A stretch of DNA of 64,000 bases. Origin: Candidatus Tectomicrobia bacterium (GTDB lineage Bacteria > UBA8248). The DNA is taken from contig JACPUR010000030.1 of NCBI GenBank assembly GCA_016192135.1, positions 62,001 to 126,000 of the forward strand, in the 5' to 3' direction. Positions 1 through 64,000 of the stretch are shown here, in pieces. The position numbers and the translations under genes are program-made. The stretch's first letter is position 1; the number at the start of each line of letters is the position of its first letter. Under the pieces are notes generated by a model. It did no database searches and had not been told where the DNA came from. It saw only the letters and a program-made list of their open reading frames with translations.

Positions 1-238
1 GGTTTTCGCCCGGCACCCACTCCCGCCACCGGGCATACATCAGGCCGAGGATCGCCCCGTTGGCGTAGTGCGCCGCCAGCCCCATCCAATACGTGGTCTT
101 CCCGAGCGAGAACGCCATCAATCTGGCCGGATCGGAGGGGGGCAGGTGAATGGCGACGAGCCAGTAGGCACATACAGACATGATGTAGGTGGCGATCAGG
201 CCCGAAACGGTGGCGCGCCAATAGTTAGGCCGTTCCAT
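1..238 (-). CDS. Small integral membrane protein, 3' end outside the window
   Basis: Only the first 79 codons are present; the gene runs off the left edge. The ATG at 238 follows a strong ribosome binding site (GGAGGAG, about 8 nt upstream). The visible protein has a hydrophobic segment at residues 9-32 (ATVSGLIATYIMSVCAYW) and a second one around residues 57-70 with the pattern HYANGAILGLMYARW. That second pattern resembles the H-x6-IG-x2-FG segment of the membrane proteins at 1112-1600 and 48656-49120. The three may therefore belong to one loose family, similar to YagU/DUF1440-like proteins. Function is unknown. It is the last gene of a minus-strand cluster that contains two ECF sigma factors. 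Confidence 0.6.
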   Translation of the reverse strand, partial: MERPNYWRATVSGLIATYIMSVCAYWLVAIHLPPSDPARLMAFSLGKTTYWMGLAAHYANGAILGLMYARWREWVPGEN

Positions 239-318
239 GGACGACTCCTCCCTTTTTCCGCGAATTTCCACAAAACGGACGGATGATCCAACGTCCAAGA
301 ACAGCGCGGAGCCGACTT

Positions 319-918
319 TTATTTCGCCTGAATCGCCTGAAGCGCGCACGAATTTTTCGGCGAATTCTTCGGAAGTGGTTGGTTCAATGGGGCGAGGCAT
401 TGCTGAAGCATCCGCCTCGCCCGCCACAGGCGGCTCATCACCGTCCCCAGAGGGCATCCCTCGATTTTTGCGATCTCCTTGTAGGAGAAGCCCTCCACCT
501 CGGAGAGGATCAGGATCTGGCGGAATTTTCCCGGGAGCCGATTCAGGGCCTGATCGAGCTGCTCGAAGGTCAGCTTGCGGATGACCTCGGCCTCGGGGCC
601 TTTCCCCGCCGAATGGAAGCTCTCCAGCCCGAATTCTTGCAAGGCTCCCTCGGCATCCACCAGGTCCTCGTGAGGCGGAAGCTTGGACCGGTGGCGGTAC
701 TGGTTGATGTAGGTGTTGCGCAGAATCCGGAAGAGCCAGGCCCGGCAGTTGCTCCCCGGCTCGAACTGATGGAAGAAGCGCAGCGCCTTGAGGTAGACCT
801 CCTGGACCAAGTCATCGGCTTCAACGGGATCGCGGGCAAGCCGCAGGGCGCCCCGGTAGACGGAATCCAGATGCCGGAGGGCTTCTTCCTCGAAACAGCG
901 CCGGTCCGAGATCAGCAT
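319..918 (-). CDS. ECF-type RNA polymerase sigma factor (no obvious anti-sigma partner)
   Basis: A sigma-70 family factor of the extracytoplasmic-function group, 199 aa from the start chosen here. Region 2 is visible near residues 15-80, with DDLVQEVYLKALRFF and the promoter-melting stretch NCRAWLFRILRNTYINQYR. Region 4 lies near residues 115-175, with EVEGFSYKEIAKIEGCPLGT and RLWRARRML forming the -35-binding helix-turn-helix. An upstream ATG at 984 would add 22 residues. I prefer 918 because GAGGGGAG lies just before it and nothing similar precedes 984. No zinc-finger anti-sigma gene is adjacent; the nearest is at 2009-2326 beside another sigma gene. A possible role is envelope or redox stress control of this cluster, which is inference. 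Confidence 0.9.
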   Translation of the reverse strand: MLISDRRCFEEEALRHLDSVYRGALRLARDPVEADDLVQEVYLKALRFFHQFEPGSNCRAWLFRILRNTYINQYRHRSKLPPHEDLVDAEGALQEFGLESFHSAGKGPEAEVIRKLTFEQLDQALNRLPGKFRQILILSEVEGFSYKEIAKIEGCPLGTVMSRLWRARRMLQQCLAPLNQPLPKNSPKNSCALQAIQAK

Positions 919-994
919 GGCTCCCCTCGATGCGGATAGGTGCTGCATGCCCATGTTTTGTGCCCATGCTTCCGGGTCATTCATCCGGGAAGCA

Positions 995-1027
995 CGGCCG
1001 CCCCTTCGTCCGGCTTAGGGGCGGCCG
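995..1027. other. Perfect 11-bp hairpin between membrane-protein gene and ECF sigma gene
   Basis: The arms CGGCCGCCCCT (995-1005) and AGGGGCGGCCG (1017-1027) are exactly complementary and enclose an 11-nt loop. There is no T-run on either side, so it is not a classical terminator. It could be an operator, a transcript-processing hairpin, or a distant relative of the AGGGGCG palindromes found elsewhere in the window. Confidence 0.4.
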
Positions 1028-1111
1028 CGGCTTGACCGGCCGCTTTTCCGTTGACGCTATAGAAGGCGCCGCCGCCTCCGGTTCCTCCCCACGAGAGGCT
1101 CAGCCGGCATG

Positions 1112-1600
1112 TCACCTGAAGCAGCAGGCGATCTTCCGCGAGACGGACTCCCCCGGCGCCCGCGTGAGGGCCGCGTAGGAAAGCCCCATGACGCCGCCGA
1201 AGATCAGGTGCCAGACGAGGCTCGGGATGGTGGCCGCGACCGCCGCGGCCGTCCACTGGAGGCCCATCCCCATCATGAGGGGCATCATGGTCAGGGGGCC
1301 CAGGAACCACCAGGCGAACCCGTAGACGAGCCCCCACAGGGTCGAGGGGATGAAGCCGCCGGCGAGCCGGGAGAAGAGAACCCCGAAGCTCACCCCGATC
1401 GCCCAGCTGATCATCAGGTGGATGATCAACCCGAGGAAGGAGGAGCTCCCGCCCATCATCGATGCGATCATCGCGAGGGCGCCTTGGCTCGCCATCCAGA
1501 GCCCGAACGCGATGCCCCCGAACAGCCCCGCGATCCCTCCGGCGAGGCCTTGCTCGACGAATCCTTTATCCAGCTTTTTCCACGACGCGGTCGTGATCAT
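1112..1600 (-). CDS. Small four-helix integral membrane protein (YagU/DUF1440-like)
   Basis: A 162-aa protein with four clear hydrophobic helices: GGIAGLFGGIAFGLW near residue 20, LGLIIHLMISWAIGVSFGVLF near 56, WGLVYGFAWWFLGPLTMMP near 88 and the C-terminal LVWHLIFGGVMGLSYAAL. The start ATG has a good ribosome binding site (GTGAGGAAAAC). The motif YGFAWW-x-LG-x2-x2-MP recurs in the protein at 48656-49120, so the two are distant paralogues. It follows the NPCA-repeat gene after 43 bp on the same strand, so the two probably share a transcript. No enzymatic motif is visible. The role is unknown, and the resemblance to YagU/DUF1440 proteins is from pattern memory only. Confidence 0.75.
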   Translation of the reverse strand: MITTASWKKLDKGFVEQGLAGGIAGLFGGIAFGLWMASQGALAMIASMMGGSSSFLGLIIHLMISWAIGVSFGVLFSRLAGGFIPSTLWGLVYGFAWWFLGPLTMMPLMMGMGLQWTAAAVAATIPSLVWHLIFGGVMGLSYAALTRAPGESVSRKIACCFR

Positions 1601-1643
1601 GTTTTCCTCACAAAAAGGTGGAACCTTGACCCCGAAGCGCCCG

Positions 1644-1865
1644 TCACTTGGGCGCGCAGGGGTTCTTGGGCTGCGGGGCGCACGGGTTCACGGGCTTGGG
1701 CGCGCAGGGGTTCTTGGGCTGGGCGGCGCACGGGTTTCCCTGCTGGACGGCGCACGGGTTCGCCGGCTTCCCCCCGCTGGGCGCGGGCGCCGAGCTTGCC
1801 GCGAACGCAACGCTGATTCCCCCGAGCGCGAGCAAGGCCAGGGGCAGAACGATCTTCTGGAACAT
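1644..1865 (-). CDS. Secreted small protein with five NPCA octapeptide repeats
   Basis: A 73-aa protein. Residues 1-22 form a signal peptide (FQKIVLPLALLALGGISVAFA, probable cleavage after AFA). The mature part is almost only tandem repeats of eight residues beginning NPCA: NPCAVQQG, NPCAAQPK, NPCAPKPV, NPCAPQPK and a final NPCAPK. That gives five regularly spaced cysteines in a Pro/Lys/Gln-rich, probably disordered chain. GAGGAG stands 7 nt before the ATG. Low-complexity Asn-Pro-Cys proteins occur in other bacteria, but I know of no defined function. Periplasmic metal or thiol binding is a reasonable guess. It lies between a sigma/anti-sigma pair and a membrane protein, all on one strand. 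Confidence 0.75.
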   Translation of the reverse strand: MFQKIVLPLALLALGGISVAFAASSAPAPSGGKPANPCAVQQGNPCAAQPKNPCAPKPVNPCAPQPKNPCAPK

Positions 1866-2008
1866 ATCTTTCTCCTCGATCCGAAGTGATTTCTCCGGCC
1901 CGGAATCCGCGGGCCGCGGTCCTGGCCGCTTTCACCCACCTTTGACCCGGCGCTGGGGGAAACGATTCAGGAAAAGAAAAAGAGGGGGAATTCCGAGGGA
2001 ATGAGTGC

Positions 2009-2326
2009 CTATCCGTGCTTTTTCTCGTCCAGTTCCTTGAGGGCGTGGAGGTATTCCGCCCGGAGGTTTTCCATCATCTCCCGGGCCGCTTCCTCCGGGA
2101 TGGGGGTGGAAGGATCCCACCGGAGGATCTGAGAGGTCTTCTCGAGGGACTCCATGAATTTTCGGCAGGCGGAGCATACCTCCAGGTGGGAGCGGAGCTT
2201 TTTCGTCATCTCGGGACCGAGTTCCTTGTCCAGGAACTGCGAGAGGAGGGGGGTGACCTCCCGGCAGGGGAGGACCCTCCCCCGCCCTGGCGTACCGAAC
2301 ATCCTCCTCAGCAGATACCTGAACAT
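2009..2326 (-). CDS. Zinc-finger (zf-HC2) anti-sigma factor
   Basis: A 105-aa soluble protein that carries the ZAS/zf-HC2 signature HLEVCSAC (H-x3-C-x2-C) at residues 47-54. An upstream CREVTPLLSQFLDKEL helix is typical of putative anti-sigma factors. The C-terminal 45 residues are charged and helical, and no membrane segment is seen, so it probably acts in the cytoplasm. It starts 25 bp after the sigma gene at 2352-2933 ends, the usual arrangement for a factor and its inhibitor. The H-C-C cluster commonly binds zinc and can respond to thiol oxidation; whether this one does is inference. Confidence 0.88.
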   Translation of the reverse strand: MFRYLLRRMFGTPGRGRVLPCREVTPLLSQFLDKELGPEMTKKLRSHLEVCSACRKFMESLEKTSQILRWDPSTPIPEEAAREMMENLRAEYLHALKELDEKKHG

Positions 2327-2351
2327 GGGCCGCTCCCCTTTGAAAACGACG

Positions 2352-2933
2352 TCATTTCCCGGCTTTCTTCAGGAACTCTTTCCGCACGTACATTCGCGCC
2401 CTGTGAAGGCGGCTCTTCACGGCCGATTCCGATATCTCCAGCATCTCCGCCACCTCGTGCGCGCTGTATTCTTCGCGGTCGCGCAGCAGAAGGACCGCGC
2501 GGTATTCTTCGGGGAGGCGGGCGATGATCCCCCCGAGTCTCCGGCTCTCCTCGCGGCGGATAGCCAGCTGTTCCGGATCCGGCATGCGCCCGCTCCACCG
2601 GTCCCACCAGCCGGGGGAAAGCTCTTCGAGGGTCTGGACATCCACCGTCTCACGGCGGGGGCCGCGCCTTTCGTTCAAGAATACGTTCATTGCGATCCGG
2701 TGGAGCCAGGTTTTCACCGCCGATTCCCCGCGGAACGAGGCCATCCCCCGGAACGCCCTGAGGAAGGTCTCCTGAACCAGGTCCAGGGCCTCGTCCGGAT
2801 CGCCCGTCAGGCGCGCCAGGAGGTTGTAAAGCGGCCCTTGATTCTCCCGGACCAGGGACTCGAAAGCCTGGGTATCGCCCGCCCGCAGGCGCGAAAGAAG
2901 AGGGGCTTCCTGCGATTCTGCTGGCTCGCCCAT
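2352..2933 (-). CDS. ECF-type RNA polymerase sigma factor paired with anti-sigma factor
   Basis: A 193-aa RpoE-like sigma factor. Region 2 spans about residues 18-85 (DEALDLVQETFLRAFRGMASFRGESAVKTWLHRIAMN). Region 4 spans about residues 130-185 (LPEEYRAVLLLRDREEYSAHEVAEMLEISESAVKSRLHRARMYVRKEF). The start ATG is preceded by GGGGG about 6 nt upstream. Its anti-sigma factor follows directly on the same strand. Upstream on this strand are two GGAAC motifs, the usual -35 element of ECF promoters, in the 115-bp gap to the MFS gene. Autoregulation is therefore likely, although the -10 element is not clear. It heads the gene cluster that leads to the NPCA-repeat protein. Confidence 0.93.
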   Translation of the reverse strand: MGEPAESQEAPLLSRLRAGDTQAFESLVRENQGPLYNLLARLTGDPDEALDLVQETFLRAFRGMASFRGESAVKTWLHRIAMNVFLNERRGPRRETVDVQTLEELSPGWWDRWSGRMPDPEQLAIRREESRRLGGIIARLPEEYRAVLLLRDREEYSAHEVAEMLEISESAVKSRLHRARMYVRKEFLKKAGK

Positions 2934-3047
2934 TCGAGGCCCCCGATGCCCTTCCCCCGTCTCTTTTGATGCACGAAACGTGAAAAAGGTTCCGCCATTT
3001 TGGAAGGTGAGTTCACGAAGTTCCGGACAACCGTGCCTGCGGGGGCC

Positions 3048-4310
3048 TCACGCCCGCACCCGCCGTATCGCCGCCGCCGAGACGAGCCGCGTCGCGGCCA
3101 TGAGGAGGAAGACCCAGAGCCAGCCGTTCGGGGCGAGCGAGAGCCACCCGAAGATCCAGGCCTGGGCCGCCGCATAGGCGTATCCGTGGAACGAGAGGAG
3201 GCCCGCCGCCGTCCCGGCGAGCCGCCGCCCCGCCAGGTCCACCGCCAGGGCGGGCACGGGCGCCAGGTTGATGGCGAACCCCCCCGTGATGAGGAAGAAG
3301 GCGGCCAGGGGCGCCGAGTGCGCCGGGCTCAGCGCCACCCCCGCGATGGCCGAGGCGCTGGCCAGGGAGGCCGCCACGATGACGGGGGATCGGTTGCCCT
3401 TGAAGATGCGGTCCGAGAGGAAGCCCCCGGCGAGGGGGCCCAGCATGAGCCCCACCGGGTAGGCGAAGGTCACGAGGGCCATGCCCTTGAGGTCGAAGCC
3501 CCCCATCTGGGCGTAGTAGACCGGCACCCAGGAAACCATGCCGTAGCGCGCCAGGGTGTCGAGTCCCCGCACGTGGCAGGCGATCTGGAAGCGCCAGTTC
3601 CCCAGGAGCAGGAGGTAGGCGCCGAGGCCGCGCCCGCCCGCCTCGGAGGCCTCCTCGGCGGCGCGCGAAACCTCGGAGGGCTCGGCGTACTCGGGGAACC
3701 CCGCCTCGGAGGGCCGGTCGCGGACGGCGGGGTAGAAGAGCACCCCCGCCAGCGCGAGGGCCAGGGGCGGCCAGCGCAGGGCGGCCCGCCAGCCCCAGGC
3801 CGAGGCCACCCAGGGCGCCACCATCCAGACCATGAGGAGGGCCGTCCCCGCGGCGGCGCTCGCCGCGCCGATGGCGCGCCCGCGCTCCTGCCGGGGCCAC
3901 CACTGGGTGATGAGGCCCAGGCCGGGGGACCAGGCGGCCGAGCTCATGAAGCCGGCCGCGGCCCATAGGGCGAATAGGCCCGCGACCGTCCCGGCGTAGC
4001 TGGCCAGGACGTTCAGCAGGGCCGTCCCCAGGGCCCCCAGGAGGATGACGCGGCGGAAGCCCGCGCGCTCGGCGATGCGCCCCCACGCCAATCCGCCCAG
4101 GGCGAAGCCCCAGAACATGCCCGAGTTGACCCAGCCCGTCTCGGCCTGGGTAACGGCCATGTCCTCGATGACGGCGGGCTGCACCAGGCTGAAGTTGAAC
4201 CGCCCCAGGTAGTTGAAGGAGTAGAAGGCGAAGTAGGCGATGAGGACGCGCCACTTCCAGCGGTGGTAGGCGGGGGGGAGGTCGGCGTAGGCGACCTGCG
4301 CGGGGCTCAC
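3048..4310 (-). CDS. MFS transporter, second of a tandem pair
   Basis: A 420-aa, 12-helix major facilitator superfamily transporter. The N-terminal YFAFYSFNYLGRFNFSLVQP segment resembles the first helix of organophosphate/phosphate antiporters (GlpT/UhpT type). The loop RIAERAGFRR between helices 2 and 3 is the MFS signature, and a longer cytoplasmic loop near residues 195-230 separates the two halves. It is closely similar along its length to the protein at 4318-5607 and starts 7 bp after that gene stops, so this is a tandem duplication with probable translational coupling. The substrate cannot be read from sequence; an anionic organic solute is the best guess. Confidence 0.9.
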   Translation of the reverse strand: MSPAQVAYADLPPAYHRWKWRVLIAYFAFYSFNYLGRFNFSLVQPAVIEDMAVTQAETGWVNSGMFWGFALGGLAWGRIAERAGFRRVILLGALGTALLNVLASYAGTVAGLFALWAAAGFMSSAAWSPGLGLITQWWPRQERGRAIGAASAAAGTALLMVWMVAPWVASAWGWRAALRWPPLALALAGVLFYPAVRDRPSEAGFPEYAEPSEVSRAAEEASEAGGRGLGAYLLLLGNWRFQIACHVRGLDTLARYGMVSWVPVYYAQMGGFDLKGMALVTFAYPVGLMLGPLAGGFLSDRIFKGNRSPVIVAASLASASAIAGVALSPAHSAPLAAFFLITGGFAINLAPVPALAVDLAGRRLAGTAAGLLSFHGYAYAAAQAWIFGWLSLAPNGWLWVFLLMAATRLVSAAAIRRVRA

Positions 4311-4317
4311 GCGCTCC

Positions 4318-5607
4318 CTACGCCTTCACCCGCCAGATGGCCGCCGCCGAGATGATCCGCGTCGCGGACATGGCGAGGAAGACCCACATCCAGCCGTTCG
4401 GGGCGGCCAGGGAGAGCCAGCCGAAGAGCCAGGCCTGCAGCGCCCCGTAGATGTAGCCGTGGGCGTCGAGGACACCCGCGGCGGTCCCGGCGAGGCGCCT
4501 CCCGGCCAAGTCCACGGCGAGGGCCTGGATGGGGGTCATATTCACGAAGAAGCCCCCCACCATGAGGAGGATCACCGCCAGCGGGATGCTCGACGCGGGG
4601 CTGAGGGCGATGCCCAGGGTGGCGGCCGCGCTGATGGCGGCGCTGATGACGATGACGGGGGTGCGGTTGCTGTGGAAGAAGCGGTCCGAGAGGATGCCCC
4701 CGGCGATGGGCCCGAAGAGGTAGCCGAGCGGGTAGGCGAAGGTGAGCCAGCCCATCTCCTGGAGGGTGAAGCCCCCCACCTGGGCGTAGTAGACGGGCGC
4801 CCAGGAGACGATGCCATAGCGCACCACGTTGTCGAGCCCCTTCACGTGGCAGGCGATGAAGAAGCGCCAGTTGCCCAGAAGGTGGAGGTAGGCGCGGAGG
4901 CCGTTCTCGCTCGCGCCGCCCGAGGCCTCGGCGTCGCGGGAGACCTGATCGGCTTCGCGGTACTCGGGCAGGCCCAGCTCGGCGGGCTTGTCGCGCACGC
5001 TGAGGTAGAAGAGGACGCCCGTCACCGTGAGCAGGAGCGGCGGGTAGCGCAGCGCCGCCCGCCAGCCCCAGTGGGCCGCCACCCAGGGCGTCACCGCCCA
5101 GACCACCAGCAGGGCGATCCCGGCCGAGGTCCCCACCCAGCCGATGGCCTTCCCGCGGTCGCGCCTCGGCCACCACTGGGCCACGATGCCCAGCCCCGGC
5201 CCCCATGCCGAGGCGTTCACGAAGCCCACGAGGGCCCAGGGGACGGCGAGGGAGGGGATGGTGTCCCCGAAGCTGGCCAGGACGTTGAAGACGCTGGTCC
5301 CCACCGCGCCCGCGAGGATGAGGTTGCGGAAGCCGATCTTCTCCCCGAGGCGCCCGTGCACGAGGTCGCCTAGGGCGAAGCCCCAGAACATCCAGGAGTT
5401 GATCCAGCCGGTGTCGGCCCGGGTGATGCCCAGGTCCTCGATGACGGCGGCCTGGACCAGGCTGAAGTTGAAGCGCCCGAGGTAGTTCGTGACGTAGAAG
5501 AGGCAGAAAGCCACGAGCACCCGCCACTTCCAGCGATGATAGAGGGCCGGGAGCTCCCCGTAGTCCACCTGCTGGCCCGGGAGGGGGGAGGCGGCGGGGG
5601 TGGTCAT
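4318..5607 (-). CDS. MFS transporter, first of a tandem pair
   Basis: A 429-aa MFS permease with 12 predicted helices. The N-terminal FCLFYVTNYLGRFNFSLVQ and the HGRLGEKIGFRN loop match its downstream paralogue. The start at 5607 (MTTPAASPLPG) is chosen because GAGGA lies about 8 nt upstream; a reading frame open further upstream would begin inside repeat DNA. The protein ends SATRIISAAAIWRVKA, nearly the same as the paralogue's end (ATRLVSAAAIRRVRA). Recent duplicates kept side by side suggest either different substrates or a heteromeric pair, as in some nitrate and sugar-phosphate MFS pairs. That last point is inference. Confidence 0.9.
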   Translation of the reverse strand: MTTPAASPLPGQQVDYGELPALYHRWKWRVLVAFCLFYVTNYLGRFNFSLVQAAVIEDLGITRADTGWINSWMFWGFALGDLVHGRLGEKIGFRNLILAGAVGTSVFNVLASFGDTIPSLAVPWALVGFVNASAWGPGLGIVAQWWPRRDRGKAIGWVGTSAGIALLVVWAVTPWVAAHWGWRAALRYPPLLLTVTGVLFYLSVRDKPAELGLPEYREADQVSRDAEASGGASENGLRAYLHLLGNWRFFIACHVKGLDNVVRYGIVSWAPVYYAQVGGFTLQEMGWLTFAYPLGYLFGPIAGGILSDRFFHSNRTPVIVISAAISAAATLGIALSPASSIPLAVILLMVGGFFVNMTPIQALAVDLAGRRLAGTAAGVLDAHGYIYGALQAWLFGWLSLAAPNGWMWVFLAMSATRIISAAAIWRVKA

Positions 5608-5640
5608 GCGTTCATTCCTCGCCCTCGGGGAATTCAAAAT

Positions 5641-5771
5641 GCAGGGGCGCACGGCCGTGCGCCCCTACGGATCATATGCCGGAACGAATTGTTGCAAGGG
5701 CGTATGGCAATATGCCCCTACGGAACCACCGCGACGGCCATCCGTAGCGGCGGTTCGCGAACCGCCCCTAC
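5641..5771. repeat. Three-copy array of the GTAGGGGCG palindrome
   Basis: Copies lie at 5641-5668 (core CACGGCCGTG), 5694-5721 (core near TATGGCAATA) and 5744-5771 (core GTTCGCGAAC). Each is about 28 bp with arms G(T/C)AGGGGCG and CGCCCCTAC. The copies start 53 and 50 bp apart. They fill most of the gap between the AAA+ ATPase gene and the MFS pair. Confidence 0.85.
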
Positions 5772-5814
5772 AAAAACGGACGCGCAAACATCCGCGATGG
5801 GATCGCAAAATGCC

Positions 5815-7323
5815 CTATTTCAGCAAATCCGACACGCCGGCCGAGGTGGCGAAGGCGGCGTCCCCCTCCTCGAAGCCCACGAAGTAGCTCTCGCAGGCCC
5901 TGAGGAGGAGGTCCTTCGTCATCTCGGGCGTCTTCTCCTCGAACTTGGCCAGGTCGATCAGGTGGTCGAGCAGGTCGCGGGGGTGGCAGGCGGTGAAGGG
6001 CCGCTTCCGCGCCTCGTAGACCTCCTTGATGAGGTCGTTGTAGACGTCCTCGCGGAATTCGATGCCCTTGCCCTTGCAGCTGCGCTCGAAGTTCTCGCGG
6101 AAGCCCTCTCGGTCCAGGGGCCCGATGAAGAGCTTGTGGCAGAGCCGGCGCATGAAGGCCTCGTCGAGGAGGTCCTTCGGGTTGATGTTCGTGCTGAAGA
6201 TGACGAGCTGGTCGAAGGGCATCTGCACCTTGTTGCCCGTGTGGAGGGTGAGGAAGTCCACCCGGTTCTCGAGGGGCACGATCCAGCGGTTGAGGAGGTC
6301 GCGCGGCCGCACGAGCTGGCGCCCGAAGTCGTCCAGGATGAAGATGCCGTTGTTCGACTTCACGTGGGGCGGGGCCTCGTAGGTGCCCGAGTGCGGGTCC
6401 ATCTGGAGTTCCATGGTCTGGAGCGTGAGCTCGCCGCCCACGACCACGACGGGGCGCTTGCAGCGCAGCCAGCGCTTGTCCTCGGGCTGGGGGCCCTCGT
6501 CCAGGCGGTGGACCGAGGGGTCGTAGAGCCGGACGACGAAGCCGTCCACCTCGATGGCCTTGGGGATGGCGATGGCCCCGCCGAGCAGGGAGGAGAGGGC
6601 CACCGCGATGGCGGTCTTCCCGTTCCCCGGGGGGCCGTAGAGGAAGATGGTGCGCCCCGAGTTCACGGCGGGCCCCAGCGGCTTGAAGAGCCGGTCGCTC
6701 ACCACGAGGTGGGAGAGGGCCTTCCGGAGCGACTCGATGTTCACCTGCACGCCCAGCACCGTCTGCTTCTGGACCATCTTGACGTAGGTGGTCATGGGGA
6801 CGGGGATGGCGCCCATGTAGCCGCTCAGGCGCATGTACTCGCGGGCGCGGTTGCGGCCCTCGCTCGTCATCACGTAGCGCCGGGTGGTCGAGGCGTAGCC
6901 GGCCGCGGAGGCCACCTCCATGCACTTGAGGTTGCGCCACTCCTCCAGCAGGTCGTTCGTGATCTTGACGGGGAGGCAGAGCTGCTCCGCCGCCTCGTTC
7001 ACCGTGAAGGTGTCGAGGATGGCCACCGTCTTGAGGACGTGGGGCATGAGGAAGTCCGGGCGGATGCCCAGGTCCTCCACGCTGCGGGGCTCGCCCAGGC
7101 TGAGGGGGTCGTAGTCCCCGGCGGGGGCCTCCTTGCCGTCCTTGCCCGGGGGCGCCGCCTGGGGCTCCCGGGGCTTGAGGAGGCTCGGCGCCGCGGCCGG
7201 AGCGGATCCGGCGGGCGGGGCGGGAGCCGCCGGCGGGGCGGGCGCGGCGGTGGCGGCGGGCGCCTCGGGCTTCTTCTGCTCGGGGTCTTCGGCCGCGGTC
7301 TTGAGCCGGTCGAGGATGCTCAT
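5815..7323 (-). CDS. AAA+ ATPase with N-terminal winged-helix-like region
   Basis: A 502-aa protein. Residues 20-68 are an Ala/Pro-rich linker. Residues 90-165 look like a winged helix (TVNEAAEQLCLP, RRYVMTSEGRNRAREYM). An AAA+ ATPase domain follows, with Walker A GPPGNGKTA at about 230-238, Walker B IFILDDFG near 325, and the sensor-1-like IFSTNINP. The start at 7323 is set by GGAGG 7 nt upstream; a longer frame lacks any such signal. It lies 55 bp downstream of tyrS on the same strand. The family is soluble and has no obvious substrate domain, so it may act as a remodelling ATPase. Function is not known to me. Confidence 0.88.
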   Translation of the reverse strand: MSILDRLKTAAEDPEQKKPEAPAATAAPAPPAAPAPPAGSAPAAAPSLLKPREPQAAPPGKDGKEAPAGDYDPLSLGEPRSVEDLGIRPDFLMPHVLKTVAILDTFTVNEAAEQLCLPVKITNDLLEEWRNLKCMEVASAAGYASTTRRYVMTSEGRNRAREYMRLSGYMGAIPVPMTTYVKMVQKQTVLGVQVNIESLRKALSHLVVSDRLFKPLGPAVNSGRTIFLYGPPGNGKTAIAVALSSLLGGAIAIPKAIEVDGFVVRLYDPSVHRLDEGPQPEDKRWLRCKRPVVVVGGELTLQTMELQMDPHSGTYEAPPHVKSNNGIFILDDFGRQLVRPRDLLNRWIVPLENRVDFLTLHTGNKVQMPFDQLVIFSTNINPKDLLDEAFMRRLCHKLFIGPLDREGFRENFERSCKGKGIEFREDVYNDLIKEVYEARKRPFTACHPRDLLDHLIDLAKFEEKTPEMTKDLLLRACESYFVGFEEGDAAFATSAGVSDLLK

Positions 7324-7378
7324 GCGCTTTCCTCCGCGAAACGGATGCGGGCGCCGTGCGGGGCCCGCTCCAGGAGGC

Positions 7379-8641
7379 CTAGGGTTGCCGGAATTGCACC
7401 AGATGATAGTTCTTTTTCCCCTTCCGCAAAAGGACGTATTTGCCGAAGAGGAGGTCATTCCGAGACAGCGCCGCGCCTTCTTCCCCGATGCGGCGGTTGT
7501 TCACGTAGACGCCCCCGCCCTGGATGTCCTTCCGCGCCATCCCCTTCGAGGAAGACAGCTGGGTCTCGACCAGGGCGTCCACCAGGGGAAGGGGGAGGGC
7601 GCCCCCGCGCTCCGTCCGGGGCATCTCCTCGGCGGCGGCCAGGAGGTCCCCCTCCCGGATGCCCTCGAGCTCCCCGCCGAAGAGGATCATGGACGCCTTC
7701 GCGGCGCTCCGGGCGGCTTCCTCTCCATGCGCCAGCGAGGTCATCTCGCGCGCGAGGCGCCGCTGGCCCTCGCGCTTCTCGGGCGCGGCCAGGTGGACGT
7801 GCTCGATCTCCTCGATCTCCTCAACGGACATGAAGGAGAAATACTTGAGGAAGCGGCCCACATCCGGGTCCGCCGTCTGCATCCAGTACTGGTAGAAGCG
7901 GTAGGGGCTGGTGCGGGCCGGGTCGAGCCAGACGTTCCCCGCCTCGGTCTTCCCGAACTTGCGGCCGTCCGAGGTGGTGATGAGGGGGAAGGTGAGGCCG
8001 AAGGCGGGCTTCCCCCGCACCCGGCGGATGAGCTCGATGCCGGCCGTGATGTTCCCCCACTGGTCCGAGCCCCCGATCTGGAGGGCGCAGCCCTCGGCGT
8101 CGTGGAGGTGGAGGAAGTCGCAGGCCTGGAGGAGCATGTAGCTGAACTCGGTGTAGGAGATGCCCGCCCCCGCGACGCGCGCCTTGACCGACTCCTTCGC
8201 CTCCATATAGGCCACGGTGAAGTGCTTGCCCACGTCCCGCAGGAAGTCCACGAGGCTCATCCGCGCCAGCCAGTCGGCGTTGTTGACGAGCTTGGCTCTG
8301 CCCGCGCCGAAGTCGAGGAAGCGCCCGAGCTGGGCCCGGATGCCCTCGACGTTCCGCTCCAGCGCCGCGCGGCCGAGGAGGTTGCGCTCCTCGCTCTTGC
8401 CCGAGGGGTCGCCGATCATTCCCGTCGCTCCCCCCACCAGGGCGATGGGGCGGTGGCCCGCCCGCTGGAAGCGCATGAGGCCCGCGATGGGCATGAGGCT
8501 CCCGACGTGGAGGCTGTCCGAGGTGGGGTCGAAGCCGCAGTAGAGGGTCATCCCCCCGGCCTCGAGCGCCTGGCGGAACTCGGGCTGGTCCGTGAAGTCG
8601 TGCACCAGGCCCCGCGCCTGGAGGTCTTGAAGGAAGGTCAT
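7379..8641 (-). CDS. tyrS: Tyrosyl-tRNA synthetase
   Basis: A 420-aa class I aminoacyl-tRNA synthetase that charges tRNA-Tyr in the cytoplasm. The HIGH-type motif appears as SDSLHVGSL near residue 45. The KMSKS-type loop appears as KFGKTEAG near 232, the same form as in the E. coli enzyme. The tyrosine pocket signature YMLLQACDFLHLH is present. The C-terminal S4-like RNA-binding domain is KDIQGGGVYVNNRRIGE onward, ending near residue 418. Length is normal for the bacterial TyrS type. It is transcribed divergently from the MoxR-like operon, across a 403-bp gap packed with palindromes. Confidence 0.98.
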   Translation of the reverse strand: MTFLQDLQARGLVHDFTDQPEFRQALEAGGMTLYCGFDPTSDSLHVGSLMPIAGLMRFQRAGHRPIALVGGATGMIGDPSGKSEERNLLGRAALERNVEGIRAQLGRFLDFGAGRAKLVNNADWLARMSLVDFLRDVGKHFTVAYMEAKESVKARVAGAGISYTEFSYMLLQACDFLHLHDAEGCALQIGGSDQWGNITAGIELIRRVRGKPAFGLTFPLITTSDGRKFGKTEAGNVWLDPARTSPYRFYQYWMQTADPDVGRFLKYFSFMSVEEIEEIEHVHLAAPEKREGQRRLAREMTSLAHGEEAARSAAKASMILFGGELEGIREGDLLAAAEEMPRTERGGALPLPLVDALVETQLSSSKGMARKDIQGGGVYVNNRRIGEEGAALSRNDLLFGKYVLLRKGKKNYHLVQFRQP

Positions 8642-8670
8642 CGAATCTTCCCCGTCTGACGGTCTCGTCT

Positions 8671-8994
8671 GCAGGGCGGGTTTGAAACCCGCCCCTGCAC
8701 ACCCATTTCGCGCCGCGTGGTCGGTAGGGGCGAGGCATGCCTCGCCCCTACAACGACCGTCGCCGCGCCGCCTGATCCGTAGGGGCGGTTCGCGAACCGC
8801 CCCTACAACAAAACCGTACCCTGCCGCCCGATCTGCAGGGGCGCATGGCCATACGCCCCTGCAAAATAATGTCCGACATATATATCAGGGGAAGGGGAAT
8901 CGCCCAACAGGATGGGGTCGAGTCAGCCGTAGGGGCAGGCCCCCGTGCCTGCCCCCCTTCCCCAACCGGGGCGGCCACGGGGGACCGCCCCTAC
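8671..8994. repeat. Five-copy regularly spaced array of the GTAGGGGCG palindrome
   Basis: Copies are at 8671-8698 (core GGTTTGAAACC), 8724-8751 (AGGCATGCCT), 8779-8806 (GTTCGCGAAC), 8835-8862 (near CATGGCCATA) and a long compound copy at 8929-8994. The first four start 53, 55 and 56 bp apart, separated by 25-28 bp of differing sequence. The array fills the divergent gap between tyrS and the MoxR-like gene. Apart from the promoter at its right end, nothing else is visible in this gap. Confidence 0.88.
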
Positions 8995-8997
8995 GGG

Positions 8998-9006
8998 TGC
9001 TATAAT
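8998..9006 (+). promoter_or_regulatory. Extended -10 promoter (TGCTATAAT) of the MoxR-like operon
   Basis: A perfect TATAAT at 9001-9006 is preceded by TGC, giving an extended -10 element. No recognisable -35 exists because the region upstream is the compound palindrome ending at 8994. Transcription would start near 9013, about 32 nt before the TTG start codon. Confidence 0.65.
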
Positions 9007-9044
9007 GGGCGAAGGCCGCATTTTCACACACAAGGAGCCCTCCC

Positions 9045-10001
9045 TTGCACCTAGACGCCAAGGACGCCGCCCGGGCCGTAGAAGTCCAGGGCGTGACGCT
9101 CCACCTGAGCCAGCCCACCGACCCCAGCCAGGAGTGGATCGGCCAGCGGGAGGTCCTCCGCCAGCTCCAGGCCTGCTGGCTCGTGGTGGCCGAGGAGGAT
9201 TTGCCCCTGGCCCCCCGCATCGTGGGCCCCCCGGGCATCGGGAAGACCACCCTCGCCATGGCCGCCGCGCGGGAGCGGGGGCAGGAGCTCTACATCTTCC
9301 AGTGCACGGCCGACACCCGGCCCGAGGACCTCCTCGTCACCCCCGTCCTCTCCGAGGGGGGGAAGATCGCCTACCACGCCTCCCCTCTCGTCACCGCCAT
9401 GCTGCGGGGCGGGGTGTGCGTGCTGGACGAGGGGAACCGCATGAGCGAGAAGAGCTGGGCCTCCCTCGCGCCGCTCCTGGACCACCGGCGCTACGTCGAG
9501 TCCATCGTGGCGGGCATCACCGTGGGCGCCCGGGACGAGTTCCGCTGCTGCGTCACCATGAACGAGGACGCCTCGACCTACGAGGTGCCCGACTACATCC
9601 TCTCCCGCCTCCAGCCCACCCTCGAGGTGGAGTTCCCGCAGCGCGAGGACGAGCTGGCCATCCTCCAGTACCACTTGCCCTTCGCCCCGGCCGAGATGCT
9701 CGCGCTCACGGTGGACTTCCTCCAGGAGGCCCACGCCTTGGACCTCGACTACTCCCCCCGGGACGGCCTCCACATCCTCCAGTACGCCTTGAAGCGCATG
9801 GCCCAGGACCCCAAGCACCCCCTCGGGCAGGACGAGGCCTGGCGCGAGTCGCTGGTCAAGGTGCTGGGGGACGAGGCGCTCGACCTCCGCGGCCTCGCCC
9901 GCCGCCGCCGGCAGGCCCTCGGCGAGGAGCTGCCCCCCATGGACTTCGGGGACTACCTCTTCGGCGGGGAGAGCCCCCTGAACCCGGGCCGCGATCGCTG
10001 A
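9045..10001 (+). CDS. MoxR-like AAA+ ATPase
   Basis: A 318-aa AAA+ ATPase. Walker [10 protein letters not shown] is at residues 61-69 and Walker [12 protein letters not shown] at about 123-133. The sensor-1 region [24 protein letters not shown] is typical of MoxR/CbbQ-type ATPases that work with a partner protein. Translation starts at TTG, with GGAG 7 nt upstream. The gene at 10006 starts 4 bp after it stops, so the two are co-expressed. MoxR ATPases usually act as chaperones that remodel or activate a von Willebrand factor A (VWA) protein or metalloenzyme. The partner here carries no recognisable VWA domain, which makes the pair unusual. Confidence 0.9.
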
Positions 10002-10005
10002 CCCC

Positions 10006-12063
10006 ATGAGCCCCGGCGGTTCCAAGCGAGCCAGCGAAAGGGAGGACTTCCTCTCCCTCTCCCCGCGCATCCGCGTCATCCCGGTGGTGCACGCCTCGGG
10101 GGACTTCGCCCAGGAGGCCCGCGACCGCCTGCTCCGCCTGGAGCCGGACTGCCTCGCGGTGCCCCTCCCGCCCTCTTTTGAGGAATCTGTGGAGGCGGGG
10201 GTGGAGGCGCTTCCCCGCGTCTCCCTGGCCGCCGCCCGGGAGGAGGAGGGCGCCTGGTCCAGGGAGTGGGAGCGGGAGGACGAGGAGGAAGAGAGTGGGG
10301 AAGGGGAAGGGGAGGAGGACGCCCCCGATCTCCCCGCCTTCAACTACGTCCCCGTCGACCCCTGCCAGGCGGTGGTCGCGGCGCTCCGGACGGCGATGGG
10401 GGAGCGCATCCCCCGCGCCTGGGTGGACCTTGAGGTCGCGGCCTACGACCCGGAGTCCCACCTCCTGCCCGACCCCTACGCGCTCAAGAAGGTGCCCCTC
10501 GACGCCTTCGCGGCGGCGCTCCTCCCGGCCTCGCCCCCTCCCGCGCCCGGCAGCCAGCGCGAGGCCCGGGTGCGCTGGATGGCGTCGCGGCTCCGCGCGC
10601 TGGAGAGGGACCACAAGAAGATCGCCTTCCTCTGCCACGCCCTGGACTGGCCCTGGGTGAGGCAGGCCTATCTCACGAACCTGCCCGCGCCGGAGGAAGA
10701 AGCGTCGCCCCCCCGCGTCCGGCTCTACGAGGTGGAGGCGGGGACGCTCGCCTTCCTCCTGGGGGAGCTCCCCTTCGTCACCTCGCTCTACGAGAGGCGC
10801 CGGGAGGAGCTGCGCGGGGACCGCCACCTCTCCCTCGACGGGGTGAAGGAGCTCCTCCTGGAGGCGCGCGCGGCCTGGCTCGCCGAGCACAACCCCGTCC
10901 ACAACTGGGTCACGCCCCAGCGGCTCCAGGTCTTTCTCCAGTACGTCCGCAACCTCACCCTCCAGACCCGGCGGCTCACCCCGGACCTCTTCACCCTGGT
11001 GGTGGCCGCCAAGCAGTGCGCCGGGGACGCCTTCGCCCTCTGCCTGGCCGAGACGGCGAGGAAGTATCCGTACCAAGACCCCCCCCCTCAATCCCCCCCT
11101 TATGAAGGGGGGGAAGGGAAAGGCCCGGCCCGCCGTTCGGGGAGGCAGGATTTTGATTCCCCCCCTGATCAAGGGGGGGGCAGGGGGGGTGAGGAAGAAG
11201 GCGCCTGGAACGCGGTGCGCATGGGCATCGGCAAGGCCGAGTTCCCGGAGGGCGATGTCGGCGGGATGAAGAACAGGCTCGGCGGGAGCCCCGTCTCCTG
11301 GCGCAACATCTCCTTGAAGCCCAAGCCCCGGCCCTTCGAGAAGCGCAAGTGGGCCCAGCGCTGGGACCCCTACGGCATGTGCTCCTGGCCCCCCGAGGAC
11401 ACGAAGATCGAGAGCTTCCACACCCACGTCCGCGAGCAGGCCAAGGCCCTCCTCGGGGAGGACCTCGCCCGCACCGAGAAGTTCACCGTCTCGATCAAGG
11501 ACGGCCTCGACATGCGCGAGACCCTGCGCAACTGGCACACCGGGGATTTGTACGTGAAGGAGATCCCCCCGGCGCGCGGGAGCGTGGAGGTGGTCGTCTT
11601 CCTCTTCGAGAGCCCGGCCGATCCCGATAAGTATTCCTGGCGCACCATGTGGTACGCCGAGCACGAGGAGGAGTCCACCCTCTGCATGTACGCCACCCCC
11701 TTCGAGGGGAACATGGTGGGGCCCGGCATCGCCGAGAGCCAGTACGGGGGCGCCTTCTTCCTCTTTCCTCCGCGCCACCTCCCCGACGTCTGGCGCGACC
11801 CCCGGCTCGCCTTCACCGAGACCCTCGAGGAGCGCCTCATCGCCGGCGCCTGCCTCCACTCCCGGGAGAAGAGCGTCGCCCTCGTCTCCCCGCGTCCCCC
11901 CCTCGCCCGCTGGCGCCAAATCGCCCGCGTTTTGAAGCGGCACCTCATCTACCTCCCGCTCGGGCGCTTCTCGGGCGAGACCATCGCGCGGGTGCGGAGG
12001 TTCCACGTGCTGAACGGAAGGCACGTGAGGAGCTACGCGGCGCGGTTTATACGGGAGATGTGA
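10006..12063 (+). CDS. Uncharacterised 685-aa partner of the MoxR-like ATPase
   Basis: I do not recognise this protein with certainty. The N-terminal 60 residues (IRVIPVVHASGDFAQEARDR, LRLEPDCLAVPLPPSF) resemble the opening of TraB/DUF5682-like proteins found beside MoxR ATPases. Residues 78-108 are strongly acidic (many EEE and DEEEE). A basic helical middle follows, with RVRWMASRLRALERDHKK and QFLQYVRNLTLQTRRLTPD-like segments. The last 300 residues (DPYGMCSWPPEDTKIESFHTHV, NWHTGDLYVKEIPP) look like a compact, well-conserved domain. At about residues 358-396 an in-frame GC-rich repeat encodes low-complexity Pro/Gly sequence. The protein is probably the substrate or adaptor of the upstream ATPase, judging by operon position alone. 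Confidence 0.75.
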   Translation: MSPGGSKRASEREDFLSLSPRIRVIPVVHASGDFAQEARDRLLRLEPDCLAVPLPPSFEESVEAGVEALPRVSLAAAREEEGAWSREWEREDEEEESGEGEGEEDAPDLPAFNYVPVDPCQAVVAALRTAMGERIPRAWVDLEVAAYDPESHLLPDPYALKKVPLDAFAAALLPASPPPAPGSQREARVRWMASRLRALERDHKKIAFLCHALDWPWVRQAYLTNLPAPEEEASPPRVRLYEVEAGTLAFLLGELPFVTSLYERRREELRGDRHLSLDGVKELLLEARAAWLAEHNPVHNWVTPQRLQVFLQYVRNLTLQTRRLTPDLFTLVVAAKQCAGDAFALCLAETARKYPYQDPPPQSPPYEGGEGKGPARRSGRQDFDSPPDQGGGRGGEEEGAWNAVRMGIGKAEFPEGDVGGMKNRLGGSPVSWRNISLKPKPRPFEKRKWAQRWDPYGMCSWPPEDTKIESFHTHVREQAKALLGEDLARTEKFTVSIKDGLDMRETLRNWHTGDLYVKEIPPARGSVEVVVFLFESPADPDKYSWRTMWYAEHEEESTLCMYATPFEGNMVGPGIAESQYGGAFFLFPPRHLPDVWRDPRLAFTETLEERLIAGACLHSREKSVALVSPRPPLARWRQIARVLKRHLIYLPLGRFSGETIARVRRFHVLNGRHVRSYAARFIREM
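11079..11190. repeat. CCCCCCT/AGGGGGG inverted-repeat pair inside a coding region
   Basis: Two short hairpins, one built on CCCCCCCTTATGAAGGGGGGG and one on CCCCCCTGATCAAGGGGGG (each sequence overlaps the next bases slightly), face each other about 55 bp apart. The block is translated in frame as a Pro/Gly-rich insert in the 685-aa protein. It looks like a repeat insertion that kept the reading frame. Confidence 0.7.
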
Positions 12064-12075
12064 GGGGGTCTGGAT

Positions 12076-12170
12076 GTCATTCCGAGCCCTTCGCTTCGCT
12101 TAGGACAGGCGCAGCGAGGAATCTTCCCGCGCGTCCGCTAGCGTAGACCTCTCGCTGCGCTCGGGGTGAC
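12076..12170. repeat. GTCATTCCGAG inverted repeat element, intact copy 1
   Basis: It begins GTCATTCCGAG and ends with the near-complement CTCGGGGTGAC; an inner GAGGAATCTTCC follows the left arm. It starts 12 bp after the stop codon of the 685-aa protein. The rest of the 348-bp gap up to 12411 holds only a decayed palindrome near 12200 and a possible -10 TACAAT at 12304-12309. Confidence 0.7.
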
Positions 12171-12411
12171 AACCTTAAGGTGGTTTTGGTCTATAGGGTG
12201 AAACCCGCCCCTGCGAATTGCGAATCCCCCACCAGACCCGGACCTCTTCCTCCCGAAACAAGAACTTAACAAGATAGATACAGCGCCGAAAAGAAAGCCG
12301 GGTTACAATGAACGCGTGGGGATGCCCCGGCGGTCCGGTGCCGGAGGATCCCCAGTGGCGGCCGCCGAGACTTCAAACGAGCGCAGTCCGTCCCGTGAAA
12401 GGAGCCATCCG

Positions 12412-12684
12412 ATGATCGCCGAGCCCGTCCAAATCGTGTGGAAGGTGACCGAGCCCACGCAAGGGCTGAGCCGCGATCAAGTCTGGAGGATGGCGGTCCG
12501 CACCCGGGGGAACCTGGAGCTGACCCGCTTTCTCGACGCGATGGAGCTGGATGGCGCCTGCGACGTCGTGGTGACCGACGCGCAGGGCCGGGAAACCCTC
12601 TTCCACTGCGGGCTTCCCTCCGGCCACCTGGCCGAAACGGGCGATACGGCTTCCGGCGCGCTGTCGGCCTCCGCCGCCCAGTAG
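12412..12684 (+). CDS. Small uncharacterised protein (90 aa)
   Basis: A 90-aa cytoplasmic protein beginning MIAEPVQIVWKVTEPTQGLS. The ATG at 12412 is chosen because AAAGGAG lies 8 nt upstream; the longer open frame has no such signal. No signal peptide or membrane helix is seen. The centre (LELTRFLDAMELDGACDVVVTDAQGR) suggests an alpha/beta fold, and the C-terminus (GDTASGALSASAAQ) is low-complexity. I do not recognise a family. It stands alone between two repeat-rich gaps, with a possible TACAAT -10 element about 100 bp upstream. Confidence 0.6.
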   Translation: MIAEPVQIVWKVTEPTQGLSRDQVWRMAVRTRGNLELTRFLDAMELDGACDVVVTDAQGRETLFHCGLPSGHLAETGDTASGALSASAAQ

Positions 12685-12709
12685 CGCCGATCTGTGGCGA
12701 CCCTGGTCT

Positions 12710-12976
12710 GTAGGGGCGGCCGGCCGGTCGCCCCTACGAATTTGGCCAAGGGATGGTGCCCCGGTTTTCCCTCTCCCCTTGGGAGAGGGGGCCTGCCCCT
12801 GCATCGTCTCTTGCGGCGCTTTTTGTAGGGGCGGCCCCCTGTGGCCGCCCGTTGGTTTGGGGGCGGGCACGGGGGCCCGCCCCTACGTCGTCTTATGGCG
12901 ATCCTGGTCTGTAGGGGCGGGTCTGAGACCCGCCCCTACGTACTCATGCGCCATCATCCGGTGCAATGCCCCTACG
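12710..12976. repeat. Palindrome cluster with one CCCTCTCCC repeat
   Basis: GTAGGGGCG palindromes lie at 12710-12737 (core GCCGGCCGGT), 12825-12886 (long compound form) and 12911-12939 (core GGTCTGAGACC), with a right half-copy at about 12959-12976. The flanks 5' of the first and third simple copies are themselves alike (GGCGAYCCTGGTCT). A CCCTCTCCCC/GGGAGAGGGG hairpin sits at about 12769-12791. Together these occupy the 371-bp gap. Confidence 0.8.
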
Positions 12977-12993
12977 AATTCCCCGCCCGCCCG

Positions 12994-13002
12994 TGCTACC
13001 AT
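12994..13002 (+). promoter_or_regulatory. Possible extended -10 element (TGCTACCAT)
   Basis: TGC is followed by TACCAT, four matches to TATAAT, 54 bp before the TTG start of the MDMPI-like gene. No good -35 is visible. It follows the same TGCTA pattern as several other candidate promoters in the window. Confidence 0.35.
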
Positions 13003-13055
13003 CCCCCTCTCGCATGTCCTTCACCGCATCCGTCTGACCCAGGGGAGGCACCGTC

Positions 13056-13880
13056 TTGGACTACGTGCCCGAGCTTCACGCCACCGTCGCGGCCATCGGC
13101 CGGGAGTTCCGCCGCTTGGCAGGCTGGTTCCGCACCTTCGGGGAGGAGGACTGGAAGCGGCCCTCCTACTGCCCGGGCTGGAACGCCGCCAAGGTGGTGG
13201 GCCACATGGCCTTCGGGGGCGCCTTCTTCGCCTCCTCGGTGCGGAACGCGCTCAAGGGCGACCTGGGTTTTCCGCTCGGGGCCAAGGACCAGGCCGAGTT
13301 CATGCGCATCCGGGAGGACATGGCCCAGGAAATCGCGGATCTCTCGCCGGAGCGGCTCATCGAGCGCTTCGAGCTGAACACCGGGGACGTGTACGGCCTT
13401 TTTTCGACCCTGAAGCCCGGGGACTTCGAGCGGCCCACCTGGCACCGGCGGGGGGTGTTCCCGGTGCGGCGGCTGGTCATCTCGCGCCTGAACGAGCTCC
13501 TGCTCCACGAGTGGGACATCTGGAACGAGCCCGGGCGCGCCATGACGCAGCAGCCCATCGGCACCGCGGCCGGGAACCTGCGCCAGCACTTCCCGCTCTT
13601 CTACGAGCTGAGCCCGGCCGAGGGGCTCTCGGGCACCTTCGCCTTCCGCCTCACCGACGGCAAGAAGTGGGCCATGCGGGTGGAGGGCAAGAAGGCGCAA
13701 GATTTGGGACTGGGCGAGCACAGGGCCGATGTGACGATCTCCGCCACCGGGAGCGACATGCTCCTCCTCGCCACCGGCCGGGGCCCGGTCGAGGAGAGGC
13801 GGAAAGAGGGCCGGTTCACCGTCGAGGGGGACGAGAAGAAGGCCCAGGCCCTCATCCCCAAATTGTTCTTCCCGCTGTGA
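13056..13880 (+). CDS. Maleylpyruvate isomerase/DinB-like family protein with SCP2-like C-terminus
   Basis: A 274-aa protein. Residues 1-165 match the mycothiol-dependent maleylpyruvate isomerase N-terminal (MDMPI/DinB) fold: WFRTFGEEDWKRPSYCPGWNAAKVVGHMAFG near 23-53, and the late histidine LLLHEWDIW near 150. Those histidines are the usual metal ligands of DinB-like proteins. Residues 180-274 resemble a sterol-carrier-like (SCP2) domain (GTFAFRLTDGKKWAMRVEGKKAQDL, ISATGSDMLLLATGR). Translation starts at TTG with GGGGAGG 7 nt before it. In other bacteria such proteins are thiol-dependent isomerases or transferases; the substrate here is unknown. The gene is monocistronic. Confidence 0.82.
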   Translation: MDYVPELHATVAAIGREFRRLAGWFRTFGEEDWKRPSYCPGWNAAKVVGHMAFGGAFFASSVRNALKGDLGFPLGAKDQAEFMRIREDMAQEIADLSPERLIERFELNTGDVYGLFSTLKPGDFERPTWHRRGVFPVRRLVISRLNELLLHEWDIWNEPGRAMTQQPIGTAAGNLRQHFPLFYELSPAEGLSGTFAFRLTDGKKWAMRVEGKKAQDLGLGEHRADVTISATGSDMLLLATGRGPVEERRKEGRFTVEGDEKKAQALIPKLFFPL

Positions 13881-13907
13881 TGATATGGGGAACGGCGCCG
13901 CATTTTT

Positions 13908-14127
13908 GTAGGGGCGTATTGCAATACGCCCCTACGGGCGGATGCGGCCACGGGTTTTGCAGGATGCATGGCATGCGCCCCCGCGCCCAATCAGATGCAC
14001 CGCGTGTTTTGTAGAGGCGGTTCGCGAACCGCCCCTACGGGACCATCGTGACAGGATATTCGTAGGGGCGGCCCCCTGTGTCCGCCCCCCCTGTGCGGAT
14101 GGGGCAGGCACAGGGGCCTGCCCCTAC
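13908..14127. repeat. Four-copy regularly spaced array of the GTAGGGGCG palindrome
   Basis: Copies start at 13908 (core TATTGCAATA), 13959 (decayed copy), 14011 (core GTTCGCGAAC) and 14062 (long compound form to 14127), which is 51, 52 and 51 bp apart. They account for most of the 332-bp gap between the two neighbouring genes. Confidence 0.85.
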
Positions 14128-14212
14128 GGATCAAACCCCCGTTTCCCGCCCATCCGATCCTCCGATATATTTCCTTTTTAGCACCCGGTTTCCCCACGAC
14201 AGGAGGCGCCCC

Positions 14213-14599
14213 ATGCCCGCCACGGCCAAGGGACAGGAACTGCTGGACAAGATGATGCAGGCGCGCGGCTTCGTCTGGCCCGCCTTCGAGCTCCTGTGCG
14301 AGATGGACCCCGAGCTCATCGAGCACTACGAGGGGATGAAGAACTACGTCCTGGGCAAGAAGCAGGAGATGCCCGAGCACCTGCGGGAGACCTTCATCTC
14401 GGTGGCCATCGCGGTGCGCCACCCGGCCGACACCGAGGGGCTCAAGGAGCACGTCAAGCGCGCCCTCAAGCTGGGGGCCGCGCCGAGGCAGGTGCTCGAG
14501 GCCTTCGAGTCGATCTTCCCCCCGTGCGGGATGATGGTCCTCATCGCGGGCTGCAACGCCCTCAAGCGCTCCATGGACGAGCTGGGCCTCAAGGCGTGA
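14213..14599 (+). CDS. Carboxymuconolactone decarboxylase (AhpD-like fold) family protein
   Basis: A 128-aa helical protein of the CMD/AhpD superfamily. The family core is visible as LRETFISVAIAVRHPADTEGLKEHVKRALKLGAAPRQVLEAFE at residues 60-102. The catalytic CxxC of peroxidase-type members (AhpD) is absent: the corresponding position reads VRHPAD. It therefore resembles the decarboxylase branch, or a non-redox member. The ATG has AGGAGG 5 nt upstream. The chromate-transporter genes start 4 bp after it stops, so they probably share a transcript. Substrate unknown. Confidence 0.85.
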   Translation: MPATAKGQELLDKMMQARGFVWPAFELLCEMDPELIEHYEGMKNYVLGKKQEMPEHLRETFISVAIAVRHPADTEGLKEHVKRALKLGAAPRQVLEAFESIFPPCGMMVLIAGCNALKRSMDELGLKA

Positions 14600-14603
14600 G
14601 CCC

Positions 14604-15176
14604 TTGCCGCCCGGCGACATCCGCCCCGTGAACGCGCCCGCGGAGCGCCCCGGCCCCGGCCGGATCGCCTGGACCTTCCTCCGGCTGGGGGCCTTCGCCT
14701 TCGGGGGCCTGGGCGGGGCCCTCGCGCTCCTCGAGCGCGAGCTGGTCGAGAGGCGGGGCTGGGTCTCGCGGCGGGACTTCGGCGAGGCCCTCGCCCTCAC
14801 CAAGCCCCTCCCCGGCTCGACCATGGTGCAGGTGGCGGCCTACCTGGGCGCGCGGCTGGGCGGCTGGCCGGGGGCGCTCGCCGCCGCGCTCGCCTTCGTC
14901 GCCCCGGCCGCCTGCCTCATGACGGCGGCGGCGGCCCTCACGGCGTCGCTGCCGGACGCCCCCTGGGCCCGGGGGGCGCTGGCCGGCGTCCAACTCGCGG
15001 TGGCGGGCCTCCTCGCCTCGGCCATGTGGAGGCTGGCCCGCAGCGAGGCGCGGGGGAGGAGGCTCACCCTCGTCCTCCTCGCGGCGTGCGCCCTGGGGTT
15101 CTTCGCTCCGGCCGCGCTCGTGGTGGCCGGGGCGGGGGCGGCGGGGGTGCTGGCCGAGGGGACGCGGGATGCTTGA
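14604..15176 (+). CDS. chrA: Chromate transporter (CHR family), first half-size subunit
   Basis: A 190-aa membrane protein equal to one CHR domain, with TTG start. Hallmarks are FLRLGAFAFGGLGGALALLERELVERRGWVS near residues 20-50, followed by F..ALALTKPLPGSTMVQVAAYLG. Long ChrA proteins carry two such domains in tandem. Here they are separate genes that overlap by 8 bp (next gene at 15169), so the pump is presumably a heterodimer of two inverted halves. CHR proteins export chromate or act on sulfate-like anions at the inner membrane. No chrB-type regulator is nearby, so chromate resistance is not assured. Confidence 0.88.
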   Translation: MPPGDIRPVNAPAERPGPGRIAWTFLRLGAFAFGGLGGALALLERELVERRGWVSRRDFGEALALTKPLPGSTMVQVAAYLGARLGGWPGALAAALAFVAPAACLMTAAAALTASLPDAPWARGALAGVQLAVAGLLASAMWRLARSEARGRRLTLVLLAACALGFFAPAALVVAGAGAAGVLAEGTRDA

Positions 15177-15690
15177 GCTCGTCCTCCGCTTCCTGCTCGT
15201 GGGGGCGCTGGCCTTCGGCGGGGGACAGGCCGCCCTCCCCTTGGTCGAGCGGATCGCCGTGGCCGAGACGGGCTGGCTCAGCCCCCGCGACTTCGCCGCG
15301 GGGGTGGGCATCGCCCAGGCCACCCCCGGGCCGGTGCTCATCCTCGCCGCCTTCGTGGGCCACCGCGCGGCGGGGCTCCCCGGGGCGCTCGCGGCCACCC
15401 TGGCCGTCTTCGCCCTGCCGATCCTCCTCGCGGCGCTCGCCGCCCGCATGGCGGAGCGCTGGCGGGGCGGGGCGGCCTTCGAGGCCTTCGGGCGCTTCGC
15501 GGGGGCGGCCGCCATCGGGCTGCTGGGGGTGACCCTCGCCTCGATCGCCTGGCCCCTCGTCCAGGCGCACCCGGCGCTGGCCCTCCTCTCCGCCGCCGTC
15601 TTCCTCGCCGAGCGCGGGGGCGCCTCGCCGATTCTGCTTCTCGCCGGGGCCGCCGCCGCGGGAGGGGCGTGGGGCGCCCTCGCGGGTTGA
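15169..15690 (+). CDS. chrA: Chromate transporter (CHR family), second half-size subunit
   Basis: A 173-aa membrane protein, the partner CHR half. It begins MLELVLRFLLVGALAFGGGQAALPLVERIAV and continues FAAGVGIAQATPGPVLILAAFVGHRAAGLPGALAA, the second-domain version of the same signature with the PGP motif. It overlaps the upstream half by 8 bp in another frame, which guarantees coupled translation. Five or six hydrophobic segments fill the length. The function depends on the partner; the split (short-chain CHR pair) architecture is known in bacteria. Confidence 0.88.
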   Translation: MLELVLRFLLVGALAFGGGQAALPLVERIAVAETGWLSPRDFAAGVGIAQATPGPVLILAAFVGHRAAGLPGALAATLAVFALPILLAALAARMAERWRGGAAFEAFGRFAGAAAIGLLGVTLASIAWPLVQAHPALALLSAAVFLAERGGASPILLLAGAAAAGGAWGALAG

Positions 15691-15699
15691 TGTTACAAT
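15691..15699 (+). promoter_or_regulatory. Extended -10 promoter (TGTTACAAT) before the carbamate kinase gene
   Basis: TACAAT at 15694-15699 is preceded by TGT, an extended -10. It overlaps the end of the upstream chromate-transporter gene and lies 140 bp before the carbamate kinase ATG. No convincing -35 is seen. Confidence 0.5.
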
Positions 15700-15838
15700 C
15701 CGCCTTTGCCCCATCCGCCGCCCGGAAACCGGCCCAAGCCGATCCTCCGCGGAGCATGGCTCCCGCCCGGATGGGCGGGGGGAGAGGGGAGCTTTCCCCC
15801 GGGTGAGGTTTCGGGATGAAACCCTTGAGGACGCACCG

Positions 15839-16801
15839 ATGACGGATCTCCCGCGCCGCCTCCTCGTCGCCATCGGCGGGAACGCCACCCACCCCGGGAA
15901 CATCCGGGGGACGCCCCAGGAGCAGATCGTCATCGCCAAGGCCACGGCGCAGTCCCTGCTCCCCCTCATGGAGCTGGACAACGAGCTGGTCGTCACCCAC
16001 GGCAACGGGCCCGTGGTGGGGAAGATCCACATGCGCATGGCGCTCTCGCGCAAGCGGGTGTCCCCCATGACGCTCGACATCTGCGTGGCCCAGAGCCAGG
16101 GGGGGATCGCCTACCTCCTCATGCAGGCCCTGGAGAACGCCCTGCGCGAGAAGGGGAACCCCCGGCACGTCGTCTGCCTCTTGACCCAGGTCGAGGTGGA
16201 CCCCGGCGACCCCGCCTTCCGGAACCCCACGAAGCCCATCGGCTTCTTCTACGACGAGGCCGAGGCGCGCGCGGCCGGGCGCGAGATGGGCTGGATCATG
16301 CGCGAGGACGCCGGCCGGGGCTGGCGCCAGGTGGTGCCCTCGCCCGAGCCCCGCCACATCGTCGACATCTCCCTCGTGCGGGCGATCATGGAGCATGGGG
16401 ACATCTGCATCGCGGGGGGAGGGGGCGGCATCCCCGTCGTGCGCGGCCCCAAGGGGGAGCGGCGGGGCGTCGAGGCCGTCATCGACAAGGACCTCACCTC
16501 GGCCCTCATGGCCAAGGTGCTGGGCATGGAGGCCTTCCTGATCCTGACCGAGGTCCGGCGCGCCGCCATCCATTGGGGGACCCCCAGGCAGCGCGAGATC
16601 GAGCGCGCCACCCCCGCCCAGATGCGCGCCTGGCAGCGCGAGGGCCACTTCCCCGAGGGGAGCATGGGGCCCAAGGTCGAGGCCGCCTGCCGCTTCGTCG
16701 AGCGGGGGGGCAAGCGCGCCGTCATCGCCCATCTCGAGGAGGCCATCCCCGCCCTGCGGGGGAAGGCGGGCACCCACATCGTGCCCGAGGGGAGCCTGTG
16801 A
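15839..16801 (+). CDS. arcC: Carbamate kinase
   Basis: A 320-aa amino-acid-kinase-fold enzyme that interconverts carbamoyl phosphate plus ADP and carbamate plus ATP. The phosphate-binding start LLVAIGGNATHPGN, the LVVTHGNGPVVGKI motif near residue 45 and the GDICIAGGGGGIPVV motif near 190 are all typical. The ATG at 15839 is chosen over an upstream in-frame ATG because GAGGACG lies just before it and it begins exactly at the family N-terminus. The stop codon overlaps the GTG start of the DUF2877 gene. In E. coli a carbamate kinase and a DUF2877 protein (YbcF/YlbF, AllK/AllH) act together in oxamate/allantoin breakdown. Confidence 0.92.
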   Translation: MTDLPRRLLVAIGGNATHPGNIRGTPQEQIVIAKATAQSLLPLMELDNELVVTHGNGPVVGKIHMRMALSRKRVSPMTLDICVAQSQGGIAYLLMQALENALREKGNPRHVVCLLTQVEVDPGDPAFRNPTKPIGFFYDEAEARAAGREMGWIMREDAGRGWRQVVPSPEPRHIVDISLVRAIMEHGDICIAGGGGGIPVVRGPKGERRGVEAVIDKDLTSALMAKVLGMEAFLILTEVRRAAIHWGTPRQREIERATPAQMRAWQREGHFPEGSMGPKVEAACRFVERGGKRAVIAHLEEAIPALRGKAGTHIVPEGSL

Positions 16802-17766
16802 TCGCCCTGCGCCTCGCCGGAGGGGCCGCGCTGCGCGCCCTGGCCCCGCCCGGGCGCGGGAGCGTCCTCGCCGTCTTCCGCCGGAGCCTCTACCTGGAGC
16901 GATCGGACGGCGCCCTCGCCTGCCTCGGCCCCCCCGCCCTGGGCCCGGGCCCCCTGAACGCGCTGTGCGGTCTCCCCGAGGGCTTCGAGTGGGAGGCCCA
17001 AGGCGTCTCGCCCGGCCTCCCGTTCATGTGCGAGGGCGGGGAGGCCCGCGCCGGGGGCGTCGCCGTCTCGCTGCGGGAGGCGCGGCCGTGGCGGCCGACA
17101 CCGCTTCCCGCCGGCTGGAGCGATGGCCTGGCCGGAGGGCTGGAGGCGCTCGGGCGGGAGGCGAATCCGCCGGCGGAGGGGATGGGGGGAATCATCCCGG
17201 AGCTGATCGGGCCGCCAATCCTTCGCAGGGGCGAGGCATGCCTCGCCCCTACAGACGAGAGCACCCCCTTACGCCGCCTCGCCTGGCCCGCGGCGCGCAT
17301 CCTGGATGCCTGGCTCGCCGGGGCCCTGCGCGGAGAGGCCGGCCCGTCCCCGAAGGAGGCTGAAAACCTCATCGGCCTGGGGCCGGGCCTCACCCCCTCC
17401 GGGGACGACTTCATCGGCGGGATGCTGATCGCCCTGCGCGCCCTCGGGGAGGAGGGAACGGCGGACCGGCTGGCCGGCTGGGCGCTCCCGCTCGCGGCGC
17501 GGCGGACGGGGAAGATCAGCCTCGCCCACCTGGCCTGCGCGGCCGGGGGGGAGGGGAACGCCGCCCTGCACGGGGCCCTGGCCGCGCTCGCCTCGCCGGG
17601 CGCGGAGGGGCTGGCGGAGGCCCTCGCCGCCGTTCACGCCGTCGGCCACACCTCGGGCTGGGACGCCCTGGCGGGGGCGGTGGCGGCCTGCGCGGCGTGG
17701 ACCCGCGGGGCGGCGCGGCGCGGGAGGCCCCGGGGCTTTGAAGGAAGGCGGCCCGCTCCGGTATGA
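16798..17766 (+). CDS. DUF2877 (YlbF/AllH-like) protein containing a repeat insertion
   Basis: A 322-aa protein with GTG start overlapping the carbamate kinase stop. The family signature GLGPGLTPSGDDFIGGMLIAL is at about residues 195-215, and the C-terminal VHAVGHTSGWDALAG is also typical. In E. coli the related AllH is one part of the oxamate carbamoyltransferase AllFGH. The two other parts (FdrA/AllF and YlbE/AllG) are not in this window. Residues 143-152 (RRGEACLAPT) are encoded by a complete copy of the intergenic palindrome at 17225-17252, so part of the middle of the protein is repeat-derived. Confidence 0.85.
   Translation: MIALRLAGGAALRALAPPGRGSVLAVFRRSLYLERSDGALACLGPPALGPGPLNALCGLPEGFEWEAQGVSPGLPFMCEGGEARAGGVAVSLREARPWRPTPLPAGWSDGLAGGLEALGREANPPAEGMGGIIPELIGPPILRRGEACLAPTDESTPLRRLAWPAARILDAWLAGALRGEAGPSPKEAENLIGLGPGLTPSGDDFIGGMLIALRALGEEGTADRLAGWALPLAARRTGKISLAHLACAAGGEGNAALHGALAALASPGAEGLAEALAAVHAVGHTSGWDALAGAVAACAAWTRGAARRGRPRGFEGRRPAPV
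17225..17252. repeat. GTAGGGGCG-type palindrome inside the DUF2877 gene
   Basis: A full 28-bp copy (arms GCAGGGGCG and CGCCCCTAC, core AGGCATGCCT, as at 8724-8751) lies in frame inside coding sequence. It is the only copy in the window well inside a gene. Confidence 0.9.
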
Positions 17767-17767
17767 T
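17738..17767 (+). promoter_or_regulatory. Sigma-70-like promoter of the ketopantoate reductase gene
   Basis: TTGAAG at 17738-17743, an 18-bp spacer, then TATGAT at 17762-17767. It lies in the last codons of the DUF2877 gene, 43 bp before the ATG at 17810. Confidence 0.55.
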
Positions 17768-17809
17768 TCCGGCTCCCGAATCTCGCGAACATTCGATCGG
17801 AGGATGGGC

Positions 17810-18691
17810 ATGGAGCGCGTTGCCGTCGTGGGGGTGGGCGCCATCGGGGGGGTGGTGGCCGCGCGCCTCCTGGAGAAGGGCCGGTGCGATGTCACGCTGT
17901 GCGTGCGCACCCCCTTCGAGAAGCTGGTGGTGGAGACCCCGAAGCGGGTGATCGAGGCCGAGGCCAAGTGCGCGACCGACCCGGCCCGGGTCGGGCCCGC
18001 CGAGTGGGTGCTCCTCGCCACCAAGGCCCACCACACCGAGGGCGCGGCGGGCTGGCTCAAGGCCCTGGCGGGCCCCGGGACCGTCATCGCCGTGCTCCAC
18101 AACGGGGTCGAGCACCTCGAGCGGGTGACGCCCTACGCGAACGGGGCGCGCGTGCTCCCCGTCGTGGTGCAGTGCCCGGCCGACAAGGTGGGGCTCGGGC
18201 GGATGAAGCACCGCAGCTTCGTGCGCCTCGTGGCCCCGGACGACGAGTACGGGCGCGGCCTCGCCAAGCTCTTCGAGGGGACGGACGTGGAGGTGCCCCT
18301 CACGAAGGACATCAAGACGGAGCTCTGGACCAAGCTCACCGTCAACTGCGCCCAGAGCCCCATCACCGGCCTCACCCGCCGCCGGCGCGAGGTGCTGGGC
18401 CGCCCGGACGTCTCGGAGGTTTCGCTCGCCCTGGCGCGCGAGTGCGCCGCGGTGGGCCGGGCGGAGGGCGCCAGGCTGGCCCCCGGCTTCGCCGAGGAGG
18501 TCATCGCCCGGCAGAAGAAGATGCCGCCCGACGCCACCACCTCCATGCTGACGGACGCCTGGGAGGGCAAGCCCCTCGAGATGGACGCCTTCACGGGGGC
18601 CGTCATCCGCTTCGGGGAGAAGCACGGGGTGCCCACTCCGGTGACGCGCGTCGTCCACGCCCTGGGCTCGGCCGTGAACCGGGAGGATTAG
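17810..18691 (+). CDS. panE: 2-dehydropantoate 2-reductase (ketopantoate reductase family)
   Basis: A 293-aa NADP-dependent reductase of the ApbA/PanE family. The Rossmann motif VGVGAIGGVVAARLLE is at residues 5-20 and HNGVEHLERVTPY near 98. The C-terminal helical domain has KLTVNCAQSPITGLTRRR and the SML-x-D-x4-KPLEMDAFTGAVIRFGEKHGVPTP stretch. The family reduces ketopantoate to pantoate for coenzyme A, but many paralogues act on other 2-keto acids, so the substrate is uncertain. The ATG at 17810 is preceded by GGAGG with 6-nt spacing. Another ATG 6 nt upstream abuts that site and is too close to be used. Confidence 0.88.
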   Translation: MERVAVVGVGAIGGVVAARLLEKGRCDVTLCVRTPFEKLVVETPKRVIEAEAKCATDPARVGPAEWVLLATKAHHTEGAAGWLKALAGPGTVIAVLHNGVEHLERVTPYANGARVLPVVVQCPADKVGLGRMKHRSFVRLVAPDDEYGRGLAKLFEGTDVEVPLTKDIKTELWTKLTVNCAQSPITGLTRRRREVLGRPDVSEVSLALARECAAVGRAEGARLAPGFAEEVIARQKKMPPDATTSMLTDAWEGKPLEMDAFTGAVIRFGEKHGVPTPVTRVVHALGSAVNRED

Positions 18692-18711
18692 GGAAAGGGA
18701 AGCAATGGTCC

Positions 18712-18948
18712 CTAGGGGCGGTTCGCGGACCGCCCCTACGGTTTTCCCTCTCCCCCTGGGAGAGGGTAGGGTGAGGGCGCGGGCGAGGGGCATCCCCTCA
18801 CCCCGGCCCTCTCCCAAAGGGAGAGGGGGCCTTCCTCCCTACGGATGAATATGCGTGAGGCGCCTGGTCCGTAGGGGCGGTTTGCGACCGCCCCTACAGA
18901 CAAGAACCGCCAAAGGCGGCGCGGGGGCGTATTGCAATACGCCCCCGC
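18712..18948. repeat. Palindromes and CCCTCTCCC repeat block
   Basis: GTAGGGGCG palindromes are at 18712-18739 (core GTTCGCGGAC), 18871-18897 (shortened core) and 18921-18948 (core TATTGCAATA); the last two start 50 bp apart. Between them, at about 18744-18829, lies a CCCTCTCCC...GGGAGAGGG block with two hairpins. They make up most of the 475-bp gap. Confidence 0.82.
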
Positions 18949-18991
18949 GGATGTGCCCTGCAGGGGGATGTCATCCTGCCCCGGCCCCCGG

Positions 18992-19021
18992 TTGACCCCG
19001 CCCTCCGCCCGCCCGGATAAT
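18992..19021 (+). promoter_or_regulatory. Sigma-70-like promoter with long leader
   Basis: TTGACC at 18992-18997, an 18-bp spacer, and GATAAT at 19016-19021 make one of the best promoters in the window. The next annotated start is at 19167, leaving about 138 nt of leader that contains the short frame at 19074-19154. Confidence 0.5.
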
Positions 19022-19073
19022 TGCCGGGCCATGCCGGACAGCGCGCTCGATCTTTCCGGGGAGGGTGCCTCAG

Positions 19074-19154
19074 GTGCCTGAAGGTTCAACGGCTTCCGCG
19101 TCTTCCGCCGGCGACAAGGGCGCGCCCCTGCCCGCGCCCGGCCTCCCGGGCTAG
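19074..19154 (+). CDS. Possible leader peptide, 26 aa
   Basis: GTG start with GGGGAGGG 9 nt upstream, encoding MPEGSTASASSAGDKGAPLP and ending APGLPG. It sits between a good promoter and the TTG start of the next gene, 12 bp downstream. Composition is low-complexity, so this may be chance. Confidence 0.2.
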   Translation: MPEGSTASASSAGDKGAPLPAPGLPG

Positions 19155-19166
19155 GGAGCCCCGCCC

Positions 19167-19841
19167 TTGGACGGGATGCCGGCGCGGGGGCTGGGCCTCC
19201 TCGCCATCTTCTGCGACCTGGAGGCCCGCTGGCACGCCGAGTTCCGGGAGTGGCTCCGGGAGGAGATGTTCCCGGCCCGGCTCGCCGTCGGCTTCTGCGC
19301 CTGTGCCTCCTACGACTTGGTGGCGGGGGAAGGAGACGACCGCTCCTCCTCGGCGCCGCCCTTCCTCACCCTCTACGAGACGCCCGCCCTCGCGGACCTC
19401 TACGGCGAGCCCTACGCGGCGCTCCGGCGCAACCGCGGCGAGCGCGACCGGGCCTTCCACCAGCGCATGATGGGGATGGAGCGCTACACCCTGGCGGCCG
19501 CCTCGCTCCCCCCGGCCGGGCGGCCCGGGGAAGAGAGCGGCCTGGGGCCGCTCGCCTTCGTGGACCGCTTCGACATCCGGCCCGCCGACATGGACGGCTT
19601 CAACGTCTGGTACGAGGCCGAGTACGCCCCCTGGTGCGCCATGGCGCCCGGCTTCATCCGGGTGCGGCGCTACCTCGCCATGGAGGGGGCGCCCCGCCAC
19701 TTCATCCTGCACGAGTTCGCGTCCGAGGAGTTCCTCGACCACAAGCTCTGGCGGGCCATCCGCCACGAGGAGCGCTGGGCCCCCTGCGCCATGACCCACG
19801 GCTCCCCGGCGCTGTACAGAAGGGTGGCGCAGCTGCCGTAA
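19167..19841 (+). CDS. Duplicated dimeric alpha/beta-barrel (ferredoxin-like) protein
   Basis: A 224-aa soluble protein that reads as two copies of a ferredoxin-like stress-responsive/EthD-like domain. The first is LGLLAIFCDLEARWHAEFREWLREEMFPARLAVGF, and the second is AFVDRFDIRPADMDGFNVWYEAEYAPWCAMAPGFIRVRRYLAM. Each has the pattern of strand, D-x4-W-x2-E-x3-W, and hydrophobic strand. Such dimeric alpha/beta-barrel proteins often handle small aromatic or polyketide substrates, but no catalytic residue can be assigned. Translation starts at TTG with AGGGAG 7-8 nt upstream. A candidate small RNA and a Rho-independent terminator follow it. Confidence 0.75.
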   Translation: MDGMPARGLGLLAIFCDLEARWHAEFREWLREEMFPARLAVGFCACASYDLVAGEGDDRSSSAPPFLTLYETPALADLYGEPYAALRRNRGERDRAFHQRMMGMERYTLAAASLPPAGRPGEESGLGPLAFVDRFDIRPADMDGFNVWYEAEYAPWCAMAPGFIRVRRYLAMEGAPRHFILHEFASEEFLDHKLWRAIRHEERWAPCAMTHGSPALYRRVAQLP

Positions 19842-19888
19842 TTATTTGAATTTATTGACAGACAAGTTATCGTGCACAGGTTAATTCA

Positions 19889-19990
19889 TTGACAGTAGCC
19901 CCAAAAGGGGCCATATTGTTTATGCGGTTGACAGGGCTCCTTTTTATTGGAGTCCGCGGCATTGAATATGCCGTCAGCCGCCTTTTTTTT
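19889..19990 (+). ncRNA. Candidate small RNA with own promoter and terminator
   Basis: TTGACA at 19889-19894, a 17-bp spacer and CATATT at 19912-19917 form a promoter predicted to start near 19924. The transcript would contain a 7-bp hairpin (GGGCTCC 19934-19940 with GGAGTCC 19949-19955, loop of eight). A second hairpin (CGGCAT 19957-19962 with ATGCCG 19968-19973, or the outer pair GCGGC/GCCGC 19956-19960/19977-19981) is followed by eight T residues (19983-19990). The stretch is clearly AT-richer than its surroundings. The terminator may simply serve the upstream gene, so the RNA is a hypothesis. Confidence 0.35.
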
Positions 19991-20074
19991 GCCAAAATCA
20001 CAAGAGGCCAGCGTGTATCTCCTGTATCTGGATGAGTCAAGAAAACCACGGTGACTGGATAAGCTCGTAGCTTC

Positions 20075-20683
20075 CTACCTCTTCTCCTCCAAAAACGAAT
20101 AGTCCTCCTTCCACGGCTTGGGCGGGGAGGCGGAGTTGGGGTCGTGGCCGTCGCGGGTGAGGCGGTCGCGGAACCAGCCCGAGTAGACCTCGTTGCGCGC
20201 GGGGTCGAAGAGGGCCATGTCGCAGAAGATCTCGATGCAGTTGCCCGAGGGGTCGGAGATATAGAAGGCGTGGTTCTCGCCCCAGAGGCCGTCCCCCTCG
20301 GGATGGGTGGGGCTGTGGATGGCGCGCGCCCAGACGATCTCGACGCCCAGGCGCGTGAGGTGCCTCTCCCAGGCCTCGAGCTCGCGGCGGGAGGCCACCT
20401 GGAGGGCGATGTGGTGCATGCCGGGCCCGGGGCGCTGCATGGTGTTGACCTCGGGGGCGGGGCACTCCCAGCGGCGCCAGAAGAAGAGGCTCACGTCGTG
20501 GTGGAGGGCGGTGCAGCGCAGGAAGGCCAGGCCGAAGTCCACGCCGGGCACCCGGCCGGGAGGGTGGATCTCGGTGATGGTGAAGCCGAGCTTGCCGACG
20601 TAGAAGTCGAGCGCGGCCTCGATGTCGTGGACCTTGAGGCCGATGTGCTGGAGGCCCAGGAAGGGCGAAGGGGGCTGGGGCAT
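20075..20683 (-). CDS. VOC-family (glyoxalase/extradiol dioxygenase-like) metalloenzyme
   Basis: A 202-aa vicinal-oxygen-chelate protein with two beta-alpha-beta-beta-beta modules. The expected metal ligands appear as HIGLKV (residue 12), HHIALQV (about 92) and IEIFCD (about 154), the His-His-Glu set of extradiol dioxygenases. DPSGNCIEIFCDMALFDPARN also resembles catechol 2,3-dioxygenase-type enzymes. The start at 20683 is favoured by GAGGAG 7 nt upstream over two upstream in-frame ATGs. It is monocistronic and converges on the gene at 19167-19841. The natural substrate is unknown. Confidence 0.85.
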   Translation of the reverse strand: MPQPPSPFLGLQHIGLKVHDIEAALDFYVGKLGFTITEIHPPGRVPGVDFGLAFLRCTALHHDVSLFFWRRWECPAPEVNTMQRPGPGMHHIALQVASRRELEAWERHLTRLGVEIVWARAIHSPTHPEGDGLWGENHAFYISDPSGNCIEIFCDMALFDPARNEVYSGWFRDRLTRDGHDPNSASPPKPWKEDYSFLEEKR

Positions 20684-20786
20684 GGAAACGCTCCTCGGCG
20701 GAGAAGGATTCATGCGTGAGGGTAGCACGGACCGGCCGTGATGGCCTGTTCCCCTTCGGGGGAGGAATCCAAGGCCATGCGAACCC

Positions 20787-20935
20787 GTAGGGGCGGTTCG
20801 CGAACCGCCCCTGCGCCTCGCGAATGCCGCGTCAGAGGGGCTGTCTTGCCCCCTCTCCCTCCGGGAGAGGGCCGGGGTGGGGGAATGCCTCTCGTCCGCG
20901 CCCCCTCACCCTACCCTCTCCCGGAGGGAGAGGGT
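20787..20935. repeat. Palindrome plus CCCTCTCCC block reaching into the TRAP gene
   Basis: A GTAGGGGCG palindrome (core GTTCGCGAAC) is at 20787-20814. From about 20849 to 20935 there are two facing CCCTCTCCC/GGGAGAGGG hairpins. The right-hand one lies inside the reading frame of the TRAP permease and supplies its last residues (EPSPSGRG) and stop codon. Confidence 0.8.
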
Positions 20936-22884
20936 TCCTGCGGCAACATCCGCCCGGGCTCCGCGGCGGCCGGCGGGGCCTCGGGGAGCGGGGCCAGGCG
21001 CTGCGAGGCGATCACGGCCCCGGCGAGCGCCAGCCCGATGAGGTCCGTCAGCCATCCCGAGTGGATCAGCAGCAGGGAGGCGGCGCCGGTGGCTAGCCGC
21101 TCCCAGGGGCGCAGGGGGGCCAGGAGGAAGCCGTGCAGGCTCGCCGCGAGGAGCACCACCCCCGCGCAGGCGCTCAGCACCGCGAGGGCCACCTGGCCCC
21201 AGTCCCCCACGAGGAGGAGCGCCGGGCCGTACACGAAGAAGAAGGGCACGACGAAGCCCGTCGCCCCCAGCCGGACGGCGGCGATGCCGGTCGCCCAGAG
21301 GGGGGTCTGGCCGATGCCCGCGGCGGCGTAGACGGCCAGGGCCACGGGCGGGGTGATGGCCGAGATGATGGCGAAGTAGAAGACGAACAGATGCGCCGCG
21401 ATGGGGACGACGCCCAGCTTGATGAGGGCGGGGACGAGAAGGGCGGCCTGCATCACGTAGGCCGCCGTCGTGGGCATCCCCATGCCCAGGATGATGCCGG
21501 CGACCATGGTGAGCGCCAGGGCCGGGATGAGGCTCCCCGAGGCGAGGGAGAGGATGAAACTCGTGAACTTGATCCCTAGGCCGGTGTGGGCGATGACGCC
21601 GATGACGATTCCGGCCGAGGCGCAGGCGGCGGCCACCCCCACGGAATTGTGGGCCCCGCTCTGGAGCGCTCCGTAGAAGCCCTTGAGGTCCAGCCGGGTC
21701 CCGGCCCGCAGGGAGGAGATGAGGACGACGGTGACGGTGGACCAGAAGGCGGCGAGGAAGGCGGTGTAGCCCTCCCACATGAGCCAGACGAGGACGAGGA
21801 TGGGGACCAGCATGTGCCCCCGCGCGGCGAGCACCCCCCGGAGGGGGGGGATCTCCTCGGGCCGCAGGCCCCGCAGCCCCGTGCGGCGCGCCTCGAAGTG
21901 GATGGCCATGAAGAGCGCCAGGTAGTAGAGCAGGGCGGGGATGGCGGCCTGGAGCGCCACCTGGCTGTAGGGGATGCCCGCCAGCTCGGCCAGCACGAAG
22001 GCCGCCGCCCCCATGACGGGCGGCATGATCTGGCCTCCCGTCGAGGCCACCGCCTCGACCGCCGCCGCGACGTGGCCGCGGAAGCCGGTGCGCTTCATCA
22101 GCGGGATGGTCAGCCAGCCGTCCACCATCACGTTCGCCACCGCGCTCCCCGAGATCGTGCCGAAGAACCCGCTCGAGATGCAGGCGATCTTGCCCGGGCC
22201 GCCGGGCGAGCGCCCGGCGAGGGCGGAGGCCAGGTCCATGAACAGGGCGCCCGTGTTCGTGCGCTCGAGGAAGGCGCCGAAGATGACGAACAGCACGACG
22301 TAGGTCGCCGAGACGCCGAGGGGGATGCCGAAAATCCCGTCGGGAGAGAGGTAGGCGATGTCCAGCAGGGTCTCGAGACTCAGCCCGGCGTGGCGCATGG
22401 GGCCCGGCAGCCAGGGCCCGGCCAGGGCGTAGAAGATGAAGGCGAGGACGGTCAGGGTGAGGGTGGGGCCCAGGGTGCGGCGCGAGGCCTCGAGCACCAT
22501 GAGGACGAGGAGGACGCCCATCGCCGTCTGCGCCCCGGTGAGGGAGTCCACGTACACCATCCGGCTGTTGAGGTGCTCGAGGTTCCAGAAGATGTAGAGG
22601 AGCGGCGCGAGCGAGCAGGCGAGGAGAACGAGGTTCCCCAGGCGGGGCAGCCCCGCCGCGAGCCTGCCGCCCGAGAGGAAGGTGTACTCCAGCAGGCGCG
22701 AGAGCCCGTATCCCTCCTGGGGCCGGGCGAGGAAGACGAGGCAGAAGACCAGCGCCAGGTGGACGCCCCGGAGCACGAAAGCTTCCGGGGCGCCCGCCAT
22801 GGCGATGTAGAGGTGAAAGAGGGACATCCCGGCGGCGATGAGGCCGATCAAGAAACCCTGTGGACGCCCCACACCGCCTTCCAC
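20911..22884 (-). CDS. TRAP transporter fused permease (DctQM type, TAXI system)
   Basis: A 657-aa polytopic protein combining the small (4-helix) and large (12-helix) TRAP membrane subunits. Recognisable pieces are GVSATYVVLFVIFGAFLERTNTGALFMDLASALAGRSPGGPGKIACISSGFFGTISGSAVANVM near residues 190-250, and GMGMPTTAAYVMQAALLVPALIKLGV near 475. It uses a sodium gradient to import a solute delivered by the TAXI receptor encoded 15 bp upstream. The GTG start has GGAGG about 8 nt before it. Its extreme C-terminus is encoded by a dispersed repeat, so the original end may have been lost. Confidence 0.93.
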   Translation of the reverse strand: MEGGVGRPQGFLIGLIAAGMSLFHLYIAMAGAPEAFVLRGVHLALVFCLVFLARPQEGYGLSRLLEYTFLSGGRLAAGLPRLGNLVLLACSLAPLLYIFWNLEHLNSRMVYVDSLTGAQTAMGVLLVLMVLEASRRTLGPTLTLTVLAFIFYALAGPWLPGPMRHAGLSLETLLDIAYLSPDGIFGIPLGVSATYVVLFVIFGAFLERTNTGALFMDLASALAGRSPGGPGKIACISSGFFGTISGSAVANVMVDGWLTIPLMKRTGFRGHVAAAVEAVASTGGQIMPPVMGAAAFVLAELAGIPYSQVALQAAIPALLYYLALFMAIHFEARRTGLRGLRPEEIPPLRGVLAARGHMLVPILVLVWLMWEGYTAFLAAFWSTVTVVLISSLRAGTRLDLKGFYGALQSGAHNSVGVAAACASAGIVIGVIAHTGLGIKFTSFILSLASGSLIPALALTMVAGIILGMGMPTTAAYVMQAALLVPALIKLGVVPIAAHLFVFYFAIISAITPPVALAVYAAAGIGQTPLWATGIAAVRLGATGFVVPFFFVYGPALLLVGDWGQVALAVLSACAGVVLLAASLHGFLLAPLRPWERLATGAASLLLIHSGWLTDLIGLALAGAVIASQRLAPLPEAPPAAAEPGRMLPQEPSPSGRG

Positions 22885-22899
22885 GAGCCGGTCCTCCGG

Positions 22900-23856
22900 C
22901 TAGTTCCGCGCCCCGATCTCCTTGTAGTACCGCGCCGCGCCGGGGTGCACGGGCACGCCCACGTCGGCGGCCATCTCCTTGGGCGTGAGGCCCTTGGTCG
23001 CGGGCACCACGGCGTGGATGGACGCTAGGTTCTTCGCCATCGCCCTGGTGAGCTGATAGACCAAGTCGTTCGAGAGCTTTCCGCTCGCGATCAGGTGGGT
23101 GTAGGTGCCGAAGGCCGAGACGTCCTTGTCCTGGCCCTTGTAGGTTCCGGCCGGGATGTTGCGCCGGGCGTAGCCGCCGTTGAGCTTGAGGAGCTTCTGG
23201 AAGGTGGCGTCGTCCAGGTTCATCAAGGCGACCTTGCGGCCCGTGGCCAGGTCCATGAGGGCGGGAGCGGGGATGGTGGTGACCAGCATGAAGGCGTCCG
23301 AGTGCCCGTCCCGCATGAGGGCCACAGAGTCGTTGTAGGAGCCGTGGTTCACCTTGGCGAGGTCCTTGTAGGTGAGGCCGCCCGTCGCGAGGAAGTGGCG
23401 GGCCATCTGCTCGCCGGTGTTGCCCACGGCCTGGGTGGTGAGGCGCTTGCCTTTGAGCTGGGCCGGGGTGCGGATGGTGTCGCCGCCCTTGTCCAGGACC
23501 ACCGCGTGGAAGTACTGCAGGTAGAGCGTCGCCACGTGGCGGACGTTCTGGGTCTTCTTGTCGAAGGGCTTCCGGCCCAGGACGGCGTCCGCCGTGGAGA
23601 CGGAGTTGCCCAGGCCGAGGTCGGCCTTGCCCGCCTCGACGCCCTTCACGTTGCTGATGCCGGCGCCGAGCTGGACGGTGATGTTCACGCCCTTGAGCTC
23701 GCGCTTGGCGATCTCGGCGACCGCCCCGCCGAGCGGATACCAGGAGCCGCCCTGCGGCCCGGTCATCATCTTGAGCTCCGCCGCCTGGGCGGCGCCGGCC
23801 ACAGCCAGCCATCCGGCCGCCAGCGCGGCCAGCCCCATCCATCCCTTCGTCTTCAT
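22900..23856 (-). CDS. TAXI-family TRAP transporter solute receptor
   Basis: A 318-aa periplasmic binding protein. Residues 1-25 form a signal peptide (MKTKGWMGLAALAAGWLAVA, then GAAQA). The mature start ELKMMTGPQGGSWYPLGGAVAEIAKRELKGVNITVQLGAGISNVKGVEAGKADLGLGNS is characteristic of TAXI receptors. The start at 23856 is chosen because GGAGGGCG lies upstream and it begins at the signal peptide; an open frame extending further upstream runs through repeat DNA. It is the first gene of the TRAP operon. Known TAXI ligands include glutamate and 2-oxoglutarate, but the ligand here cannot be inferred. Confidence 0.94.
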   Translation of the reverse strand: MKTKGWMGLAALAAGWLAVAGAAQAAELKMMTGPQGGSWYPLGGAVAEIAKRELKGVNITVQLGAGISNVKGVEAGKADLGLGNSVSTADAVLGRKPFDKKTQNVRHVATLYLQYFHAVVLDKGGDTIRTPAQLKGKRLTTQAVGNTGEQMARHFLATGGLTYKDLAKVNHGSYNDSVALMRDGHSDAFMLVTTIPAPALMDLATGRKVALMNLDDATFQKLLKLNGGYARRNIPAGTYKGQDKDVSAFGTYTHLIASGKLSNDLVYQLTRAMAKNLASIHAVVPATKGLTPKEMAADVGVPVHPGAARYYKEIGARN

Positions 23857-24056
23857 GTTCGCGCCCTCCTTCGCGTGAATGAAACCCAGCGCCCCCCGCG
23901 CGGGAGAAGGGGCGGCCCAGCCCCCCGCTCCGGGCGGGATCGGTCCACGGACTCCATGAAAGAAGCCGCCTCGAAATGCTTGAAAGATTGGAGAAAGTGT
24001 ATGCCAGGCGGAGGGGAGGGCGCAACGATTATTCCGGAGGCGGGGGGGTGGATTTG

Positions 24057-24330
24057 CAGGGGCGAACCTTCCTTCGGAGGCCGAAGCCCCCTTCGGAGGG
24101 CGAAGGCCTCGTATTCGCCCTGGGCGGGCGTCCATTCGGGAAGGTCGATGATGGCTCTATGAAGCTCGCCAAAGGTAAGCGTTGCCCTTGGGGGGACATC
24201 TTCCCTCACCCCCGACCCCTCTCCCAATGGGAGAGGGGCGCCGCGGTTCATCTTGCTCTCGCCCCCAAAGTGAACGGCGCCACGCCTCCCTCTCCCTCTG
24301 GGAGAGGGCCGGGGTGAGGGGGAGGCTCGC
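24057..24330. repeat. Nested palindrome and CCCTCTCCC repeats
   Basis: A composite palindrome begins GCAGGGGCGAAC at 24057 and carries an inner CTTCGGAGG block; it runs to about 24120. Two CCCTCTCCC-type hairpins follow at about 24196-24240 and 24291-24327. Together they occupy most of the 506-bp gap between two transport operons. No gene is visible there. Confidence 0.7.
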
Positions 24331-24362
24331 GGCGGCCGCCGCTTTTCCCCTCATCCTTCATC

Positions 24363-25421
24363 CTACCCCGGAAGCAGGATGGCCTGGTCGGGCTCGAAGC
24401 AGAGCGCCACCCCCTCGCCCGGGACGAGGGGGACCTCGCCCCGGCGGTGGGGCCCGTCCGCGAGGAGGAGGGCGCCCCCCGCCTCGACGCGGTAGCGGAC
24501 GGCGCTGCCCAGGAACTCCCGCCCGCGCACGACCCCCTCCAGCCGCCCGGCGCCGGCCGGGGCCGGCTCGTTCTTCCGGCGGACGAGGAGGTGGTGGGGC
24601 CTGAGGACAAGGCCCGCCGGGCCCTCCTCCGCCGGAGCGCCCAGGGGGACGCGGATTCCGCCCGCTCCCTCGAAGGCGCCGCCGCGCACCCGGCCCTCGA
24701 TCAGGTTGGCCGTCCCCAGGAACTGCGCCACGAAGCGGTTGGCCGGCCGGTCGTAGAGCTCGATCGGGGTGCCGAGCTGCTGGATGACGCCGCCGTCCAG
24801 CACCGCGATCCGGTCGGCGATGGTGTTGGCCTCCTCCTGGTCGTGCGTCACGTAGACGGCGGTCGTGCCGAGCTTGCGCTGGAGGTCGCGGAGCTCCCCG
24901 CGCATCTGGACGCGGAGCTTGGCGTCGAGGTTCGAGAGGGGCTCGTCGAGGAGGAGCACCTCGGGCTCGACGACGATGGTGCGCGCCAGCGCCACCCGCT
25001 GCTGCTGCCCGCCCGAGAGCTGGGAGGGCCGCCGGGCGCCGTAGCCGCCAAGGCCCACGAGGTCGAGGGCGGCTTCCGCCCGGCGGGCGACTTCGGCCCG
25101 GGGGAGCCTGCGCTCCTCGAGGCCGAAGGCCACGTTGCGCCAGACGCTCATGTGGGGCCAGAGGGCGTAGTTCTGGAAGACCATGCCCACGTTGCGCCGC
25201 CAGGGGGGCACCCCGGTGACGTCCCGGCCCCCGATGAGGACGCGGCCGGCCTGCGCGCGGCCGAAGCCCGCGATGAGGCGCAGCAGCGTCGTCTTGCCCG
25301 AGCCCGAGGGGCCCAGGAAGGCGAAGAACTCGCCGGGCCTGATCTCCAGGCTCACGTCCCGGAGGACCTGGACGGGCCCGTAGGCGAGGCTCACGCCCTC
25401 GATGACGACCCCGGCGCTCAT
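24363..25421 (-). CDS. ABC transporter ATPase, FbpC-like (iron/spermidine type)
   Basis: A 352-aa importer ATPase. Walker [12 protein letters not shown] is at residues 34-44, the signature [14 protein letters not shown] near 133, and Walker [13 protein letters not shown] near 155. The switch histidine YVTHDQEEA follows, and a C-terminal TOBE-type regulatory domain runs from about 240 to 352. The start overlaps the permease stop by 4 bp (ATGA), so translation is coupled. With the two-domain permease and the binding protein upstream it forms a complete Fe(III)-type importer, although such systems also import sulfate, thiamine or phosphonates. Confidence 0.94.
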
Positions 25422-27133
25422 GCCCCCGCCCCCGCCGGGATCTCCGCCCGGGCGGCCGGGACCGCCGCCCCCACCCCGAGCTTGCCCTGGCCGATCAAGC
25501 GGTTCGAAAGGTAGGCGCCCGCCGCCATCAGCGCCACCGCCACGATGCCCAGCGCCGCCCCCGGGCCCCGCCCCGCCGCGCTCTGCATGTAGACGTAGAT
25601 GCCGTAGGAGAGAGGGGCGTTGGCGTCGGTCGAGACGAGCATGAGGGTGGTCGAAAGCTCCACCGCCGCCGTCACGAAGCTCGCCACGAAGCCGGCGAGG
25701 ATGCCCCCCGACATGAGGGGCACGGTGACGCGCGCCACCGTCCGGAGCCGGTGGGCCCCCAGGTTCTCCGCCGCCTCCTCGAGCGAGGGGTGCACCTGCT
25801 GGAGGGCGGCCACGCAGGCCCTGAGCGCGTAGGGCAGCCGCCGCACCGAGAGGGCCACCACCAGCACCGGCCAAAAGGCGGCGAGGGGCTCCCCGCTCCA
25901 GGGCAGGGCCACGCCGTGGAAGGTGCGGAGGTAGCCGATCCCCAGCACCACCCCGGGGATGGCGAGGGAGGCCATCGAGACGTAGTCCAGCAGGTGCCGC
26001 CCCGGGATGCGGGTGCGGAGGATGAGGTAGGCGATGGCCGTCCCGGCGATGACGTCGATCCCGGCGGCGAGCCCGCTGTAGAGCAGGGTATTGGTCATGA
26101 ACTGGGGCGTCTCGCGGAAGACCTCGGCGTAGTGCTGGAGGGTCAGGCCCTCGGGCAGCACGCTGAAGGACCACACCCTCCCCACCGAGAGCAGGAAGAT
26201 CCCCAGGTGGGGGGAGAGCACCAGGGCCAGGATGAGGAAGACGACGGCGTAGCAGCCCGCCTTCTCCCAGGGCCGGAGCGGCTTCTTCGAGAGGCCTCCC
26301 GCGCCCTTCTGCACGGTGGCGTATTCCTTGCCCCGGAGCGCCAGCCCCGCCAGCCCCATGGCGAGGAGCGAGAAGGCCACCATGATCACCGAGAGCACGT
26401 AGCCCATCGGGTCCGCCACCCCGATGGTGGTGATGCGGAGGTAGGCCTGGGGGCCCAGCATCTGGGTCACGTTCAGGAGGAGCGGGGTGCCCAGCTCGTC
26501 GAACACCTTCGTGAAGACGAGCAGCGCCCCCGCCGCGTAGCCCGGCATGGCGAGGGGGAAGACGATCCGACGGAAGAGGCGGAAGCCGCTCGCCCCCAGG
26601 TTCTGGGCGGACTCCTCCATGGAGCTGTCGATGTTGGCGAGGCTGGCCGAGAGGTTCATCAGCAGGAAGGGAAAGTAGTGCAGGGTCTCGACGAAGATGA
26701 CGCCGTTCAGCCCCTCCATGAAGGGGACCGTGACGCCGAGCCAGCGCTCCAGCAGCAGGTTCACGCTCCCGCTCCGGCCGAAGACGAGCTGCATGGCCAC
26801 CGCCCCCACGAAGGGGGGGATGATGAGGGGGATGATCCCGAGGCTCTGGATGAGGATTGCCCCGCCCAGCTCGAGCCGGGTGGTGAAGTAGGCGAGCGGC
26901 ACCGAGATGAGGGTGGCCAGCAGCATGGACATCAGGGCCACGTAGAGGGAGTTCCAGAAGGACTCGACGAAGAGCGCCGCCCCGAAGAAGTCCTGGAAGT
27001 GGACCAGGGTCAGGCCGCCGCGCCCGTCCGAGAAGGCGGCCAGGATGACCTGGAGCACCGGCACCGCGAGGAAGAGCAGGAGAAAGAGGGCGATCGCCAG
27101 CGCGGCCAGCGCGGTGCCCGCGTTGCGGCGCAT
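25418..27133 (-). CDS. Iron-type ABC transporter permease, fused two-domain
   Basis: A 571-aa inner-membrane protein containing two binding-protein-dependent permease modules in one chain, as in FbpB/AfuB. The first EAA-type loop reads MEESAQNLGASGFRLFRRIVFPLAMPG near residue 180. The second reads LEEAAENLGAHRLRTVARVTVPLMSGG near 450. Each module has about six helices. The ATG is preceded by GGAGGAGG. The binding-protein gene lies upstream across a 574-bp repeat-filled gap, and the ATPase gene overlaps downstream. Hence the operon may be interrupted by the inserted repeats. Confidence 0.93.
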   Translation of the reverse strand: MRRNAGTALAALAIALFLLLFLAVPVLQVILAAFSDGRGGLTLVHFQDFFGAALFVESFWNSLYVALMSMLLATLISVPLAYFTTRLELGGAILIQSLGIIPLIIPPFVGAVAMQLVFGRSGSVNLLLERWLGVTVPFMEGLNGVIFVETLHYFPFLLMNLSASLANIDSSMEESAQNLGASGFRLFRRIVFPLAMPGYAAGALLVFTKVFDELGTPLLLNVTQMLGPQAYLRITTIGVADPMGYVLSVIMVAFSLLAMGLAGLALRGKEYATVQKGAGGLSKKPLRPWEKAGCYAVVFLILALVLSPHLGIFLLSVGRVWSFSVLPEGLTLQHYAEVFRETPQFMTNTLLYSGLAAGIDVIAGTAIAYLILRTRIPGRHLLDYVSMASLAIPGVVLGIGYLRTFHGVALPWSGEPLAAFWPVLVVALSVRRLPYALRACVAALQQVHPSLEEAAENLGAHRLRTVARVTVPLMSGGILAGFVASFVTAAVELSTTLMLVSTDANAPLSYGIYVYMQSAAGRGPGAALGIVAVALMAAGAYLSNRLIGQGKLGVGAAVPAARAEIPAGAGA

Positions 27134-27221
27134 GAAGCCCTCCTCCCTTTGTCTTATCGCCGGGCTATGGGTTGAAAACTGAATTCTTGGGGCGTTGACT
27201 CTCGAAATGACATCAGCGGGC

Positions 27222-27307
27222 CATTCTCCCTCCCCCCCGGGGGAGGGTTGGGGAGGGGGAGGCGCCGTTAGAGTCCTCCCTCCCCCTGCCCCCTCCCGGA
27301 GGGAGGG
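27222..27307. repeat. CCCTCCCCC/GGGGGAGGG repeat, copy 1
   Basis: Two facing hairpins of the CTCCCTCCCCC family (about 86 bp) lie between the ABC permease gene and the binding-protein gene. Confidence 0.75.
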
Positions 27308-27337
27308 GAAAAACCGGAATCCAAATCCGCCCTTCTT

Positions 27338-27460
27338 GTCATTCCGAGCCCTTCGCGGAGTTTACCCTGAGTGAAACGAAGGGCTCAGGACAGGCTCCGC
27401 GGGGAATCTGCTTTTGAAGACCAGAAGCAGATTCCTCGGGCCATCGGCCCTCGGAATGAC
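27338..27460. repeat. GTCATTCCGAG inverted repeat element, intact copy 2
   Basis: A 123-bp element starting GTCATTCCGAG and ending CTCGGAATGAC, with an inner GGGAATCTGCTT answered by AAGCAGATTCC. This copy shows the complete structure: outer arms, inner GGAATCT/AGATTCC arms and a short centre. Confidence 0.85.
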
Positions 27461-27470
27461 ATCACGGGCC

Positions 27471-27630
27471 ATTCTCCCTCCCCCAGGTTCTTGGGGCGGG
27501 GGGGGAGGGTTGGGGAGGGGGAATGACCATGAGGTCCTCCCTCCCCCTGCCCCCTCCCGCCTCCGCGGGCCGGAGCCCTTCCGCCTTCGCCACATTCGCT
27601 TCGGCGGGCGAAGGCCCGGAGGGAGGGGGA
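27471..27630. repeat. CCCTCCCCC/GGGGGAGGG repeat, copy 2, with CTTCGG insert
   Basis: A second copy of the CTCCCTCCCCC family extends over about 160 bp and contains a CCTTCGCC...GGCGAAGG inner hairpin. With the two preceding elements it explains nearly all of the 574-bp gap; no gene is seen. Confidence 0.7.
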
Positions 27631-27707
27631 AACCTCGCCCCCGCGGAAAAACGACAAGGGGCTCCGCTGCCAACCAACCTCAGCGGGCCTATTGTTGCCG
27701 CTCCCCC

Positions 27708-29057
27708 CTACCTCATCATCGAGACCGCCTGGCGGGCCAGCTTCTGCGCCTCGGCGTAGTTCCGCCGGGCGAAGGCGTCCCACTCGGCCTCGATCTCCGC
27801 CTGGCGCTTGGGCGGCGCCTGGCCCTTCTTCCGGGGCCGGAAGATGCTCAGGAACTCCTTGTCCGCCGCCTGCTTCGCGCTCACGGGGACCGAGCCGGCC
27901 AGTTCCTTGGCGCGGCCCAGGAGCGCGATGGCCTGGGCGTCGGCCTTGTCCTTGAGCCTGGCCCCGGCGTCGTGGATGGCCTTCCAGGCGGCCGTCAGCT
28001 CCTTCAGGCGGAAGGTGATGACCTGGTCGAACATGGCGTTCACGACGAGGTAGCGCGACCGGGAGACGCGGGTGTCGAACTTCACGGCGGCGCCGATCGA
28101 GGCGTCCTTGAAGGGGTTGGGCAGGCCCTTCGCCTTCTCGTAGGCCGAGGGGAGGACGGGCAGCCGCTGGATCTTGGGATCGAGGAGAAGCACCTGCCCC
28201 CCGGGCGAGAGCAGGAAGTCGATGAAGGCGCCCGCCGCCCTGGGGTTCTTCGCGTTCTTGATCATGCCGATGTTGGCCGGCACGAGCGTCGTCACCTTGG
28301 GGTAGGCGAACTCCACCGGGAAGCCGCTCGCCTTGGACGAGAAGCCGAAGAAGTCGATGACGATCCCGATCCCGAACTGGCCGTTGTTCACCCCCTCGGG
28401 GACGCCAAAGCTCCGCTCGGTCACGGAGGCGAAGTTGCCCGCCATCTCCAGGACGGTCCGCCAGCCCTTCTCCCAGCCCTCGCCCTGGAGGATGGTCTCG
28501 ATGGTGAGGTGGGTCGTGCCCGAGCGCGAGGGGGCGGAGATGGCGACGTGGCCGTGGTAGACGGGCTTCTTCAGGTCGTCCCACTCGCGGGGTTCGGGCA
28601 GGTTCTTCGCCTTGAGGTAGCGGGTGTTCCACATGATGCCGTAGCCCGAGGCCGCGAAGCCCTTGTAGAAGCCGTCCGGGTCGTTGATCGGATAGGCGCC
28701 GACCCGGGCCGGGATGCCGCCCGCCTTCGCCTCGTACTTCTGGAGGAGCCCCGCCGCCTTCAGCACCTCGAAGGCGTCCGGCGCCGAGGCCCAGAAGATG
28801 TCCGGGGGATTCGAGGCCGTCTCCCGCACGTAGGCGATGGCCGCCGAGGTCCCCTTGTTCAGCACCTCGACCTTGGTGCCCGGGTGCTTCTTCTCGAAGG
28901 CCCGGGCGTAGACGCTGTAGAGATCCTTGGGGAACGAGGTGACGATGACGAGCTTGGGCTCGAGGCCCGCGGCGCCGGCCGGCGCCGCGAGGAGCGCCAG
29001 CGCGGAGAGAAGAGCCGCCGAGAGCAGCCCGCGCCGGCTCAGGCAGAAGGAACGCAT
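27708..29057 (-). CDS. ABC transporter substrate-binding protein, Fe(III)-type
   Basis: A 449-aa periplasmic protein. The N-terminus SRRGLLSAALLSALALLAAPAGAAG is a signal sequence with twin arginines, possibly Tat-exported. The mature part begins LVIVTSFPKDLYSVYARAFEKKHPGTKVEVLN, typical of the FutA/AfuA ferric-binding class, and contains GYGIMWNTRYLKAKNLPEP and FLLSPGGQVLLLDPKIQRLP. The usual tyrosine ligand pairs of FutA cannot be confirmed, so iron is only likely. The start at 29057 has GGAGG about 8 nt upstream. It is the first gene of the importer whose permease and ATPase follow on the same strand. Confidence 0.92.
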   Translation of the reverse strand: MRSFCLSRRGLLSAALLSALALLAAPAGAAGLEPKLVIVTSFPKDLYSVYARAFEKKHPGTKVEVLNKGTSAAIAYVRETASNPPDIFWASAPDAFEVLKAAGLLQKYEAKAGGIPARVGAYPINDPDGFYKGFAASGYGIMWNTRYLKAKNLPEPREWDDLKKPVYHGHVAISAPSRSGTTHLTIETILQGEGWEKGWRTVLEMAGNFASVTERSFGVPEGVNNGQFGIGIVIDFFGFSSKASGFPVEFAYPKVTTLVPANIGMIKNAKNPRAAGAFIDFLLSPGGQVLLLDPKIQRLPVLPSAYEKAKGLPNPFKDASIGAAVKFDTRVSRSRYLVVNAMFDQVITFRLKELTAAWKAIHDAGARLKDKADAQAIALLGRAKELAGSVPVSAKQAADKEFLSIFRPRKKGQAPPKRQAEIEAEWDAFARRNYAEAQKLARQAVSMMR

Positions 29058-29073
29058 GAGGGAATCCTCCCGG

Positions 29074-29089
29074 TTGATTGTCCGATCAA
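29074..29089. promoter_or_regulatory. Candidate operator TTGATTGTCCGATCAA
   Basis: A 16-bp pseudo-palindrome (TTGAT...ATCAA) stands 16 bp upstream of the binding-protein ATG. A similar site lies upstream of the second importer's binding-protein gene at 62413-62429; both contain GATTGTCC. A GntR- or LysR-type regulator is plausible, but none is encoded nearby. Confidence 0.3.
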
Positions 29090-29218
29090 AGTCCCCGGCT
29101 CGCGCGGCCGGGCGCGCGGAGGCGCCTGGGGCCGTTATTTCCAGGAAGCCGAGTGTAGCCGGCCCGCGCGGCGCTTTCGTGACGAATCCGTGACGCATGG
29201 ATGGCCTCGGCGCGGCGG

Positions 29219-30181
29219 TCATCCCGCCGCGAGGACGGCCTCGTGGATCTTCTTCGCCGCGCGGTCGGCCTTGCCCTCCGGCACCTGGCACGCCCCCGCC
29301 GCGGCGTGGCCGCCCCCGCCGTGGCCGAGGAGTATCTGGCCGATGTTGCACTTGGCGCTCCGGTCGAAGATGGATTTCCCCGCCGAGATCTCGGTCTGGC
29401 GGCGCTTGCGGCCGGGCAGGAGCGTGATGGAGACCCGGCACTCGGGGAAGAGCGCGTAGATCATGAAGCGGTTCCCCGGCCAGATGGGGTCCTCCCGCCG
29501 CAGGTCCAGGGTCACGATGCGGTCGGCCACGGTGGCGCACCGGCGGAGCTGCTCCCGGAACTTCTCCTCCAGGACGAAGTAGCGGCCCGAGCGCTCGGTG
29601 ATGTCCAGGTCCTTCATCGCCTTGCCGATGGGCTGGGCGCGCACCAGGTCCGAGAGCCCGAGCAGCGTCTCCTCGATGGAGAGGCGGAAGTTGCGGAAGC
29701 GCTCCAGGCCCGTGCGCGGGTCGAGGAGGAAGTGCAGGAGGGTCCAGCCCCGGGGGTAGAGGACGTCCTTCATCGTGAGGCGGCCCGAGTCGGCCTTGTC
29801 CACGGCGGCCATCATGGGCTTGGTGTAGGCCGGGAAGCGGCCGGGCCCGCCCAGGTGGCGGTAGAGCACGCGCGCGGCGGAGGGAGCCGAGGGGTCGTTG
29901 ATGTAGTTGGCGCGGGACCGCACCCGCCGCTTTTCGCTGACGTGGTGGTCCACCGCGAGGTGGGCCCCCTTCACATACGGGAGGTTGACCGTGATGTCGC
30001 GCTTCGTGACGGCGACCTTCCCCTCCTGCATGTCCTGGGGATGGACGAAGACGATCTCGCGGATCATCTCCCGCTCCTTGAGGAGCACGGCGCTCGCCAG
30101 CCCGTCCAGGTCGGCGCGGGTGAGGAGGCGGTATTGCTCTTTGCCCCGCCGGGGCGGGCGCGCGGGGAGTCTCTCTTCCAT
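29219..30181 (-). CDS. DHH-superfamily phosphoesterase with DHHA1 domain
   Basis: A 320-aa protein. The metal-binding motifs RADLDGLASA (near residue 22) and AVDHHVSE (near 78) belong to DHH/RecJ-like phosphoesterases. The C-terminal LGHGGGGHAAAGAC is the GGGH-type substrate-binding motif of the DHHA1 domain. Relatives include exopolyphosphatases, oligoribonuclease NrnA and c-di-AMP phosphodiesterases. The length fits the NrnA-like group, but the first DxD motif departs from the usual form, so the substrate is open. The start at 30181 has GGAG 5 nt upstream. It is 26 bp downstream of the M24 peptidase remnant. Confidence 0.88.
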   Translation of the reverse strand: MEERLPARPPRRGKEQYRLLTRADLDGLASAVLLKEREMIREIVFVHPQDMQEGKVAVTKRDITVNLPYVKGAHLAVDHHVSEKRRVRSRANYINDPSAPSAARVLYRHLGGPGRFPAYTKPMMAAVDKADSGRLTMKDVLYPRGWTLLHFLLDPRTGLERFRNFRLSIEETLLGLSDLVRAQPIGKAMKDLDITERSGRYFVLEEKFREQLRRCATVADRIVTLDLRREDPIWPGNRFMIYALFPECRVSITLLPGRKRRQTEISAGKSIFDRSAKCNIGQILLGHGGGGHAAAGACQVPEGKADRAAKKIHEAVLAAG

Positions 30182-30207
30182 GGGTCTCCTTTGTGCGGCC
30201 CGGCCGC

Positions 30208-30531
30208 TCACGCCGCGGCGACGGCCCATCGGTCGCGGCCCAGGTCGCCCAGGCCCTCGCAGCCCGAGGGGGTGACGGCGACGGTGTCCTCGATCTTCAC
30301 GTAGCCCACCTCGGGGTGGCGGATGTCGGTTTCGATCGAGATGACCATCCCGGCCTCGAGCCTGCGCGCGGTGTACTGGGCCTCGGCGATGGCCTGGAAG
30401 CGCTCGTGGAAATGGTAGAAGTAGCCGCCGCAGAGGTAGCGGATGTTGTGGCGGGTGAAGGCCAGGACGAGGTCCGCCCCCGCCTCCTCCATCAGGCGGT
30501 CCAGCTTGGGGCCGTCGTAGGGAAGGTGCAT
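30208..30531 (-). pseudogene. Internally deleted M24 (Xaa-Pro) peptidase remnant
   Basis: A 107-aa frame that joins the two ends of an M24 metallopeptidase. Residues 1-50 (MHLPYDGPKLDRLMEEAGAD, then RHNIRYLCGGYFYHF) are the usual N-terminal start. Residues 55-107 (GMVISIETDIRHPEVGYVKIEDTVAVTPSG) are the usual C-terminal end. About 250 residues in between, with the two metal-binding aspartates and the histidine, are missing. Only the last two glutamate ligands (SIET and KIED) remain. The frame is intact across the junction, so the deletion was in frame. It cannot be an active peptidase. It is transcribed with the DHH gene. Confidence 0.8.
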
Positions 30532-30685
30532 GGCCTCTCTCCGGAAGGGATGGCCCCGCCATGTTCCTCCACCGGGGGGGAGGGGGTCAACTGGGGGGAT
30601 TCCGGATAAACGGGCGGAAGAAAAGGCCATTCGTGCCTTTTCCGCAGGGCTCATGGCCATGCGCCCTGCGGACGATTCAGCCAGG

Positions 30686-32185
30686 TCACGGCAGCGTCAT
30701 CGCCACCCGGAAGCCCTGCTTGCCGCTGCGGGCGTCCACCTTGCTCGCGATGCGGCGGGCGGCGCGGAGATCTACCCCCGCAATCCCCCAGGCGCCTCCG
30801 CGCAGGGCGCGGAGTTCGCACTCGCCGCTCGTCCAAGCCTCGCCGCCGGAGGGAGCGCCGGCGTAGGTGCCGTTCCAGCAGTCCGCCGTCCATTCCCAGA
30901 CGTTGCCGTGCATGTCGAACAGGCCGAAGGGATTGGGCGGGAAAGAGCCCACGGGCGTGGTCCGCAGGGAGGGATTCCTGCCGCACCGCTCGCAGTTCGC
31001 GTGATCGGGCTTCAGTTCCTTCCCCCACCAGTAGGGGGCCTGCGAGCCTGCGCGTGCGACATACTCCCACTCCGCCTCGGAGGGGAGGCGGTACTCGCGG
31101 CCGGTCAGCGCGCTCAGCCACCGGAGGTATTCCTGGATATCATTCCAGCTCACGTAGATGACGGGCCGGTTCCCCCGCCCCCAGCCGCGATCCTGGGGTT
31201 TGTACGAGCAGCCGCCGGCCCGCACGCAGGTGTCCCACTGCGCGAAGGTCACTTCGTACCGCCCGATGGCGAACGGCTTGGCGAGGGTGACGCGGCGCTG
31301 GGGGCCCTCGTCGGGGCGGCGCTCCTTCTCCTCCGGCGGGGAGCCCATCTCGAAGCTCCCCGGCGGGACCACCACCATCTGCGGGCAATCGGCGCATTCC
31401 TGGAACGCCGTCCCGGGGCTAAGCTCCTTGGTGAGGGGCTTCAGGGCGAGGCGGGAATCGGTCCCTGTCGCTGCAAGGAGCGCGTGCCGGCCGGCCCCGG
31501 CCTCCGGCAGGAGGGAAAGCAGGAAATCTCCCACGAGCCAGAATCCGGCTCCCCCCAGGAGCAGGGCCGCCAGGGCGCCCAGGACCGCGCCATGCCACGC
31601 CGTGAGGGCGCGGCGCCTGCGCCGCTGGGAGCTGTCCTCCGGGAACACCCGGACGCCGTACACCTCGATCGGCTCGGCGATGTTCTTGACCAGGTACTCG
31701 CCCAGGTACTCCAGCCCGCAGTCGAGCTTCTTCTGGATCTGCTCGTAGACCGTCCGGGAGACGCAAATGCCCCGCCCGTCGGCCAGCCCCTCCAGCCGGG
31801 CCGCGATGTTGACACCGTCCCCGTAGAGGGCCCCATCCTTCACCAGCACGTCGCCAAGATGAATCCCGATGCGGAACTCCATCCGGCGGCTCTCGGGCAG
31901 CTTATCGTTGCGCCCGGCGAGGGCCTTCTGGATTTCCACGGCGCAGGTCACCGCGTCAATCACGCTGGAGAACTCGGCCAGGAGGGCGTCGCCCGGGGCG
32001 TTCACCACCCGGCCCCGGTGGTGGCCGATCAGGTAGAACTGGAGCTCCCGGTATTCGCTCAGGGTGCGGAGCGTCGCCTCGTCGTCCTCGCCCATGAGGC
32101 GGCTGTAGCCCGAGACGTCGGCCGAGAGGATGGCGGCGAGCCTGCGCTCGACGCGGCCGCTCTGGGGGGCACTCTCCGACGCCAT
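30686..32185 (-). CDS. Class III nucleotidyl cyclase fused to an FGE-sulfatase domain
   Basis: A 499-aa membrane protein. Residues 15-180 are an adenylate/guanylate cyclase catalytic domain with metal-binding aspartates in SADVSGYSRLM and APGDALLAEF, and the transition-state motif GDGVNIAARLEGLA. A membrane helix follows (AVLGALAALLLGGAGFWLVG, near 210). The C-terminal 250 residues are an FGE/SUMF1-type domain (MVVVPPGSFEMGSPPEE, PFAIGRYEVTFAQWDTC, YRLPSEAEWEYVARAG, GLFDMHGNVWEWTAD). The cyclase faces the cytoplasm and the FGE domain the periplasm. The start at 32185 has GGAG about 8 nt upstream. Probably a sensor whose ligand binds the periplasmic domain; that is inference. Confidence 0.92.
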   Translation of the reverse strand: MASESAPQSGRVERRLAAILSADVSGYSRLMGEDDEATLRTLSEYRELQFYLIGHHRGRVVNAPGDALLAEFSSVIDAVTCAVEIQKALAGRNDKLPESRRMEFRIGIHLGDVLVKDGALYGDGVNIAARLEGLADGRGICVSRTVYEQIQKKLDCGLEYLGEYLVKNIAEPIEVYGVRVFPEDSSQRRRRRALTAWHGAVLGALAALLLGGAGFWLVGDFLLSLLPEAGAGRHALLAATGTDSRLALKPLTKELSPGTAFQECADCPQMVVVPPGSFEMGSPPEEKERRPDEGPQRRVTLAKPFAIGRYEVTFAQWDTCVRAGGCSYKPQDRGWGRGNRPVIYVSWNDIQEYLRWLSALTGREYRLPSEAEWEYVARAGSQAPYWWGKELKPDHANCERCGRNPSLRTTPVGSFPPNPFGLFDMHGNVWEWTADCWNGTYAGAPSGGEAWTSGECELRALRGGAWGIAGVDLRAARRIASKVDARSGKQGFRVAMTLP

Positions 32186-32276
32186 GCGCAGTCTCCGCAC
32201 CAAATCACCGGAAGGTTCAGAATTTTATCATATCCGGACCCCGCCCATGGATTTTTCCTCTGTGCATGAACCAGCG

Positions 32277-32294
32277 CGAAATTGGACGAAATTG
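32277..32294. promoter_or_regulatory. Tandem CGAAATTG direct repeat in a divergent intergenic region
   Basis: CGAAATTG occurs at 32277-32284 and 32287-32294, exactly 10 bp apart. It lies in the 336-bp gap between the cyclase and amidase genes, near an AT-rich -10-like TATGATAAAAT (minus strand, about 32221-32232). Confidence 0.35.
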
Positions 32295-32424
32295 CGGTAA
32301 CGGCCCGCGCCGGCCGGAGGGCTATCTTGTCCGAGGGCGCGGGCCCGCCTCCGGGCGGAGGGCGGGTTCCGAAACCCGTCCTGCGGGCCGCGGCAAGCGG
32401 AAAAGTCCGCTTCTCAGGGATCTG

Positions 32425-32483
32425 TTCACGATATTTCACGATATTCCAGGCGAAAAAATTCACCGGATTCACCAATATTCACC
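32425..32483 (+). promoter_or_regulatory. Five phased TTCAC direct repeats upstream of the amidase gene
   Basis: TTCACGATAT is repeated in tandem at 32425-32444. TTCACC then recurs at about 32459, 32468 and 32478, spaced 9-10 bp. All lie on one face of the helix in an AT-rich stretch 40-100 bp before the ATG at 32522. Such spacing is typical of response-regulator binding sites. Confidence 0.4.
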
Positions 32484-32521
32484 GATGTTCGAGCCCCAAA
32501 AACCATTCGCGGGAGGCTCCG

Positions 32522-33127
32522 ATGCGGCTTCTGGATCACTGGCTGGAGGGGGAGGGCGTCGTCCGGCGGGCCACGCCCAACGCGGGCGGGGCCCTCGCCC
32601 CGCGCTTCCTGGTCTTCCACTACACGGCGGGCCGCGACGCCGAGAGCGCGGCGGAGTGGCTCTGCACCCCCGCGGCCCGGGCCTCGGCCCACGCGGTGGT
32701 GGCGCGGGACGGGCGGATCTTCCAGCTCGCGCCCTTCAGCGTCCGCGCCTGGCACGCGGGCGAGAGCCGGTGGGGGGAGCTGACGGGGCTGAACGCCTGG
32801 TCCATCGGGATCGAGATGGACAACCCGGGGCGCCTCGCGCGCTCGCAGGACGGCTTCCGCACCTGGTTCCGGGCCCCGGTCCCGGCGGAGGAGGCGCTGC
32901 GGGCGCGGCACAAGAACGAGGCGCAGGAATCCTGGTGGCACCGCTACACGGAGGCCCAGATCGCCCGCGCCGTGGAGCTGGCCCGCCTCCTCGCCGGGGC
33001 CTACGGGATCGAGGAGGTACTGGGGCACGACGACATCGCCCCGGGGCGCAAGGCCGATCCCGGGCCCGCCTTCCCCCTGGCCGAGGTCCGCGCCCGGGCC
33101 CTGGCCAGGGAGAAAGCCGCTCCGTAG
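32522..33127 (+). CDS. N-acetylmuramoyl-L-alanine amidase (AmpD/Amidase_2 type)
   Basis: A 201-aa zinc amidase that cleaves the bond between muramic acid and the stem peptide of peptidoglycan. Zinc ligands are visible as VFHYTAG near residue 38, and GHDDIAPGRKADPG near 170. The catalytic-site IGIEMDN is near 98. There is no clear signal peptide, so it may be cytoplasmic and act in wall recycling, like AmpD. The start is placed at 32522, where the homologous region begins; the longer upstream frame is non-conserved. The TAG stop is formed by the first bases of the palindrome at 33124. Confidence 0.88.
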   Translation: MRLLDHWLEGEGVVRRATPNAGGALAPRFLVFHYTAGRDAESAAEWLCTPAARASAHAVVARDGRIFQLAPFSVRAWHAGESRWGELTGLNAWSIGIEMDNPGRLARSQDGFRTWFRAPVPAEEALRARHKNEAQESWWHRYTEAQIARAVELARLLAGAYGIEEVLGHDDIAPGRKADPGPAFPLAEVRARALAREKAAP

Positions 33128-33162
33128 GGACGACCGGCCTTCAGCCGGCCGGCCGCCCCTAC
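33124..33162. repeat. GTAGGG palindrome supplying the amidase stop codon
   Basis: Arms GTAGGG and GCCCCTAC surround a CCGGCC-rich core. The TAG of the left arm (33125-33127) is the stop codon of the amidase gene, so the element abuts or truncates the coding sequence. Confidence 0.7.
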
Positions 33163-33212
33163 GGACGCAAGGCGCCGCGGACGGTTCGTTTCCCCGGTGA
33201 ATTGTCCCGGGG

Positions 33213-33218
33213 TATAGT
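33213..33218 (+). promoter_or_regulatory. -10 element TATAGT before the ACT-domain gene
   Basis: TATAGT matches five of six consensus positions and lies 68 bp before the ATG at 33281. A good -35 is not apparent. Confidence 0.4.
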
Positions 33219-33280
33219 GGGGGAGCAGGCCCCGCCATTCTTCCCCGCCCGTCCGGGCGCACATCCCAAGGAGGTGGACC

Positions 33281-33697
33281 ATGGCCGATACCATCCGCAC
33301 GGTGGATTACTACAACATCATGTCGTCCGACAGGCCGGGCGCCGGGGCGAGGATGCTCGAGCCCTTCCGCAAGGCGAAGGTGAGCTTCCTGGCGGTGCAC
33401 GCCTTCCCGGAGGGGAGCCGCGTGCAGGTGGACTTCGTGCCGGCGAAGGGGTCGGATTTCCTCCGGGTGGCGCGGCGCGAGGGGGTGAAGCTCGGCCCCA
33501 AGAAGAAGGCCTTCCTCGTCCAGGGCACCGACCGGCCCGGGGCGCTGGCGGGCGTGCTGGGGTCGCTCGGGGAGGCGGGGATCAACGTGACGGCCGTGAC
33601 GGGCCTGTGCGCCGGGGGGCGCCGCTTCGCCGCCATCCTGTGGGTGAAGCCCAAGGACCAGCGGGCGGCGGCCCGGGCCCTGGGGGCGAAGGGGTAG
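33281..33697 (+). CDS. Tandem ACT-domain protein
   Basis: A 138-aa cytoplasmic protein. The second half (AFLVQGTDRPGALAGVLGSLGEAGINVTAVTGLCAGG) is a clear ACT domain with the D-x-PGAL-x2 turn. The first half (YNIMSSDRPGAGARMLEPFRKAKVSFLAVHAFPEGS) repeats the same pattern, so the protein is two ACT modules with no catalytic part. Stand-alone ACT pairs usually bind an amino acid and regulate an enzyme. AAGGAGG is about 8 nt before the ATG. No amino-acid biosynthesis gene is adjacent, so its target is unknown. Confidence 0.85.
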   Translation: MADTIRTVDYYNIMSSDRPGAGARMLEPFRKAKVSFLAVHAFPEGSRVQVDFVPAKGSDFLRVARREGVKLGPKKKAFLVQGTDRPGALAGVLGSLGEAGINVTAVTGLCAGGRRFAAILWVKPKDQRAAARALGAKG

Positions 33698-33723
33698 GGA
33701 GGCGTGGCAGGCTCCGCGAAGGT

Positions 33724-33833
33724 GTCATGCTGAGCCCTGCGCTTGCGCTCAGGACAGGCTCCGCGAAGCATCTCGGTTTTGCCTTTTGAAAATCCACACC
33801 GAGATTCTTCGGCCCTGCGGGCCTCAGAATGAC
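33724..33833. repeat. GTCATTCCGAG-type inverted repeat element, intact copy 3
   Basis: It starts GTCATGCTGAG and ends CTCAGAATGAC, with inner AAGCATCTCGG answered by CCGAGATTCTT. It lies 26 bp after the ACT gene stop and may also serve as a terminator-like hairpin. Confidence 0.75.
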
Positions 33834-33888
33834 AGGCTTAGCGCCTCCTGACGGAAGGGTGGAGTGAACGATCCGGCGGGATACCGCC

Positions 33889-34401
33889 CTAGGCCTTCGA
33901 GGCGGCGCCCGGCCGCGGGGCGGGGACCGAGAGGTCCAGCTCCATGAAGAGCTCCCCGGGCTGGCCCCGGTCGTGGTAGGCGGGGATGTCCCGGAAGCCC
34001 ATGGAGCGGTAGAGGGCGTGGGCCTCCTTCATCCAGGCGAGGGAGTCGAGCCGCATCCGGGCGTACCCCGCGCGCCGGGCCTCCTCGACGAGCCGCTCGG
34101 CCAGCCTGCGGCCGATGCCCCGGCCCCGGAAGCCGGGCCGCACGAACAGGCGCTTCATCTCGCAGGCCCCGTCCCCCAGGTCACGGAGGCCGATGCAGCC
34201 GGCCGGCTCGCTCTCCGCCCAGGCCAGGAAGAAGGCGCCGCCCGGCGGGCCGTAGAGGCTCCTGAGCCCGGCCACCTCGCGGTGGTGGCGCTCGGCCCGG
34301 TCGAAGCAGACGAAGACGTCCCGCATCCGGGCGTACTCCTCCAGGAGCGCCCGGGCGGCCTCCACGTCGGCGTCGGTCGTCATGGGCTCGATGCGGAGCA
34401 C
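33889..34401 (-). CDS. GNAT-family N-acetyltransferase
   Basis: A 170-aa acetyl-CoA-dependent acyltransferase. The pantetheine/pyrophosphate-binding loop VRPGFRGRGIGRRLAERLVEEARRAG (the Q/R-x2-G-x-G/A motif) is near residues 93-118, preceded by the ACEMKRLFV strand. The C-terminal LYRSMGFRDIPAYHD is the standard motif B region. GTG start with GGAGG 9 nt upstream. A -10 TATATT is present on this strand at 34430-34425. The acceptor substrate is unknown. Confidence 0.88.
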   Translation of the reverse strand: MLRIEPMTTDADVEAARALLEEYARMRDVFVCFDRAERHHREVAGLRSLYGPPGGAFFLAWAESEPAGCIGLRDLGDGACEMKRLFVRPGFRGRGIGRRLAERLVEEARRAGYARMRLDSLAWMKEAHALYRSMGFRDIPAYHDRGQPGELFMELDLSVPAPRPGAASKA

Positions 34402-34424
34402 CGCTTTCTTCCTCCCGTGGACGG

Positions 34425-34430
34425 AATATA
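34425..34430 (-). promoter_or_regulatory. -10 element TATATT for the GNAT gene
   Basis: TATATT on the minus strand, 24 bp before the GTG start, matches five of six consensus positions. No clear -35 is visible. Confidence 0.4.
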
Positions 34431-34487
34431 CTCCCCGCCGGCCGCCCTGCCGAGGGGGGATCGAAAGGGGCAGGGCGAGGACGTTCC

Positions 34488-34560
34488 GCAGGGGCGATGC
34501 TTGTCATCGCCCTCTCTTCAACCTGAGACCGCCTAGGGCGAACACGAGGTTCGCCCCTAC
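34488..34560. repeat. Two GTAGGGGCG palindromes with ATGCTTGTCAT and AACACGAGGTT cores
   Basis: Copies lie at 34488-34514 (core ATGCTTGTCAT) and 34533-34560 (core AACACGAGGTT), starting 45 bp apart. The same two cores occur in the same order at 56785-56856. Confidence 0.8.
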
Positions 34561-34620
34561 AGACTCTCCTGCGGAGCCGGCAAGTCTTTCCTAATCCCCC
34601 GGAAGCGAGGTTTCCCGGCC

Positions 34621-35577
34621 GTGAAGAAATATTTTCTTCCCTTCCTCTCGATCCTTGCGCTCCTTGTCTCCCCCGGGTTCTCCGCCGCCCAGGGGGCGGA
34701 CAAGCATCCGCTCGAGGGCCGCGTCTGGTCGCCCCGGACGGGCGGGTTCCTCACGGAGGAGGCGCTTTTCGAGCGGATGGCGCGGGCCCGCGCCGTCTAC
34801 CTGGGCGAAATCCACGACAACCCCATCCACCACCGGCTCCAGGCCCGGGCCTACCGGGCACTGCTCGATCGGGGGCGCCGGCACGCCCTGGCCTTCGAGA
34901 TGTTCAGCACCGATGTCCAGCCCGCCCTCTCGAAGCTGCTCCGCGACCCCGAGGCGGACCTCTCGAAGGTGCCCGAGGTGACGGGCTGGGACCGCCGCGG
35001 CTGGCCCGACTGGTCCATGTACGCGCCCCTCGTGGAGCTGGCCCACCGGGCGGGGCTGCCCGTCCTGGCGGCGGACCTCCCCCGGGCGCTCGCGGGGAGG
35101 GTCTCCCGGAAGGGGCTGGGCGAGCTGCCCCCGGACCTCGCCCGGGAGCTGGCCCTGGGCCCCCCGGACCCCGGGAAGCGGGAGACCATGCTGGACGTGT
35201 TCTTCGAGTCCCACTGCCGGGCCCTGCCCCGGGAGAAGCTGGGGAACCTCTTCGAGTCCTGGCGGGCGCGCAACCGGACGATGGCCCTGACCATGGCCCG
35301 CGCCCTGAGGGAGGGCTCGGAGGGCGCCCTGCTCATCACCGGGGGCGGGCACGCCGAGCGGGAGACGGGGGTGCCCTCGGATCTGGACGCCCTCGCGCCC
35401 GGGGTGGAGCAGTTCGCCCTGGCCTTCGCCGAGGTCCGGGATGGGGAGACCCGCCCCGAGGCCTACCGCGCCCGCCCCGGGGCCTACGACGCCCTCTGGT
35501 TCACCCCCGCGCACCCGCGCGAGGACCCCTGCGTCAAGTACAAGAAAGGCCTTGAGCGCATGAAAAAGGGGCATTAG
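34621..35577 (+). CDS. ChaN-like haem-binding protein
   Basis: A 318-aa secreted protein. Residues 1-24 form a signal peptide (FLPFLSILALLVSPGFSAAQG). The ChaN/DUF399 family motif VYLGEIHDNPIHHRLQARAYRAL is at about residues 58-80, and the late LLITGGGHAERETGVP near 240 is also typical. ChaN-type proteins bind haem and are linked to iron acquisition. Gram-negative members are often lipoproteins, but no lipobox cysteine is seen here. Translation starts at GTG with the tail of a repeat just upstream. It precedes the ABC-3C island. Confidence 0.85.
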   Translation: MKKYFLPFLSILALLVSPGFSAAQGADKHPLEGRVWSPRTGGFLTEEALFERMARARAVYLGEIHDNPIHHRLQARAYRALLDRGRRHALAFEMFSTDVQPALSKLLRDPEADLSKVPEVTGWDRRGWPDWSMYAPLVELAHRAGLPVLAADLPRALAGRVSRKGLGELPPDLARELALGPPDPGKRETMLDVFFESHCRALPREKLGNLFESWRARNRTMALTMARALREGSEGALLITGGGHAERETGVPSDLDALAPGVEQFALAFAEVRDGETRPEAYRARPGAYDALWFTPAHPREDPCVKYKKGLERMKKGH

Positions 35578-35621
35578 GGGGTAGGGGCCTACCGGAAAGT
35601 CCCCGGTTTCAGCCGATTCTT

Positions 35622-35650
35622 GTCATTCCGAGCGTAGCGAGGAATCTGCT
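35622..35650. repeat. Left half of a GTCATTCCGAG element, outer edge of the ABC-3C island
   Basis: GTCATTCCGAGCG...GAGGAATCTGCT is present, but no answering arm follows nearby. The matching inverted half is at 38769-38800, on the other side of the ABC-3C genes. Confidence 0.8.
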
Positions 35651-35819
35651 TGTAGGGCATGGGGCGAAAATTCGCGCTTTATCTCTTGGCGGAATAATTT
35701 GGAGGCGATACTATTCTGGCTCCGCCCGGTCGATCGGGATGTTGAAGTGAGGGCAAGGACGGTGGACTTCGTCTATCCCGACGCGCACCACAGGCTTGGC
35801 AGTTTGGGAAAACGTCTTC

Positions 35820-36737
35820 ATGGATGAAACTCAGCGCCTATTCTATCGAAAGAACTTCCAGGTCCGCTTCCTGAGAAGCACTGCAACTGAATTTCAGAAT
35901 CTTTTTTCAGACATCATGCAACGCGTCTACAAAGCCGATTTCCAGAAGGTGCGCCCCTACGGTAAGCATGGCGATCTCAAATGCGACGGTTTCCTCAGTT
36001 CCAAGGGAGCGGTTTACCAGTGTTATGCGCCTCGGGAGCTCAAAGAAAAAGAAACCATCCACAAAATTAAAGTGGATTACCCTGGAGCCAAGAAGCACTG
36101 GCGCGACCAAATGAAACAGTGGGTCTTCGTCCATAATGACAATGACGGTTTGCCCGGCGGTGTTGTTCGTCACCTTCATGTGCTGAAAACATCAGAAAAG
36201 AAGAAGGTGGAGGTATTCTGGTGGTCCGAACCGGAGTTGATCGGAGAGATGGAGAAGTTGGACGAAGCTGACTTGGTGGATTTGTTTGGCCCACAACCTA
36301 CCAAGGTGCAATCGCAGATAATCAGTTTTCCTGAACTGCAGACTGTCCTTACCGCGATATCAAAAAGCATTCCAGATCCGGAACCGGTTATCAAAGCTCC
36401 GTCCCCGGAGAAAATTGCTCACAACAATCTTTCAGAGGATACAACGAGGTTCCTTCACCTTGGCCGTCATCTTGAACGCGAGGTCCAAAAATTTCTTGAA
36501 AAGTGGCCCGACCCGGCCTTTGCCGACCAGATTGCCGAAACCTTCCGCAATCAATACGACGCTTTGCGCAATACTGGCTTGAACAGCGAAGAAATATTTG
36601 TTGGAATTCTCCGCTTTTGCGGATTCAACCAAGGGAATGGTAGTGCTCACAATACAGCGGTTCTCGCTGTCGTTTCTTATTTCTTTGAGCGCTGCGACAT
36701 TTTCGAAGACCCGGATGCGGTGGTATTTTCCGCATGA
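35820..36737 (+). CDS. ABC-3C system effector, nuclease-like N-terminus and C-terminal ABC-3C domain
   Basis: A 305-aa protein. The N-terminal 110 residues (RKNFQVRFLRSTATEFQNLF, then GKHGDLKCDGFLS and AVYQCYAP) resemble the restriction-endonuclease-like effector domain of ABC-three-component systems: GD-x3-DG followed by Q-x-YAP, equivalent to the PD-(D/E)xK core. The last 100 residues (FLHLGRHLEREVQKFLEKW to FFERCDIFEDPDAVVFSA) fit the C-terminal domain that docks this effector to its ATPase. The start at 35820 is where similarity begins; a TTG 24 nt upstream is possible. Its stop overlaps the next gene by ATGA. Base composition is much lower in GC than its neighbours, indicating transfer. 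Confidence 0.82.
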   Translation: MDETQRLFYRKNFQVRFLRSTATEFQNLFSDIMQRVYKADFQKVRPYGKHGDLKCDGFLSSKGAVYQCYAPRELKEKETIHKIKVDYPGAKKHWRDQMKQWVFVHNDNDGLPGGVVRHLHVLKTSEKKKVEVFWWSEPELIGEMEKLDEADLVDLFGPQPTKVQSQIISFPELQTVLTAISKSIPDPEPVIKAPSPEKIAHNNLSEDTTRFLHLGRHLEREVQKFLEKWPDPAFADQIAETFRNQYDALRNTGLNSEEIFVGILRFCGFNQGNGSAHNTAVLAVVSYFFERCDIFEDPDAVVFSA

Positions 36738-36979
36738 TATTGCCAACCAAACATCTTCGCCCTGACCGAGCCCTGGTCGCAGTGGGGGCGGATGTCCTTG
36801 GGCTTTTGCAAACCCCCCAAACCGTTTCACGCCTTTGGGAGGATTTTCGTCTCTTGCGCTCCCGAAGACCCGGCGTCGCACCCGTCACCTACGAATGGTT
36901 CATTCTATCCTTGGACCTGCTGTTTTTGCTTGAGGCGGTTACTTTTGAAAGAGGTCAGGTCCAAAGGTCTCAGTCATGA
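36734..36979 (+). CDS. ABC-3C system middle component (MC6-like)
   Basis: An 81-aa protein beginning MILPTKHLRPDRALVAVGAD and containing VSRLWEDFRLLRSRRPG and TYEWFILSLDLLFLLEAVTF. This is the pattern of middle component 6 of ABC-three-component systems, a small winged-helix-like protein that links effector and ATPase. It overlaps both neighbours by 4 bp (ATGA at each end), so the three proteins are made together. Recognition is from family pattern, and a profile search would settle it. Confidence 0.82.
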   Translation: MILPTKHLRPDRALVAVGADVLGLLQTPQTVSRLWEDFRLLRSRRPGVAPVTYEWFILSLDLLFLLEAVTFERGQVQRSQS

Positions 36980-38742
36980 TTCGAGAAATCATCAGTGACC
37001 TTGGCAGCTTTAAGCCACTGCGCTTTCGAGAAGGATTGAATATCATTCTGGCTGATAAGACCGATAAATCGACTGACCGTCAGTCCCGGAACGGCGCCGG
37101 AAAATCCAGCATCATTGAGATCATCCATTTTCTTTTCGGCGGTGAAGCAGGGAAGGGGAGTATCTTTCGCACACAGGCTCTTCAGGACCATACTTTCTTT
37201 ATCGACTTTGACCTAGGAGATGAGAAAACCACAATCGGACGTAGCGGCCAAAAGCCCGCTGACATTCAGATTCTTCATGGGTCTACAGGAAAATGGCCGT
37301 ACCAGCCACGCCAGAATAAGAAATATTCCCACCCCATAATTTCGAACGTTCATTGGCGAGAGACTCTGGGAAACATCACTTTCGGGCTGGACGTTCACCA
37401 GGAAATCGGTAAAAGTCCCTTTGAACCCACCTTTCGGCAGCTTTTCTCTTATTTTGTCCGGCGCCATTCCTCCGGCGCATTCCATGAACCGCAAAGTCAA
37501 AATTCCAAACAGCAGTCATGGGATATTCAGGTTGCGCTTAGTTTTCTTCTCGGGCTCGATTGGACCATTCCCCGCCGCTTCCAGGAACTTCGGATAAAGG
37601 AACGGACAATCAAGGAACTTCGTAAAGGGATTAAGGAAGGTGGTTTTGTTGGTTTCTTGGAAGCGGCTGCCGACATTCGGACGCGCGTTACCCTGACCGA
37701 AGCAAGAGTTCGCAGGTTTCAAACAGCATTGGCTGAATTTAGGGTCGTCCCTGAATATAGTGCACTTGAAAGAGAAGCCAATGAGATAACCGCGAGAATT
37801 CGAAGCCACTCCGACGATAACACCACTGACCGGGCGCTTGCCGCGAAACTGGAAGAGGCTTTTCACCAGGAAGACCCGCCTGGCGTGGCGCAGTTGGGGC
37901 AAGTCTACAAAGAAGCCGGCGTTATCCTGCCGGAAAAAGTTACCAAACGTTTTGAGGATGTAATTAAATTTCATCAGGCCATTATCGAGAATCGTCGTGC
38001 CCATCTTCAATCTGAAATCGACCAAGCGAACAGACGTATTGCAGGCCGGGAGCGAGAGATGGCGGAACGTGAAACCCGTCGCGCACAGATTATGGGTATA
38101 CTTAGGAGCGGTGGAGCCCTGGAGCATTACACAAAAATTCAAGAAGAGTTAGCCCGCAGCGAGGGGGAAGCCCAAAGCCTTCGCCAAAGTTTAATGCTTG
38201 CGGAGGACCTGGAGAACCGACAGACCAGCGTTGCCATTGAACGGACTCAGCTCTTGCAGAGGCTTCAGGAAGACCATCATGAACAGGAAGAGACGATTAG
38301 AAACGCCATTATAAAGTTTGGCGAACTCTCTTCTGAACTTTACGAGAGGGCAGGAAACCTTGTTATCTCCACGAGCGAAGGCGGACCAAGATTTGAGGTG
38401 AAAATTGAAGGAGCAAGGAGTCGCGGGATTACGAACATGCAAATATTCTGTTTTGACATGATGCTTATGGCGCTCAATGCCGAACGCGGCCTTGGCCCCG
38501 GATTTCTCGTTCACGATAGCCACTTGTTCGATGGCGTTGACGAGCGACAGGTGGCCAATGCGCTTCAGATTGGAAGTGAAAAAGCGAAGGAACACAATTT
38601 TCAATACATAGTGACAATGAATTCCGATGCCCTTCCAAAGGAAGGTTTCCGCCACGATTTTAATGTGCGTGACTTCGTTATTGAGCCGCAGCTTACAGAT
38701 GAAACCGAAACAGGCGGTCTCTTTGGGATCCGCTTTGGTTAA
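36976..38742 (+). CDS. ABC-3C system SMC-like ATPase (DUF2326)
   Basis: A 588-aa ATPase of the SMC/Rad50 type. The N-terminal Walker A is SRNGAGKSSIIEIIHFLFGG at residues 38-57. A long coiled coil occupies about 200-440 (RELRIKERTIKELRKGIKE, REREMAERETRRAQIMGIL). The C-terminal half-ATPase includes NMQIFCFDMMLMALNAERGLGPGFLVHDSHLFDGVDERQV, where the Walker B region reads FLVHDSHLFDGVD. DUF2326 proteins are the ATP-driven sensor of ABC-3C conflict systems, thought to detect invading nucleic acid and release the effector. AT-rich codon use matches the two upstream genes, not the host. Confidence 0.85.
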   Translation: MIREIISDLGSFKPLRFREGLNIILADKTDKSTDRQSRNGAGKSSIIEIIHFLFGGEAGKGSIFRTQALQDHTFFIDFDLGDEKTTIGRSGQKPADIQILHGSTGKWPYQPRQNKKYSHPIISNVHWRETLGNITFGLDVHQEIGKSPFEPTFRQLFSYFVRRHSSGAFHEPQSQNSKQQSWDIQVALSFLLGLDWTIPRRFQELRIKERTIKELRKGIKEGGFVGFLEAAADIRTRVTLTEARVRRFQTALAEFRVVPEYSALEREANEITARIRSHSDDNTTDRALAAKLEEAFHQEDPPGVAQLGQVYKEAGVILPEKVTKRFEDVIKFHQAIIENRRAHLQSEIDQANRRIAGREREMAERETRRAQIMGILRSGGALEHYTKIQEELARSEGEAQSLRQSLMLAEDLENRQTSVAIERTQLLQRLQEDHHEQEETIRNAIIKFGELSSELYERAGNLVISTSEGGPRFEVKIEGARSRGITNMQIFCFDMMLMALNAERGLGPGFLVHDSHLFDGVDERQVANALQIGSEKAKEHNFQYIVTMNSDALPKEGFRHDFNVRDFVIEPQLTDETETGGLFGIRFG

Positions 38743-38768
38743 GCCGACTTCATGTTCTTCTTTCCCGA

Positions 38769-38800
38769 AGATTCCTCGCGCCTGCGGCGCTCGGAATGAC
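38769..38800. repeat. Right half of a GTCATTCCGAG element, outer edge of the ABC-3C island
   Basis: AGATTCCTCGCG...GCGCTCGGAATGAC is the inverted complement of the half at 35622-35650. It begins 27 bp after the DUF2326 stop codon and marks the return to high-GC sequence. Confidence 0.8.
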
Positions 38801-38869
38801 GGCGAAAGGCCCGGGCGCCCCCCTGCCGGAGAGGCCGTTTCACTCCCCCAAGTCAATTTCGGAGGAGTG

Positions 38870-38878
38870 TGCTAGGAT
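38870..38878 (+). promoter_or_regulatory. Possible extended -10 element (TGCTAGGAT)
   Basis: TGC followed by TAGGAT lies 76 bp upstream of the radical SAM start. It matches the TGCTA pattern of other candidate promoters in the window, but the -35 region is poor. Confidence 0.3.
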
Positions 38879-38953
38879 GCCCCCCGCTTTTGGGATTTCC
38901 CGCCTTTTGACTTGGTTTCTCCCCGGGCGGCCGGGGAGGGAGGGTTCCAGCCG

Positions 38954-40408
38954 GTGAACGTGGTCTTCATCTCGCCCCCCGAGACCCATTCCATCGAGAG
39001 CTCGCTCCCCGCCCAGATCAACCAGGGGGGAGGGGTCTACCCCCGCCTGGGCCTCCTCTACGTGGCGGCCTACTACGAGCGGGAGACGGGGGAGAAGACG
39101 GATTTCATCGACGCCCCGGCCCTGGGCATGGACTACGAGCGGCTGGAGGAGGAGATCCGCAGGCGGCCCATCGACCTCGCGGCCGTGAGCGTCCTCACCT
39201 TCAACCTCATCGACTCCTGCAAGGCGGCGGCCCTGGTGAAGAAGCACCACCCCAAGGCGCGGGTGGTCTTCGGGGGGCACCACGCGAACTACTACCCGGG
39301 CGAGTCGGTGCGCTTGAAGGAGGTGGACTACGTCATCAGCGGGGACGGGGAGAAGTCCTTCCTCATGCTGGCCCAGGCCATCGACCGGGGGGAGCGCCCC
39401 GAGGAGCTGGCGGCCATCCCGGGCCTGAGCTGGCACGACGGGGAGAAGCCCAGGGTGGCCTTCCTGCGCGGGGACTCGGGGGACCTGAACCTCCTCCCCT
39501 TCCCGGCCCGGCACCTCATCAACCTGCGCAACTACAACAACCTCATCGGGGCGAGCGACGTGACGGCCACCATCCAGTCCTCCCGGGGCTGCCCCTTCGC
39601 CTGCACCTTCTGCGACATCCGCCGCACGAAGTTCCGCTACCGCGAGCCTTCCAACGTGGTGGACGAGGTGGAGGCCCTGACGGCGCAGGGCATCGAGGAC
39701 TTCTTCTTCGTGGACGACACCATCACCATCCGCAAGCAGCGCGTCCACGAGATATGCCAGGAGATGATCCGCCGGGGTCTCAAGGTCCAGTTCAAGATCA
39801 GCTCCCGCGTGGACTGCATCAACGAGGCCCTCCTCAAGGACCTGCGCCGGGCGGGCTGCTACCGCATCCACTACGGGGTCGAGAGCGCCAGCCAGCGGAG
39901 CCTCGACTACATGGAGAAGGGCATCACCCCGGACCTGGTGCGCAAGGTCTTCCGCCAGACCAAGGAGGCCGGCATCGGGGCCTACGCCTACATGATGATC
40001 GGCATCCCGGGGGAGACGCGGGAGGAGATGGAGGCCACCTTCGACTTCGCCGTGGAGCTGGACCCGGACTACTGCCAGTTCTCCATCTGCACCCCCTACC
40101 CCAAGACCGAGCTCTACGAGCGGATGCTCAGGACGGGCATCATCCCCCACGACTACTGGCAGGAGTTCGCCGAGAACCCCCAGGAGGGCTTCCGGGTGAA
40201 GTTCTGGAACCCCGACTTCGAGGAGGCGGAGCTCCGCGAAATCCAGCAGTACGGCCACCGCAAGTTCTACGGCCGCCCCCGGTTCGTCCTCCGGGAGCTG
40301 GGCCGGGTGCGCTCCCTCGTGGATTTCCGCCGCAAGGCGGCCATGGGTCTCAAGTTGCTCCTCCGGCGGGGCGCCCGGCGCCCCGAGGCGCCCACCCTGA
40401 CCACCTAG
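38954..40408 (+). CDS. B12-binding-domain radical SAM enzyme (BchE/P-methylase-like)
   Basis: A 484-aa protein. The N-terminal 150 residues form a cobalamin-binding-like domain (VNVVFISPPETHS, RLGLLYVAAYYER, ARVVFGGHHANYYPGE). The [4Fe-4S] motif SRGCPFACTFCDIRRTKFR (C-x3-C-x2-C) is near residue 205, followed by FFFVDDTITIRKQRV and GVESASQRSLDYMEKG. Such enzymes perform radical methylations, cyclisations or carbon-skeleton changes. The GTG at 38954 is chosen with GGAGGGAGGG about 10 nt upstream; a TTG at 38912 is possible but unsupported. It precedes the methyltransferase/ATP-grasp gene on the same strand, which suggests a joint pathway. Confidence 0.9.
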   Translation: MNVVFISPPETHSIESSLPAQINQGGGVYPRLGLLYVAAYYERETGEKTDFIDAPALGMDYERLEEEIRRRPIDLAAVSVLTFNLIDSCKAAALVKKHHPKARVVFGGHHANYYPGESVRLKEVDYVISGDGEKSFLMLAQAIDRGERPEELAAIPGLSWHDGEKPRVAFLRGDSGDLNLLPFPARHLINLRNYNNLIGASDVTATIQSSRGCPFACTFCDIRRTKFRYREPSNVVDEVEALTAQGIEDFFFVDDTITIRKQRVHEICQEMIRRGLKVQFKISSRVDCINEALLKDLRRAGCYRIHYGVESASQRSLDYMEKGITPDLVRKVFRQTKEAGIGAYAYMMIGIPGETREEMEATFDFAVELDPDYCQFSICTPYPKTELYERMLRTGIIPHDYWQEFAENPQEGFRVKFWNPDFEEAELREIQQYGHRKFYGRPRFVLRELGRVRSLVDFRRKAAMGLKLLLRRGARRPEAPTLTT

Positions 40409-40628
40409 GCCCTCCCCGCCGGGGGGCCGGTGGCTCCCGCAGCGCTCCGGGGCCGGATTTTTGCCCTCGCCCCCCAAAAAATTGATGCAAATTCCAGCGG
40501 TTGGATTACATTGACGCCACACGTGCCCAGATCCGCGTTCCGCCTGTGGGGGGCGGCACGGGAGCGGGGCGGCGGGAGGCGGCGGCCTCCGCGCCGGACG
40601 GGAGGAGAGGGGGAGGACGGCGGAGCCG

Positions 40629-42632
40629 ATGAGCGACAAACCACCGGCATCAGGAAAATCCAGCATTCCCGGCAAGAACGGCAAGTCCCGCAAGCGCGCG
40701 CTGGGCCCGGTCGCCAACCTGGAGGAGCATGTCCCCCCCGAGTGGTGGCGGGGGATCTTCAATTCCCTCTACCTCAAGACCGACTCCGACGTCGTGGCGG
40801 ACCCGAACATCACCCGCCAGGAGGCCGAGTACTTCGCCCGGCTGCTCCAGCTCTCCCCCGAGGACAAGGTCCTGGACCTGTGCTGCGGCCAGGGGCGCCA
40901 CTCCCTCGAGCTGGCCCGCCGGGGGTTCCGCGGGGTGGAGGGGCTCGACCGGTCCCACTTCCTGATCCAGAAGGCCCGGAGCCTGGCCAAGAAGGAGGGC
41001 CTCCCCGTCAAGTTTCGCGAGGGGGACGCCCGCAAGCTCCCCTATTCCCCGGACGCCTTCGATGCCGCCCTCATCCTGGGCAACAGCTTCGGCTACTTCG
41101 AGACCGCCCACGAGGACCTGAAGGTGCTCCAGGGGGTGTGCCGCGCCCTCAAGCCCTGGGGGAAGCTCCTCATCGACGTCTCGGACGGGGAATACCTCCG
41201 CGAGCGCTTCCAGCCCCGCTCCTGGGAGTGGCTGGACGACAAGCACTTCGTCTGCCGCGAGCGGGCCCTCTCGGCCGACGGCCGCCGGCTCATCTCCCGC
41301 GAGGTGGTGACCCACGTCGAGAAGGGGGTGCTGGTGGACCAGTTCTACGCCGAGCGCCTCTACAGCCGGCCGGAGCTGATGGAGCTGCTCAGGGCGGCCG
41401 GCTTCCACGAGGCCGCCGTCCACGGCGAGATCGCCACCGGCTCCCAGCGCAACCAGGACTTGGGGATGATGGAGCGCCGCATCATCCTGACGGGGGTGGC
41501 CCGCAAGGAGTGGACCCCCCTCCGCAAGCGGCCCAAGGAGGCCGTCCGCACCGTGGCGGTGGTGATGGGCGACCCGGGCAAGCAGGACATCGTCAAGCCC
41601 GACGCGGTCTTCGACGAGGACGACCTCTACACCATCGACCAGCTCAAGGCGGCCCTGCGGGAGCTCAAGGACTACCGCTTCCTCTACCTCTCGAACCACG
41701 ACTCCCTCATCGCCGAGCTCGCGAAGCTGAAGGGCAAGGCGGACTTCGTGCTGAACCTCTGCGACGAGGGGCTGGCGAACGACCCGCTGAAGGAGCTCCA
41801 CGTCCCGGCCCTGCTCGAGGCGCTGGGCATCCCCTTCACCGGGGCGGGGCCCCAGTGCCTCGCCTACTGCTACGACAAGTCGCTCGTGCGGGGCATCGCC
41901 AAGGAGATGGACATCCCCGTGCCCGAGGCCTTCTTCATCAAGCCGGGCGAGTCCACCTTCGAGATGCCCTTCGCCTTCCCGGCCATCGTGAAGCCCAACT
42001 TCGGGGACTCGAGCTTCGGCATCACCCAGAAGAGCGTGGTGCACGACCACGAGGAGCTCCTGAACGTGGTGACGGAGCTCCACCGGCGGTTCGGCTACGA
42101 GAAGCCCATCCTGGTGGAGGAGTTCCTGGCGGGGGCCGACCTGACCGTCGGCATCATCGGCAACCCGGACGCCTCCTACACCGTCTTCCCCGTCAGCGAG
42201 GAGGACTACTCCGAGCTCCCGGAGGAGCTGCCGCGCATCTGCGGCTACGAGGCCAAGTGGGACCCCGAGTCCCCCTACGCCCGCCTGCGCTCCATCCCGG
42301 CCAGCCTCCCCGACGTCACCGAGAAGCGCATGGTGGACGCCTCCCTCAAGCTCTTCGAGCGCCTGGGCTGCCGGGACTACGCCCGCTTCGACTGGCGCCT
42401 GGACGCCGAGGGGAACCCCAAGCTCCTCGAGGTGAACCCCAACCCCGGCTGGTGCTGGGACGGGCACCTGGCCAAGATGGCCAAGTTCACCGGCGTCTCC
42501 TACGCCGGGATGCTCGAGGCCATCCTCCGGGCGGCCGAGCAGCGCCTCGGCCTGGACTCCCAATCGCCGGACCGCCCGGCCGAGCGCAAGGAGGAGGCGG
42601 CCGGCGAGCCCGTCCTCGTGAACGGGAATTAG
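40629..42632 (+). CDS. Fusion of class I methyltransferase and D-Ala-D-Ala ligase-like ATP-grasp domain
   Basis: A 667-aa bifunctional protein. Residues 60-300 are a SAM methyltransferase: motif I VLDLCCGQGRHSLELARRG near 80, then GLDRS, and FDAALILGNSFGYF near 140. Residues 310-640 are an ATP-grasp ligase like Ddl: IPFTGAGPQCLAYCYDKSLV, FPAIVKPNFGDSSFGI, ILVEEFLAGADLTVGIIGN, and the metal-binding end LLEVNPNPGWCWDGHLAKMAK. The two domains are joined without an obvious linker. ATP-grasp enzymes ligate a carboxylate to an amine, so the protein could build a methylated dipeptide-like product. It follows a radical SAM enzyme and is closed by a strong terminator. Confidence 0.9.
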   Translation: MSDKPPASGKSSIPGKNGKSRKRALGPVANLEEHVPPEWWRGIFNSLYLKTDSDVVADPNITRQEAEYFARLLQLSPEDKVLDLCCGQGRHSLELARRGFRGVEGLDRSHFLIQKARSLAKKEGLPVKFREGDARKLPYSPDAFDAALILGNSFGYFETAHEDLKVLQGVCRALKPWGKLLIDVSDGEYLRERFQPRSWEWLDDKHFVCRERALSADGRRLISREVVTHVEKGVLVDQFYAERLYSRPELMELLRAAGFHEAAVHGEIATGSQRNQDLGMMERRIILTGVARKEWTPLRKRPKEAVRTVAVVMGDPGKQDIVKPDAVFDEDDLYTIDQLKAALRELKDYRFLYLSNHDSLIAELAKLKGKADFVLNLCDEGLANDPLKELHVPALLEALGIPFTGAGPQCLAYCYDKSLVRGIAKEMDIPVPEAFFIKPGESTFEMPFAFPAIVKPNFGDSSFGITQKSVVHDHEELLNVVTELHRRFGYEKPILVEEFLAGADLTVGIIGNPDASYTVFPVSEEDYSELPEELPRICGYEAKWDPESPYARLRSIPASLPDVTEKRMVDASLKLFERLGCRDYARFDWRLDAEGNPKLLEVNPNPGWCWDGHLAKMAKFTGVSYAGMLEAILRAAEQRLGLDSQSPDRPAERKEEAAGEPVLVNGN

Positions 42633-42656
42633 CGCGGGCGAATCCGGAAAGTTCGG

Positions 42657-42693
42657 CGGCCGCGGTCCCGGGAGGGGCCGCGGCCGTTTTTTT
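42657..42693 (+). terminator. Rho-independent terminator after the ATP-grasp gene
   Basis: An 11-bp stem (CGGCCGCGGTC 42657-42667 with GGCCGCGGCCG 42676-42686, one G-T pair) has an eight-base loop and is followed by seven T residues (42687-42693). It starts 25 bp after the stop codon. Confidence 0.9.
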
Positions 42694-42754
42694 GGTCCTT
42701 GGGAAAGGACGAAAAGGGGGCGCTTCCCAGGGCCGGTTCGAGCCCCCGCCGGTG

Positions 42755-42763
42755 TGCTATCCT
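42755..42763 (+). promoter_or_regulatory. Possible extended -10 element (TGCTATCCT) of the MntA-HepT pair
   Basis: TGC followed by TATCCT, 35 bp before the MntA start, immediately after the terminator of the preceding gene. TTCGAG about 17 bp upstream is a weak -35. Confidence 0.4.
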
Positions 42764-42797
42764 ATGAGGGCGCGAGCCCTTTCGGATGGAGCCCGGC

Positions 42798-43088
42798 ATG
42801 AAGCTGGACGATCTCTTGAGGGAAAAGCGCGAGGAGGTCCTCCGCCTCATCGCCCGCTACGGCGCGAGCAACGTCCGCGTCTTCGGCTCCGTGGCGCGGG
42901 GGGACTTTGGCCCCGAGAGCGACATCGACCTCCTCATCCTCCCCGGGCCGGGCATGAGCCTGTTCAAGCACGCCGCGCTCGAACGCGAGCTCGCCGACCT
43001 CCTCGGCTGCCGGGTCAACCTCGTGAGCGAGCGGGGCCTGAGGCCGCGCGTCCGGGAACGCGTCATGCAGGAAGCCGTCACCCTGTGA
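42798..43088 (+). CDS. mntA: MNT-type nucleotidyltransferase antitoxin
   Basis: A 96-aa minimal nucleotidyltransferase. The catalytic motif VFGSVARGDFGPESDIDLLI (G-S-x10-D-x-D) is at about residues 27-46, with the third acidic region ELADLLGCRVNLVSERGL. MntA proteins AMPylate a tyrosine on the HepT toxin and so neutralise it. The ATG at 42798 is preferred over one 12 nt upstream because GGAG lies 7 nt before it. The HepT gene begins 5 bp after its stop, giving the standard two-gene operon. Confidence 0.88.
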   Translation: MKLDDLLREKREEVLRLIARYGASNVRVFGSVARGDFGPESDIDLLILPGPGMSLFKHAALERELADLLGCRVNLVSERGLRPRVRERVMQEAVTL

Positions 43089-43093
43089 GCCCC

Positions 43094-43426
43094 ATGCGGG
43101 ATGACCGCCTCCTCGACATCCTCGATTCCATCGGCCAGATCGAACAGCAGGCGGCCAAGGGCAAGGAAGCCTTCCTCCGGGACGAGATGATCCAAGTCTG
43201 GATGCGCCATCATCTTCTGATTATCGGCGAGGCTGCCGCAGGGTTGTCGCGCGAGTTGCGCGGACGAAATCCCGAGGTTTCATGGGCGGACATCATCGCC
43301 ATGCGGAACATCATCGTGCACGAGTACTTCGGCGTGGACCTGGGCCAAGTGTGGGACGCCGTGATCCAGGACCTGCCCAGGCTCAAGCGGGACGTGGAGG
43401 GGATTTTGGAAGGGATGGAACCCTGA
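43094..43426 (+). CDS. hepT: HEPN-domain RNase toxin, HepT-like (DUF86)
   Basis: A 110-aa all-helical HEPN protein. The catalytic R-x4-6-H motif appears as MRNIIVHEYFGVD near residues 75-87, where R and H cleave RNA and the tyrosine after HE is the position AMPylated by MntA. The N-terminal DDRLLDILDSIGQIEQQAAKGKEAFL is typical of DUF86. It is paired with the upstream MntA. Such modules act as toxin-antitoxin systems and can give phage defence. The open frame continues far upstream in shadow sequence, but homology begins at this ATG. Confidence 0.88.
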   Translation: MRDDRLLDILDSIGQIEQQAAKGKEAFLRDEMIQVWMRHHLLIIGEAAAGLSRELRGRNPEVSWADIIAMRNIIVHEYFGVDLGQVWDAVIQDLPRLKRDVEGILEGMEP

Positions 43427-43494
43427 GGTCTAACGGTCGTTCATGAAGAAGCCTAACTGAACACTGATTTCCTCTCCCATCCCGCCCACGGTTT

Positions 43495-43863
43495 TCATTC
43501 GTGACGCTCCTCCGCTCCGTCCCCCGGACGGGGCGGGGGCGTCTCGCGCAGGGCGAGGTGGCGGGCGATGTCGGAGATGCGCTTGGAGAGGATGGTGAGC
43601 TGCACCGAGAAGTAGACCAGGATGAACACCACCCCCGCCAGGACCATGAGCATCCAGGCCTGCTGGGTGTCCGGCGTCCCGGCCATGCGCCGCAGCAGGG
43701 GCCAGAAGACCGGGAGATCGAGCGCCAGGAGCCCCGCCGCGATCAGGATGAGCCAGGCCACGGCGTAGCCCACGTAGAGCCGCACCCGGATGACGAGCCT
43801 GAGCGCGTAGGCCGCCAGCAGCAGCCCCACGAGGTTGGCGAAGAAGAGGAAGGCGCCGCTCAC
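43495..43863 (-). CDS. DUF2304 membrane protein
   Basis: A 122-aa protein with three hydrophobic helices (LFFANLVGLLLAAYALRLVI, YAVAWLILIAAGLLALDL, WMLMVLAGVVFILVYFSVQLTILSKRI) and a charged cytoplasmic tail. This is the DUF2304 arrangement, in which R-x-L-Y-V-G-Y-A-V-A-W-L follows helix 1. DUF2304 genes are regularly found after polyprenol-phosphate glycosyltransferases, as here: its ATG overlaps the stop of the GT2 gene by 4 bp. It may help deliver or flip the lipid-linked sugar. The precise role is not established. Confidence 0.8.
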   Translation of the reverse strand: MSGAFLFFANLVGLLLAAYALRLVIRVRLYVGYAVAWLILIAAGLLALDLPVFWPLLRRMAGTPDTQQAWMLMVLAGVVFILVYFSVQLTILSKRISDIARHLALRETPPPRPGDGAEERHE

Positions 43864-44588
43864 CGCGCCCGCCCCCGGCCCTCTTCCATCCAGGCCCGCA
43901 GGACGGAGCAGAGGATGAGGGTCCCCGTCAGGAGGGGATAGCGCAGGAGGGCGAGCTTCCCGTACATCGAGACGCCCGCCCTCCGCTCCGCGAAAACGGC
44001 CGGGTGCTCGGCGATCCGGAAGCCCCTGAGGCCCAGGTAGACCAGCGCCTCGGCGTGCAGGTCGAGGAAGGCGCCCTCGGCGATGATGGGCAAGACCGCC
44101 GGCCCCGCCGCCTTCATGCCCGAGGTCGAGTCGGTGATGCGCTGGCCGGTCAGGCGGCTGGCGACGCGGCTGAAGAACTGGTTGCCCAGGAAGCGCCCGA
44201 TGGAAGCCCCCGCCGCCGCCCCCCCTGAAAAGCGGGTGGCCACCACGATGTCCCCCTCGCCGCGCTCCAGGCGCTCCAGCATGGGCAGGACCTCCGAGGC
44301 GGGGTGCTGGCCGTCCCCGTCGACGAAGATGGCGCGCTCGTAGCCGTTCGCCAGCGCCCAGGCGCAGCCGATCTGGAGGGCGCCCCGGTAGCCCAGGTTG
44401 CAGGCCAGGCGGATCTGGGCGGCGCCGAGCCGGTCCACGATGGCGGCGGTGGTGTCCGAGGAGTGATCGTTCACCACCAGGATGTCCACCCCCGGCGCGC
44501 TCGCGCGGAGATCGGCGATGACGCGCCCAATGCTCTCCTCTTCGTTGTGCGCGGGGACGATGGCGAGGGGAGGGCGCCCGGCGGTCAT
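43860..44588 (-). CDS. GT2 glycosyltransferase (polyprenol-phosphate mannosyltransferase-like)
   Basis: A 242-aa family 2 glycosyltransferase. The nucleotide-sugar motif LAIVPAHNEEESIGRVIADL is at residues 8-27, VVNDHSSDTTAAIVDRLG near 38 and the metal-binding DGDGQHPASEVLPML near 92. A dolichol-phosphate-mannose-synthase-like ITDSTSGMKAAG follows near 150. It would load a sugar onto a polyprenol carrier at the inner membrane. Start and stop overlap the neighbouring genes by 4 bp each, so methyltransferase, GT2 and DUF2304 form a tight three-gene operon. Confidence 0.9.
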   Translation of the reverse strand: MTAGRPPLAIVPAHNEEESIGRVIADLRASAPGVDILVVNDHSSDTTAAIVDRLGAAQIRLACNLGYRGALQIGCAWALANGYERAIFVDGDGQHPASEVLPMLERLERGEGDIVVATRFSGGAAAGASIGRFLGNQFFSRVASRLTGQRITDSTSGMKAAGPAVLPIIAEGAFLDLHAEALVYLGLRGFRIAEHPAVFAERRAGVSMYGKLALLRYPLLTGTLILCSVLRAWMEEGRGRAR

Positions 44589-45448
44589 GGGGCGCCCTCC
44601 GCGGGCCGCTGGGCGAGCAGGGTCATGATGTCGAAGGCGTTGAAGTAGAGGGAGGGCCCGCGCTCGATGGCGGTGGCTCCCCCTCCCGTCAGCATCCGGG
44701 CGGCGCGGCCCAGGCTCAGCCGCCGGCCGAAGCGGCGCAGGGCCACGGGCATGAGGCCCGCCTTCCGCATCACGCCCTCCAGCGTCCGGCGGCTGAAGAA
44801 GTAGAGATGCACGGGCGGGAGCATCAGCCACCAGCGCCGCCCGAGGAGCCGGGCGGCGATGGAGGCGACGTCCCCCGTCGAGGCCACGAGCCACCCGCCG
44901 GGCCGCAGGCGCGCGGCGGCGGCGGCCATGTCCCCGCTCGGATCCGCCAGGTGCTCCACCGTGTCCCACATGGAGATGACGTCGAAGTCCTTCCAGCCGG
45001 ACGGGAGGTCCCGCGCCGTCCCCGCCCGGGCCTCGAGGCCCCGCTTCCGGGCCTCCCCGGCGCAGTAGGCGGAGATGTCCACGCCGCGGGCGTCCCAGCC
45101 CTCGTCCCGGGCCGCGGAGAGGAAGGAGCCGGTCGCGCAGCCGATGTCCAGCCAGCGCCCGCCCGCGAGCCCGGTGGTGCGGCTGATCCAGGCGAGCCAC
45201 TTCCGGTAGTCCGCCCGGCGCGCCGCCGCCTCGCTCTCGTAGCTGCGGTAGAGGCCCCCCTCGAAATACTCCCGCCCGTAGATGGCGCGCAGGCTCTCCT
45301 CGCCGGGGACGGGATGGGTGAACACCAGCCCGCACCCTTCGCACGCGAGGACGAAGTAGCCGTCCTTCTCATGGAGCGGGGAGAAGGCGCCCCCGCCGCA
45401 CAGGTTGCACCTTCGGGAGAGGGCGGAGACGGGAAAAGCGTGAACCAA
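44585..45448 (-). CDS. Class I SAM methyltransferase with N-terminal zinc-ribbon-like cysteines
   Basis: A 287-aa protein. Two Cys pairs (CNLCGGG near residue 14 and CEGCGLVFTHP near 34) form a zinc-ribbon-like start. The methyltransferase domain follows with WLDIGCATGSFLSAARDEGWDARGVDIS near 97 and FDVISMWDTVEHLADP near 149. This architecture is common in surface-polysaccharide gene sets. Translation is assigned to TTG at 45448 because GGAGGAAACCC precedes it and the cysteine motif begins shortly after. The frame upstream of that TTG has no homology. It overlaps the GT2 gene by ATGA. Confidence 0.85.
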   Translation of the reverse strand: MVHAFPVSALSRRCNLCGGGAFSPLHEKDGYFVLACEGCGLVFTHPVPGEESLRAIYGREYFEGGLYRSYESEAAARRADYRKWLAWISRTTGLAGGRWLDIGCATGSFLSAARDEGWDARGVDISAYCAGEARKRGLEARAGTARDLPSGWKDFDVISMWDTVEHLADPSGDMAAAAARLRPGGWLVASTGDVASIAARLLGRRWWLMLPPVHLYFFSRRTLEGVMRKAGLMPVALRRFGRRLSLGRAARMLTGGGATAIERGPSLYFNAFDIMTLLAQRPAEGAP

Positions 45449-45553
45449 GGGTTTCCTCCGGGCGCGAGTGGGGCTAGCATCCTCCGGCCGGATGGAACTT
45501 GCAAGCCTCACCGCGACGCGGCGCGCCGAAGGCCGCGAGGAAAGGAGGCCGGG

Positions 45554-47605
45554 ATGGGAGGATGGAAGCGCCCGGGAGGCTGGGCCGCCGCGGCCGCGCT
45601 GCCGCTCGTCTTCCTCCTCCTCGATCCTGGGACGAGGCTCGACGCGCCGGGATGGAGGGTGATCCTCCATCTGCTCCACCTGGGGATGGCGGGGCTGGCC
45701 GCGCTCGTCCTCTGCATGGCGGGGAAGGGCGTCCTCCTGCGCGCCGGGCTCCTCCCGGCCGACCCGTGGGAGCGCCTCCTCCTGGCCGGGGGAGCGGGCT
45801 TCGCCCTGATCGCGCCCCTCCTTCTCCTGCTCGGGGCGGCGGGGGGGCTGAGGGCCTGGCTCGCCTGGCCCCTCGCGGCGCTCCTGGCCGCCTCCGGCCG
45901 GGGCTGGCACCCCCGCGAGGAGGGGCGCAAGTTCCCCTTTCCGCCGCCCTCGACCCCCGCCCGGCCGGCGGCCTGGGGGCTGGCCATCCTCCTCGCCCTG
46001 CTCTTCCTCGGGAGCCTCCTCGAGGCGCTCCAGCCCGTGCCCCAATCCCCCGATCCCCTGGCCCAGACCCTGGCCTACCCCCGCCTCTTCGCCCGCGAGG
46101 GGGGGATGATCTTCACCCCCGAGAGCCCGCTCTACTTCGCCCTCACCGGATACTGGGAGCTCTTCCTCTCGGCGCTCGCGATCTTCCTGCCCTCGGACGT
46201 CTCGCTCGCGGCCGTGGGGCAGCTCCTCCACCTCCTCCTGGGGCTGGGCGGGGCGGCCCTCGGCGTCTTCTGCCTCGTCCGCCGGATCGCCGCCGGAGGG
46301 CCGGGCGAGCGCCTGGCCCTCGGCCTCTTTGGAGCGGCCCTATTCGCCGGGATGCGGGCCGACGTGCACCACGTGCGCCTCTTCTCCCTCCTGGCGGTCG
46401 AGGCGAAGTCCGACCTCATCGTGGCGGCCCTCCAGATGGCGGGAACGCTCGCCCTGCTGCGCGCCCTCGGTGAGGAGAAGGGCCGGCGCAGGGCCTTCTT
46501 CCTGGCCGGGACGCTCCTGGGCGCGGCGGCCGGGGTGAAGATCACGGCGGGGCTCGCGGTCATCGGGCTCGGCGCCGCCTTCCTCGCCTGGCCGCCGGAG
46601 CCGCTGGCGCGGCGGGAGCGCTGGAGGGCGCTCGGCTGGGCGGGCGCGGGGCTCGCGCTGCTGCTCATTCCGCTCGTGGCGAAGAACGCCATCGCTCTCG
46701 GGAACCCCCTCTACCCGCTCCTTTCGTCGCGCCTGGGCTGCTGCGACAACCCGCTCTACTACCAGCTCGTCTCGGGGCTCGGGGCAGAGCAGGCCGGGAG
46801 CTGGGCCGGATGGGCGCTCCTCCGGCTCGCCTTTCCCTCCTTGCCCTTCTTGCTCCTGCTGGCCGGGCTCCTCCGGCCGGAGCTCCCGCCCCGCCCGGCC
46901 CGCTTCCTGCTGCTGACCTGCGCCTTTGCGGCGCTCGCGGCGGGGCTGGCCTTCGCCCGGAACTTCCCGGTCCGCTACGCCCTGTTCATCCCGGCCTTCA
47001 CGGCGGCGGCCGCCGCCTGCGCGGCGGGGGGACTGCTCGCCTGGATGCGGACGCGCCGGGGGACGGGGGAGCTTCTCGCGTCGCCCATCGCGCTCGGCGC
47101 CGGGTGGATGCTGCTCGTGGCGCTCGCCCTCGCCCCGACCCACCTCGACAACCGCCTGAAGCGCGGTTTCCGGGCGGGCTGGCAAGAGGGGAGACTTCGG
47201 GAGCGGATGCTGGCCGCGAGCCCCGCCTCGCGCTTCCAGGCCGGATGGGCGGAGAGGCTGCCCGCCGGGGCGAAGCTCCTCACCTTCTACCGGCCCGAGC
47301 GGCTCGTCGCCTTCACCGCGGGTTTCCGGCCCGCCGTGGCGGTCGAGGACCCGGAGCTGGCCGCACTGGTCGCCCGCGAGAAGGACCCGGCCCGACTGGA
47401 GCGAGCCCTGGCCGCCCGGGGCGTCACCCATGTCTATTTCGAGTCCCGCACTCTGGTCCCTCCGGGGTTCCCGCTCGACCCGGCGGGGCTGGCCGGCCGC
47501 CTGCGGGGGCGCCCGCCCCTGTGGCGGGAGGCGGGGTTCGAGATGCACGCGCTGGAGGCCGTTTCCTCTGGTGTAGAAAAAAAGCCGCCCGGGGCGCGCG
47601 AATAA
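45554..47605 (+). CDS. Polytopic membrane glycosyltransferase (ArnT/GT39-like)
   Basis: A 683-aa protein with about 11-13 hydrophobic helices and a soluble C-terminal domain from about residue 555. The regions GMRADVHHVRLFSLLAVEAKSDLIVAALQMAGTLALLRALG (near 275) and AGVKITAGLAVIGLGAAFL (near 325) resemble the lipid-linked-sugar transferases of the GT-C class. These use polyprenol-phosphate sugars, such as those the neighbouring GT2 enzyme could make. ATG with GGAGG 6-7 nt upstream. The gene is divergent from the methyltransferase/GT2/DUF2304 operon. The acceptor is unknown. Confidence 0.75.
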   Translation: MGGWKRPGGWAAAAALPLVFLLLDPGTRLDAPGWRVILHLLHLGMAGLAALVLCMAGKGVLLRAGLLPADPWERLLLAGGAGFALIAPLLLLLGAAGGLRAWLAWPLAALLAASGRGWHPREEGRKFPFPPPSTPARPAAWGLAILLALLFLGSLLEALQPVPQSPDPLAQTLAYPRLFAREGGMIFTPESPLYFALTGYWELFLSALAIFLPSDVSLAAVGQLLHLLLGLGGAALGVFCLVRRIAAGGPGERLALGLFGAALFAGMRADVHHVRLFSLLAVEAKSDLIVAALQMAGTLALLRALGEEKGRRRAFFLAGTLLGAAAGVKITAGLAVIGLGAAFLAWPPEPLARRERWRALGWAGAGLALLLIPLVAKNAIALGNPLYPLLSSRLGCCDNPLYYQLVSGLGAEQAGSWAGWALLRLAFPSLPFLLLLAGLLRPELPPRPARFLLLTCAFAALAAGLAFARNFPVRYALFIPAFTAAAAACAAGGLLAWMRTRRGTGELLASPIALGAGWMLLVALALAPTHLDNRLKRGFRAGWQEGRLRERMLAASPASRFQAGWAERLPAGAKLLTFYRPERLVAFTAGFRPAVAVEDPELAALVAREKDPARLERALAARGVTHVYFESRTLVPPGFPLDPAGLAGRLRGRPPLWREAGFEMHALEAVSSGVEKKPPGARE

Positions 47606-47661
47606 ATTCCCCCTCCGCACGTTCCCTAAAAAGGGGATAGATCCGCCGCCTGGGGTGAAGA

Positions 47662-48504
47662 ATGCGCCTCCGTTCGATTTTCGCATGGATACCGGCCGCG
47701 AGCGTGGCGCTCGCGGCCAATTTTCCCGGAGTCGGGCCCAAGGCGGAGCTCTGGGAGCGCTGGCTCGCCCATGACGCGGCTTCGTCCATCCAGGTGGATC
47801 ATTCGGCCTGGGGAGATTTTCTCTCCAAATACCTGGTGCGGGGCGACGATGGGGTGAACCGCCTCCGTTACGCGGCGGTGACGCCCGCGGACCGGAAGGC
47901 GCTGGACGATTACCTCGGCCGGTTGAGCGCGATGCGGGTAAGCCGCCTCCGGCGGGCCGAGCAGCTCCCGTTTTGGATCAACTTCTACAACGCCCTGACC
48001 GTCCGGGTCGTCCTGGACCACTACCCGGTGAACTCCATCCTGCGCATCAACGTCTCGCCGGGGCTATTCGCCGTCGGCCCCTGGGGCAAGAAACTCGTCC
48101 TGGTGGAGGGCGAGATGTTGAGCCTGGACGACATCGAGCACCGCATCCTCAGGCCCATCTGGCGGGACCCGCGCATCCACTACGCGGTCAACTGCGCCTC
48201 CGTGGGCTGCCCCAACCTGGCGGCGGCGCCCTACACGGCGGAGACGGCGGACGCGATGCTCACCGAAGGCGCGCGCGCCTACGTGAACCATCCGCGGGGG
48301 GCGCGCGTCGCGGACTTCGGGCCCGTCGTCTCGAGCATCTACCGCTGGTACAAGGAGGACTTCGGCGGGACGGACGCCGGGGTCCTCGCCCATCTGCGCA
48401 GCCACGCTGGCCCCGAGCTGGCCGGACGCCTAGCAAAAGTCTCCCGCGTCGTGGACCACGAATACGACTGGTCTCTGAACGACGCGTCCGAGCCCCGCGA
48501 CTAG
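47662..48504 (+). CDS. DUF547 domain protein, secreted
   Basis: A 280-aa protein. Residues 1-19 look like a signal peptide (RSIFAWIPAASVALAANF). The DUF547 core is clear: QLPFWINFYNALTVRVVLDHYPVNSI near residues 100-125, LSLDDIEHRILRPIW near 155, and HYAVNCASVGCPNLAAAPY near 173, with the conserved H, N, C residues of a papain-like fold. A length of about 260-280 residues is usual. The biochemical activity of DUF547 is not established. It stands alone between the glycosyltransferase and the small membrane-protein gene. Confidence 0.88.
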   Translation: MRLRSIFAWIPAASVALAANFPGVGPKAELWERWLAHDAASSIQVDHSAWGDFLSKYLVRGDDGVNRLRYAAVTPADRKALDDYLGRLSAMRVSRLRRAEQLPFWINFYNALTVRVVLDHYPVNSILRINVSPGLFAVGPWGKKLVLVEGEMLSLDDIEHRILRPIWRDPRIHYAVNCASVGCPNLAAAPYTAETADAMLTEGARAYVNHPRGARVADFGPVVSSIYRWYKEDFGGTDAGVLAHLRSHAGPELAGRLAKVSRVVDHEYDWSLNDASEPRD

Positions 48505-48655
48505 CCGCCAATTCGCCGCCCAGACCAGAAGCCGCGGGTTCCCCCGCGGCGGGAGCACCGGGGAGCAAGCCGCCTCATCCGGGGAGACTCCGGAGGGGAC
48601 GCCGCTCCCCGGAATGACGCCGCTTCTCAATGACAGCAAGGAAGAGGGCCATACC

Positions 48656-49120
48656 ATGTATTCGAAGACGGGAGCATCGATCGTGGCCGGCCTCACCGCC
48701 GGCTTCGTGTTCGGGATGATGATGCAGATGATGGCGGCGCCCACGCCGGACGGCGGGCAGATGCCGATGATCGCCATGGCCGGCCAGGTCGTGGGTTCGC
48801 CGACGATTGCCGCCGGCTGGGGTTACCATCTGTTCAACAGCGCGGTCATCGGGGCGGTTTTCGGATGGCTGCTCGGCGACCGCGTGGACGGGTTCAATTC
48901 GGGCCTGGGGTGGGGCGCCGGGTACGGGTTCGCATGGTGGATTCTCGGCGGGCTCGTCCTGATGCCGGTCCTGCTCGGCATGCCCCCCTTCGCGCCGCTG
49001 ATGATGCCGCCGATGTGGATGGTGGCGGCGGGCAGCCTCGCCGGGCATTTGATCTACGGCCTGACGCTGGGCGGCATGTTCGCGTGGCTCCGCGGAGGGA
49101 GGCAGGTGCCGGCGGTCTAG
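48656..49120 (+). CDS. Small integral membrane protein, paralogue of the 1112-1600 protein
   Basis: A 154-aa protein with four hydrophobic helices, beginning MYSKTGASIVAGLTAGFVFG. It shares the pattern YGFAWW-x-LG-x2-x2-MP (YGFAWWILGGLVLMP near residue 95), and the H-x6-IG-x2-FG segment (YHLFNSAVIGAVFGWLLGD near 63), with the membrane protein at 1112-1600. It is Met- and Gly-rich. The ATG at 48656 is placed after a weak GAAGAGGG site; an upstream frame lacks homology. No functional residues can be assigned. Possibly a DUF1440/YagU-like protein. Confidence 0.75.
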   Translation: MYSKTGASIVAGLTAGFVFGMMMQMMAAPTPDGGQMPMIAMAGQVVGSPTIAAGWGYHLFNSAVIGAVFGWLLGDRVDGFNSGLGWGAGYGFAWWILGGLVLMPVLLGMPPFAPLMMPPMWMVAAGSLAGHLIYGLTLGGMFAWLRGGRQVPAV

Positions 49121-49483
49121 GACGCCCTCGGCGCGGGAGGCCGGCGGCGGCCCCCACGGCGGACTCTCCCGCGCCGCGAACCGCGAATGCGGCGCGCGCC
49201 GGGGTTGCGTCCGGCCCCGGCGCCGCCCGCCTCGCCCTTCCTCGCCCGGGGCTGGGGCCAGCCCTCGGCGCCCGAAGCGCCTCCGAGCGGCGCTCGGCCA
49301 CTATCTCCCCCAAAGTGCATCTGGATCAGGAGCCGGTCCGGCCGGACGGTTGACCGCTCCGGGCCGCCTCTGAGCGAAAGAGCCTTGGAATCGCGCGAGG
49401 CTCCGGAGCGCTGGAGGCGCCCGCCCCGGGCGGTGAGGCCATTTTTCGCCTCCCGGGATTTGCGGACAAATCGCTCCGGAGGG

Positions 49484-49512
49484 TTGACCGGCCCCGGGTG
49501 CGGGATTACATT
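49484..49512 (+). promoter_or_regulatory. Sigma-70-like promoter of the sdhCAB operon
   Basis: TTGACC at 49484-49489, a 17-bp spacer and TACATT at 49507-49512, 62 bp before the sdhC ATG. The rest of the 454-bp gap (49121-49574) is very GC-rich and holds no gene or repeat that I can support. Confidence 0.55.
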
Positions 49513-49574
49513 TGCCCGCCGTGAGTCCTGACGGGTGCTTTCGCCGGAAACTTCTCGGCCGGGGGAGGGAGCGG

Positions 49575-50252
49575 ATGAGCCGGTTCGCGCGGTTATGGCA
49601 GTCCTCCATCGGGGCGAAGCAGGTGATGGCCGTGACGGGCCTCCTCCTGTTCGTCTTCGTGGTGGCTCACTTGCTGGGGAACCTCCTCGTGTTCGCCGGC
49701 CGGGAAGCCACCAACGGCTACGCCCACAAGCTCCGCGAAATGGGCGCCCTCCTGTGGGCGGCGCGCATCGGGCTGCTGGCCGTCTTCCTGGCCCACGTGG
49801 GCTCGGGCGTGCGGCTGTGGCAGCTCAACCGCGCGGCGCGCCCCGATGGCTACGCGGAGGCCAACCACCTCGCCGCCTCCTACGCCGGCCGCACCATCGT
49901 GATGAGCGGCCTCCTGATCCTCGCCTACGTCGTCTATCACCTCATGCACTTCACCTTGGGCGTGACGAACCCCGAGTACCTCACGTTCAAGGATCCCCTC
50001 GGCCACGCCGACGTCTACCGGATGGTCGTCGCCGGCTTCTCGCGCCCCGTCATCTCAGGCGTGTACGCCGTGTCGATGATCCTCCTGGGGCTCCACCTCA
50101 GCCACGGCCTCCAGAGCTTCTTTCAGACGCTGGGCCTCAATCACCCGGCCTACAATCCCTTCTTCCGGAAGGTGGGGCCGGTGGCGGCCGTGGTCATCGC
50201 GATAGGCTACATCTCCATCCCCCTGGCGGTCCTCGCCGGGCTCGTGAAGTAG
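49575..50252 (+). CDS. sdhC: Succinate dehydrogenase cytochrome b subunit, type B
   Basis: A 225-aa membrane anchor with five helices, the size and layout of the single-subunit (type B) SdhC/FrdC of Bacillus, Wolinella and actinobacteria. Haem-ligand histidines are likely in VVAHLLGNLLVF near residue 31, FLAHVGSGVRL near 75, VYHLMHFTLG near 120 and LHLSHGLQSFF near 175. It holds the quinone site and links the flavoprotein to the membrane pool. It is first in the order sdhC-sdhA-sdhB, with 12 bp to sdhA. Confidence 0.93.
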   Translation: MSRFARLWQSSIGAKQVMAVTGLLLFVFVVAHLLGNLLVFAGREATNGYAHKLREMGALLWAARIGLLAVFLAHVGSGVRLWQLNRAARPDGYAEANHLAASYAGRTIVMSGLLILAYVVYHLMHFTLGVTNPEYLTFKDPLGHADVYRMVVAGFSRPVISGVYAVSMILLGLHLSHGLQSFFQTLGLNHPAYNPFFRKVGPVAAVVIAIGYISIPLAVLAGLVK

Positions 50253-50264
50253 GAGGAGGCTGCC

Positions 50265-52924
<2,660 letters not shown>

Positions 52925-52953
52925 CGCCTCCGGATTTTCCCGAAAATAAAACA

Positions 52954-52990
52954 GCCGGGGGACGCCTGAATCCCCCGGCCGTTCTATCTT
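52954..52990. terminator. Bidirectional terminator between sdhB and the hydantoinase gene
   Basis: A 9-bp stem (GCCGGGGGA 52954-52962 with TCCCCCGGC 52971-52979) with an 8-nt loop. GTTCTATCTT follows on the plus side and an A-rich AAAATAAAA precedes it, giving T residues for the minus-strand transcript. It serves two convergent genes. Confidence 0.8.
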
Positions 52991-53002
52991 CAGGCCATTG
53001 CC

Positions 53003-56000
53003 TCAGCCTCCCGCCTGCCCCCGGACCGAGGCGTAGTTCGGCCCCCGGTCGAAGAAGGGGAGCCGCCCCCGGCGGGCGCGCATGAACTGGCGGAAGGCTT
53101 GGGTGCCGGGCAGGTCGAGGCGGAGGGTGTCCGGGTTCAGCACCACTCCGTAGTGCTTGAGCGCCTGGTCCGGGCTCACCTTGCCCCGGAGCACGTCCTC
53201 CCGCACCCGCTCGGGCTCCCGCTCGGCCGGGTCCCCCCAGCCGCCCCCGCCCGCCGTCACGATTCGGATGAGGTCCCCCTCCCGCAGGAGCATCCCCTGG
53301 CCGAAGGCGGGGGCCTCGCGCGCCACCGGGGTGCCCGGGTTGCTGACGAGGCTGAAGCGCCCCCCCGCGCGGCCCCCGTTCACCCCCCACGGGGAGAGCC
53401 AGGCCCGGTCCGCCAGGGCGAAGACCTCGCAGTCGCACAGCACGCGCACCTCCTTCTGGAGGCCGAGCCCGCCTCGCAGCTTCCCCGCGCCGCCGGAATC
53501 GTGCGCCAGAGCGAGCCGCTCCACCCGCAGCGGGAACTCCGCCTCCGTCTCCTCCGCCCACAGGCCCCCCCCGGCGGGGAAGGCGATCACCCCGTCCGCC
53601 CCGTCCCCCCCCGGCCCCGCGCCCGTGCCCCCGCCCAGCGGCTCCCGAAAGAGGAAGAAGCGCCCCCGGCGGTCCCGTCCCCGGAGCCCCCACCAGGGCG
53701 CGCCTTCCTGATCGGCGGGGACCCTCCCCCGCGACGCGAGGCCCAGGGCGCCGAGGAGGAGGCTCCGCAGCCGCTGGAGGGTGAGGTGCCCCATGTTCAC
53801 GGCCGCGGGGAAGGCGGGGGAGATGAGGCTCCCTCCCTCCGGCAGGAGGAGCTCGAGCAGGGAGGCCGCTCCCTCGTTCCAGGCGCCGTCCTTCCAGTCC
53901 ACGCGCGGGCCGCCCAGCCGCTGGAGGAGGGGGGCGAGCCACATCCGCAGGAAGGCGCCCCCGTCGCGCTGCGCGGGCCAGTTGATGGGCCCCCGGGCCT
54001 GGAGGGAGCAGCCCCGCAGGTCGAGCCGGAGCCGGCCGTCCCCCTTGGCGAGCTTGAGCTTGAGGGTGTGGAGCCGGCCCGGGTCCACCCCGTCGCTCTC
54101 GATGTGATCTTCCATGCTCCAGGCGCCGTCGGGGAGCCGGGCGATGATTTCTTCCGCCCCCCGGCGGGAGCGCGCGAGGAGCCCCTCCAGCGCCGCGGCG
54201 AACGCCTCCGCGCCCAGCCGCCCAGCCGCCTCGGCCGCCCGCGCCGCCCCCGCCCGGGCGGCGGCCGCCTGGGCCTCGAGGTCGGCCAGGAGATCCTCGC
54301 GCTTGCGGCTGTTGCGGAGGAGGAGCGCGAGCGCCGCCTCGTTCCACCCGCCGCCCTCCCAGAGCCTGAGCGGCGGCAGGATGGTCCCTTCCTGGAACGT
54401 CTGGGTGGCGGCGGGGGAGAAGCTCCCCGGCGCCGCCCCGCCCAGGTCTTCGTGATGCGCGCAAACGAGGAAGTAGCCCGCCGGCTCGCCCCGGTGCCGC
54501 ACCGGGGCGCAGCAGAAGACCTCGGCGGGGCGTCCGAGCGAGCCGCCCAGGTGGGCATCGTTCCAGAAGATCAGGTCGCCGGGGCCGAGGTTCTCCACGG
54601 CGCCGGACTCGATCAGGGGGAGGACGGAGCCCGCGATGGGCCTCCCGGTCAGCTTGCGCCCCCGGAGATCGAAGAAGGCGGCGCCGCACAGCCCCATCTT
54701 CTGGACGTAGCGCGACCGCATGGAGCGCCGGAGGAAGCTCTCCGCCCCCCGCTCGGCGCTCTCCAGGGCGCCCGCCGCCAGCTCCTCCCGCAGCTCCGGG
54801 CCTTCCTCCGGGACGGGCAAGCGGAGGCGGAGGTTCCCGCTCGCGTCCACCTCCGCCGAGGCGTCCGGCGGGAGGAGGGCCGTCGAGCCCTCCTCCTCGA
54901 TGAAGGCGGGCCCCCGGAGGCGCGTTCCGGGCGGGAGATCCCCCCGCCGGTGGATCGGGAGCGGGAGCTTCTCCCCGGGCGAGAGGCGGGCCTCCCGATG
55001 TCCCCAGGGCGTGGCCGAAGAGCCCGCGCCCGAGGGGGCCTCCGGCCGGGCGCTCCCCTCCGCCTTCCCGAGCGCGGTCAGGCGCAGGCAGGCGATCTCG
55101 ACCGGGGCCCGGTCCCCGCGGCCGAAGCCGTACTGGTAGCGGAAGACCTCGTGGAAGGCCGCCAGCGCCGCCTCGATGGAGGCGGCGAAGGAGGAGGCGG
55201 GCGGGAAGTCGACCCGCGTCCGCCACGGGTCGCCCCGGTAGCGCATGTCCGCCGCCCGGAGGAAGATGCCCGTCCCCGCCGGGACGCCCGCCGCCTCCAG
55301 GTCCTCCGCCGCCTCCCGCTCGAGCTCGCCGAAGCGGCGGTCCAGCTCCGCCTCGCTCCCCTCCCGCAGAGTCAGCGCGAGAGGGTGGGCGTACTCGTTC
55401 CGCCGGTCGGGGTCGAGGAGGCCCAACGCCCCGAACCAGGCCGCCCGGGGCGGCACCACCACCTCGGCCATCCCCAGCGCGGCGGCCACCCCGGGCGCGA
55501 GGAGGGGACCCGCTCCCCCGCAGGCGATGAGGGTGAAGTCGCGGGGGTTCTTCCCGGCGCCCGCCGTGGCTTTCTGGACGGCCGAGGCGATGGCGCTCTG
55601 GGCGTCCTGGACGGCCTCCCAGGCGGCCTCCGCGGGCGATCCGGCGCCAACGCTCTCTTCCCCCGCCGGCGCCTCGGCCAGCCAGCCGAGGGCATGGAAG
55701 GCGGCGGGAAGGGAGCCGGGAAGGGGGAGGCAGGCCACCTCGACGCCGGGGGTTTCGGAGTCCGCCGATGCCACCGGCAGGGCGCCGTCCTCGATCAGGG
55801 CGATCTTGGCCGAGGCGCACCCGATGTCCAGGGCGACGGCCCGCCGGATGCGCAAGGCGCGGGCGAGCGCCGCCGCGGCGAGGGCGCCCCCGGCCGGGCC
55901 GGAGAGGGCCGCCGAGAGGGGCCGCGCCAGGACCTTGTGCGCGGGCATGGCGCTCCCGTCCGAGCGGAGGAAAAGGATGGGGGTGTCCGGACGGGGGGAC

Positions 56001-56689
56001 TCGGCCGCCCGGACGGCGGCCTCGCCCAGCGCCCGGCGGATGAGGAGGCCGCTCGCGGCGTCCCGCAGGGCGGCGAGGGCGCGCTCCCGCTCGCGGCCCG
56101 CCTCCCCCGCCTCGGAGGAGAGGGTGAGGCGGCAGGCGGGGTGCACCTCGCCGAATATCTCCCGGGCCCGCCGCTCGTGGGCCGGATTGGCGGGGGCGTG
56201 GAGAAAGCACGCGGCGGCCGCCTCCACCCCGCCCTCCCGGAACTGCCAGGCGGCCGCGCGGAGGGCCTCCTCGTCCAGGGGGGCGATCTCCTTCCCGGCG
56301 GCGTCCAGACGGCCGCCGATTTCCAGGGGGCGGCCCGGCGGGACCAGGCGGAAGGGAAGCCCCCCGCTCTCGCGCGGCTCCCGGCCGTCCCACTCCGGAA
56401 GGAGGGGGAAGCCCGCCGTCACGAGGAGGCCGAGGGGGAGGGCCTCCCCCGCCGCGAAGGCGCCGGCCGCGGCGGAGACGGAGTGGACGAGGGAGCGGAT
56501 GTCGCCGGGGTCGGCGCCCGCCTGCTCCAGCAGCCGGCGGATGGCCAGGGCCGAGGCGCGGGCCGGGTCGCCCGTCCCCACCGGGGCCAGGGCGGAGAAG
56601 AGGGCCCCGTCGCCCAGGCGCAGGGCCAGGGCGTGGACGAAGCCCCGCCCGTGGTCGAGCGCGACCCGGAGCGATCCCTGCGGCGGCAT
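53003..56689 (-). CDS. Fused hydantoinase A/B (5-oxoprolinase-like) protein with degenerate motifs
   Basis: A 1,228-aa single chain. Residues 1-640 correspond to HyuA (ATP-dependent half) and residues 670-1228 to HyuB, as in eukaryotic-type 5-oxoprolinase. HyuB motifs are recognisable: LIFWNDAHLGGSLG near 725 and AHHEDLGGAAPGSFS near 765. However, the first ATP-site motif, normally D-x-GGTFTD, reads DHGRGFVHA, and the second, normally DMGGTSTDV, reads DIGCASAKI. HyuB also lacks the histidine of the usual GGTH. ATP-driven ring opening is therefore doubtful, and the substrate is unknown. The stop faces the sdh terminator. Confidence 0.85.
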   Translation of the reverse strand: MPPQGSLRVALDHGRGFVHALALRLGDGALFSALAPVGTGDPARASALAIRRLLEQAGADPGDIRSLVHSVSAAAGAFAAGEALPLGLLVTAGFPLLPEWDGREPRESGGLPFRLVPPGRPLEIGGRLDAAGKEIAPLDEEALRAAAWQFREGGVEAAAACFLHAPANPAHERRAREIFGEVHPACRLTLSSEAGEAGRERERALAALRDAASGLLIRRALGEAAVRAAESPRPDTPILFLRSDGSAMPAHKVLARPLSAALSGPAGGALAAAALARALRIRRAVALDIGCASAKIALIEDGALPVASADSETPGVEVACLPLPGSLPAAFHALGWLAEAPAGEESVGAGSPAEAAWEAVQDAQSAIASAVQKATAGAGKNPRDFTLIACGGAGPLLAPGVAAALGMAEVVVPPRAAWFGALGLLDPDRRNEYAHPLALTLREGSEAELDRRFGELEREAAEDLEAAGVPAGTGIFLRAADMRYRGDPWRTRVDFPPASSFAASIEAALAAFHEVFRYQYGFGRGDRAPVEIACLRLTALGKAEGSARPEAPSGAGSSATPWGHREARLSPGEKLPLPIHRRGDLPPGTRLRGPAFIEEEGSTALLPPDASAEVDASGNLRLRLPVPEEGPELREELAAGALESAERGAESFLRRSMRSRYVQKMGLCGAAFFDLRGRKLTGRPIAGSVLPLIESGAVENLGPGDLIFWNDAHLGGSLGRPAEVFCCAPVRHRGEPAGYFLVCAHHEDLGGAAPGSFSPAATQTFQEGTILPPLRLWEGGGWNEAALALLLRNSRKREDLLADLEAQAAAARAGAARAAEAAGRLGAEAFAAALEGLLARSRRGAEEIIARLPDGAWSMEDHIESDGVDPGRLHTLKLKLAKGDGRLRLDLRGCSLQARGPINWPAQRDGGAFLRMWLAPLLQRLGGPRVDWKDGAWNEGAASLLELLLPEGGSLISPAFPAAVNMGHLTLQRLRSLLLGALGLASRGRVPADQEGAPWWGLRGRDRRGRFFLFREPLGGGTGAGPGGDGADGVIAFPAGGGLWAEETEAEFPLRVERLALAHDSGGAGKLRGGLGLQKEVRVLCDCEVFALADRAWLSPWGVNGGRAGGRFSLVSNPGTPVAREAPAFGQGMLLREGDLIRIVTAGGGGWGDPAEREPERVREDVLRGKVSPDQALKHYGVVLNPDTLRLDLPGTQAFRQFMRARRGRLPFFDRGPNYASVRGQAGG

Positions 56690-56784
56690 TGCGCGCGGTC
56701 CCCCGGCGAAAAGGGCGCCTTGAACCGGATGTCATCCAAACTGTAAGGGAAGCGGGCGGGGATGGAAATGAGGGGATGGGTTCC

Positions 56785-56856
56785 GTAGGGGCGATGCTTG
56801 TCATCCCCTCTACGAACCGATACCCACGCGGGGGCGAACACGAGGTTCGCCCCTAC
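56785..56856. repeat. Two GTAGGGGCG palindromes with ATGCTTGTCAT and AACACGAGGTT cores
   Basis: Copies lie at 56785-56813 and 56828-56856, starting 43 bp apart. The same two cores occur in the same order at 34488-34560, so the pair seems to move or be copied as a unit. Confidence 0.8.
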
Positions 56857-56882
56857 AGGGCTTGTCGTTCATTTTCTTGCAT

Positions 56883-57812
56883 TTACCCGATCCTCTCCGC
56901 CTCCTCGGCCAGCCGCCGCCAGCGCCCGGCCTCCTCGCGGATCTCCCGGTGGGAGAGGACGCCCTTCTCGGTGACGTAGAAGGTGATGAGGCCGGCCGGG
57001 ACAGGCTCGAAGTAGACGTTGCGGCACAGGCCGGGGGCCTCCTCCCACACCTCTTCGCCCCCGCCCTCCTCCAGCGGGATGTCCCCCGATGAGAGCTCCC
57101 CGCTCACCTTGAAGGTGTCGGCGAGGACGGCGCAGGGCTTCCCCATGGCGTCCGCGGCGAGGGCGGCGGGGTGGCTCCCGGTCTTGTTCACTGCGGCGCC
57201 GTCGCGGCAGAGGGTGTCGGCGCCGAGGAGGAGGAGATCGGCCTCGCGCATGGCGAGGGCGATCTGGGCGTCGGTGACCAGACGGACCGGCCTCCCCGCC
57301 TCCAGGAGGCGGCGGATGAGCGCCCGCCCCTCGAGGAGGGGGCGCGACTCGGCGACGATGACGAGACAGTCCGCCAGGGCCGCCTGGAGGAGGACGGCCT
57401 CGACCGTGGAGGAGTGGCTCAGGGTGAGGAGGGCGCGCCGGCCCTCCAGGATGGCCTTCGCCGCCCCGGCCACGCGCGCGGGATGGCCGCGCAGCCGGGC
57501 CAGGAGGGCCTCGGCCGCCGCCCGGCCCGCGTCCGGCGGATCGGGGGAGGACGCCAGGCGCTCCCGCAGGTCGAGCAGGAAAGCCGTGGCCCAGTTGCCG
57601 GGGGCGGCCATCGAGGGGCGAAGGCCCCGGATGCGCCGGGCGAGGCTCGCCACGCGGGGGAGGAGGGCGCCGGGACTCTCGCCGGGGGACGGGGCGGAGG
57701 CAAGGCCCAGCAGCTCCAGGGCGCGCTCGGCGAGCCGGGCCGCGCCGCTCCTCCGGTCGGCCCGGATGGCCTCGAGCTCCTGCTCGATGGATGGGGAAGG
57801 GAACAGGGGCAA
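56883..57812 (-). CDS. eIF-2B alpha/beta/delta-like sugar-phosphate isomerase family protein
   Basis: A 309-aa protein of the eIF-2B/ribose-1,5-bisphosphate isomerase/methylthioribose-phosphate isomerase superfamily. Diagnostic stretches are LLTLSHSSTVEAVLLQAAL near residue 125, VIVAESRPLLEGRALIRRLLEAGRPVRLVTDAQ near 147 and LLLGADTLCRDGAAVNKTGSHPAALAADAMGKP near 190. It begins at TTG, but the GGGGAGG site is only 1 nt before it, so the true start is uncertain. It follows the ABC ATPase gene by 8 bp, hence it may process the sugar or polyol that the importer brings in. The reaction is inferred, not shown. Confidence 0.8.
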   Translation of the reverse strand: MPLFPSPSIEQELEAIRADRRSGAARLAERALELLGLASAPSPGESPGALLPRVASLARRIRGLRPSMAAPGNWATAFLLDLRERLASSPDPPDAGRAAAEALLARLRGHPARVAGAAKAILEGRRALLTLSHSSTVEAVLLQAALADCLVIVAESRPLLEGRALIRRLLEAGRPVRLVTDAQIALAMREADLLLLGADTLCRDGAAVNKTGSHPAALAADAMGKPCAVLADTFKVSGELSSGDIPLEEGGGEEVWEEAPGLCRNVYFEPVPAGLITFYVTEKGVLSHREIREEAGRWRRLAEEAERIG

Positions 57813-57820
57813 GCCTCCCC

Positions 57821-58894
57821 TCAGCGCACCCGCTTCCCGTCCCAGCCGAAGAGGTAGAGCCGCCCGGGGTCCACGGAGAGGTTGAGGACGTCGCCCTCGC
57901 GGTAGCTCCGGGTGCCTTCCACCACGGCGATGAGGGGCTGGTCGCCGCCGCGGTCGAAGTAGAGGAGGGTGTCCTTCCCCAGGGGCTCGACCAGGCGCAC
58001 CTCGCCGCGGAAGACGCCCCCGTTCCCGGAGATCTCGAGGTGCTCGGGCCGGATGCCGAGGGTGGTTTCGCCCGCGGCGGCCCGGGCGAGGGCGGGCGGG
58101 AGCTCCACCGCGAGGCCCGGCGCCTCGAAGCGGGCGCGGCCCCCCTCGTGCGAGACCTGCCCTCCGATGAGGTTCATCGAGGGGCTCCCGAAGAAGTCGG
58201 CCACGAAGTGGCTCACCGGGTCGCCGTAGATCTGCATGGGCGAGCCCACCTGCTCGATCAGGCCGTTCCGCATGACGACGATGCGGTCGGCCAGGGTCAT
58301 GGCCTCTTCCTGGTCGTGGGTGACGTAGATGAAGGTCTTCTTCAGGCGCTGGTGCAGGCGGTCGATCTCGGCGCGCATCTCGCGGCGGAGCTTGGCGTCC
58401 AGGCTGGAGAGGGGCTCGTCGAGGAGGAAGGCGCCGGGCTCGGTGACGAGGGTGCGGGCGAGGGCCACGCGCTGGGCCTCACCGCCCGAGCACTGGCCGG
58501 GCAGCTTGCCGAGGAGGTGGGTGATCCGGACCATCTCGGCGGCCTCGCGGACGCGCCGGCCGCGCACCTCGGGCGGGACCTTCTTCATGCGGGGGCCGAA
58601 CTCGATGTTCTCGGCCACCGTCTTGTGGGGGAAGAGGGCGAGGTTCTGGAACACCATGCCCAGGTTGCGCTGGCCGGGCTCGAGGTCGTTGACGAGCCTG
58701 CCGTCGATGTATATCTCGCCGGCGGTGGGCTCCTCGAAGCCGGCGATCATGCGGAGGGTGGTGGTCTTCCCGCAGCCCGAGGGGCCCACGAGGACGAGGA
58801 ACTCCCCCTCCTCGATGTCGAGGTCCAGGCGCTTCACCGCCTCGATGCCGCGGCCGTAGACCTTGCGCAGCTCCTTCATCTCGATTCGCGCCAT
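57821..58894 (-). CDS. ABC transporter ATPase, UgpC/MalK-like
   Basis: A 357-aa importer ATPase. Walker A GPSGCGKTTTLRMIAGFEEP is near residues 37-56, the signature [16 protein letters not shown] near 133, Walker B AFLLDEPLSSLDAKLR near 155, and the switch histidine [10 protein letters not shown]. The C-terminal 120 residues are a TOBE domain (LGIRPEHLEISGNGGV). This is the MalK/UgpC class that energises carbohydrate or polyol uptake. It is the fourth gene of the order binding protein, permease, permease, ATPase. Confidence 0.94.
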   Translation of the reverse strand: MARIEMKELRKVYGRGIEAVKRLDLDIEEGEFLVLVGPSGCGKTTTLRMIAGFEEPTAGEIYIDGRLVNDLEPGQRNLGMVFQNLALFPHKTVAENIEFGPRMKKVPPEVRGRRVREAAEMVRITHLLGKLPGQCSGGEAQRVALARTLVTEPGAFLLDEPLSSLDAKLRREMRAEIDRLHQRLKKTFIYVTHDQEEAMTLADRIVVMRNGLIEQVGSPMQIYGDPVSHFVADFFGSPSMNLIGGQVSHEGGRARFEAPGLAVELPPALARAAAGETTLGIRPEHLEISGNGGVFRGEVRLVEPLGKDTLLYFDRGGDQPLIAVVEGTRSYREGDVLNLSVDPGRLYLFGWDGKRVR

Positions 58895-58901
58895 TTCTTT
58901 C

Positions 58902-59777
58902 TTACCTCTTGATCATTCCGAAGCTGAACCCGCGCACCAGGTGCTTCCGGATGAAGCAGCCGATGACGATGAGCGGCAGCGTGACCCCCACCGCGAGCGC
59001 CGCCTGGTAGCCGTACACCCGCCCCTCGGTCGTGCCCTCGTACTTGCTGAGCTGGACGGGCAGGGTGACCACGTCCACCTTCGAGAGGATGAGGGCCAGC
59101 AGGTACTCGCTCCAGGTCAGGATGAGGATGAACAGGAAGGTGGCCACCACGCCCGAGCGGATGAGGGGGAAGATGACCTCCCAGATGGTGCGCCACCGGC
59201 CGGCCCCTAGGATGGAGGCGGCCTGCTCCATCTCGCGCGGGATCTCGTCGAGGAAGCTCTTGGTCATCCAGATGGAGTAGGGGAGGGTGGTGAGCACGTA
59301 CACGATGACGAGGCCCGTGAGGGTGTCGAGGAGCTGGAGCGTCGAGTAGTAGAGCGTGAGGGGGGCCGCCACCACGATGGGCGGCACCATGCGCAGCATG
59401 AGCAGGTTGAACATCCGCCGGTCGGAGAGGATCTGGTAGCGGGAGACGCCGTAGGCGACCAGGGTGCCGAAGGCCACCGAGAGGGTGGTCGAGATGAGCG
59501 AGAGCGCCAGGCTGTGCTTGAGGGCCTGCACCGGCTTCTGCATGGTGGTGGCCTCCTGGGCGGTGGGCTTGATCCCGATGCCCGCCCAGACGACCCGGTA
59601 GTTGTCCAGGGTCCAGTTCTCGGACCAGTAGACCGGCGGCCAGGTGAACCACTCGTGGTCGGGCTTGAAGGAGGTGATGAGCATCCAGTACATGGGGAAG
59701 CCCACGACGAAGAGGGCGATTCCCAGGAGGAAGAACCGGCCCGCCGCGAAAAGCCTGCGCTTCATGGTGCGCTTCAT
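58902..59777 (-). CDS. ABC transporter permease, UgpE/MalG-like
   Basis: A 291-aa permease with six helices. The EAA loop is LDEIPREMEQAASILGAGRWRTIWEVIFPLIRSG near residue 195, the contact site for the ATPase. The N-terminus MKRTMKRRLFAAGRFFLLGIALFVVGFPMYWMLITSFKP is typical of MalG-type subunits. The start overlaps the stop of the first permease (ATGA). A long periplasmic loop after helix 1 includes WSENWTLDNYRVVW. Confidence 0.93.
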   Translation of the reverse strand: MKRTMKRRLFAAGRFFLLGIALFVVGFPMYWMLITSFKPDHEWFTWPPVYWSENWTLDNYRVVWAGIGIKPTAQEATTMQKPVQALKHSLALSLISTTLSVAFGTLVAYGVSRYQILSDRRMFNLLMLRMVPPIVVAAPLTLYYSTLQLLDTLTGLVIVYVLTTLPYSIWMTKSFLDEIPREMEQAASILGAGRWRTIWEVIFPLIRSGVVATFLFILILTWSEYLLALILSKVDVVTLPVQLSKYEGTTEGRVYGYQAALAVGVTLPLIVIGCFIRKHLVRGFSFGMIKR

Positions 59778-60715
59778 GCCTCTTCCCCCGGCTTGCGGTA
59801 GATGACGTCGATGGTCTGCTTCTCCTTGCGCAGCAGGCGGATGCCCGCGAGGACGATGACGATCATGAAGATGAGCACCAGGTAGGACATCGCCGCGCCC
59901 TTGGAGATGTGGAAGTACTGCCACGTGGTCAAGAACAAGTAGACGGGCAGCGTCTCCGAGGCCGAGCCGGGGCCGCCCTGGAGGAGGCCCCACGTCTTGG
60001 GGAACTCCCCCATCGCCTCGAGGAAGCGCAGGATCAGGGCCAGCATGATGACGGGCCGGAGCAGCGGGAGCTGGACCTCGCGGAAGATGCGCCACCGGCT
60101 TGCCCCGAGGATGCGGGCGGCCTCGTCCAGCTCCGGAGGCAGCGAGGCCAGCCCCGCCAGCATGATGATGAAGACGAAGGGGGTCCAGTTCCAGATCTCG
60201 AGCATGATGACGGTGAACACCGCGATGGCCGGATGGGCCAGCCAGGTGACCCGCACGTCCGTCTGGAGCAGGACGCTCAGGATGCCGTTGATGGGCCCGC
60301 GCTGGAAGAGCAGCATCTCGAAGGTGTAGGCGATCACGACGGGGACGGTCAGCATGGGGAGGATGAAGACGGCGTAGAGCAGGCCGTGGCCCCGGAAGGG
60401 CCGGTGCATCAACAGCGCCAGCCCGAAGCCGGCGGCGAAGGAGCCCAGGGTGGACAGGCTGGCGAAGGTGAGGGAGCGCAGGACCGCCCACCAAAAGCGG
60501 GAGTCCATCAGGACCTCGATGAACATCCCGAGGCCCACGAACTCCGCCTCCCACCAGGAGCCCAGGTAGACCGTCCACGAGTGGAAGCTGAAGTAGAGCT
60601 GGAGCAGGAACGCCGGGAGGATGAAGAGGAGGAGGCCGAAAAGGGGCCCCAGCAGGATCCATTTGAAGAGGGTGAATCCCGGTGCCGCCTTCCTCGTCGG
60701 GAGTGCCTGGGCCAT
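59774..60715 (-). CDS. ABC transporter permease, UgpA/MalF-like
   Basis: A 313-aa six-helix permease. The EAA loop is LPPELDEAARILGASRWRIFREVQLPLLRPV near residue 205. The N-terminal LGPLFGLLLFILPAFLLQLYFSFHSWTVYLG and FVGLGMFIEVLMDSRFWWAVLRSLTFA are typical of the first permease of carbohydrate importers. It is separated from the binding-protein gene by a stable hairpin. The ribosome binding site GAGGA lies about 9 nt before the ATG. Confidence 0.93.
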   Translation of the reverse strand: MAQALPTRKAAPGFTLFKWILLGPLFGLLLFILPAFLLQLYFSFHSWTVYLGSWWEAEFVGLGMFIEVLMDSRFWWAVLRSLTFASLSTLGSFAAGFGLALLMHRPFRGHGLLYAVFILPMLTVPVVIAYTFEMLLFQRGPINGILSVLLQTDVRVTWLAHPAIAVFTVIMLEIWNWTPFVFIIMLAGLASLPPELDEAARILGASRWRIFREVQLPLLRPVIMLALILRFLEAMGEFPKTWGLLQGGPGSASETLPVYLFLTTWQYFHISKGAAMSYLVLIFMIVIVLAGIRLLRKEKQTIDVIYRKPGEEA

Positions 60716-60732
60716 CCGGCGGAGTCCTCGGG

Positions 60733-60760
60733 CGGGGCGGGCCCCGGAGGGCCCGCCCCG
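60733..60760 (-). other. Intercistronic hairpin between binding-protein and permease genes
   Basis: A perfect 11-bp stem (CGGGGCGGGCC 60733-60743 with GGCCCGCCCCG 60750-60760) has a six-base loop and no T-run. Such hairpins after binding-protein genes usually protect the upstream mRNA and lower permease expression. Confidence 0.7.
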
Positions 60761-60773
60761 GTGTCGGGGTGCG

Positions 60774-62219
60774 TTAGCTCGGTACGTCCGTCTTGGGCAT
60801 GGCGGCCTTGTAGCTCGTCAGCTCCGCCTTGAGCTTGGCCTTCCCGATCTGGCCCACCAGCCGGCGCCAGGCATCCTCGGTCTGGGTCAGGGCCTGCTTG
60901 GCCGTGATCTGCCCGATGTAGGCCTCGGCGATGTGCTTGCCCAGGATGTCCTGGAACTCGAGGTGCCCCGTCAGGTAGATGGGGGGCGTGGTGATGTGCA
61001 TGCTCTTCGCGATGGCGTCCATGGCCGGGGCCGAATAGCGCTCGATCACCTTGGGATGGGTCATGTGACCGGCGTGCCAGGGATCGTGGAACGTCCAGGT
61101 GGGATGGGTCGTGATCTCGACGCTGTTATTCAGCGTGCCCCACCACAGGGCCATGAGGGCCGCCTGGCGCTTCCGCGGGCTGTAGCGGTTCACCAGGATG
61201 GCCGCCAGGGGCGAGGAGATGGAGCGGTGGACGAGCTTCCCGGTCACGTTGGAGCCGGGGACGATGCCGTAGAGGAACTTCCCCTTGGTCTTGGACTTCG
61301 GGTCGCTCTCGATCTGGCGGGCCGTGCCGTCCCAGTACTGGGCGGTGGCGGCGTTGCCCTGGACGATCTGGGGGATCATCTGCGGCGTCCCCCAGTTCGG
61401 GGCCTCGGGGTGGGAAACCTTCTTGTGCCGGAGGTAGATGTCCATGGCGTACTCGCCCGCCTTGTTGTTGATGGCGGGCTCGAGGTCATCGGTGAAGGGG
61501 AAGCCGCCGGCGCTGTAGAAGTGCATGTACCACCATGTCACCCCGTTCGCCCGGTTGCGCAGGCCGGCGAAGCCGAGGAGGTTCTTGTCCGGCCGGTGGA
61601 AGTGCTCGGCGATCTGGAGGGACTCCTCCCACGTCTTCGGGAAGGCGAGGGGGCGCCCGTGCTTGTCCGAGAACTTCTTCTGCTCCTCGGGGTTCTCGAG
61701 GAGGTCCTTGCGGACGTACTGGATGTGGACGTTCCCGTCCGTCGGGATGCCGTAGGTCTTCCCCTTGTACTTCATGAAGCTGGAGAAGTTGGCGAGCATC
61801 TCCAGCTTGTAGCCCACCTCCGCCATGTAGTCGTCGAGCGGCTCGATGAGGCCCGCCGAGGCGAGGGAGGGGATCATGTTCGAGTCGATGTGGAAGAAGT
61901 CGAACTTGGAGGAGCGCGAAACCGCCTCCGCCATCGCCCGCTGCGGGATCACGAAGATGCTGATGTCCTGGATGTCCTTCACGCCCACGCCGGACTTCTC
62001 CTTGAACTCGTCCGAGAGGCGCTTCATGTTCCGGTAGTAGAGAGACCAGATCATGCCGTTCAGGTCGGCCGGGCCCGCCTTCTTGGCGGCGGCGATGATG
62101 CGGTCCTCGAGGGCCCCCGCCTCCGCCACGCCCAGGTGCCGGAGAACCCACGGGCCGGTGGCGGCCGCGGCCACGGCCCCCTTCAGGAACCGCCTGCGAG
62201 ACACGTGCGCCTTCTTCAT
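60774..62219 (-). CDS. ABC transporter extracellular solute-binding protein, Tat-exported
   Basis: A 481-aa binding protein of the family 1 (MalE/UgpB-like) class. The N-terminus HVSRRRFLKGAVAAAATGPW is a clear twin-arginine signal, so it is exported folded. The mature sequence includes NGMIWSLYYRNMKRLSDEFKEKSG and FSDKHGRPLAFPKTWEESLQIAEHF, the usual sugar-binding-protein layout. GGGGGAG is 7-8 nt before the ATG. It opens the operon with two permeases, ATPase and the eIF2B-like gene. The ligand may be a sugar, polyol or phosphorylated compound and cannot be read from sequence. Confidence 0.93.
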   Translation of the reverse strand: MKKAHVSRRRFLKGAVAAAATGPWVLRHLGVAEAGALEDRIIAAAKKAGPADLNGMIWSLYYRNMKRLSDEFKEKSGVGVKDIQDISIFVIPQRAMAEAVSRSSKFDFFHIDSNMIPSLASAGLIEPLDDYMAEVGYKLEMLANFSSFMKYKGKTYGIPTDGNVHIQYVRKDLLENPEEQKKFSDKHGRPLAFPKTWEESLQIAEHFHRPDKNLLGFAGLRNRANGVTWWYMHFYSAGGFPFTDDLEPAINNKAGEYAMDIYLRHKKVSHPEAPNWGTPQMIPQIVQGNAATAQYWDGTARQIESDPKSKTKGKFLYGIVPGSNVTGKLVHRSISSPLAAILVNRYSPRKRQAALMALWWGTLNNSVEITTHPTWTFHDPWHAGHMTHPKVIERYSAPAMDAIAKSMHITTPPIYLTGHLEFQDILGKHIAEAYIGQITAKQALTQTEDAWRRLVGQIGKAKLKAELTSYKAAMPKTDVPS

Positions 62220-62412
62220 GGCGAAGTCTCCCCCTTGGAAGGTAAAAGCACATTGCGCGGCAGGCGCCGTAACGCGCCGCGCGCCGAAGCTCTCTGCGTG
62301 AAGCTGGCATTCTGAAACAGAACGTTCGTCCCGTCAATACAGGTGAAACCGCCGGCGGCGCTTCGGGGGCGGCGGCATCCCGTTGACGAGCCGCTGGGGT
62401 TGGGGCATGGTT

Positions 62413-62429
62413 TTCGATTGTCCATCGAA
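62413..62429. promoter_or_regulatory. Candidate operator TTCGATTGTCCATCGAA in a divergent promoter region
   Basis: Six-base arms TTCGAT and ATCGAA flank TGTCC. It resembles the site at 29074-29089, which also contains GATTGTCC. The remaining 302-bp divergent gap contains a GCGCGGC/GCCGCGC hairpin near 62255 but no repeat family member. Confidence 0.3.
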
Positions 62430-62521
62430 TCCACGAAGCGAAAGGGCGCGGGCGCCGGGACCCGCCAGCCGCCGTCTCTGGCGGTGGCCGGCCCCATCGG
62501 CCCGCCATGGAGGATTCGCCC

Positions 62522-63316
62522 ATGCCCAAGGCGCGCGTCGGAGATGTGGAGCTCTACTACGAGGAGCACGGGCAGGGGGTCCCCGTGGTGCTCATCCACG
62601 GGCTGGCGGGGGATTGCGGCGCCTGGAAGGCCCAGATCGAGGCGATGAAGATGGAGTTCCGCCTGCTCGCCTTCGACAACCGGGGGGCGGGGCGGAGCTC
62701 GGCCCCGGACTACCCCTACACCTCCAAGCACTTCGCCGGCGACACGGTCCGCCTGATGGACGCAGTGGGCATCCGCGAGCCCGCCCACATCATCGGCCGC
62801 TCGATGGGGGGCGCCGTCGCGCAGCAGATTGCCCTCGACTACCCGGACCGGGTGCGCAGCATGATCATCACCGCCTCCTTCGGCAAGCTCGACCGCTACG
62901 GCCACCAGATCCTCTACAACATCAACGAGGTGGTGAAGGCCCAGGGCTACGCCGCCGCGGCCAAGCACCAGTCGCTTTTCTTCTTCCCGCCCCATTACTT
63001 CAACGCGCACCAGCGGCAGCTCGACGCCTTCGAGGCGGGGCTCGCCGATGCCGGCCGCCCCATCCACGGCTACGTGAACTCCACCCACGCCTGCCTCACC
63101 CACGACGCGCTGGACCGGCTGCCGCAGGTCCGCTGCCCCACCCTCGTCATGGCGGGGGGGCAGGACGTCCTCTGCTCGGCCGAGGCCTCGCGGGAGATGG
63201 CCCGGCGCATCCCCGGCTGCGAGTTGAAGGTCTACGAGGAGGCCAGCCACTTCTTCCTGATCCAGTGCTACGAGGAGTCGCTGCGGGACATTCTCGAGTT
63301 CCTCCGCAGGCACTGA
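62522..63316 (+). CDS. Alpha/beta-hydrolase fold enzyme
   Basis: A 264-aa hydrolase. The oxyanion strand VVLIHGLAGDCGAW is near residue 22. The nucleophile elbow IIGRSMGGAVAQQIAL has Ser near 90, the acid is in LVMAGGQDVLCSAEASREM (near 208) and the catalytic His is in YEEASHFFLIQCYEE (near 242). The triad Ser-Asp-His is complete. Relatives include 3-oxoadipate enol-lactonases and small esterases. The ATG at 62522 has GGAGG about 8 nt upstream; an ATG 15 nt earlier precedes that site. It is divergent from the binding-protein operon. Confidence 0.92.
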   Translation: MPKARVGDVELYYEEHGQGVPVVLIHGLAGDCGAWKAQIEAMKMEFRLLAFDNRGAGRSSAPDYPYTSKHFAGDTVRLMDAVGIREPAHIIGRSMGGAVAQQIALDYPDRVRSMIITASFGKLDRYGHQILYNINEVVKAQGYAAAAKHQSLFFFPPHYFNAHQRQLDAFEAGLADAGRPIHGYVNSTHACLTHDALDRLPQVRCPTLVMAGGQDVLCSAEASREMARRIPGCELKVYEEASHFFLIQCYEESLRDILEFLRRH

Positions 63317-63444
63317 CGCGAAAGGAGCCATCCCTTGGTTCAGTACGCTCAATTTGCGCGGCAGGGGCGTTCATCGTGCGCCTTCGCCGAGGGCTCCCTC
63401 TCACCCCGGCCCTTGTGCGTCAAAGAGCCGTCTGCCTTGCTGTC

Positions 63445-63545
63445 TTTCCCTCCCCCTCCGGGGGAGGGCGGGGAGGGGGAAAAGGCTCGCGGCGGTTTTC
63501 ATTCTCCCTCCCCCCTGCCCCCCTCACGGAGGGAGGGGGAGAAAC
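63445..63545. repeat. CCCTCCCCC/GGGGGAGGG repeat, copy 3
   Basis: Two facing hairpins of the CTCCCTCCCCC family fill the centre of the 324-bp gap between the hydrolase and the Old Yellow Enzyme gene. No gene is visible in the rest of this gap. Confidence 0.72.
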
Positions 63546-63640
63546 ACGGTTGCCCTCCTATGGGGCGAGGGAAGCGGCCGCCCGGGAAAATGGCCTGACT
63601 GACCCACGGCCGCGCCCCCGGCCGGAGAGGAGGATCCCCC

Positions 63641-64000
63641 TTGGCCAGGTTCACCGACCCCATCGAGGTGCGCGGGCTCAGGCTCAAGCACCGCATCCTC
63701 ATGTCCGCCATGACCACCTCCCGAGCGGAGGAGGACGGGAGCCCCTCCGCCTGGAGCCGCGCCCACTACGCCGAGCGGGCGAGGGGCGGGGCCGCCGTCT
63801 GTTTCTCGGAGGCCGCCTTCGTCAACCGGGAGGGAAAGGGGTTCCCCAACCAGCTGGGCGCCCACTCGGACGCCATCGTCCCCGGCCTCAGGCGGCTGGG
63901 GGAGGAGGTGGGGGCGGCGGGCGCCCCCTTCGCCCTCCAGCTCTTCCACGCCGGGCGCACCGCGCTCAGCGCCATCACGGGCACGCCCATCGTGGGACCC
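63641..64000 (+). CDS. Old Yellow Enzyme family NADH:flavin oxidoreductase, 3' end outside the window
   Basis: The first 120 codons of an FMN-dependent oxidoreductase (NADH:flavin oxidoreductase/NADH oxidase family). The start is TTG at 63641, with AGGAGG 6 nt upstream; the protein begins MARFTDPIEVRGLRLKHRIL. Family motifs present are the N-terminal IEVRGLRLKHRILMSAMTT, the segment RAHYAERARGGAAVCFSEAAFVN and the strand-end LQLFHAGRTA, which in complete members leads to the FMN- and substrate-binding residues. It probably reduces an alpha,beta-unsaturated carbonyl or dienoyl substrate. The gene runs off the right edge. Confidence 0.88.
   Translation, partial: MARFTDPIEVRGLRLKHRILMSAMTTSRAEEDGSPSAWSRAHYAERARGGAAVCFSEAAFVNREGKGFPNQLGAHSDAIVPGLRRLGEEVGAAGAPFALQLFHAGRTALSAITGTPIVGP

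Follow-up and report, generated by a model that had tools for sequence, protein, structure and literature searches.

A MoxR-type ATPase gene and a co-occurring partner gene without a VWA motif in Candidatus Tectomicrobia and several other bacterial phyla

Introduction

The typical partner of a MoxR ATPase is a von Willebrand A (VWA) protein, as one paper sets out (PMC13036017). The same paper describes how, in NorQ-NorD, a finger of the VWA protein enters the ATPase ring while its C-terminus touches the post-sensor-1 loop, and how McrC acts similarly to NorD without a VWA domain (PMC13036017). A stretch of 64,000 nucleotides from Candidatus Tectomicrobia bacterium, hereafter the window, raises the question of what accompanies a MoxR ATPase when a VWA protein does not. 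An initial annotation of the window had described such an ATPase beside a protein of 685 residues, with a TraB/DUF5682-like start, an acidic stretch and a conserved C-terminus of some 300 residues that could not be assigned. We have followed up this pair through its sequence relatives, its distribution and predicted structures of the partner.

Results

The two open reading frames and the ATPase family

Both genes were confirmed as open ORFs on the plus strand. The ATPase ORF (318 aa) begins with TTG, and its start codon is uncertain; the partner ORF (685 aa) has an ATG start four bases past the ATPase stop codon. The features of the locus, with the evidence for each, are as follows.

9045..10001, plus strand: MoxR-type AAA+ ATPase (AAA_5), member of the "pair" MoxR clade (Pfam, PDB sequences, tree)
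10006..12063, plus strand: 685-aa partner, cognate of the ATPase (ORF, comparison of loci, co-occurrence)
10066..11373, plus strand: partner residues 21-456, aligned with DUF5682/YehM, with a predicted TraB/ChaN-like fold in about residues 15-227 (hhalign, model)
10255..10335, plus strand: acidic stretch of low model confidence, partner residues about 84-110, variable and absent in some lineages (alignment, model)
11080..11190, no strand assigned: C/G-rich palindromic insert, in frame, partner residues about 359-395, not part of the module (alignment)
11323..12060, plus strand: C-terminal domain of the partner, residues 440-685, without a VWA MIDAS motif or a fold assignment (alignment, model, motif count)
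11467..11565, plus strand: partner residues about 488-520 (EKFT.SIKDG.D.RETLRNWHTGD), candidate ATPase-contacting segment (conservation, low model confidence)

A congener keeps both genes (94% identity for the ATPase, 81% for the partner), and so do loci titled as other phyla (about 55-73% and 32-54%, respectively); we therefore regard both ORFs as real genes. The ATPase scored above the Pfam cut-offs for PF07728 AAA_5 (E 7.6e-20, 71.8 bits, cut-off 22) and PF07726 AAA_3 (E 7.9e-7, 29.5 bits, cut-off 27). In its translation we take GPPGIGKTT to be the Walker A and VCVLDEGNR the Walker B motif, and a segment fitting the MoxR helix-2 insert hairpin is visible by eye only. Among PDB sequences the ATPase matched midasin over residues 59-151 (1.1e-22), NorQ over nearly its whole length (residues 40-284, E 4.5e-11) and CbbQ (E 4.5e-9), and blastp to YehL reached only E 3. 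For the partner, Pfam, NCBIfam and PADLOC searched to E 1 and PDB sequences searched to E 5 yielded nothing, and a pattern search of the ORFs in window 1-20000 revealed no VWA-type motif. The pair fitted no PADLOC model of a known anti-phage defence system, the ATPase giving only P-loop-sized matches at E 0.011 or worse.

An ATPase tree of 64 rows was built from 27 pair ATPases, two solo ATPases, 12 YehL, two CbbQ/NorQ, RavA, two haloarchaeal sequences and 18 paralogues, with 16 rows picked among 55 full-length ones for lineage cover. The pair and solo ATPases formed one clade (SH-aLRT 99), separate from YehL and from CbbQ/NorQ, and the two solo ATPases nested within the pair members; the tree is a quick one with several long branches, and the order among subfamilies is unsure.

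Distribution and co-inheritance of the pair

The partner was present in 17 of the 61 genomes sampled around the window (15 at E 0.001, the distant G022 and the genome of the window itself). Among them are 16 of the 18 genomes of the window's own family, a figure that the broader sample described below reproduced. When a 15-row partner alignment (A1) was run against GTDB r220, with one genome taken for each species, 73 partner loci were found. Their record titles name Nitrospinota/Nitrospina, Tectomicrobia, Nitrospirae, Planctomycetota, Gemmatimonadota, Latescibacterota and Fibrobacterota/Chitinispirillia; a single short locus carries the title Alphaproteobacteria, and the carriers include the cultured Singulisphaera acidiphila (Planctomycetota, L059). 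The figure of 73 is a lower bound, since the scan did not contain a pair from Neochlamydia sp. S13 (Chlamydiota) that is more remote (54% and 25% identical) and is annotated as "AAA family ATPase" and "hypothetical protein". This pair lies on a plasmid and provided the one plasmid relative of the partner; phage relatives were not found. A far relative, G116 (L248), has a 36%-identical ATPase and a partner that matches the profile over the N-terminal part only, and the C-terminus has therefore evolved faster or been replaced there.

The initial annotation had asked whether the two genes are always adjacent. In 61 of the 73 named partner loci the ATPase gene immediately precedes the partner on its strand, and in 49 of the 54 pairs for which an intergenic gap was computed the gap measured -38 to +81 bases. 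In eight of the other 12 loci the contig breaks off inside the partner match or no more than 200 bases upstream of it, which leaves four (L056, L067, L101 and L115) where the ATPase is not adjacent and no contig end intervenes. The genomes of these four encode a cognate ATPase elsewhere (64-76% identity, the match being partial in two). The partner of L115 lacks its middle and that of L101 its N-terminal part, which counts against the pairing model. The ATPase match in the L101 genome itself covers only residues 10-187.

Presence and absence were then counted in a broader sample of 386 genomes, using a 56-row partner profile (A2) and an ATPase limit of E 1e-30 or better, set after paralogues had been seen to score no better than about 1e-10. 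The partner was found in 34 genomes, the cognate ATPase in 34 and both in 32. With the window's family set aside, the remaining 368 genomes gave counts of 18, 19 and 17, where independence predicts about one joint occurrence, bearing in mind that the genomes are related and hence are not independent events. The two partner-only genomes are G010, which is 70% complete and has its partner cut by a contig end, and G492, where the match runs from contig base 2. The two ATPase-only genomes, G292 and G429, showed no partner in the 12-15 kb around the ATPase or by genome search, and they count against obligate pairing.

Both genes are present yet unlinked in eight genomes, namely G272, G407, G461, G481 and those of the four loci above; in the single-contig genomes G272 and G407 they stand 2.6 Mb and 0.4 Mb apart. 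Adjacency is hence the rule across the named loci and is not universal. In G096 and G404 the two genes are probably adjacent, because they lie near the ends of different contigs and the ATPase contig of G096 ends with a piece weakly matching the start of the partner. In G272 (L251) the partner sits about 0.7 kb from a different MoxR gene, and an ORF bearing a VWA-like motif lies with them in one 18-kb stretch; this too counts against the pairing model, since the partner may be paired differently in that genome. No third gene family recurred beside the pair in more than three of nine lineage groups, once clusters overlying the pair in other frames had been set aside by coordinates.

The eight unlinked genomes are what one would cite for a conserved chromosomal neighbourhood of two genes with separate jobs. 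We hold that reading to be very improbable, as a genome keeps both genes even where they are unlinked, and across the sample they are jointly present or absent. The co-occurrence of the ATPase and its partner is near-obligate and the genes are generally co-linear, in keeping with the earlier proposal that the two belong together.

The N-terminal half of the partner is related to DUF5682/YehM

The window partner did not match DUF5682 (PF18934) up to E 1, and thus stayed below the gathering score of 26 bits, and DUF5682 was the only Pfam match in four of eight distant members, at a sub-threshold 13-15 bits. Profile comparison revealed the relationship more clearly. When the 56 partners of A2 (that of the window plus those of 55 of the 73 loci, selected as full-length and free of breaks or masking in the frame) were aligned by hhalign with 27 DUF5682 proteins hand-picked from 46 loci (A3), partner residues 21-456 matched at 96.1% (E 2.9e-9, score 83.3). 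Reversed columns gave 0.1% (score 17.3) and 20 column shuffles at most 9.0% (score 35.2); an enlarged partner set of 73 rows raised the match to 97.6% (E 3.2e-12). By these profiles the first 435 or so residues of the partner are a distant relative of DUF5682/YehM.

The predicted model of the whole partner (pLDDT 81.3, pTM 0.76) suggested a TraB/ChaN-like fold in part of this region. Residues 7-227 resembled ChaN 2g5g (Z 8.2, 151 aligned residues, 4.8 A), residues 14-276 HopBA1 (Z 6.8) and residues 1-227 a Tetrahymena complex IV subunit (Z 10-11), and Foldseek alone returned no significant row from the PDB. The DUF5682-like start that had been proposed is borne out by profile, and its TraB-like character is suggested by the predicted fold. 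The match to DUF5682 is remote, and to an uncharacterised family; no paper mentioning DUF5682 was found in a literature search conducted mostly without subscription journals.

Divergent partners keep an H...E...GxxH pattern that we take to be TraB-like. Of 73 proteins (the 56 of A2 and 17 added), 67 retain the H at window position 29, nine the E at position 53 and 13 the H at position 214. Since the latter two positions are so rarely kept, the window's clade seems to have lost a catalytic site here.

Two other features of this half vary among lineages or genomes. The acidic stretch is real, as annotated; it is lineage-specific, being gapped out in the Nitrospina-type L045. The C/G-rich insert, about 110 bases long and partly palindromic, is absent from 14 aligned relatives, and other parts of the genome hold short pieces of it at 83-87%. 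When the window was searched for the insert by a pattern composed by hand, the matches were barely above chance, and this line was dropped.

Separately, proteins of about 900 aa in L184 (G166), G154, G157, G163, G169 and G171 match DUF5682 in part, in several genomes as two separate pieces, and L184 has YehP- and YehL-like genes in the same stretch.

A conserved C-terminal domain without a VWA MIDAS motif

The C-terminal alignment (A5, 69 rows) has a mean column identity of 63%, against 46% for the whole of A2, and a near-constant RRFHVLNG lies close to the end of the protein. E552 and H667 are identical in all 73 partners, position 535 at a strand end is acidic in 72, and a segment of low model confidence around residues 488-520 holds the invariant residues E491, F493, S496, D499, G500, R504 and R508. 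The domain showed no relationship to DUF5682 (0.7% over 40 columns at the start of A5, and 0.2% with the enlarged set). Its separate model (pLDDT 81.4, pTM 0.71) had no significant match among PDB folds, the best aligned rows reaching Z 3.2 or less, and none among viral structures. The claim of a conserved and unassignable C-terminus therefore stands, with neither profile nor fold searches yielding a confident match.

The DxSxS signature of the VWA MIDAS motif is absent from the C-terminal part of all 73 partners, the pattern occurring five times in their N-terminal half. By hhalign, with and without 17 added partner sequences, the domain matched YehP-type VWA proteins at 0.3-0.9%, values that 15 shuffles also gave, reaching up to 1.4%; the comparison set held 17 of the 18 YehP-type proteins found, one cut by a contig end being left out. 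At the level of loci, a VWA-like motif was seen in the ORFs of one locus among the 98 that encode the partner or its ATPase, compared with 19 of the 24 control loci, the pattern being not fully sensitive, as it missed five controls including the NorD type. The partner is accordingly one in which no VWA domain was found, as the initial annotation had stated. The result which that annotation had named as refuting its proposal, a confident match to VWA or to a DUF5682 family of established function, was not obtained.

A rival reading takes the C-terminal domain for a VWA domain that has diverged past recognition, having lost DxSxS and helix 1 yet still docking on the ring, so that the locus would be a MoxR-VWA pair fused to a YehM-like half. 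By eye, the stretch "GIDIRETLRNWHTGDIYVKE...VVVFLFD" resembles "IDW.RTIRANL...P...ILCVD" of YehP, the residue after that strand is acidic in 72 of 73 partners, and E. coli yehLMPQ has MoxR, DUF5682 and VWA genes side by side. No VWA chain appeared among the listed PDB rows for either model, an outcome with which a VWA fold is still compatible. The hhalign result within the shuffle range and the missing DxSxS speak against this origin, as does the predicted strand order. A VWA topology has a helix after the first strand, whereas the C-terminal model runs strand-strand-strand with no helix there. On balance we consider a degenerate VWA domain unlikely.

Could the partner instead be an enzyme, with a TraB/EreA-type hydrolase at its N-terminus or an RNase-H-type nuclease-like domain at its C-terminus? 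In its favour are the conserved polar residues E552, H667 and acidic 535, and the TraB-like pattern kept by divergent members. Most of the best C-terminal fold rows are RNase-H-like proteins (creatinase N-domain, integrase core, Argonaute, RuvX and Kae1); as all rows have Z 3.2 or less, such a fold is only a hint. Activation by the ATPase would then proceed as in McrB-McrC, a finger-in-pore AAA+ system whose partner has no VWA domain (PMC13036017). Against an enzyme, the main clade has lost two of the three TraB-like positions, the C-terminal fold rows fall below any trust level, and the PADLOC families match no further than P-loop-sized hits. We judge an ATPase-activated enzyme distinctly unlikely.

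A link to RNase T2 was also considered and discarded. Weak hmmscan matches to Ribonuclease_T2 occurred in 22 of the 69 C-terminal sequences (best E 3.1e-4), and of six members searched singly two matched, over 37-41 residues and below the cut-off; we judged these to be chance.

Other genes in the window

The initial annotation had also placed a second, different AAA+ ATPase at 5815-7323 and hinted that it belonged to the pair system. The ORF exists, being open over 5815-7458 with an internal ATG near 7323; its membership did not hold up, and the candidate third component was rejected, as it stands beside the pair in none of the six g5 genomes whose loci reach TyrRS. It was seen in three of the 73 named loci, many such loci being short. 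The second AAA+ goes with TyrRS and not with the pair. With its N-terminal extension it occupies window 5815-8641 on the minus strand, beside TyrRS and divergent from the pair, and the same TyrRS-AAA+ arrangement persists in three genera sampled from the window's family.

Elsewhere, an ORF at window 34621-35577 (plus strand), with the sequence GEIHDNPIHH, resembles a haem-binding protein of the ChaN type, a fold class to which the N-terminus of the partner also shows resemblance. A low-GC island at 35500-38999 (about 48-55% against about 69%) encodes a 588-aa protein at 36976-38742, preceded by a 313-aa ORF, and looks horizontally acquired; we take the 588-aa protein to have a P-loop/SMC look, and the island is perhaps a defence operon.

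Discussion

The comparison with known systems places the pair near several of them. E. coli carries yehL, yehM, yehP and yehQ in a row (MoxR, DUF5682-type, VWA and SWIM), and of 18 sampled loci in which YehM was matched, 16 also have a YehP-type VWA gene. The pair resembles yehLMPQ in having a MoxR ATPase beside a DUF5682/YehM-type protein, to which the N-terminal 435 or so residues of the partner are homologous by profile. It differs in that pair loci were found without a VWA gene nearby, in that its ATPase belongs to a clade separate from YehL, and in that the partner has a C-terminal domain without a match in DUF5682. The two-gene layout recalls NorQ-NorD and CbbQ-CbbO, and the ATPase is similar to NorQ over nearly its whole length, but the partner lacks the VWA MIDAS motif and the ATPases fall in separate clades. 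RavA-ViaA likewise joins a MoxR ATPase to a dedicated partner gene next to it, whereas ViaA has the VWA motif (L206) and RavA stands apart in the tree, at the end of a very long branch. McrB-McrC offers an AAA+ ring with a partner that has no VWA domain (PMC13036017), although the present partner has no match to McrC or a nuclease family.

Because the pair is co-inherited across phyla and its partner lacks the usual adaptor domain, it looks like an unstudied variant of a known remodelling machine. We think it probable that the two proteins form one ATP-driven protein-remodelling machine of the MoxR kind, in which the partner is a dedicated adaptor replacing the VWA protein. The ATPase would form a hexameric ring and the partner would bind it in a physical complex, its TraB/DUF5682-like N-terminal half and C-terminal domain taking the place that VWA has in NorQ-NorD, CbbQ-CbbO and RavA-ViaA. 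By analogy with NorQ-NorD and McrC, the conserved and poorly ordered segment 488-520, the conserved C-terminus, or both, may contact and engage the ring. ATP hydrolysis would then move the partner, and a client complex would be opened or matured through a putative chaperone activity.

A wider proposal, which we put forward tentatively as somewhat short of probable, is that the pair represents a new MoxR branch, in which a TraB/DUF5682-derived half is fused to a non-VWA, ring-engaging C-terminal module, and that it serves in Nitrospinota and a number of further phyla as a housekeeping assembly factor, either ancient or spread widely by transfer. If the adaptor reading is correct, a MoxR clade without VWA extends over several phyla, and its ring would couple to clients in another way, which would make it a natural comparison for asking which parts of NorD or CbbO are essential. 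The pair also links the YehM/DUF5682 family with a simpler relative of only two genes, which the cultured Singulisphaera acidiphila carries.

Follow-up and report, generated by a model that had tools for sequence, protein, structure and literature searches.

A widespread fusion of a SAM methyltransferase and a Ddl-like ATP-grasp ligase in bacteria and archaea

Within a 64,000-nucleotide stretch of a Candidatus Tectomicrobia genome (hereafter, the window), one gene (40629..42632, forward strand) joins an S-adenosylmethionine (SAM) methyltransferase to a ligase resembling D-alanine-D-alanine ligase (Ddl), and it follows a gene for a cobalamin-binding radical SAM enzyme. What could such a fused protein make, and does it work together with its neighbor? 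A preliminary description regarded the two genes as a pair with the make-up of a small peptide-like pathway and proposed that the gap between them could hold a short precursor.

Our analysis bore out the fusion itself. The gene is a single open frame of 667 codons without an internal stop; its 667-aa product contains two Pfam domains and has full-length relatives elsewhere. The N-terminal half (residues 37-291; 40737..41501, +) carries Methyltransf_25 (residues 81-178, 6e-18) and has the Rossmann fold, SAM motif I and acidic ribose-binding residue of a class I SAM methyltransferase. The C-terminal half (residues 307-640; 41547..42548, +), delimited with Pfam, NCBIfam, Foldseek and a residue comparison, carries Dala_Dala_lig_C (PF07478; residues 445-633, 1e-25; 90.9 bits against a gathering score of 24) and is a complete Ddl-fold ATP-grasp enzyme with invariant catalytic positions and its own pre-ATP-grasp domain. 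Motifs of the methyltransferase half are motif I LDLCCGQGRHSLEL, GDAR, GNSFGYF, SWEW, FVCRER, DQFYAERLY and NQDLGMM, and those of the ATP-grasp half are NLCDEG, KPNFGDSSFG, GYEAKW, RFDWR and EVNPNPGWCWDGH. AlphaFold models, including an AF2 model of the methyltransferase domain, were confident for both halves (mean pLDDT 82-83; pTM 0.71 for the whole protein and 0.77 for the methyltransferase half). In Foldseek searches, the C-terminal half matched Ddl structures (17-26% identity in the fold alignments), while the N-terminal half matched CypM, NmbA, GNMT/GSMT and various C-methyltransferases. Full-length copies in congeners, in a member of the same family and in many phyla, closed genomes among them, rule out an error of assembly or gene calling as its source. 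Neither an antisense frame (40650-42563) nor an overlapping frame (40430-43426) shows any sign of being a gene; elsewhere, clusters of this kind are side effects of the conserved frame of the fusion.

The gene before the fusion (38912..40408, +) encodes, as described earlier, a cobalamin-binding radical SAM enzyme, with B12-binding (PF02310, 1e-15) and Radical_SAM (PF04055, 8e-27) domains and the CxxxCxxC motif CPFACTFC. Its start is probably GTG 38954, since the congener alignment begins at residue 14-15. It fits no curated radical SAM family, the best NCBIfam match being BchE with 186 bits against a cut-off of 481. Close orthologs (77-92%) occur in the window's own genome (G000) and in G001, G007 and G010; however, the gene adjoins the fusion only in G000 and the congener G001, in both of which the two are co-directional. 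The congener G002 (91% complete) keeps the fusion, there located between a ChaN-like gene and a DUF547 gene (47662), but has no radical SAM gene. Two further members of the window's family, G007 and G010, have the radical SAM gene facing the glycosyltransferase that corresponds to window 43860-45344, with no fusion between them. Outside the family, a radical SAM ortholog stood beside the fusion at none of ~80 loci. The pairing was to be given up if the two neighbors were conserved together in no other genome; a single congener keeps them together and all other loci do not, and the idea of a working pair did not hold. We conclude that the two genes are a local adjacency, and we regard the radical SAM gene as an unrelated neighbor of the fusion.

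The 220-base gap between them (40409..40628; 73% GC) diverges from that of the congener (locus L012), and alignment and ORF comparison of the two gaps revealed no conserved short frame and no frame in common, so that the suggested precursor found no support. A graspetide or RiPP system was likewise rejected, with no conserved short frame in the gap and no conserved neighbor of the ATP-grasp ligase. As the preliminary description had stated, the fusion has no carrier, peptidase or transporter gene next to it in the window. The flanks are a candidate ABC-3C/PDC-M68 defence pair (35796-38742; a CTD10 of ABC-3C and a DUF2326/CTD10 protein, PADLOC PDC-M68A/B, the second gene at 544 bits) and a toxin-antitoxin-type pair (42786-43426) of an MntA-type nucleotidyltransferase followed by a HepT-like ribonuclease (110 aa, start ATG 43094). 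Neither pair recurs around the fusion in the congeners. Next come DUF2304 and glycosyltransferase 2 genes (43495-45344), and the glycosyltransferase is a constant neighbor of the radical SAM gene in G001, G007 and G010.

We examined the distribution of the fusion. The window's genome is 3.9 Mb in size, and its close relatives are Candidatus Tectomicrobia; within its family the fusion is present in G000, G001 and G002, all of one genus, and in G003. Full-length copies share 89-90% identity in the two congeners, 69% in the family member and 50-70% in many other phyla. A wide scan with a single genome for each species turned up relatives of the fusion encoded in at least 577 places, the best 80 of which are essentially full-length fusions with at least 62% identity. 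Bacterial hosts among these best 80 include Planctomycetota, Atribacterota, Desulfobacteria, Omnitrophota, Aminicenantes, Zixibacteria, Chloroflexota and many more, and the archaeal hosts are Jordarchaeia, Freyarchaeota, Methanophagales and Altiarchaeota. The six Jordarchaeia/Freyarchaeota copies form one supported clade and so are not stray contigs; the remaining archaeal copies are placed among bacteria and suggest transfer. A copy in a Nitrosotalea bin is almost the same as one from Methanophagales, which probably reflects misplacement during binning. Among 337 broadly sampled genomes, ~25 carry the fusion, counting two contig-edge fragments and leaving out G143. Three full copies sit in single-contig assemblies, and complete genomes with the fusion include Desulfonema magnum and a Zixibacteria chromosome. 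The fusion occurs in a single form, with an identical domain order in every full copy. The exception, G143 (1.4 Mb), has the methyltransferase half alone (L126:1468-2397; 309 aa, 60% identity), followed by uvrA; we read this as loss of the ligase half, and it indicates that the two halves are separable.

Elsewhere, the fusion is mostly a stand-alone gene. Across ~110 loci it had no conserved neighbors, repeated neighbors being mostly lineage synteny, so that its pathway context is thin. The two largest clusters of non-fusion neighbors were rejected as antisense or overlapping-frame artefacts of the fusion.

To compare the active sites, we aligned 86 copies of the fusion, including ones at 50-58% identity, and identified 92 invariant positions. 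The SAM motif residues D83, G87, G89 and D107 are invariant in all 86, as are the positions equivalent to K144, S151, K215, R255, D257 and N272 of Ddl, which in the fusion are the ATP and acyl-phosphate residues K455, S462, K543, R586, D588 and N603. As judged from this alignment, both active sites are under constraint. The positions that recognize D-Ala in Ddl are replaced by invariant or nearly invariant residues, W544 and the WCWDGH stretch: Y216 corresponds to W544 and S281-L282 to G612-H613, in 83-86 of the 86 copies. The D-Ala contacts Tyr216 and Ser281-Leu282, and the Ddl numbering, are those of E. coli DdlB, onto which the fusion was mapped by alignment. The window's genome also encodes a separate Ddl with canonical motifs (C24, L003). 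Replaced D-Ala positions, retained catalytic residues and a separate Ddl together point to an ATP-grasp ligase of Ddl fold that acts on a different substrate.

Relatives of the methyltransferase half include an amine methyltransferase. Its closest PDB sequence is 9ri2, NmbA (phmmer 6e-25, profile 8e-28; ~25% identity), which N-methylates the cysteine amine of bacillithiol (PMC12719100, PMC6282198). Fold neighbors include the N-methyltransferases CypM, GNMT/GSMT, TylM1 and CalS10, along with methyltransferases of the C- and other types. Relatives as distant as 25% identity cannot pin down the target atom, and among the close folds are several C-methyltransferases. Unfused relatives occur in two ligase contexts: directly beside bshC in three genomes (G122, G293 and G298), and in four others (G125, G261, G164 and G282) within one operon that also encodes a DUF885 peptidase and an ATP-grasp-like orphan protein, C5; in G185 the relative is accompanied by C5 alone. 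The run of DUF885 peptidase, C5 and methyltransferase is conserved in L141-L143, L147 and L148, with L141 having the last two only. C5 encodes ~470 aa and has no Pfam, NCBIfam or significant PDB match. Its best PDB hits are ATP-grasp enzymes at E ~0.4, so that its ATP-grasp nature rests on motifs read by eye. Its kinship with the ATP-grasp of the fusion was rejected, the profile comparison not being significant. In L148 the C5 frame carries an in-frame stop.

Among unfused proteins, those closest to the ATP-grasp half (33-38%) are for the most part tandem ATP-grasps that occur with GNAT proteins, and KamA (lysine 2,3-aminomutase) is encoded at 10 of the 15 such loci examined. Judging from these contexts, the unfused relatives of the two halves are found among genes for amino-acid and amide chemistry. 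Clusters with one or two Ddl-like ATP-grasps, GNAT and KamA (L132-L140, L144-L146, L150 and L151) are uncharacterized; some GNAT/KamA clusters contain another ATP-grasp, C6, also encoded immediately after the fusion in L059. At that locus (5780-10204), the fusion is part of a compact gene run that also encodes a 7TM_transglut membrane protein, an ATPgrasp_ST ligase and one more ATP-grasp.

A partner that recurs in some lineages is a zinc amidohydrolase of the AstE/AspA family. In Desulfonema magnum, its gene (L078:9967-10983) overlaps the end of the fusion gene; it also adjoins the fusion in L091 and L019 and is arranged head to head with it in G408. The partner matches PF24827 with 85.3 bits against a cut-off of 25 and has the zinc motif HxxE...H, whose residues H53, E56 and H141 are invariant in seven copies. 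With the subfamily defined at E <= 1e-40, it was found in 3 of the 337 genomes, all three with the fusion. A second unselected sample, partly overlapping the first, added four genomes with the subfamily, again all with the fusion, in contrast to 5 of 24 close relatives tested. Seven of seven against a background of ~30/361 gives a hypergeometric probability of 1.4e-8 with no phylogenetic correction, and the true figure is weaker because four of the seven genomes come from one family (f81). Within one genus (g295), G391 has both genes while G389 and G393 have neither. Among 50 genomes selected for the fusion, seven carry the subfamily, one of them an archaeon, so that it accompanies ~12-14% of fusion genomes (3/25; 7/50); the window's genome lacks it. 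The fusion and amidohydrolase genes lie on different contigs in G057 and G097; the phylum-wide samples around G057 and G188 comprised three genomes each.

Other zinc amidohydrolases also adjoin the fusion, namely an N-formylglutamate amidohydrolase (L194) and an M32 carboxypeptidase (L025, L044 and L153); the M32 adjacency, seen in two independent lineages, could be chance. We read these co-occurring and adjoining enzymes as an amide made by the fusion and cut by the hydrolase. In G408 (L190:6265-12308), an AstE-like gene, the fusion, a second AstE-like gene and a RimK gene lie together. In L091 (246-1928), from a Desulfobacteraceae bacterium, two S-adenosylmethionine decarboxylase-family genes and a spermidine synthase gene are located ~1.2 kb upstream of the fusion.

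Based on these observations, we propose, with moderate confidence, that the fusion is a bifunctional amide ligase and N-methyltransferase whose product is a small methylated amino-acid amide and which in some lineages has a partner amidase. In the ATP-grasp half, a carboxylate would be activated by ATP to the acyl phosphate and coupled to an amine, so that a small molecule of amino-acid type acquires an amide bond. The methyltransferase half would transfer a methyl group from SAM, most likely onto a nitrogen of the substrate or product rather than onto oxygen or carbon. The product would probably be a small N-methylated amino-acid amide or dipeptide, which in some lineages a dedicated AstE/AspA-family zinc amidohydrolase may trim or recycle; the adjoining radical SAM gene would take no part. 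The predicted reaction types are well supported. Recurrence of the fusion, nearly unchanged, in hundreds of bacteria and archaea, most of them uncultured, together with an amide-cutting enzyme in some, suggests that an undescribed methylated amino-acid-type compound is probably made. We advance more tentatively, as a possibility somewhat short of probable, that one widely shared enzyme makes an undescribed N-methylated amino-acid amide (osmolyte, thiol or cofactor-like) and that the AstE-like protein is its dedicated processing or recycling enzyme. The peptide-like pathway of the preliminary description thus survives in its chemistry, through an amide ligase, a relative of an amine methyltransferase and an amidohydrolase, and not as a two-gene pathway.

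A different substrate class would change this picture. RimK ligates an amino acid onto ribosomal protein S6, and the fusion might in a similar manner attach an amino acid to a macromolecular target, such as the terminus or a side chain of a protein, and methylate it. This would explain how a gene usually without conserved neighbors can work alone, and the very high conservation across domains and the proximity of rimK and two AstE-like genes in G408 agree with it; yet the ATP-grasp half belongs, with its Ddl type and its own pre-ATP-grasp domain, to a class of small-molecule ligases, the nearest solved relative of the methyltransferase half acts on a metabolite, and no peptide-recognition domain was seen in the fusion, which makes a macromolecular target unlikely. 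A low-molecular-weight thiol pathway, with the fusion attaching cysteine to a carrier and N-methylating it as an ATP-grasp counterpart of BshC plus NmbA and with AstE as conjugate amidase, would accord with NmbA as the closest solved relative, with unfused methyltransferase relatives adjoining bshC, and with hosts that look largely anaerobic, like several known makers of N-methyl-bacillithiol. We regard it as less likely still. The known pathway is not the one at work, for BshC shows no association with the fusion (6 of 25 fusion genomes, against 58 of 312 others) and is missing from the window's genome, and the fusion is also found in archaea. Membership in the bacillithiol pathway itself (bshA-bshC occurrence) was rejected on the one bsh gene tested, BshC.

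We consider it very improbable that the fusion and the radical SAM enzyme together constitute a small natural-product pathway whose precursor peptide is encoded in the gap, for despite their common orientation in the window and in G001 the genes are separated in G002, G003, G007 and G010, the pair occurs at no outside locus, and the search for a conserved frame in the gap found none. We find it scarcely credible that the fusion is a peptidoglycan D-alanine-D-alanine (or D-Ala-D-Lac/D-Ser) ligase with an accessory methyltransferase. VanA and Ddl enzymes are its best solved relatives by sequence and fold; nevertheless, every NCBIfam Ddl model scores far below its cut-off (TIGR01205, 119.7 bits versus 245.65), the D-Ala contacts are exchanged (W544, G612-H613), the genome has its own canonical Ddl, and archaea carry the fusion.

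As far as the searched open-licence literature goes, where we found no account of the fusion, including under ATP-grasp with KamA and ATP-grasp with aspartoacylase, it is an undescribed, widespread bifunctional enzyme. An identity of 65-70% over 600 residues between deep-branching bacteria and archaea points to strong constraint. If the product is a common small metabolite of subsurface life, current metabolic maps would lack that compound. With ligase and methyltransferase fused, there is no need to guess which of them act together; the link to the amidohydrolase offers a second handle, so that two or three genes would suffice for a direct search for the product.

Among known systems, the proposed amide ligase and N-methyltransferase shares the fold and the ATP and acyl-phosphate machinery of the Ddl/VanA family; unlike that family, it has replaced substrate contacts (W544, PNPGWCWDGH) and a fused methyltransferase and is found in archaea. 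The tandem Ddl-like ATP-grasp/GNAT/KamA clusters, many of which have the YEAKW and EVNPNP motifs of the fusion, are closer in sequence; however, they are multi-gene, have no methyltransferase fused to them and are themselves uncharacterized. NmbA (9ri2) has the same class I fold and acts on the amine of an amino-acyl amide, although it is a stand-alone, bacillithiol-specific enzyme, whereas the fusion has two domains, does not track with BshC and is present in archaea. The amidohydrolase partner has the HxxE...H motif of AstE/AspA deacylases but constitutes a distinct subfamily found only in genomes that have the fusion. In the carnosine/anserine system, an ATP-grasp carnosine synthase, an N-methyltransferase and a zinc dipeptidase act on one dipeptide. 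ATPGD1 and CN1 are enzymes of the carnosine part of that system (PMC3407494). The trio of ATP-grasp ligase, methyltransferase and zinc hydrolase resembles the fusion with its AstE-like partner in logic only, since the carnosine and anserine enzymes are separate vertebrate proteins from other families.
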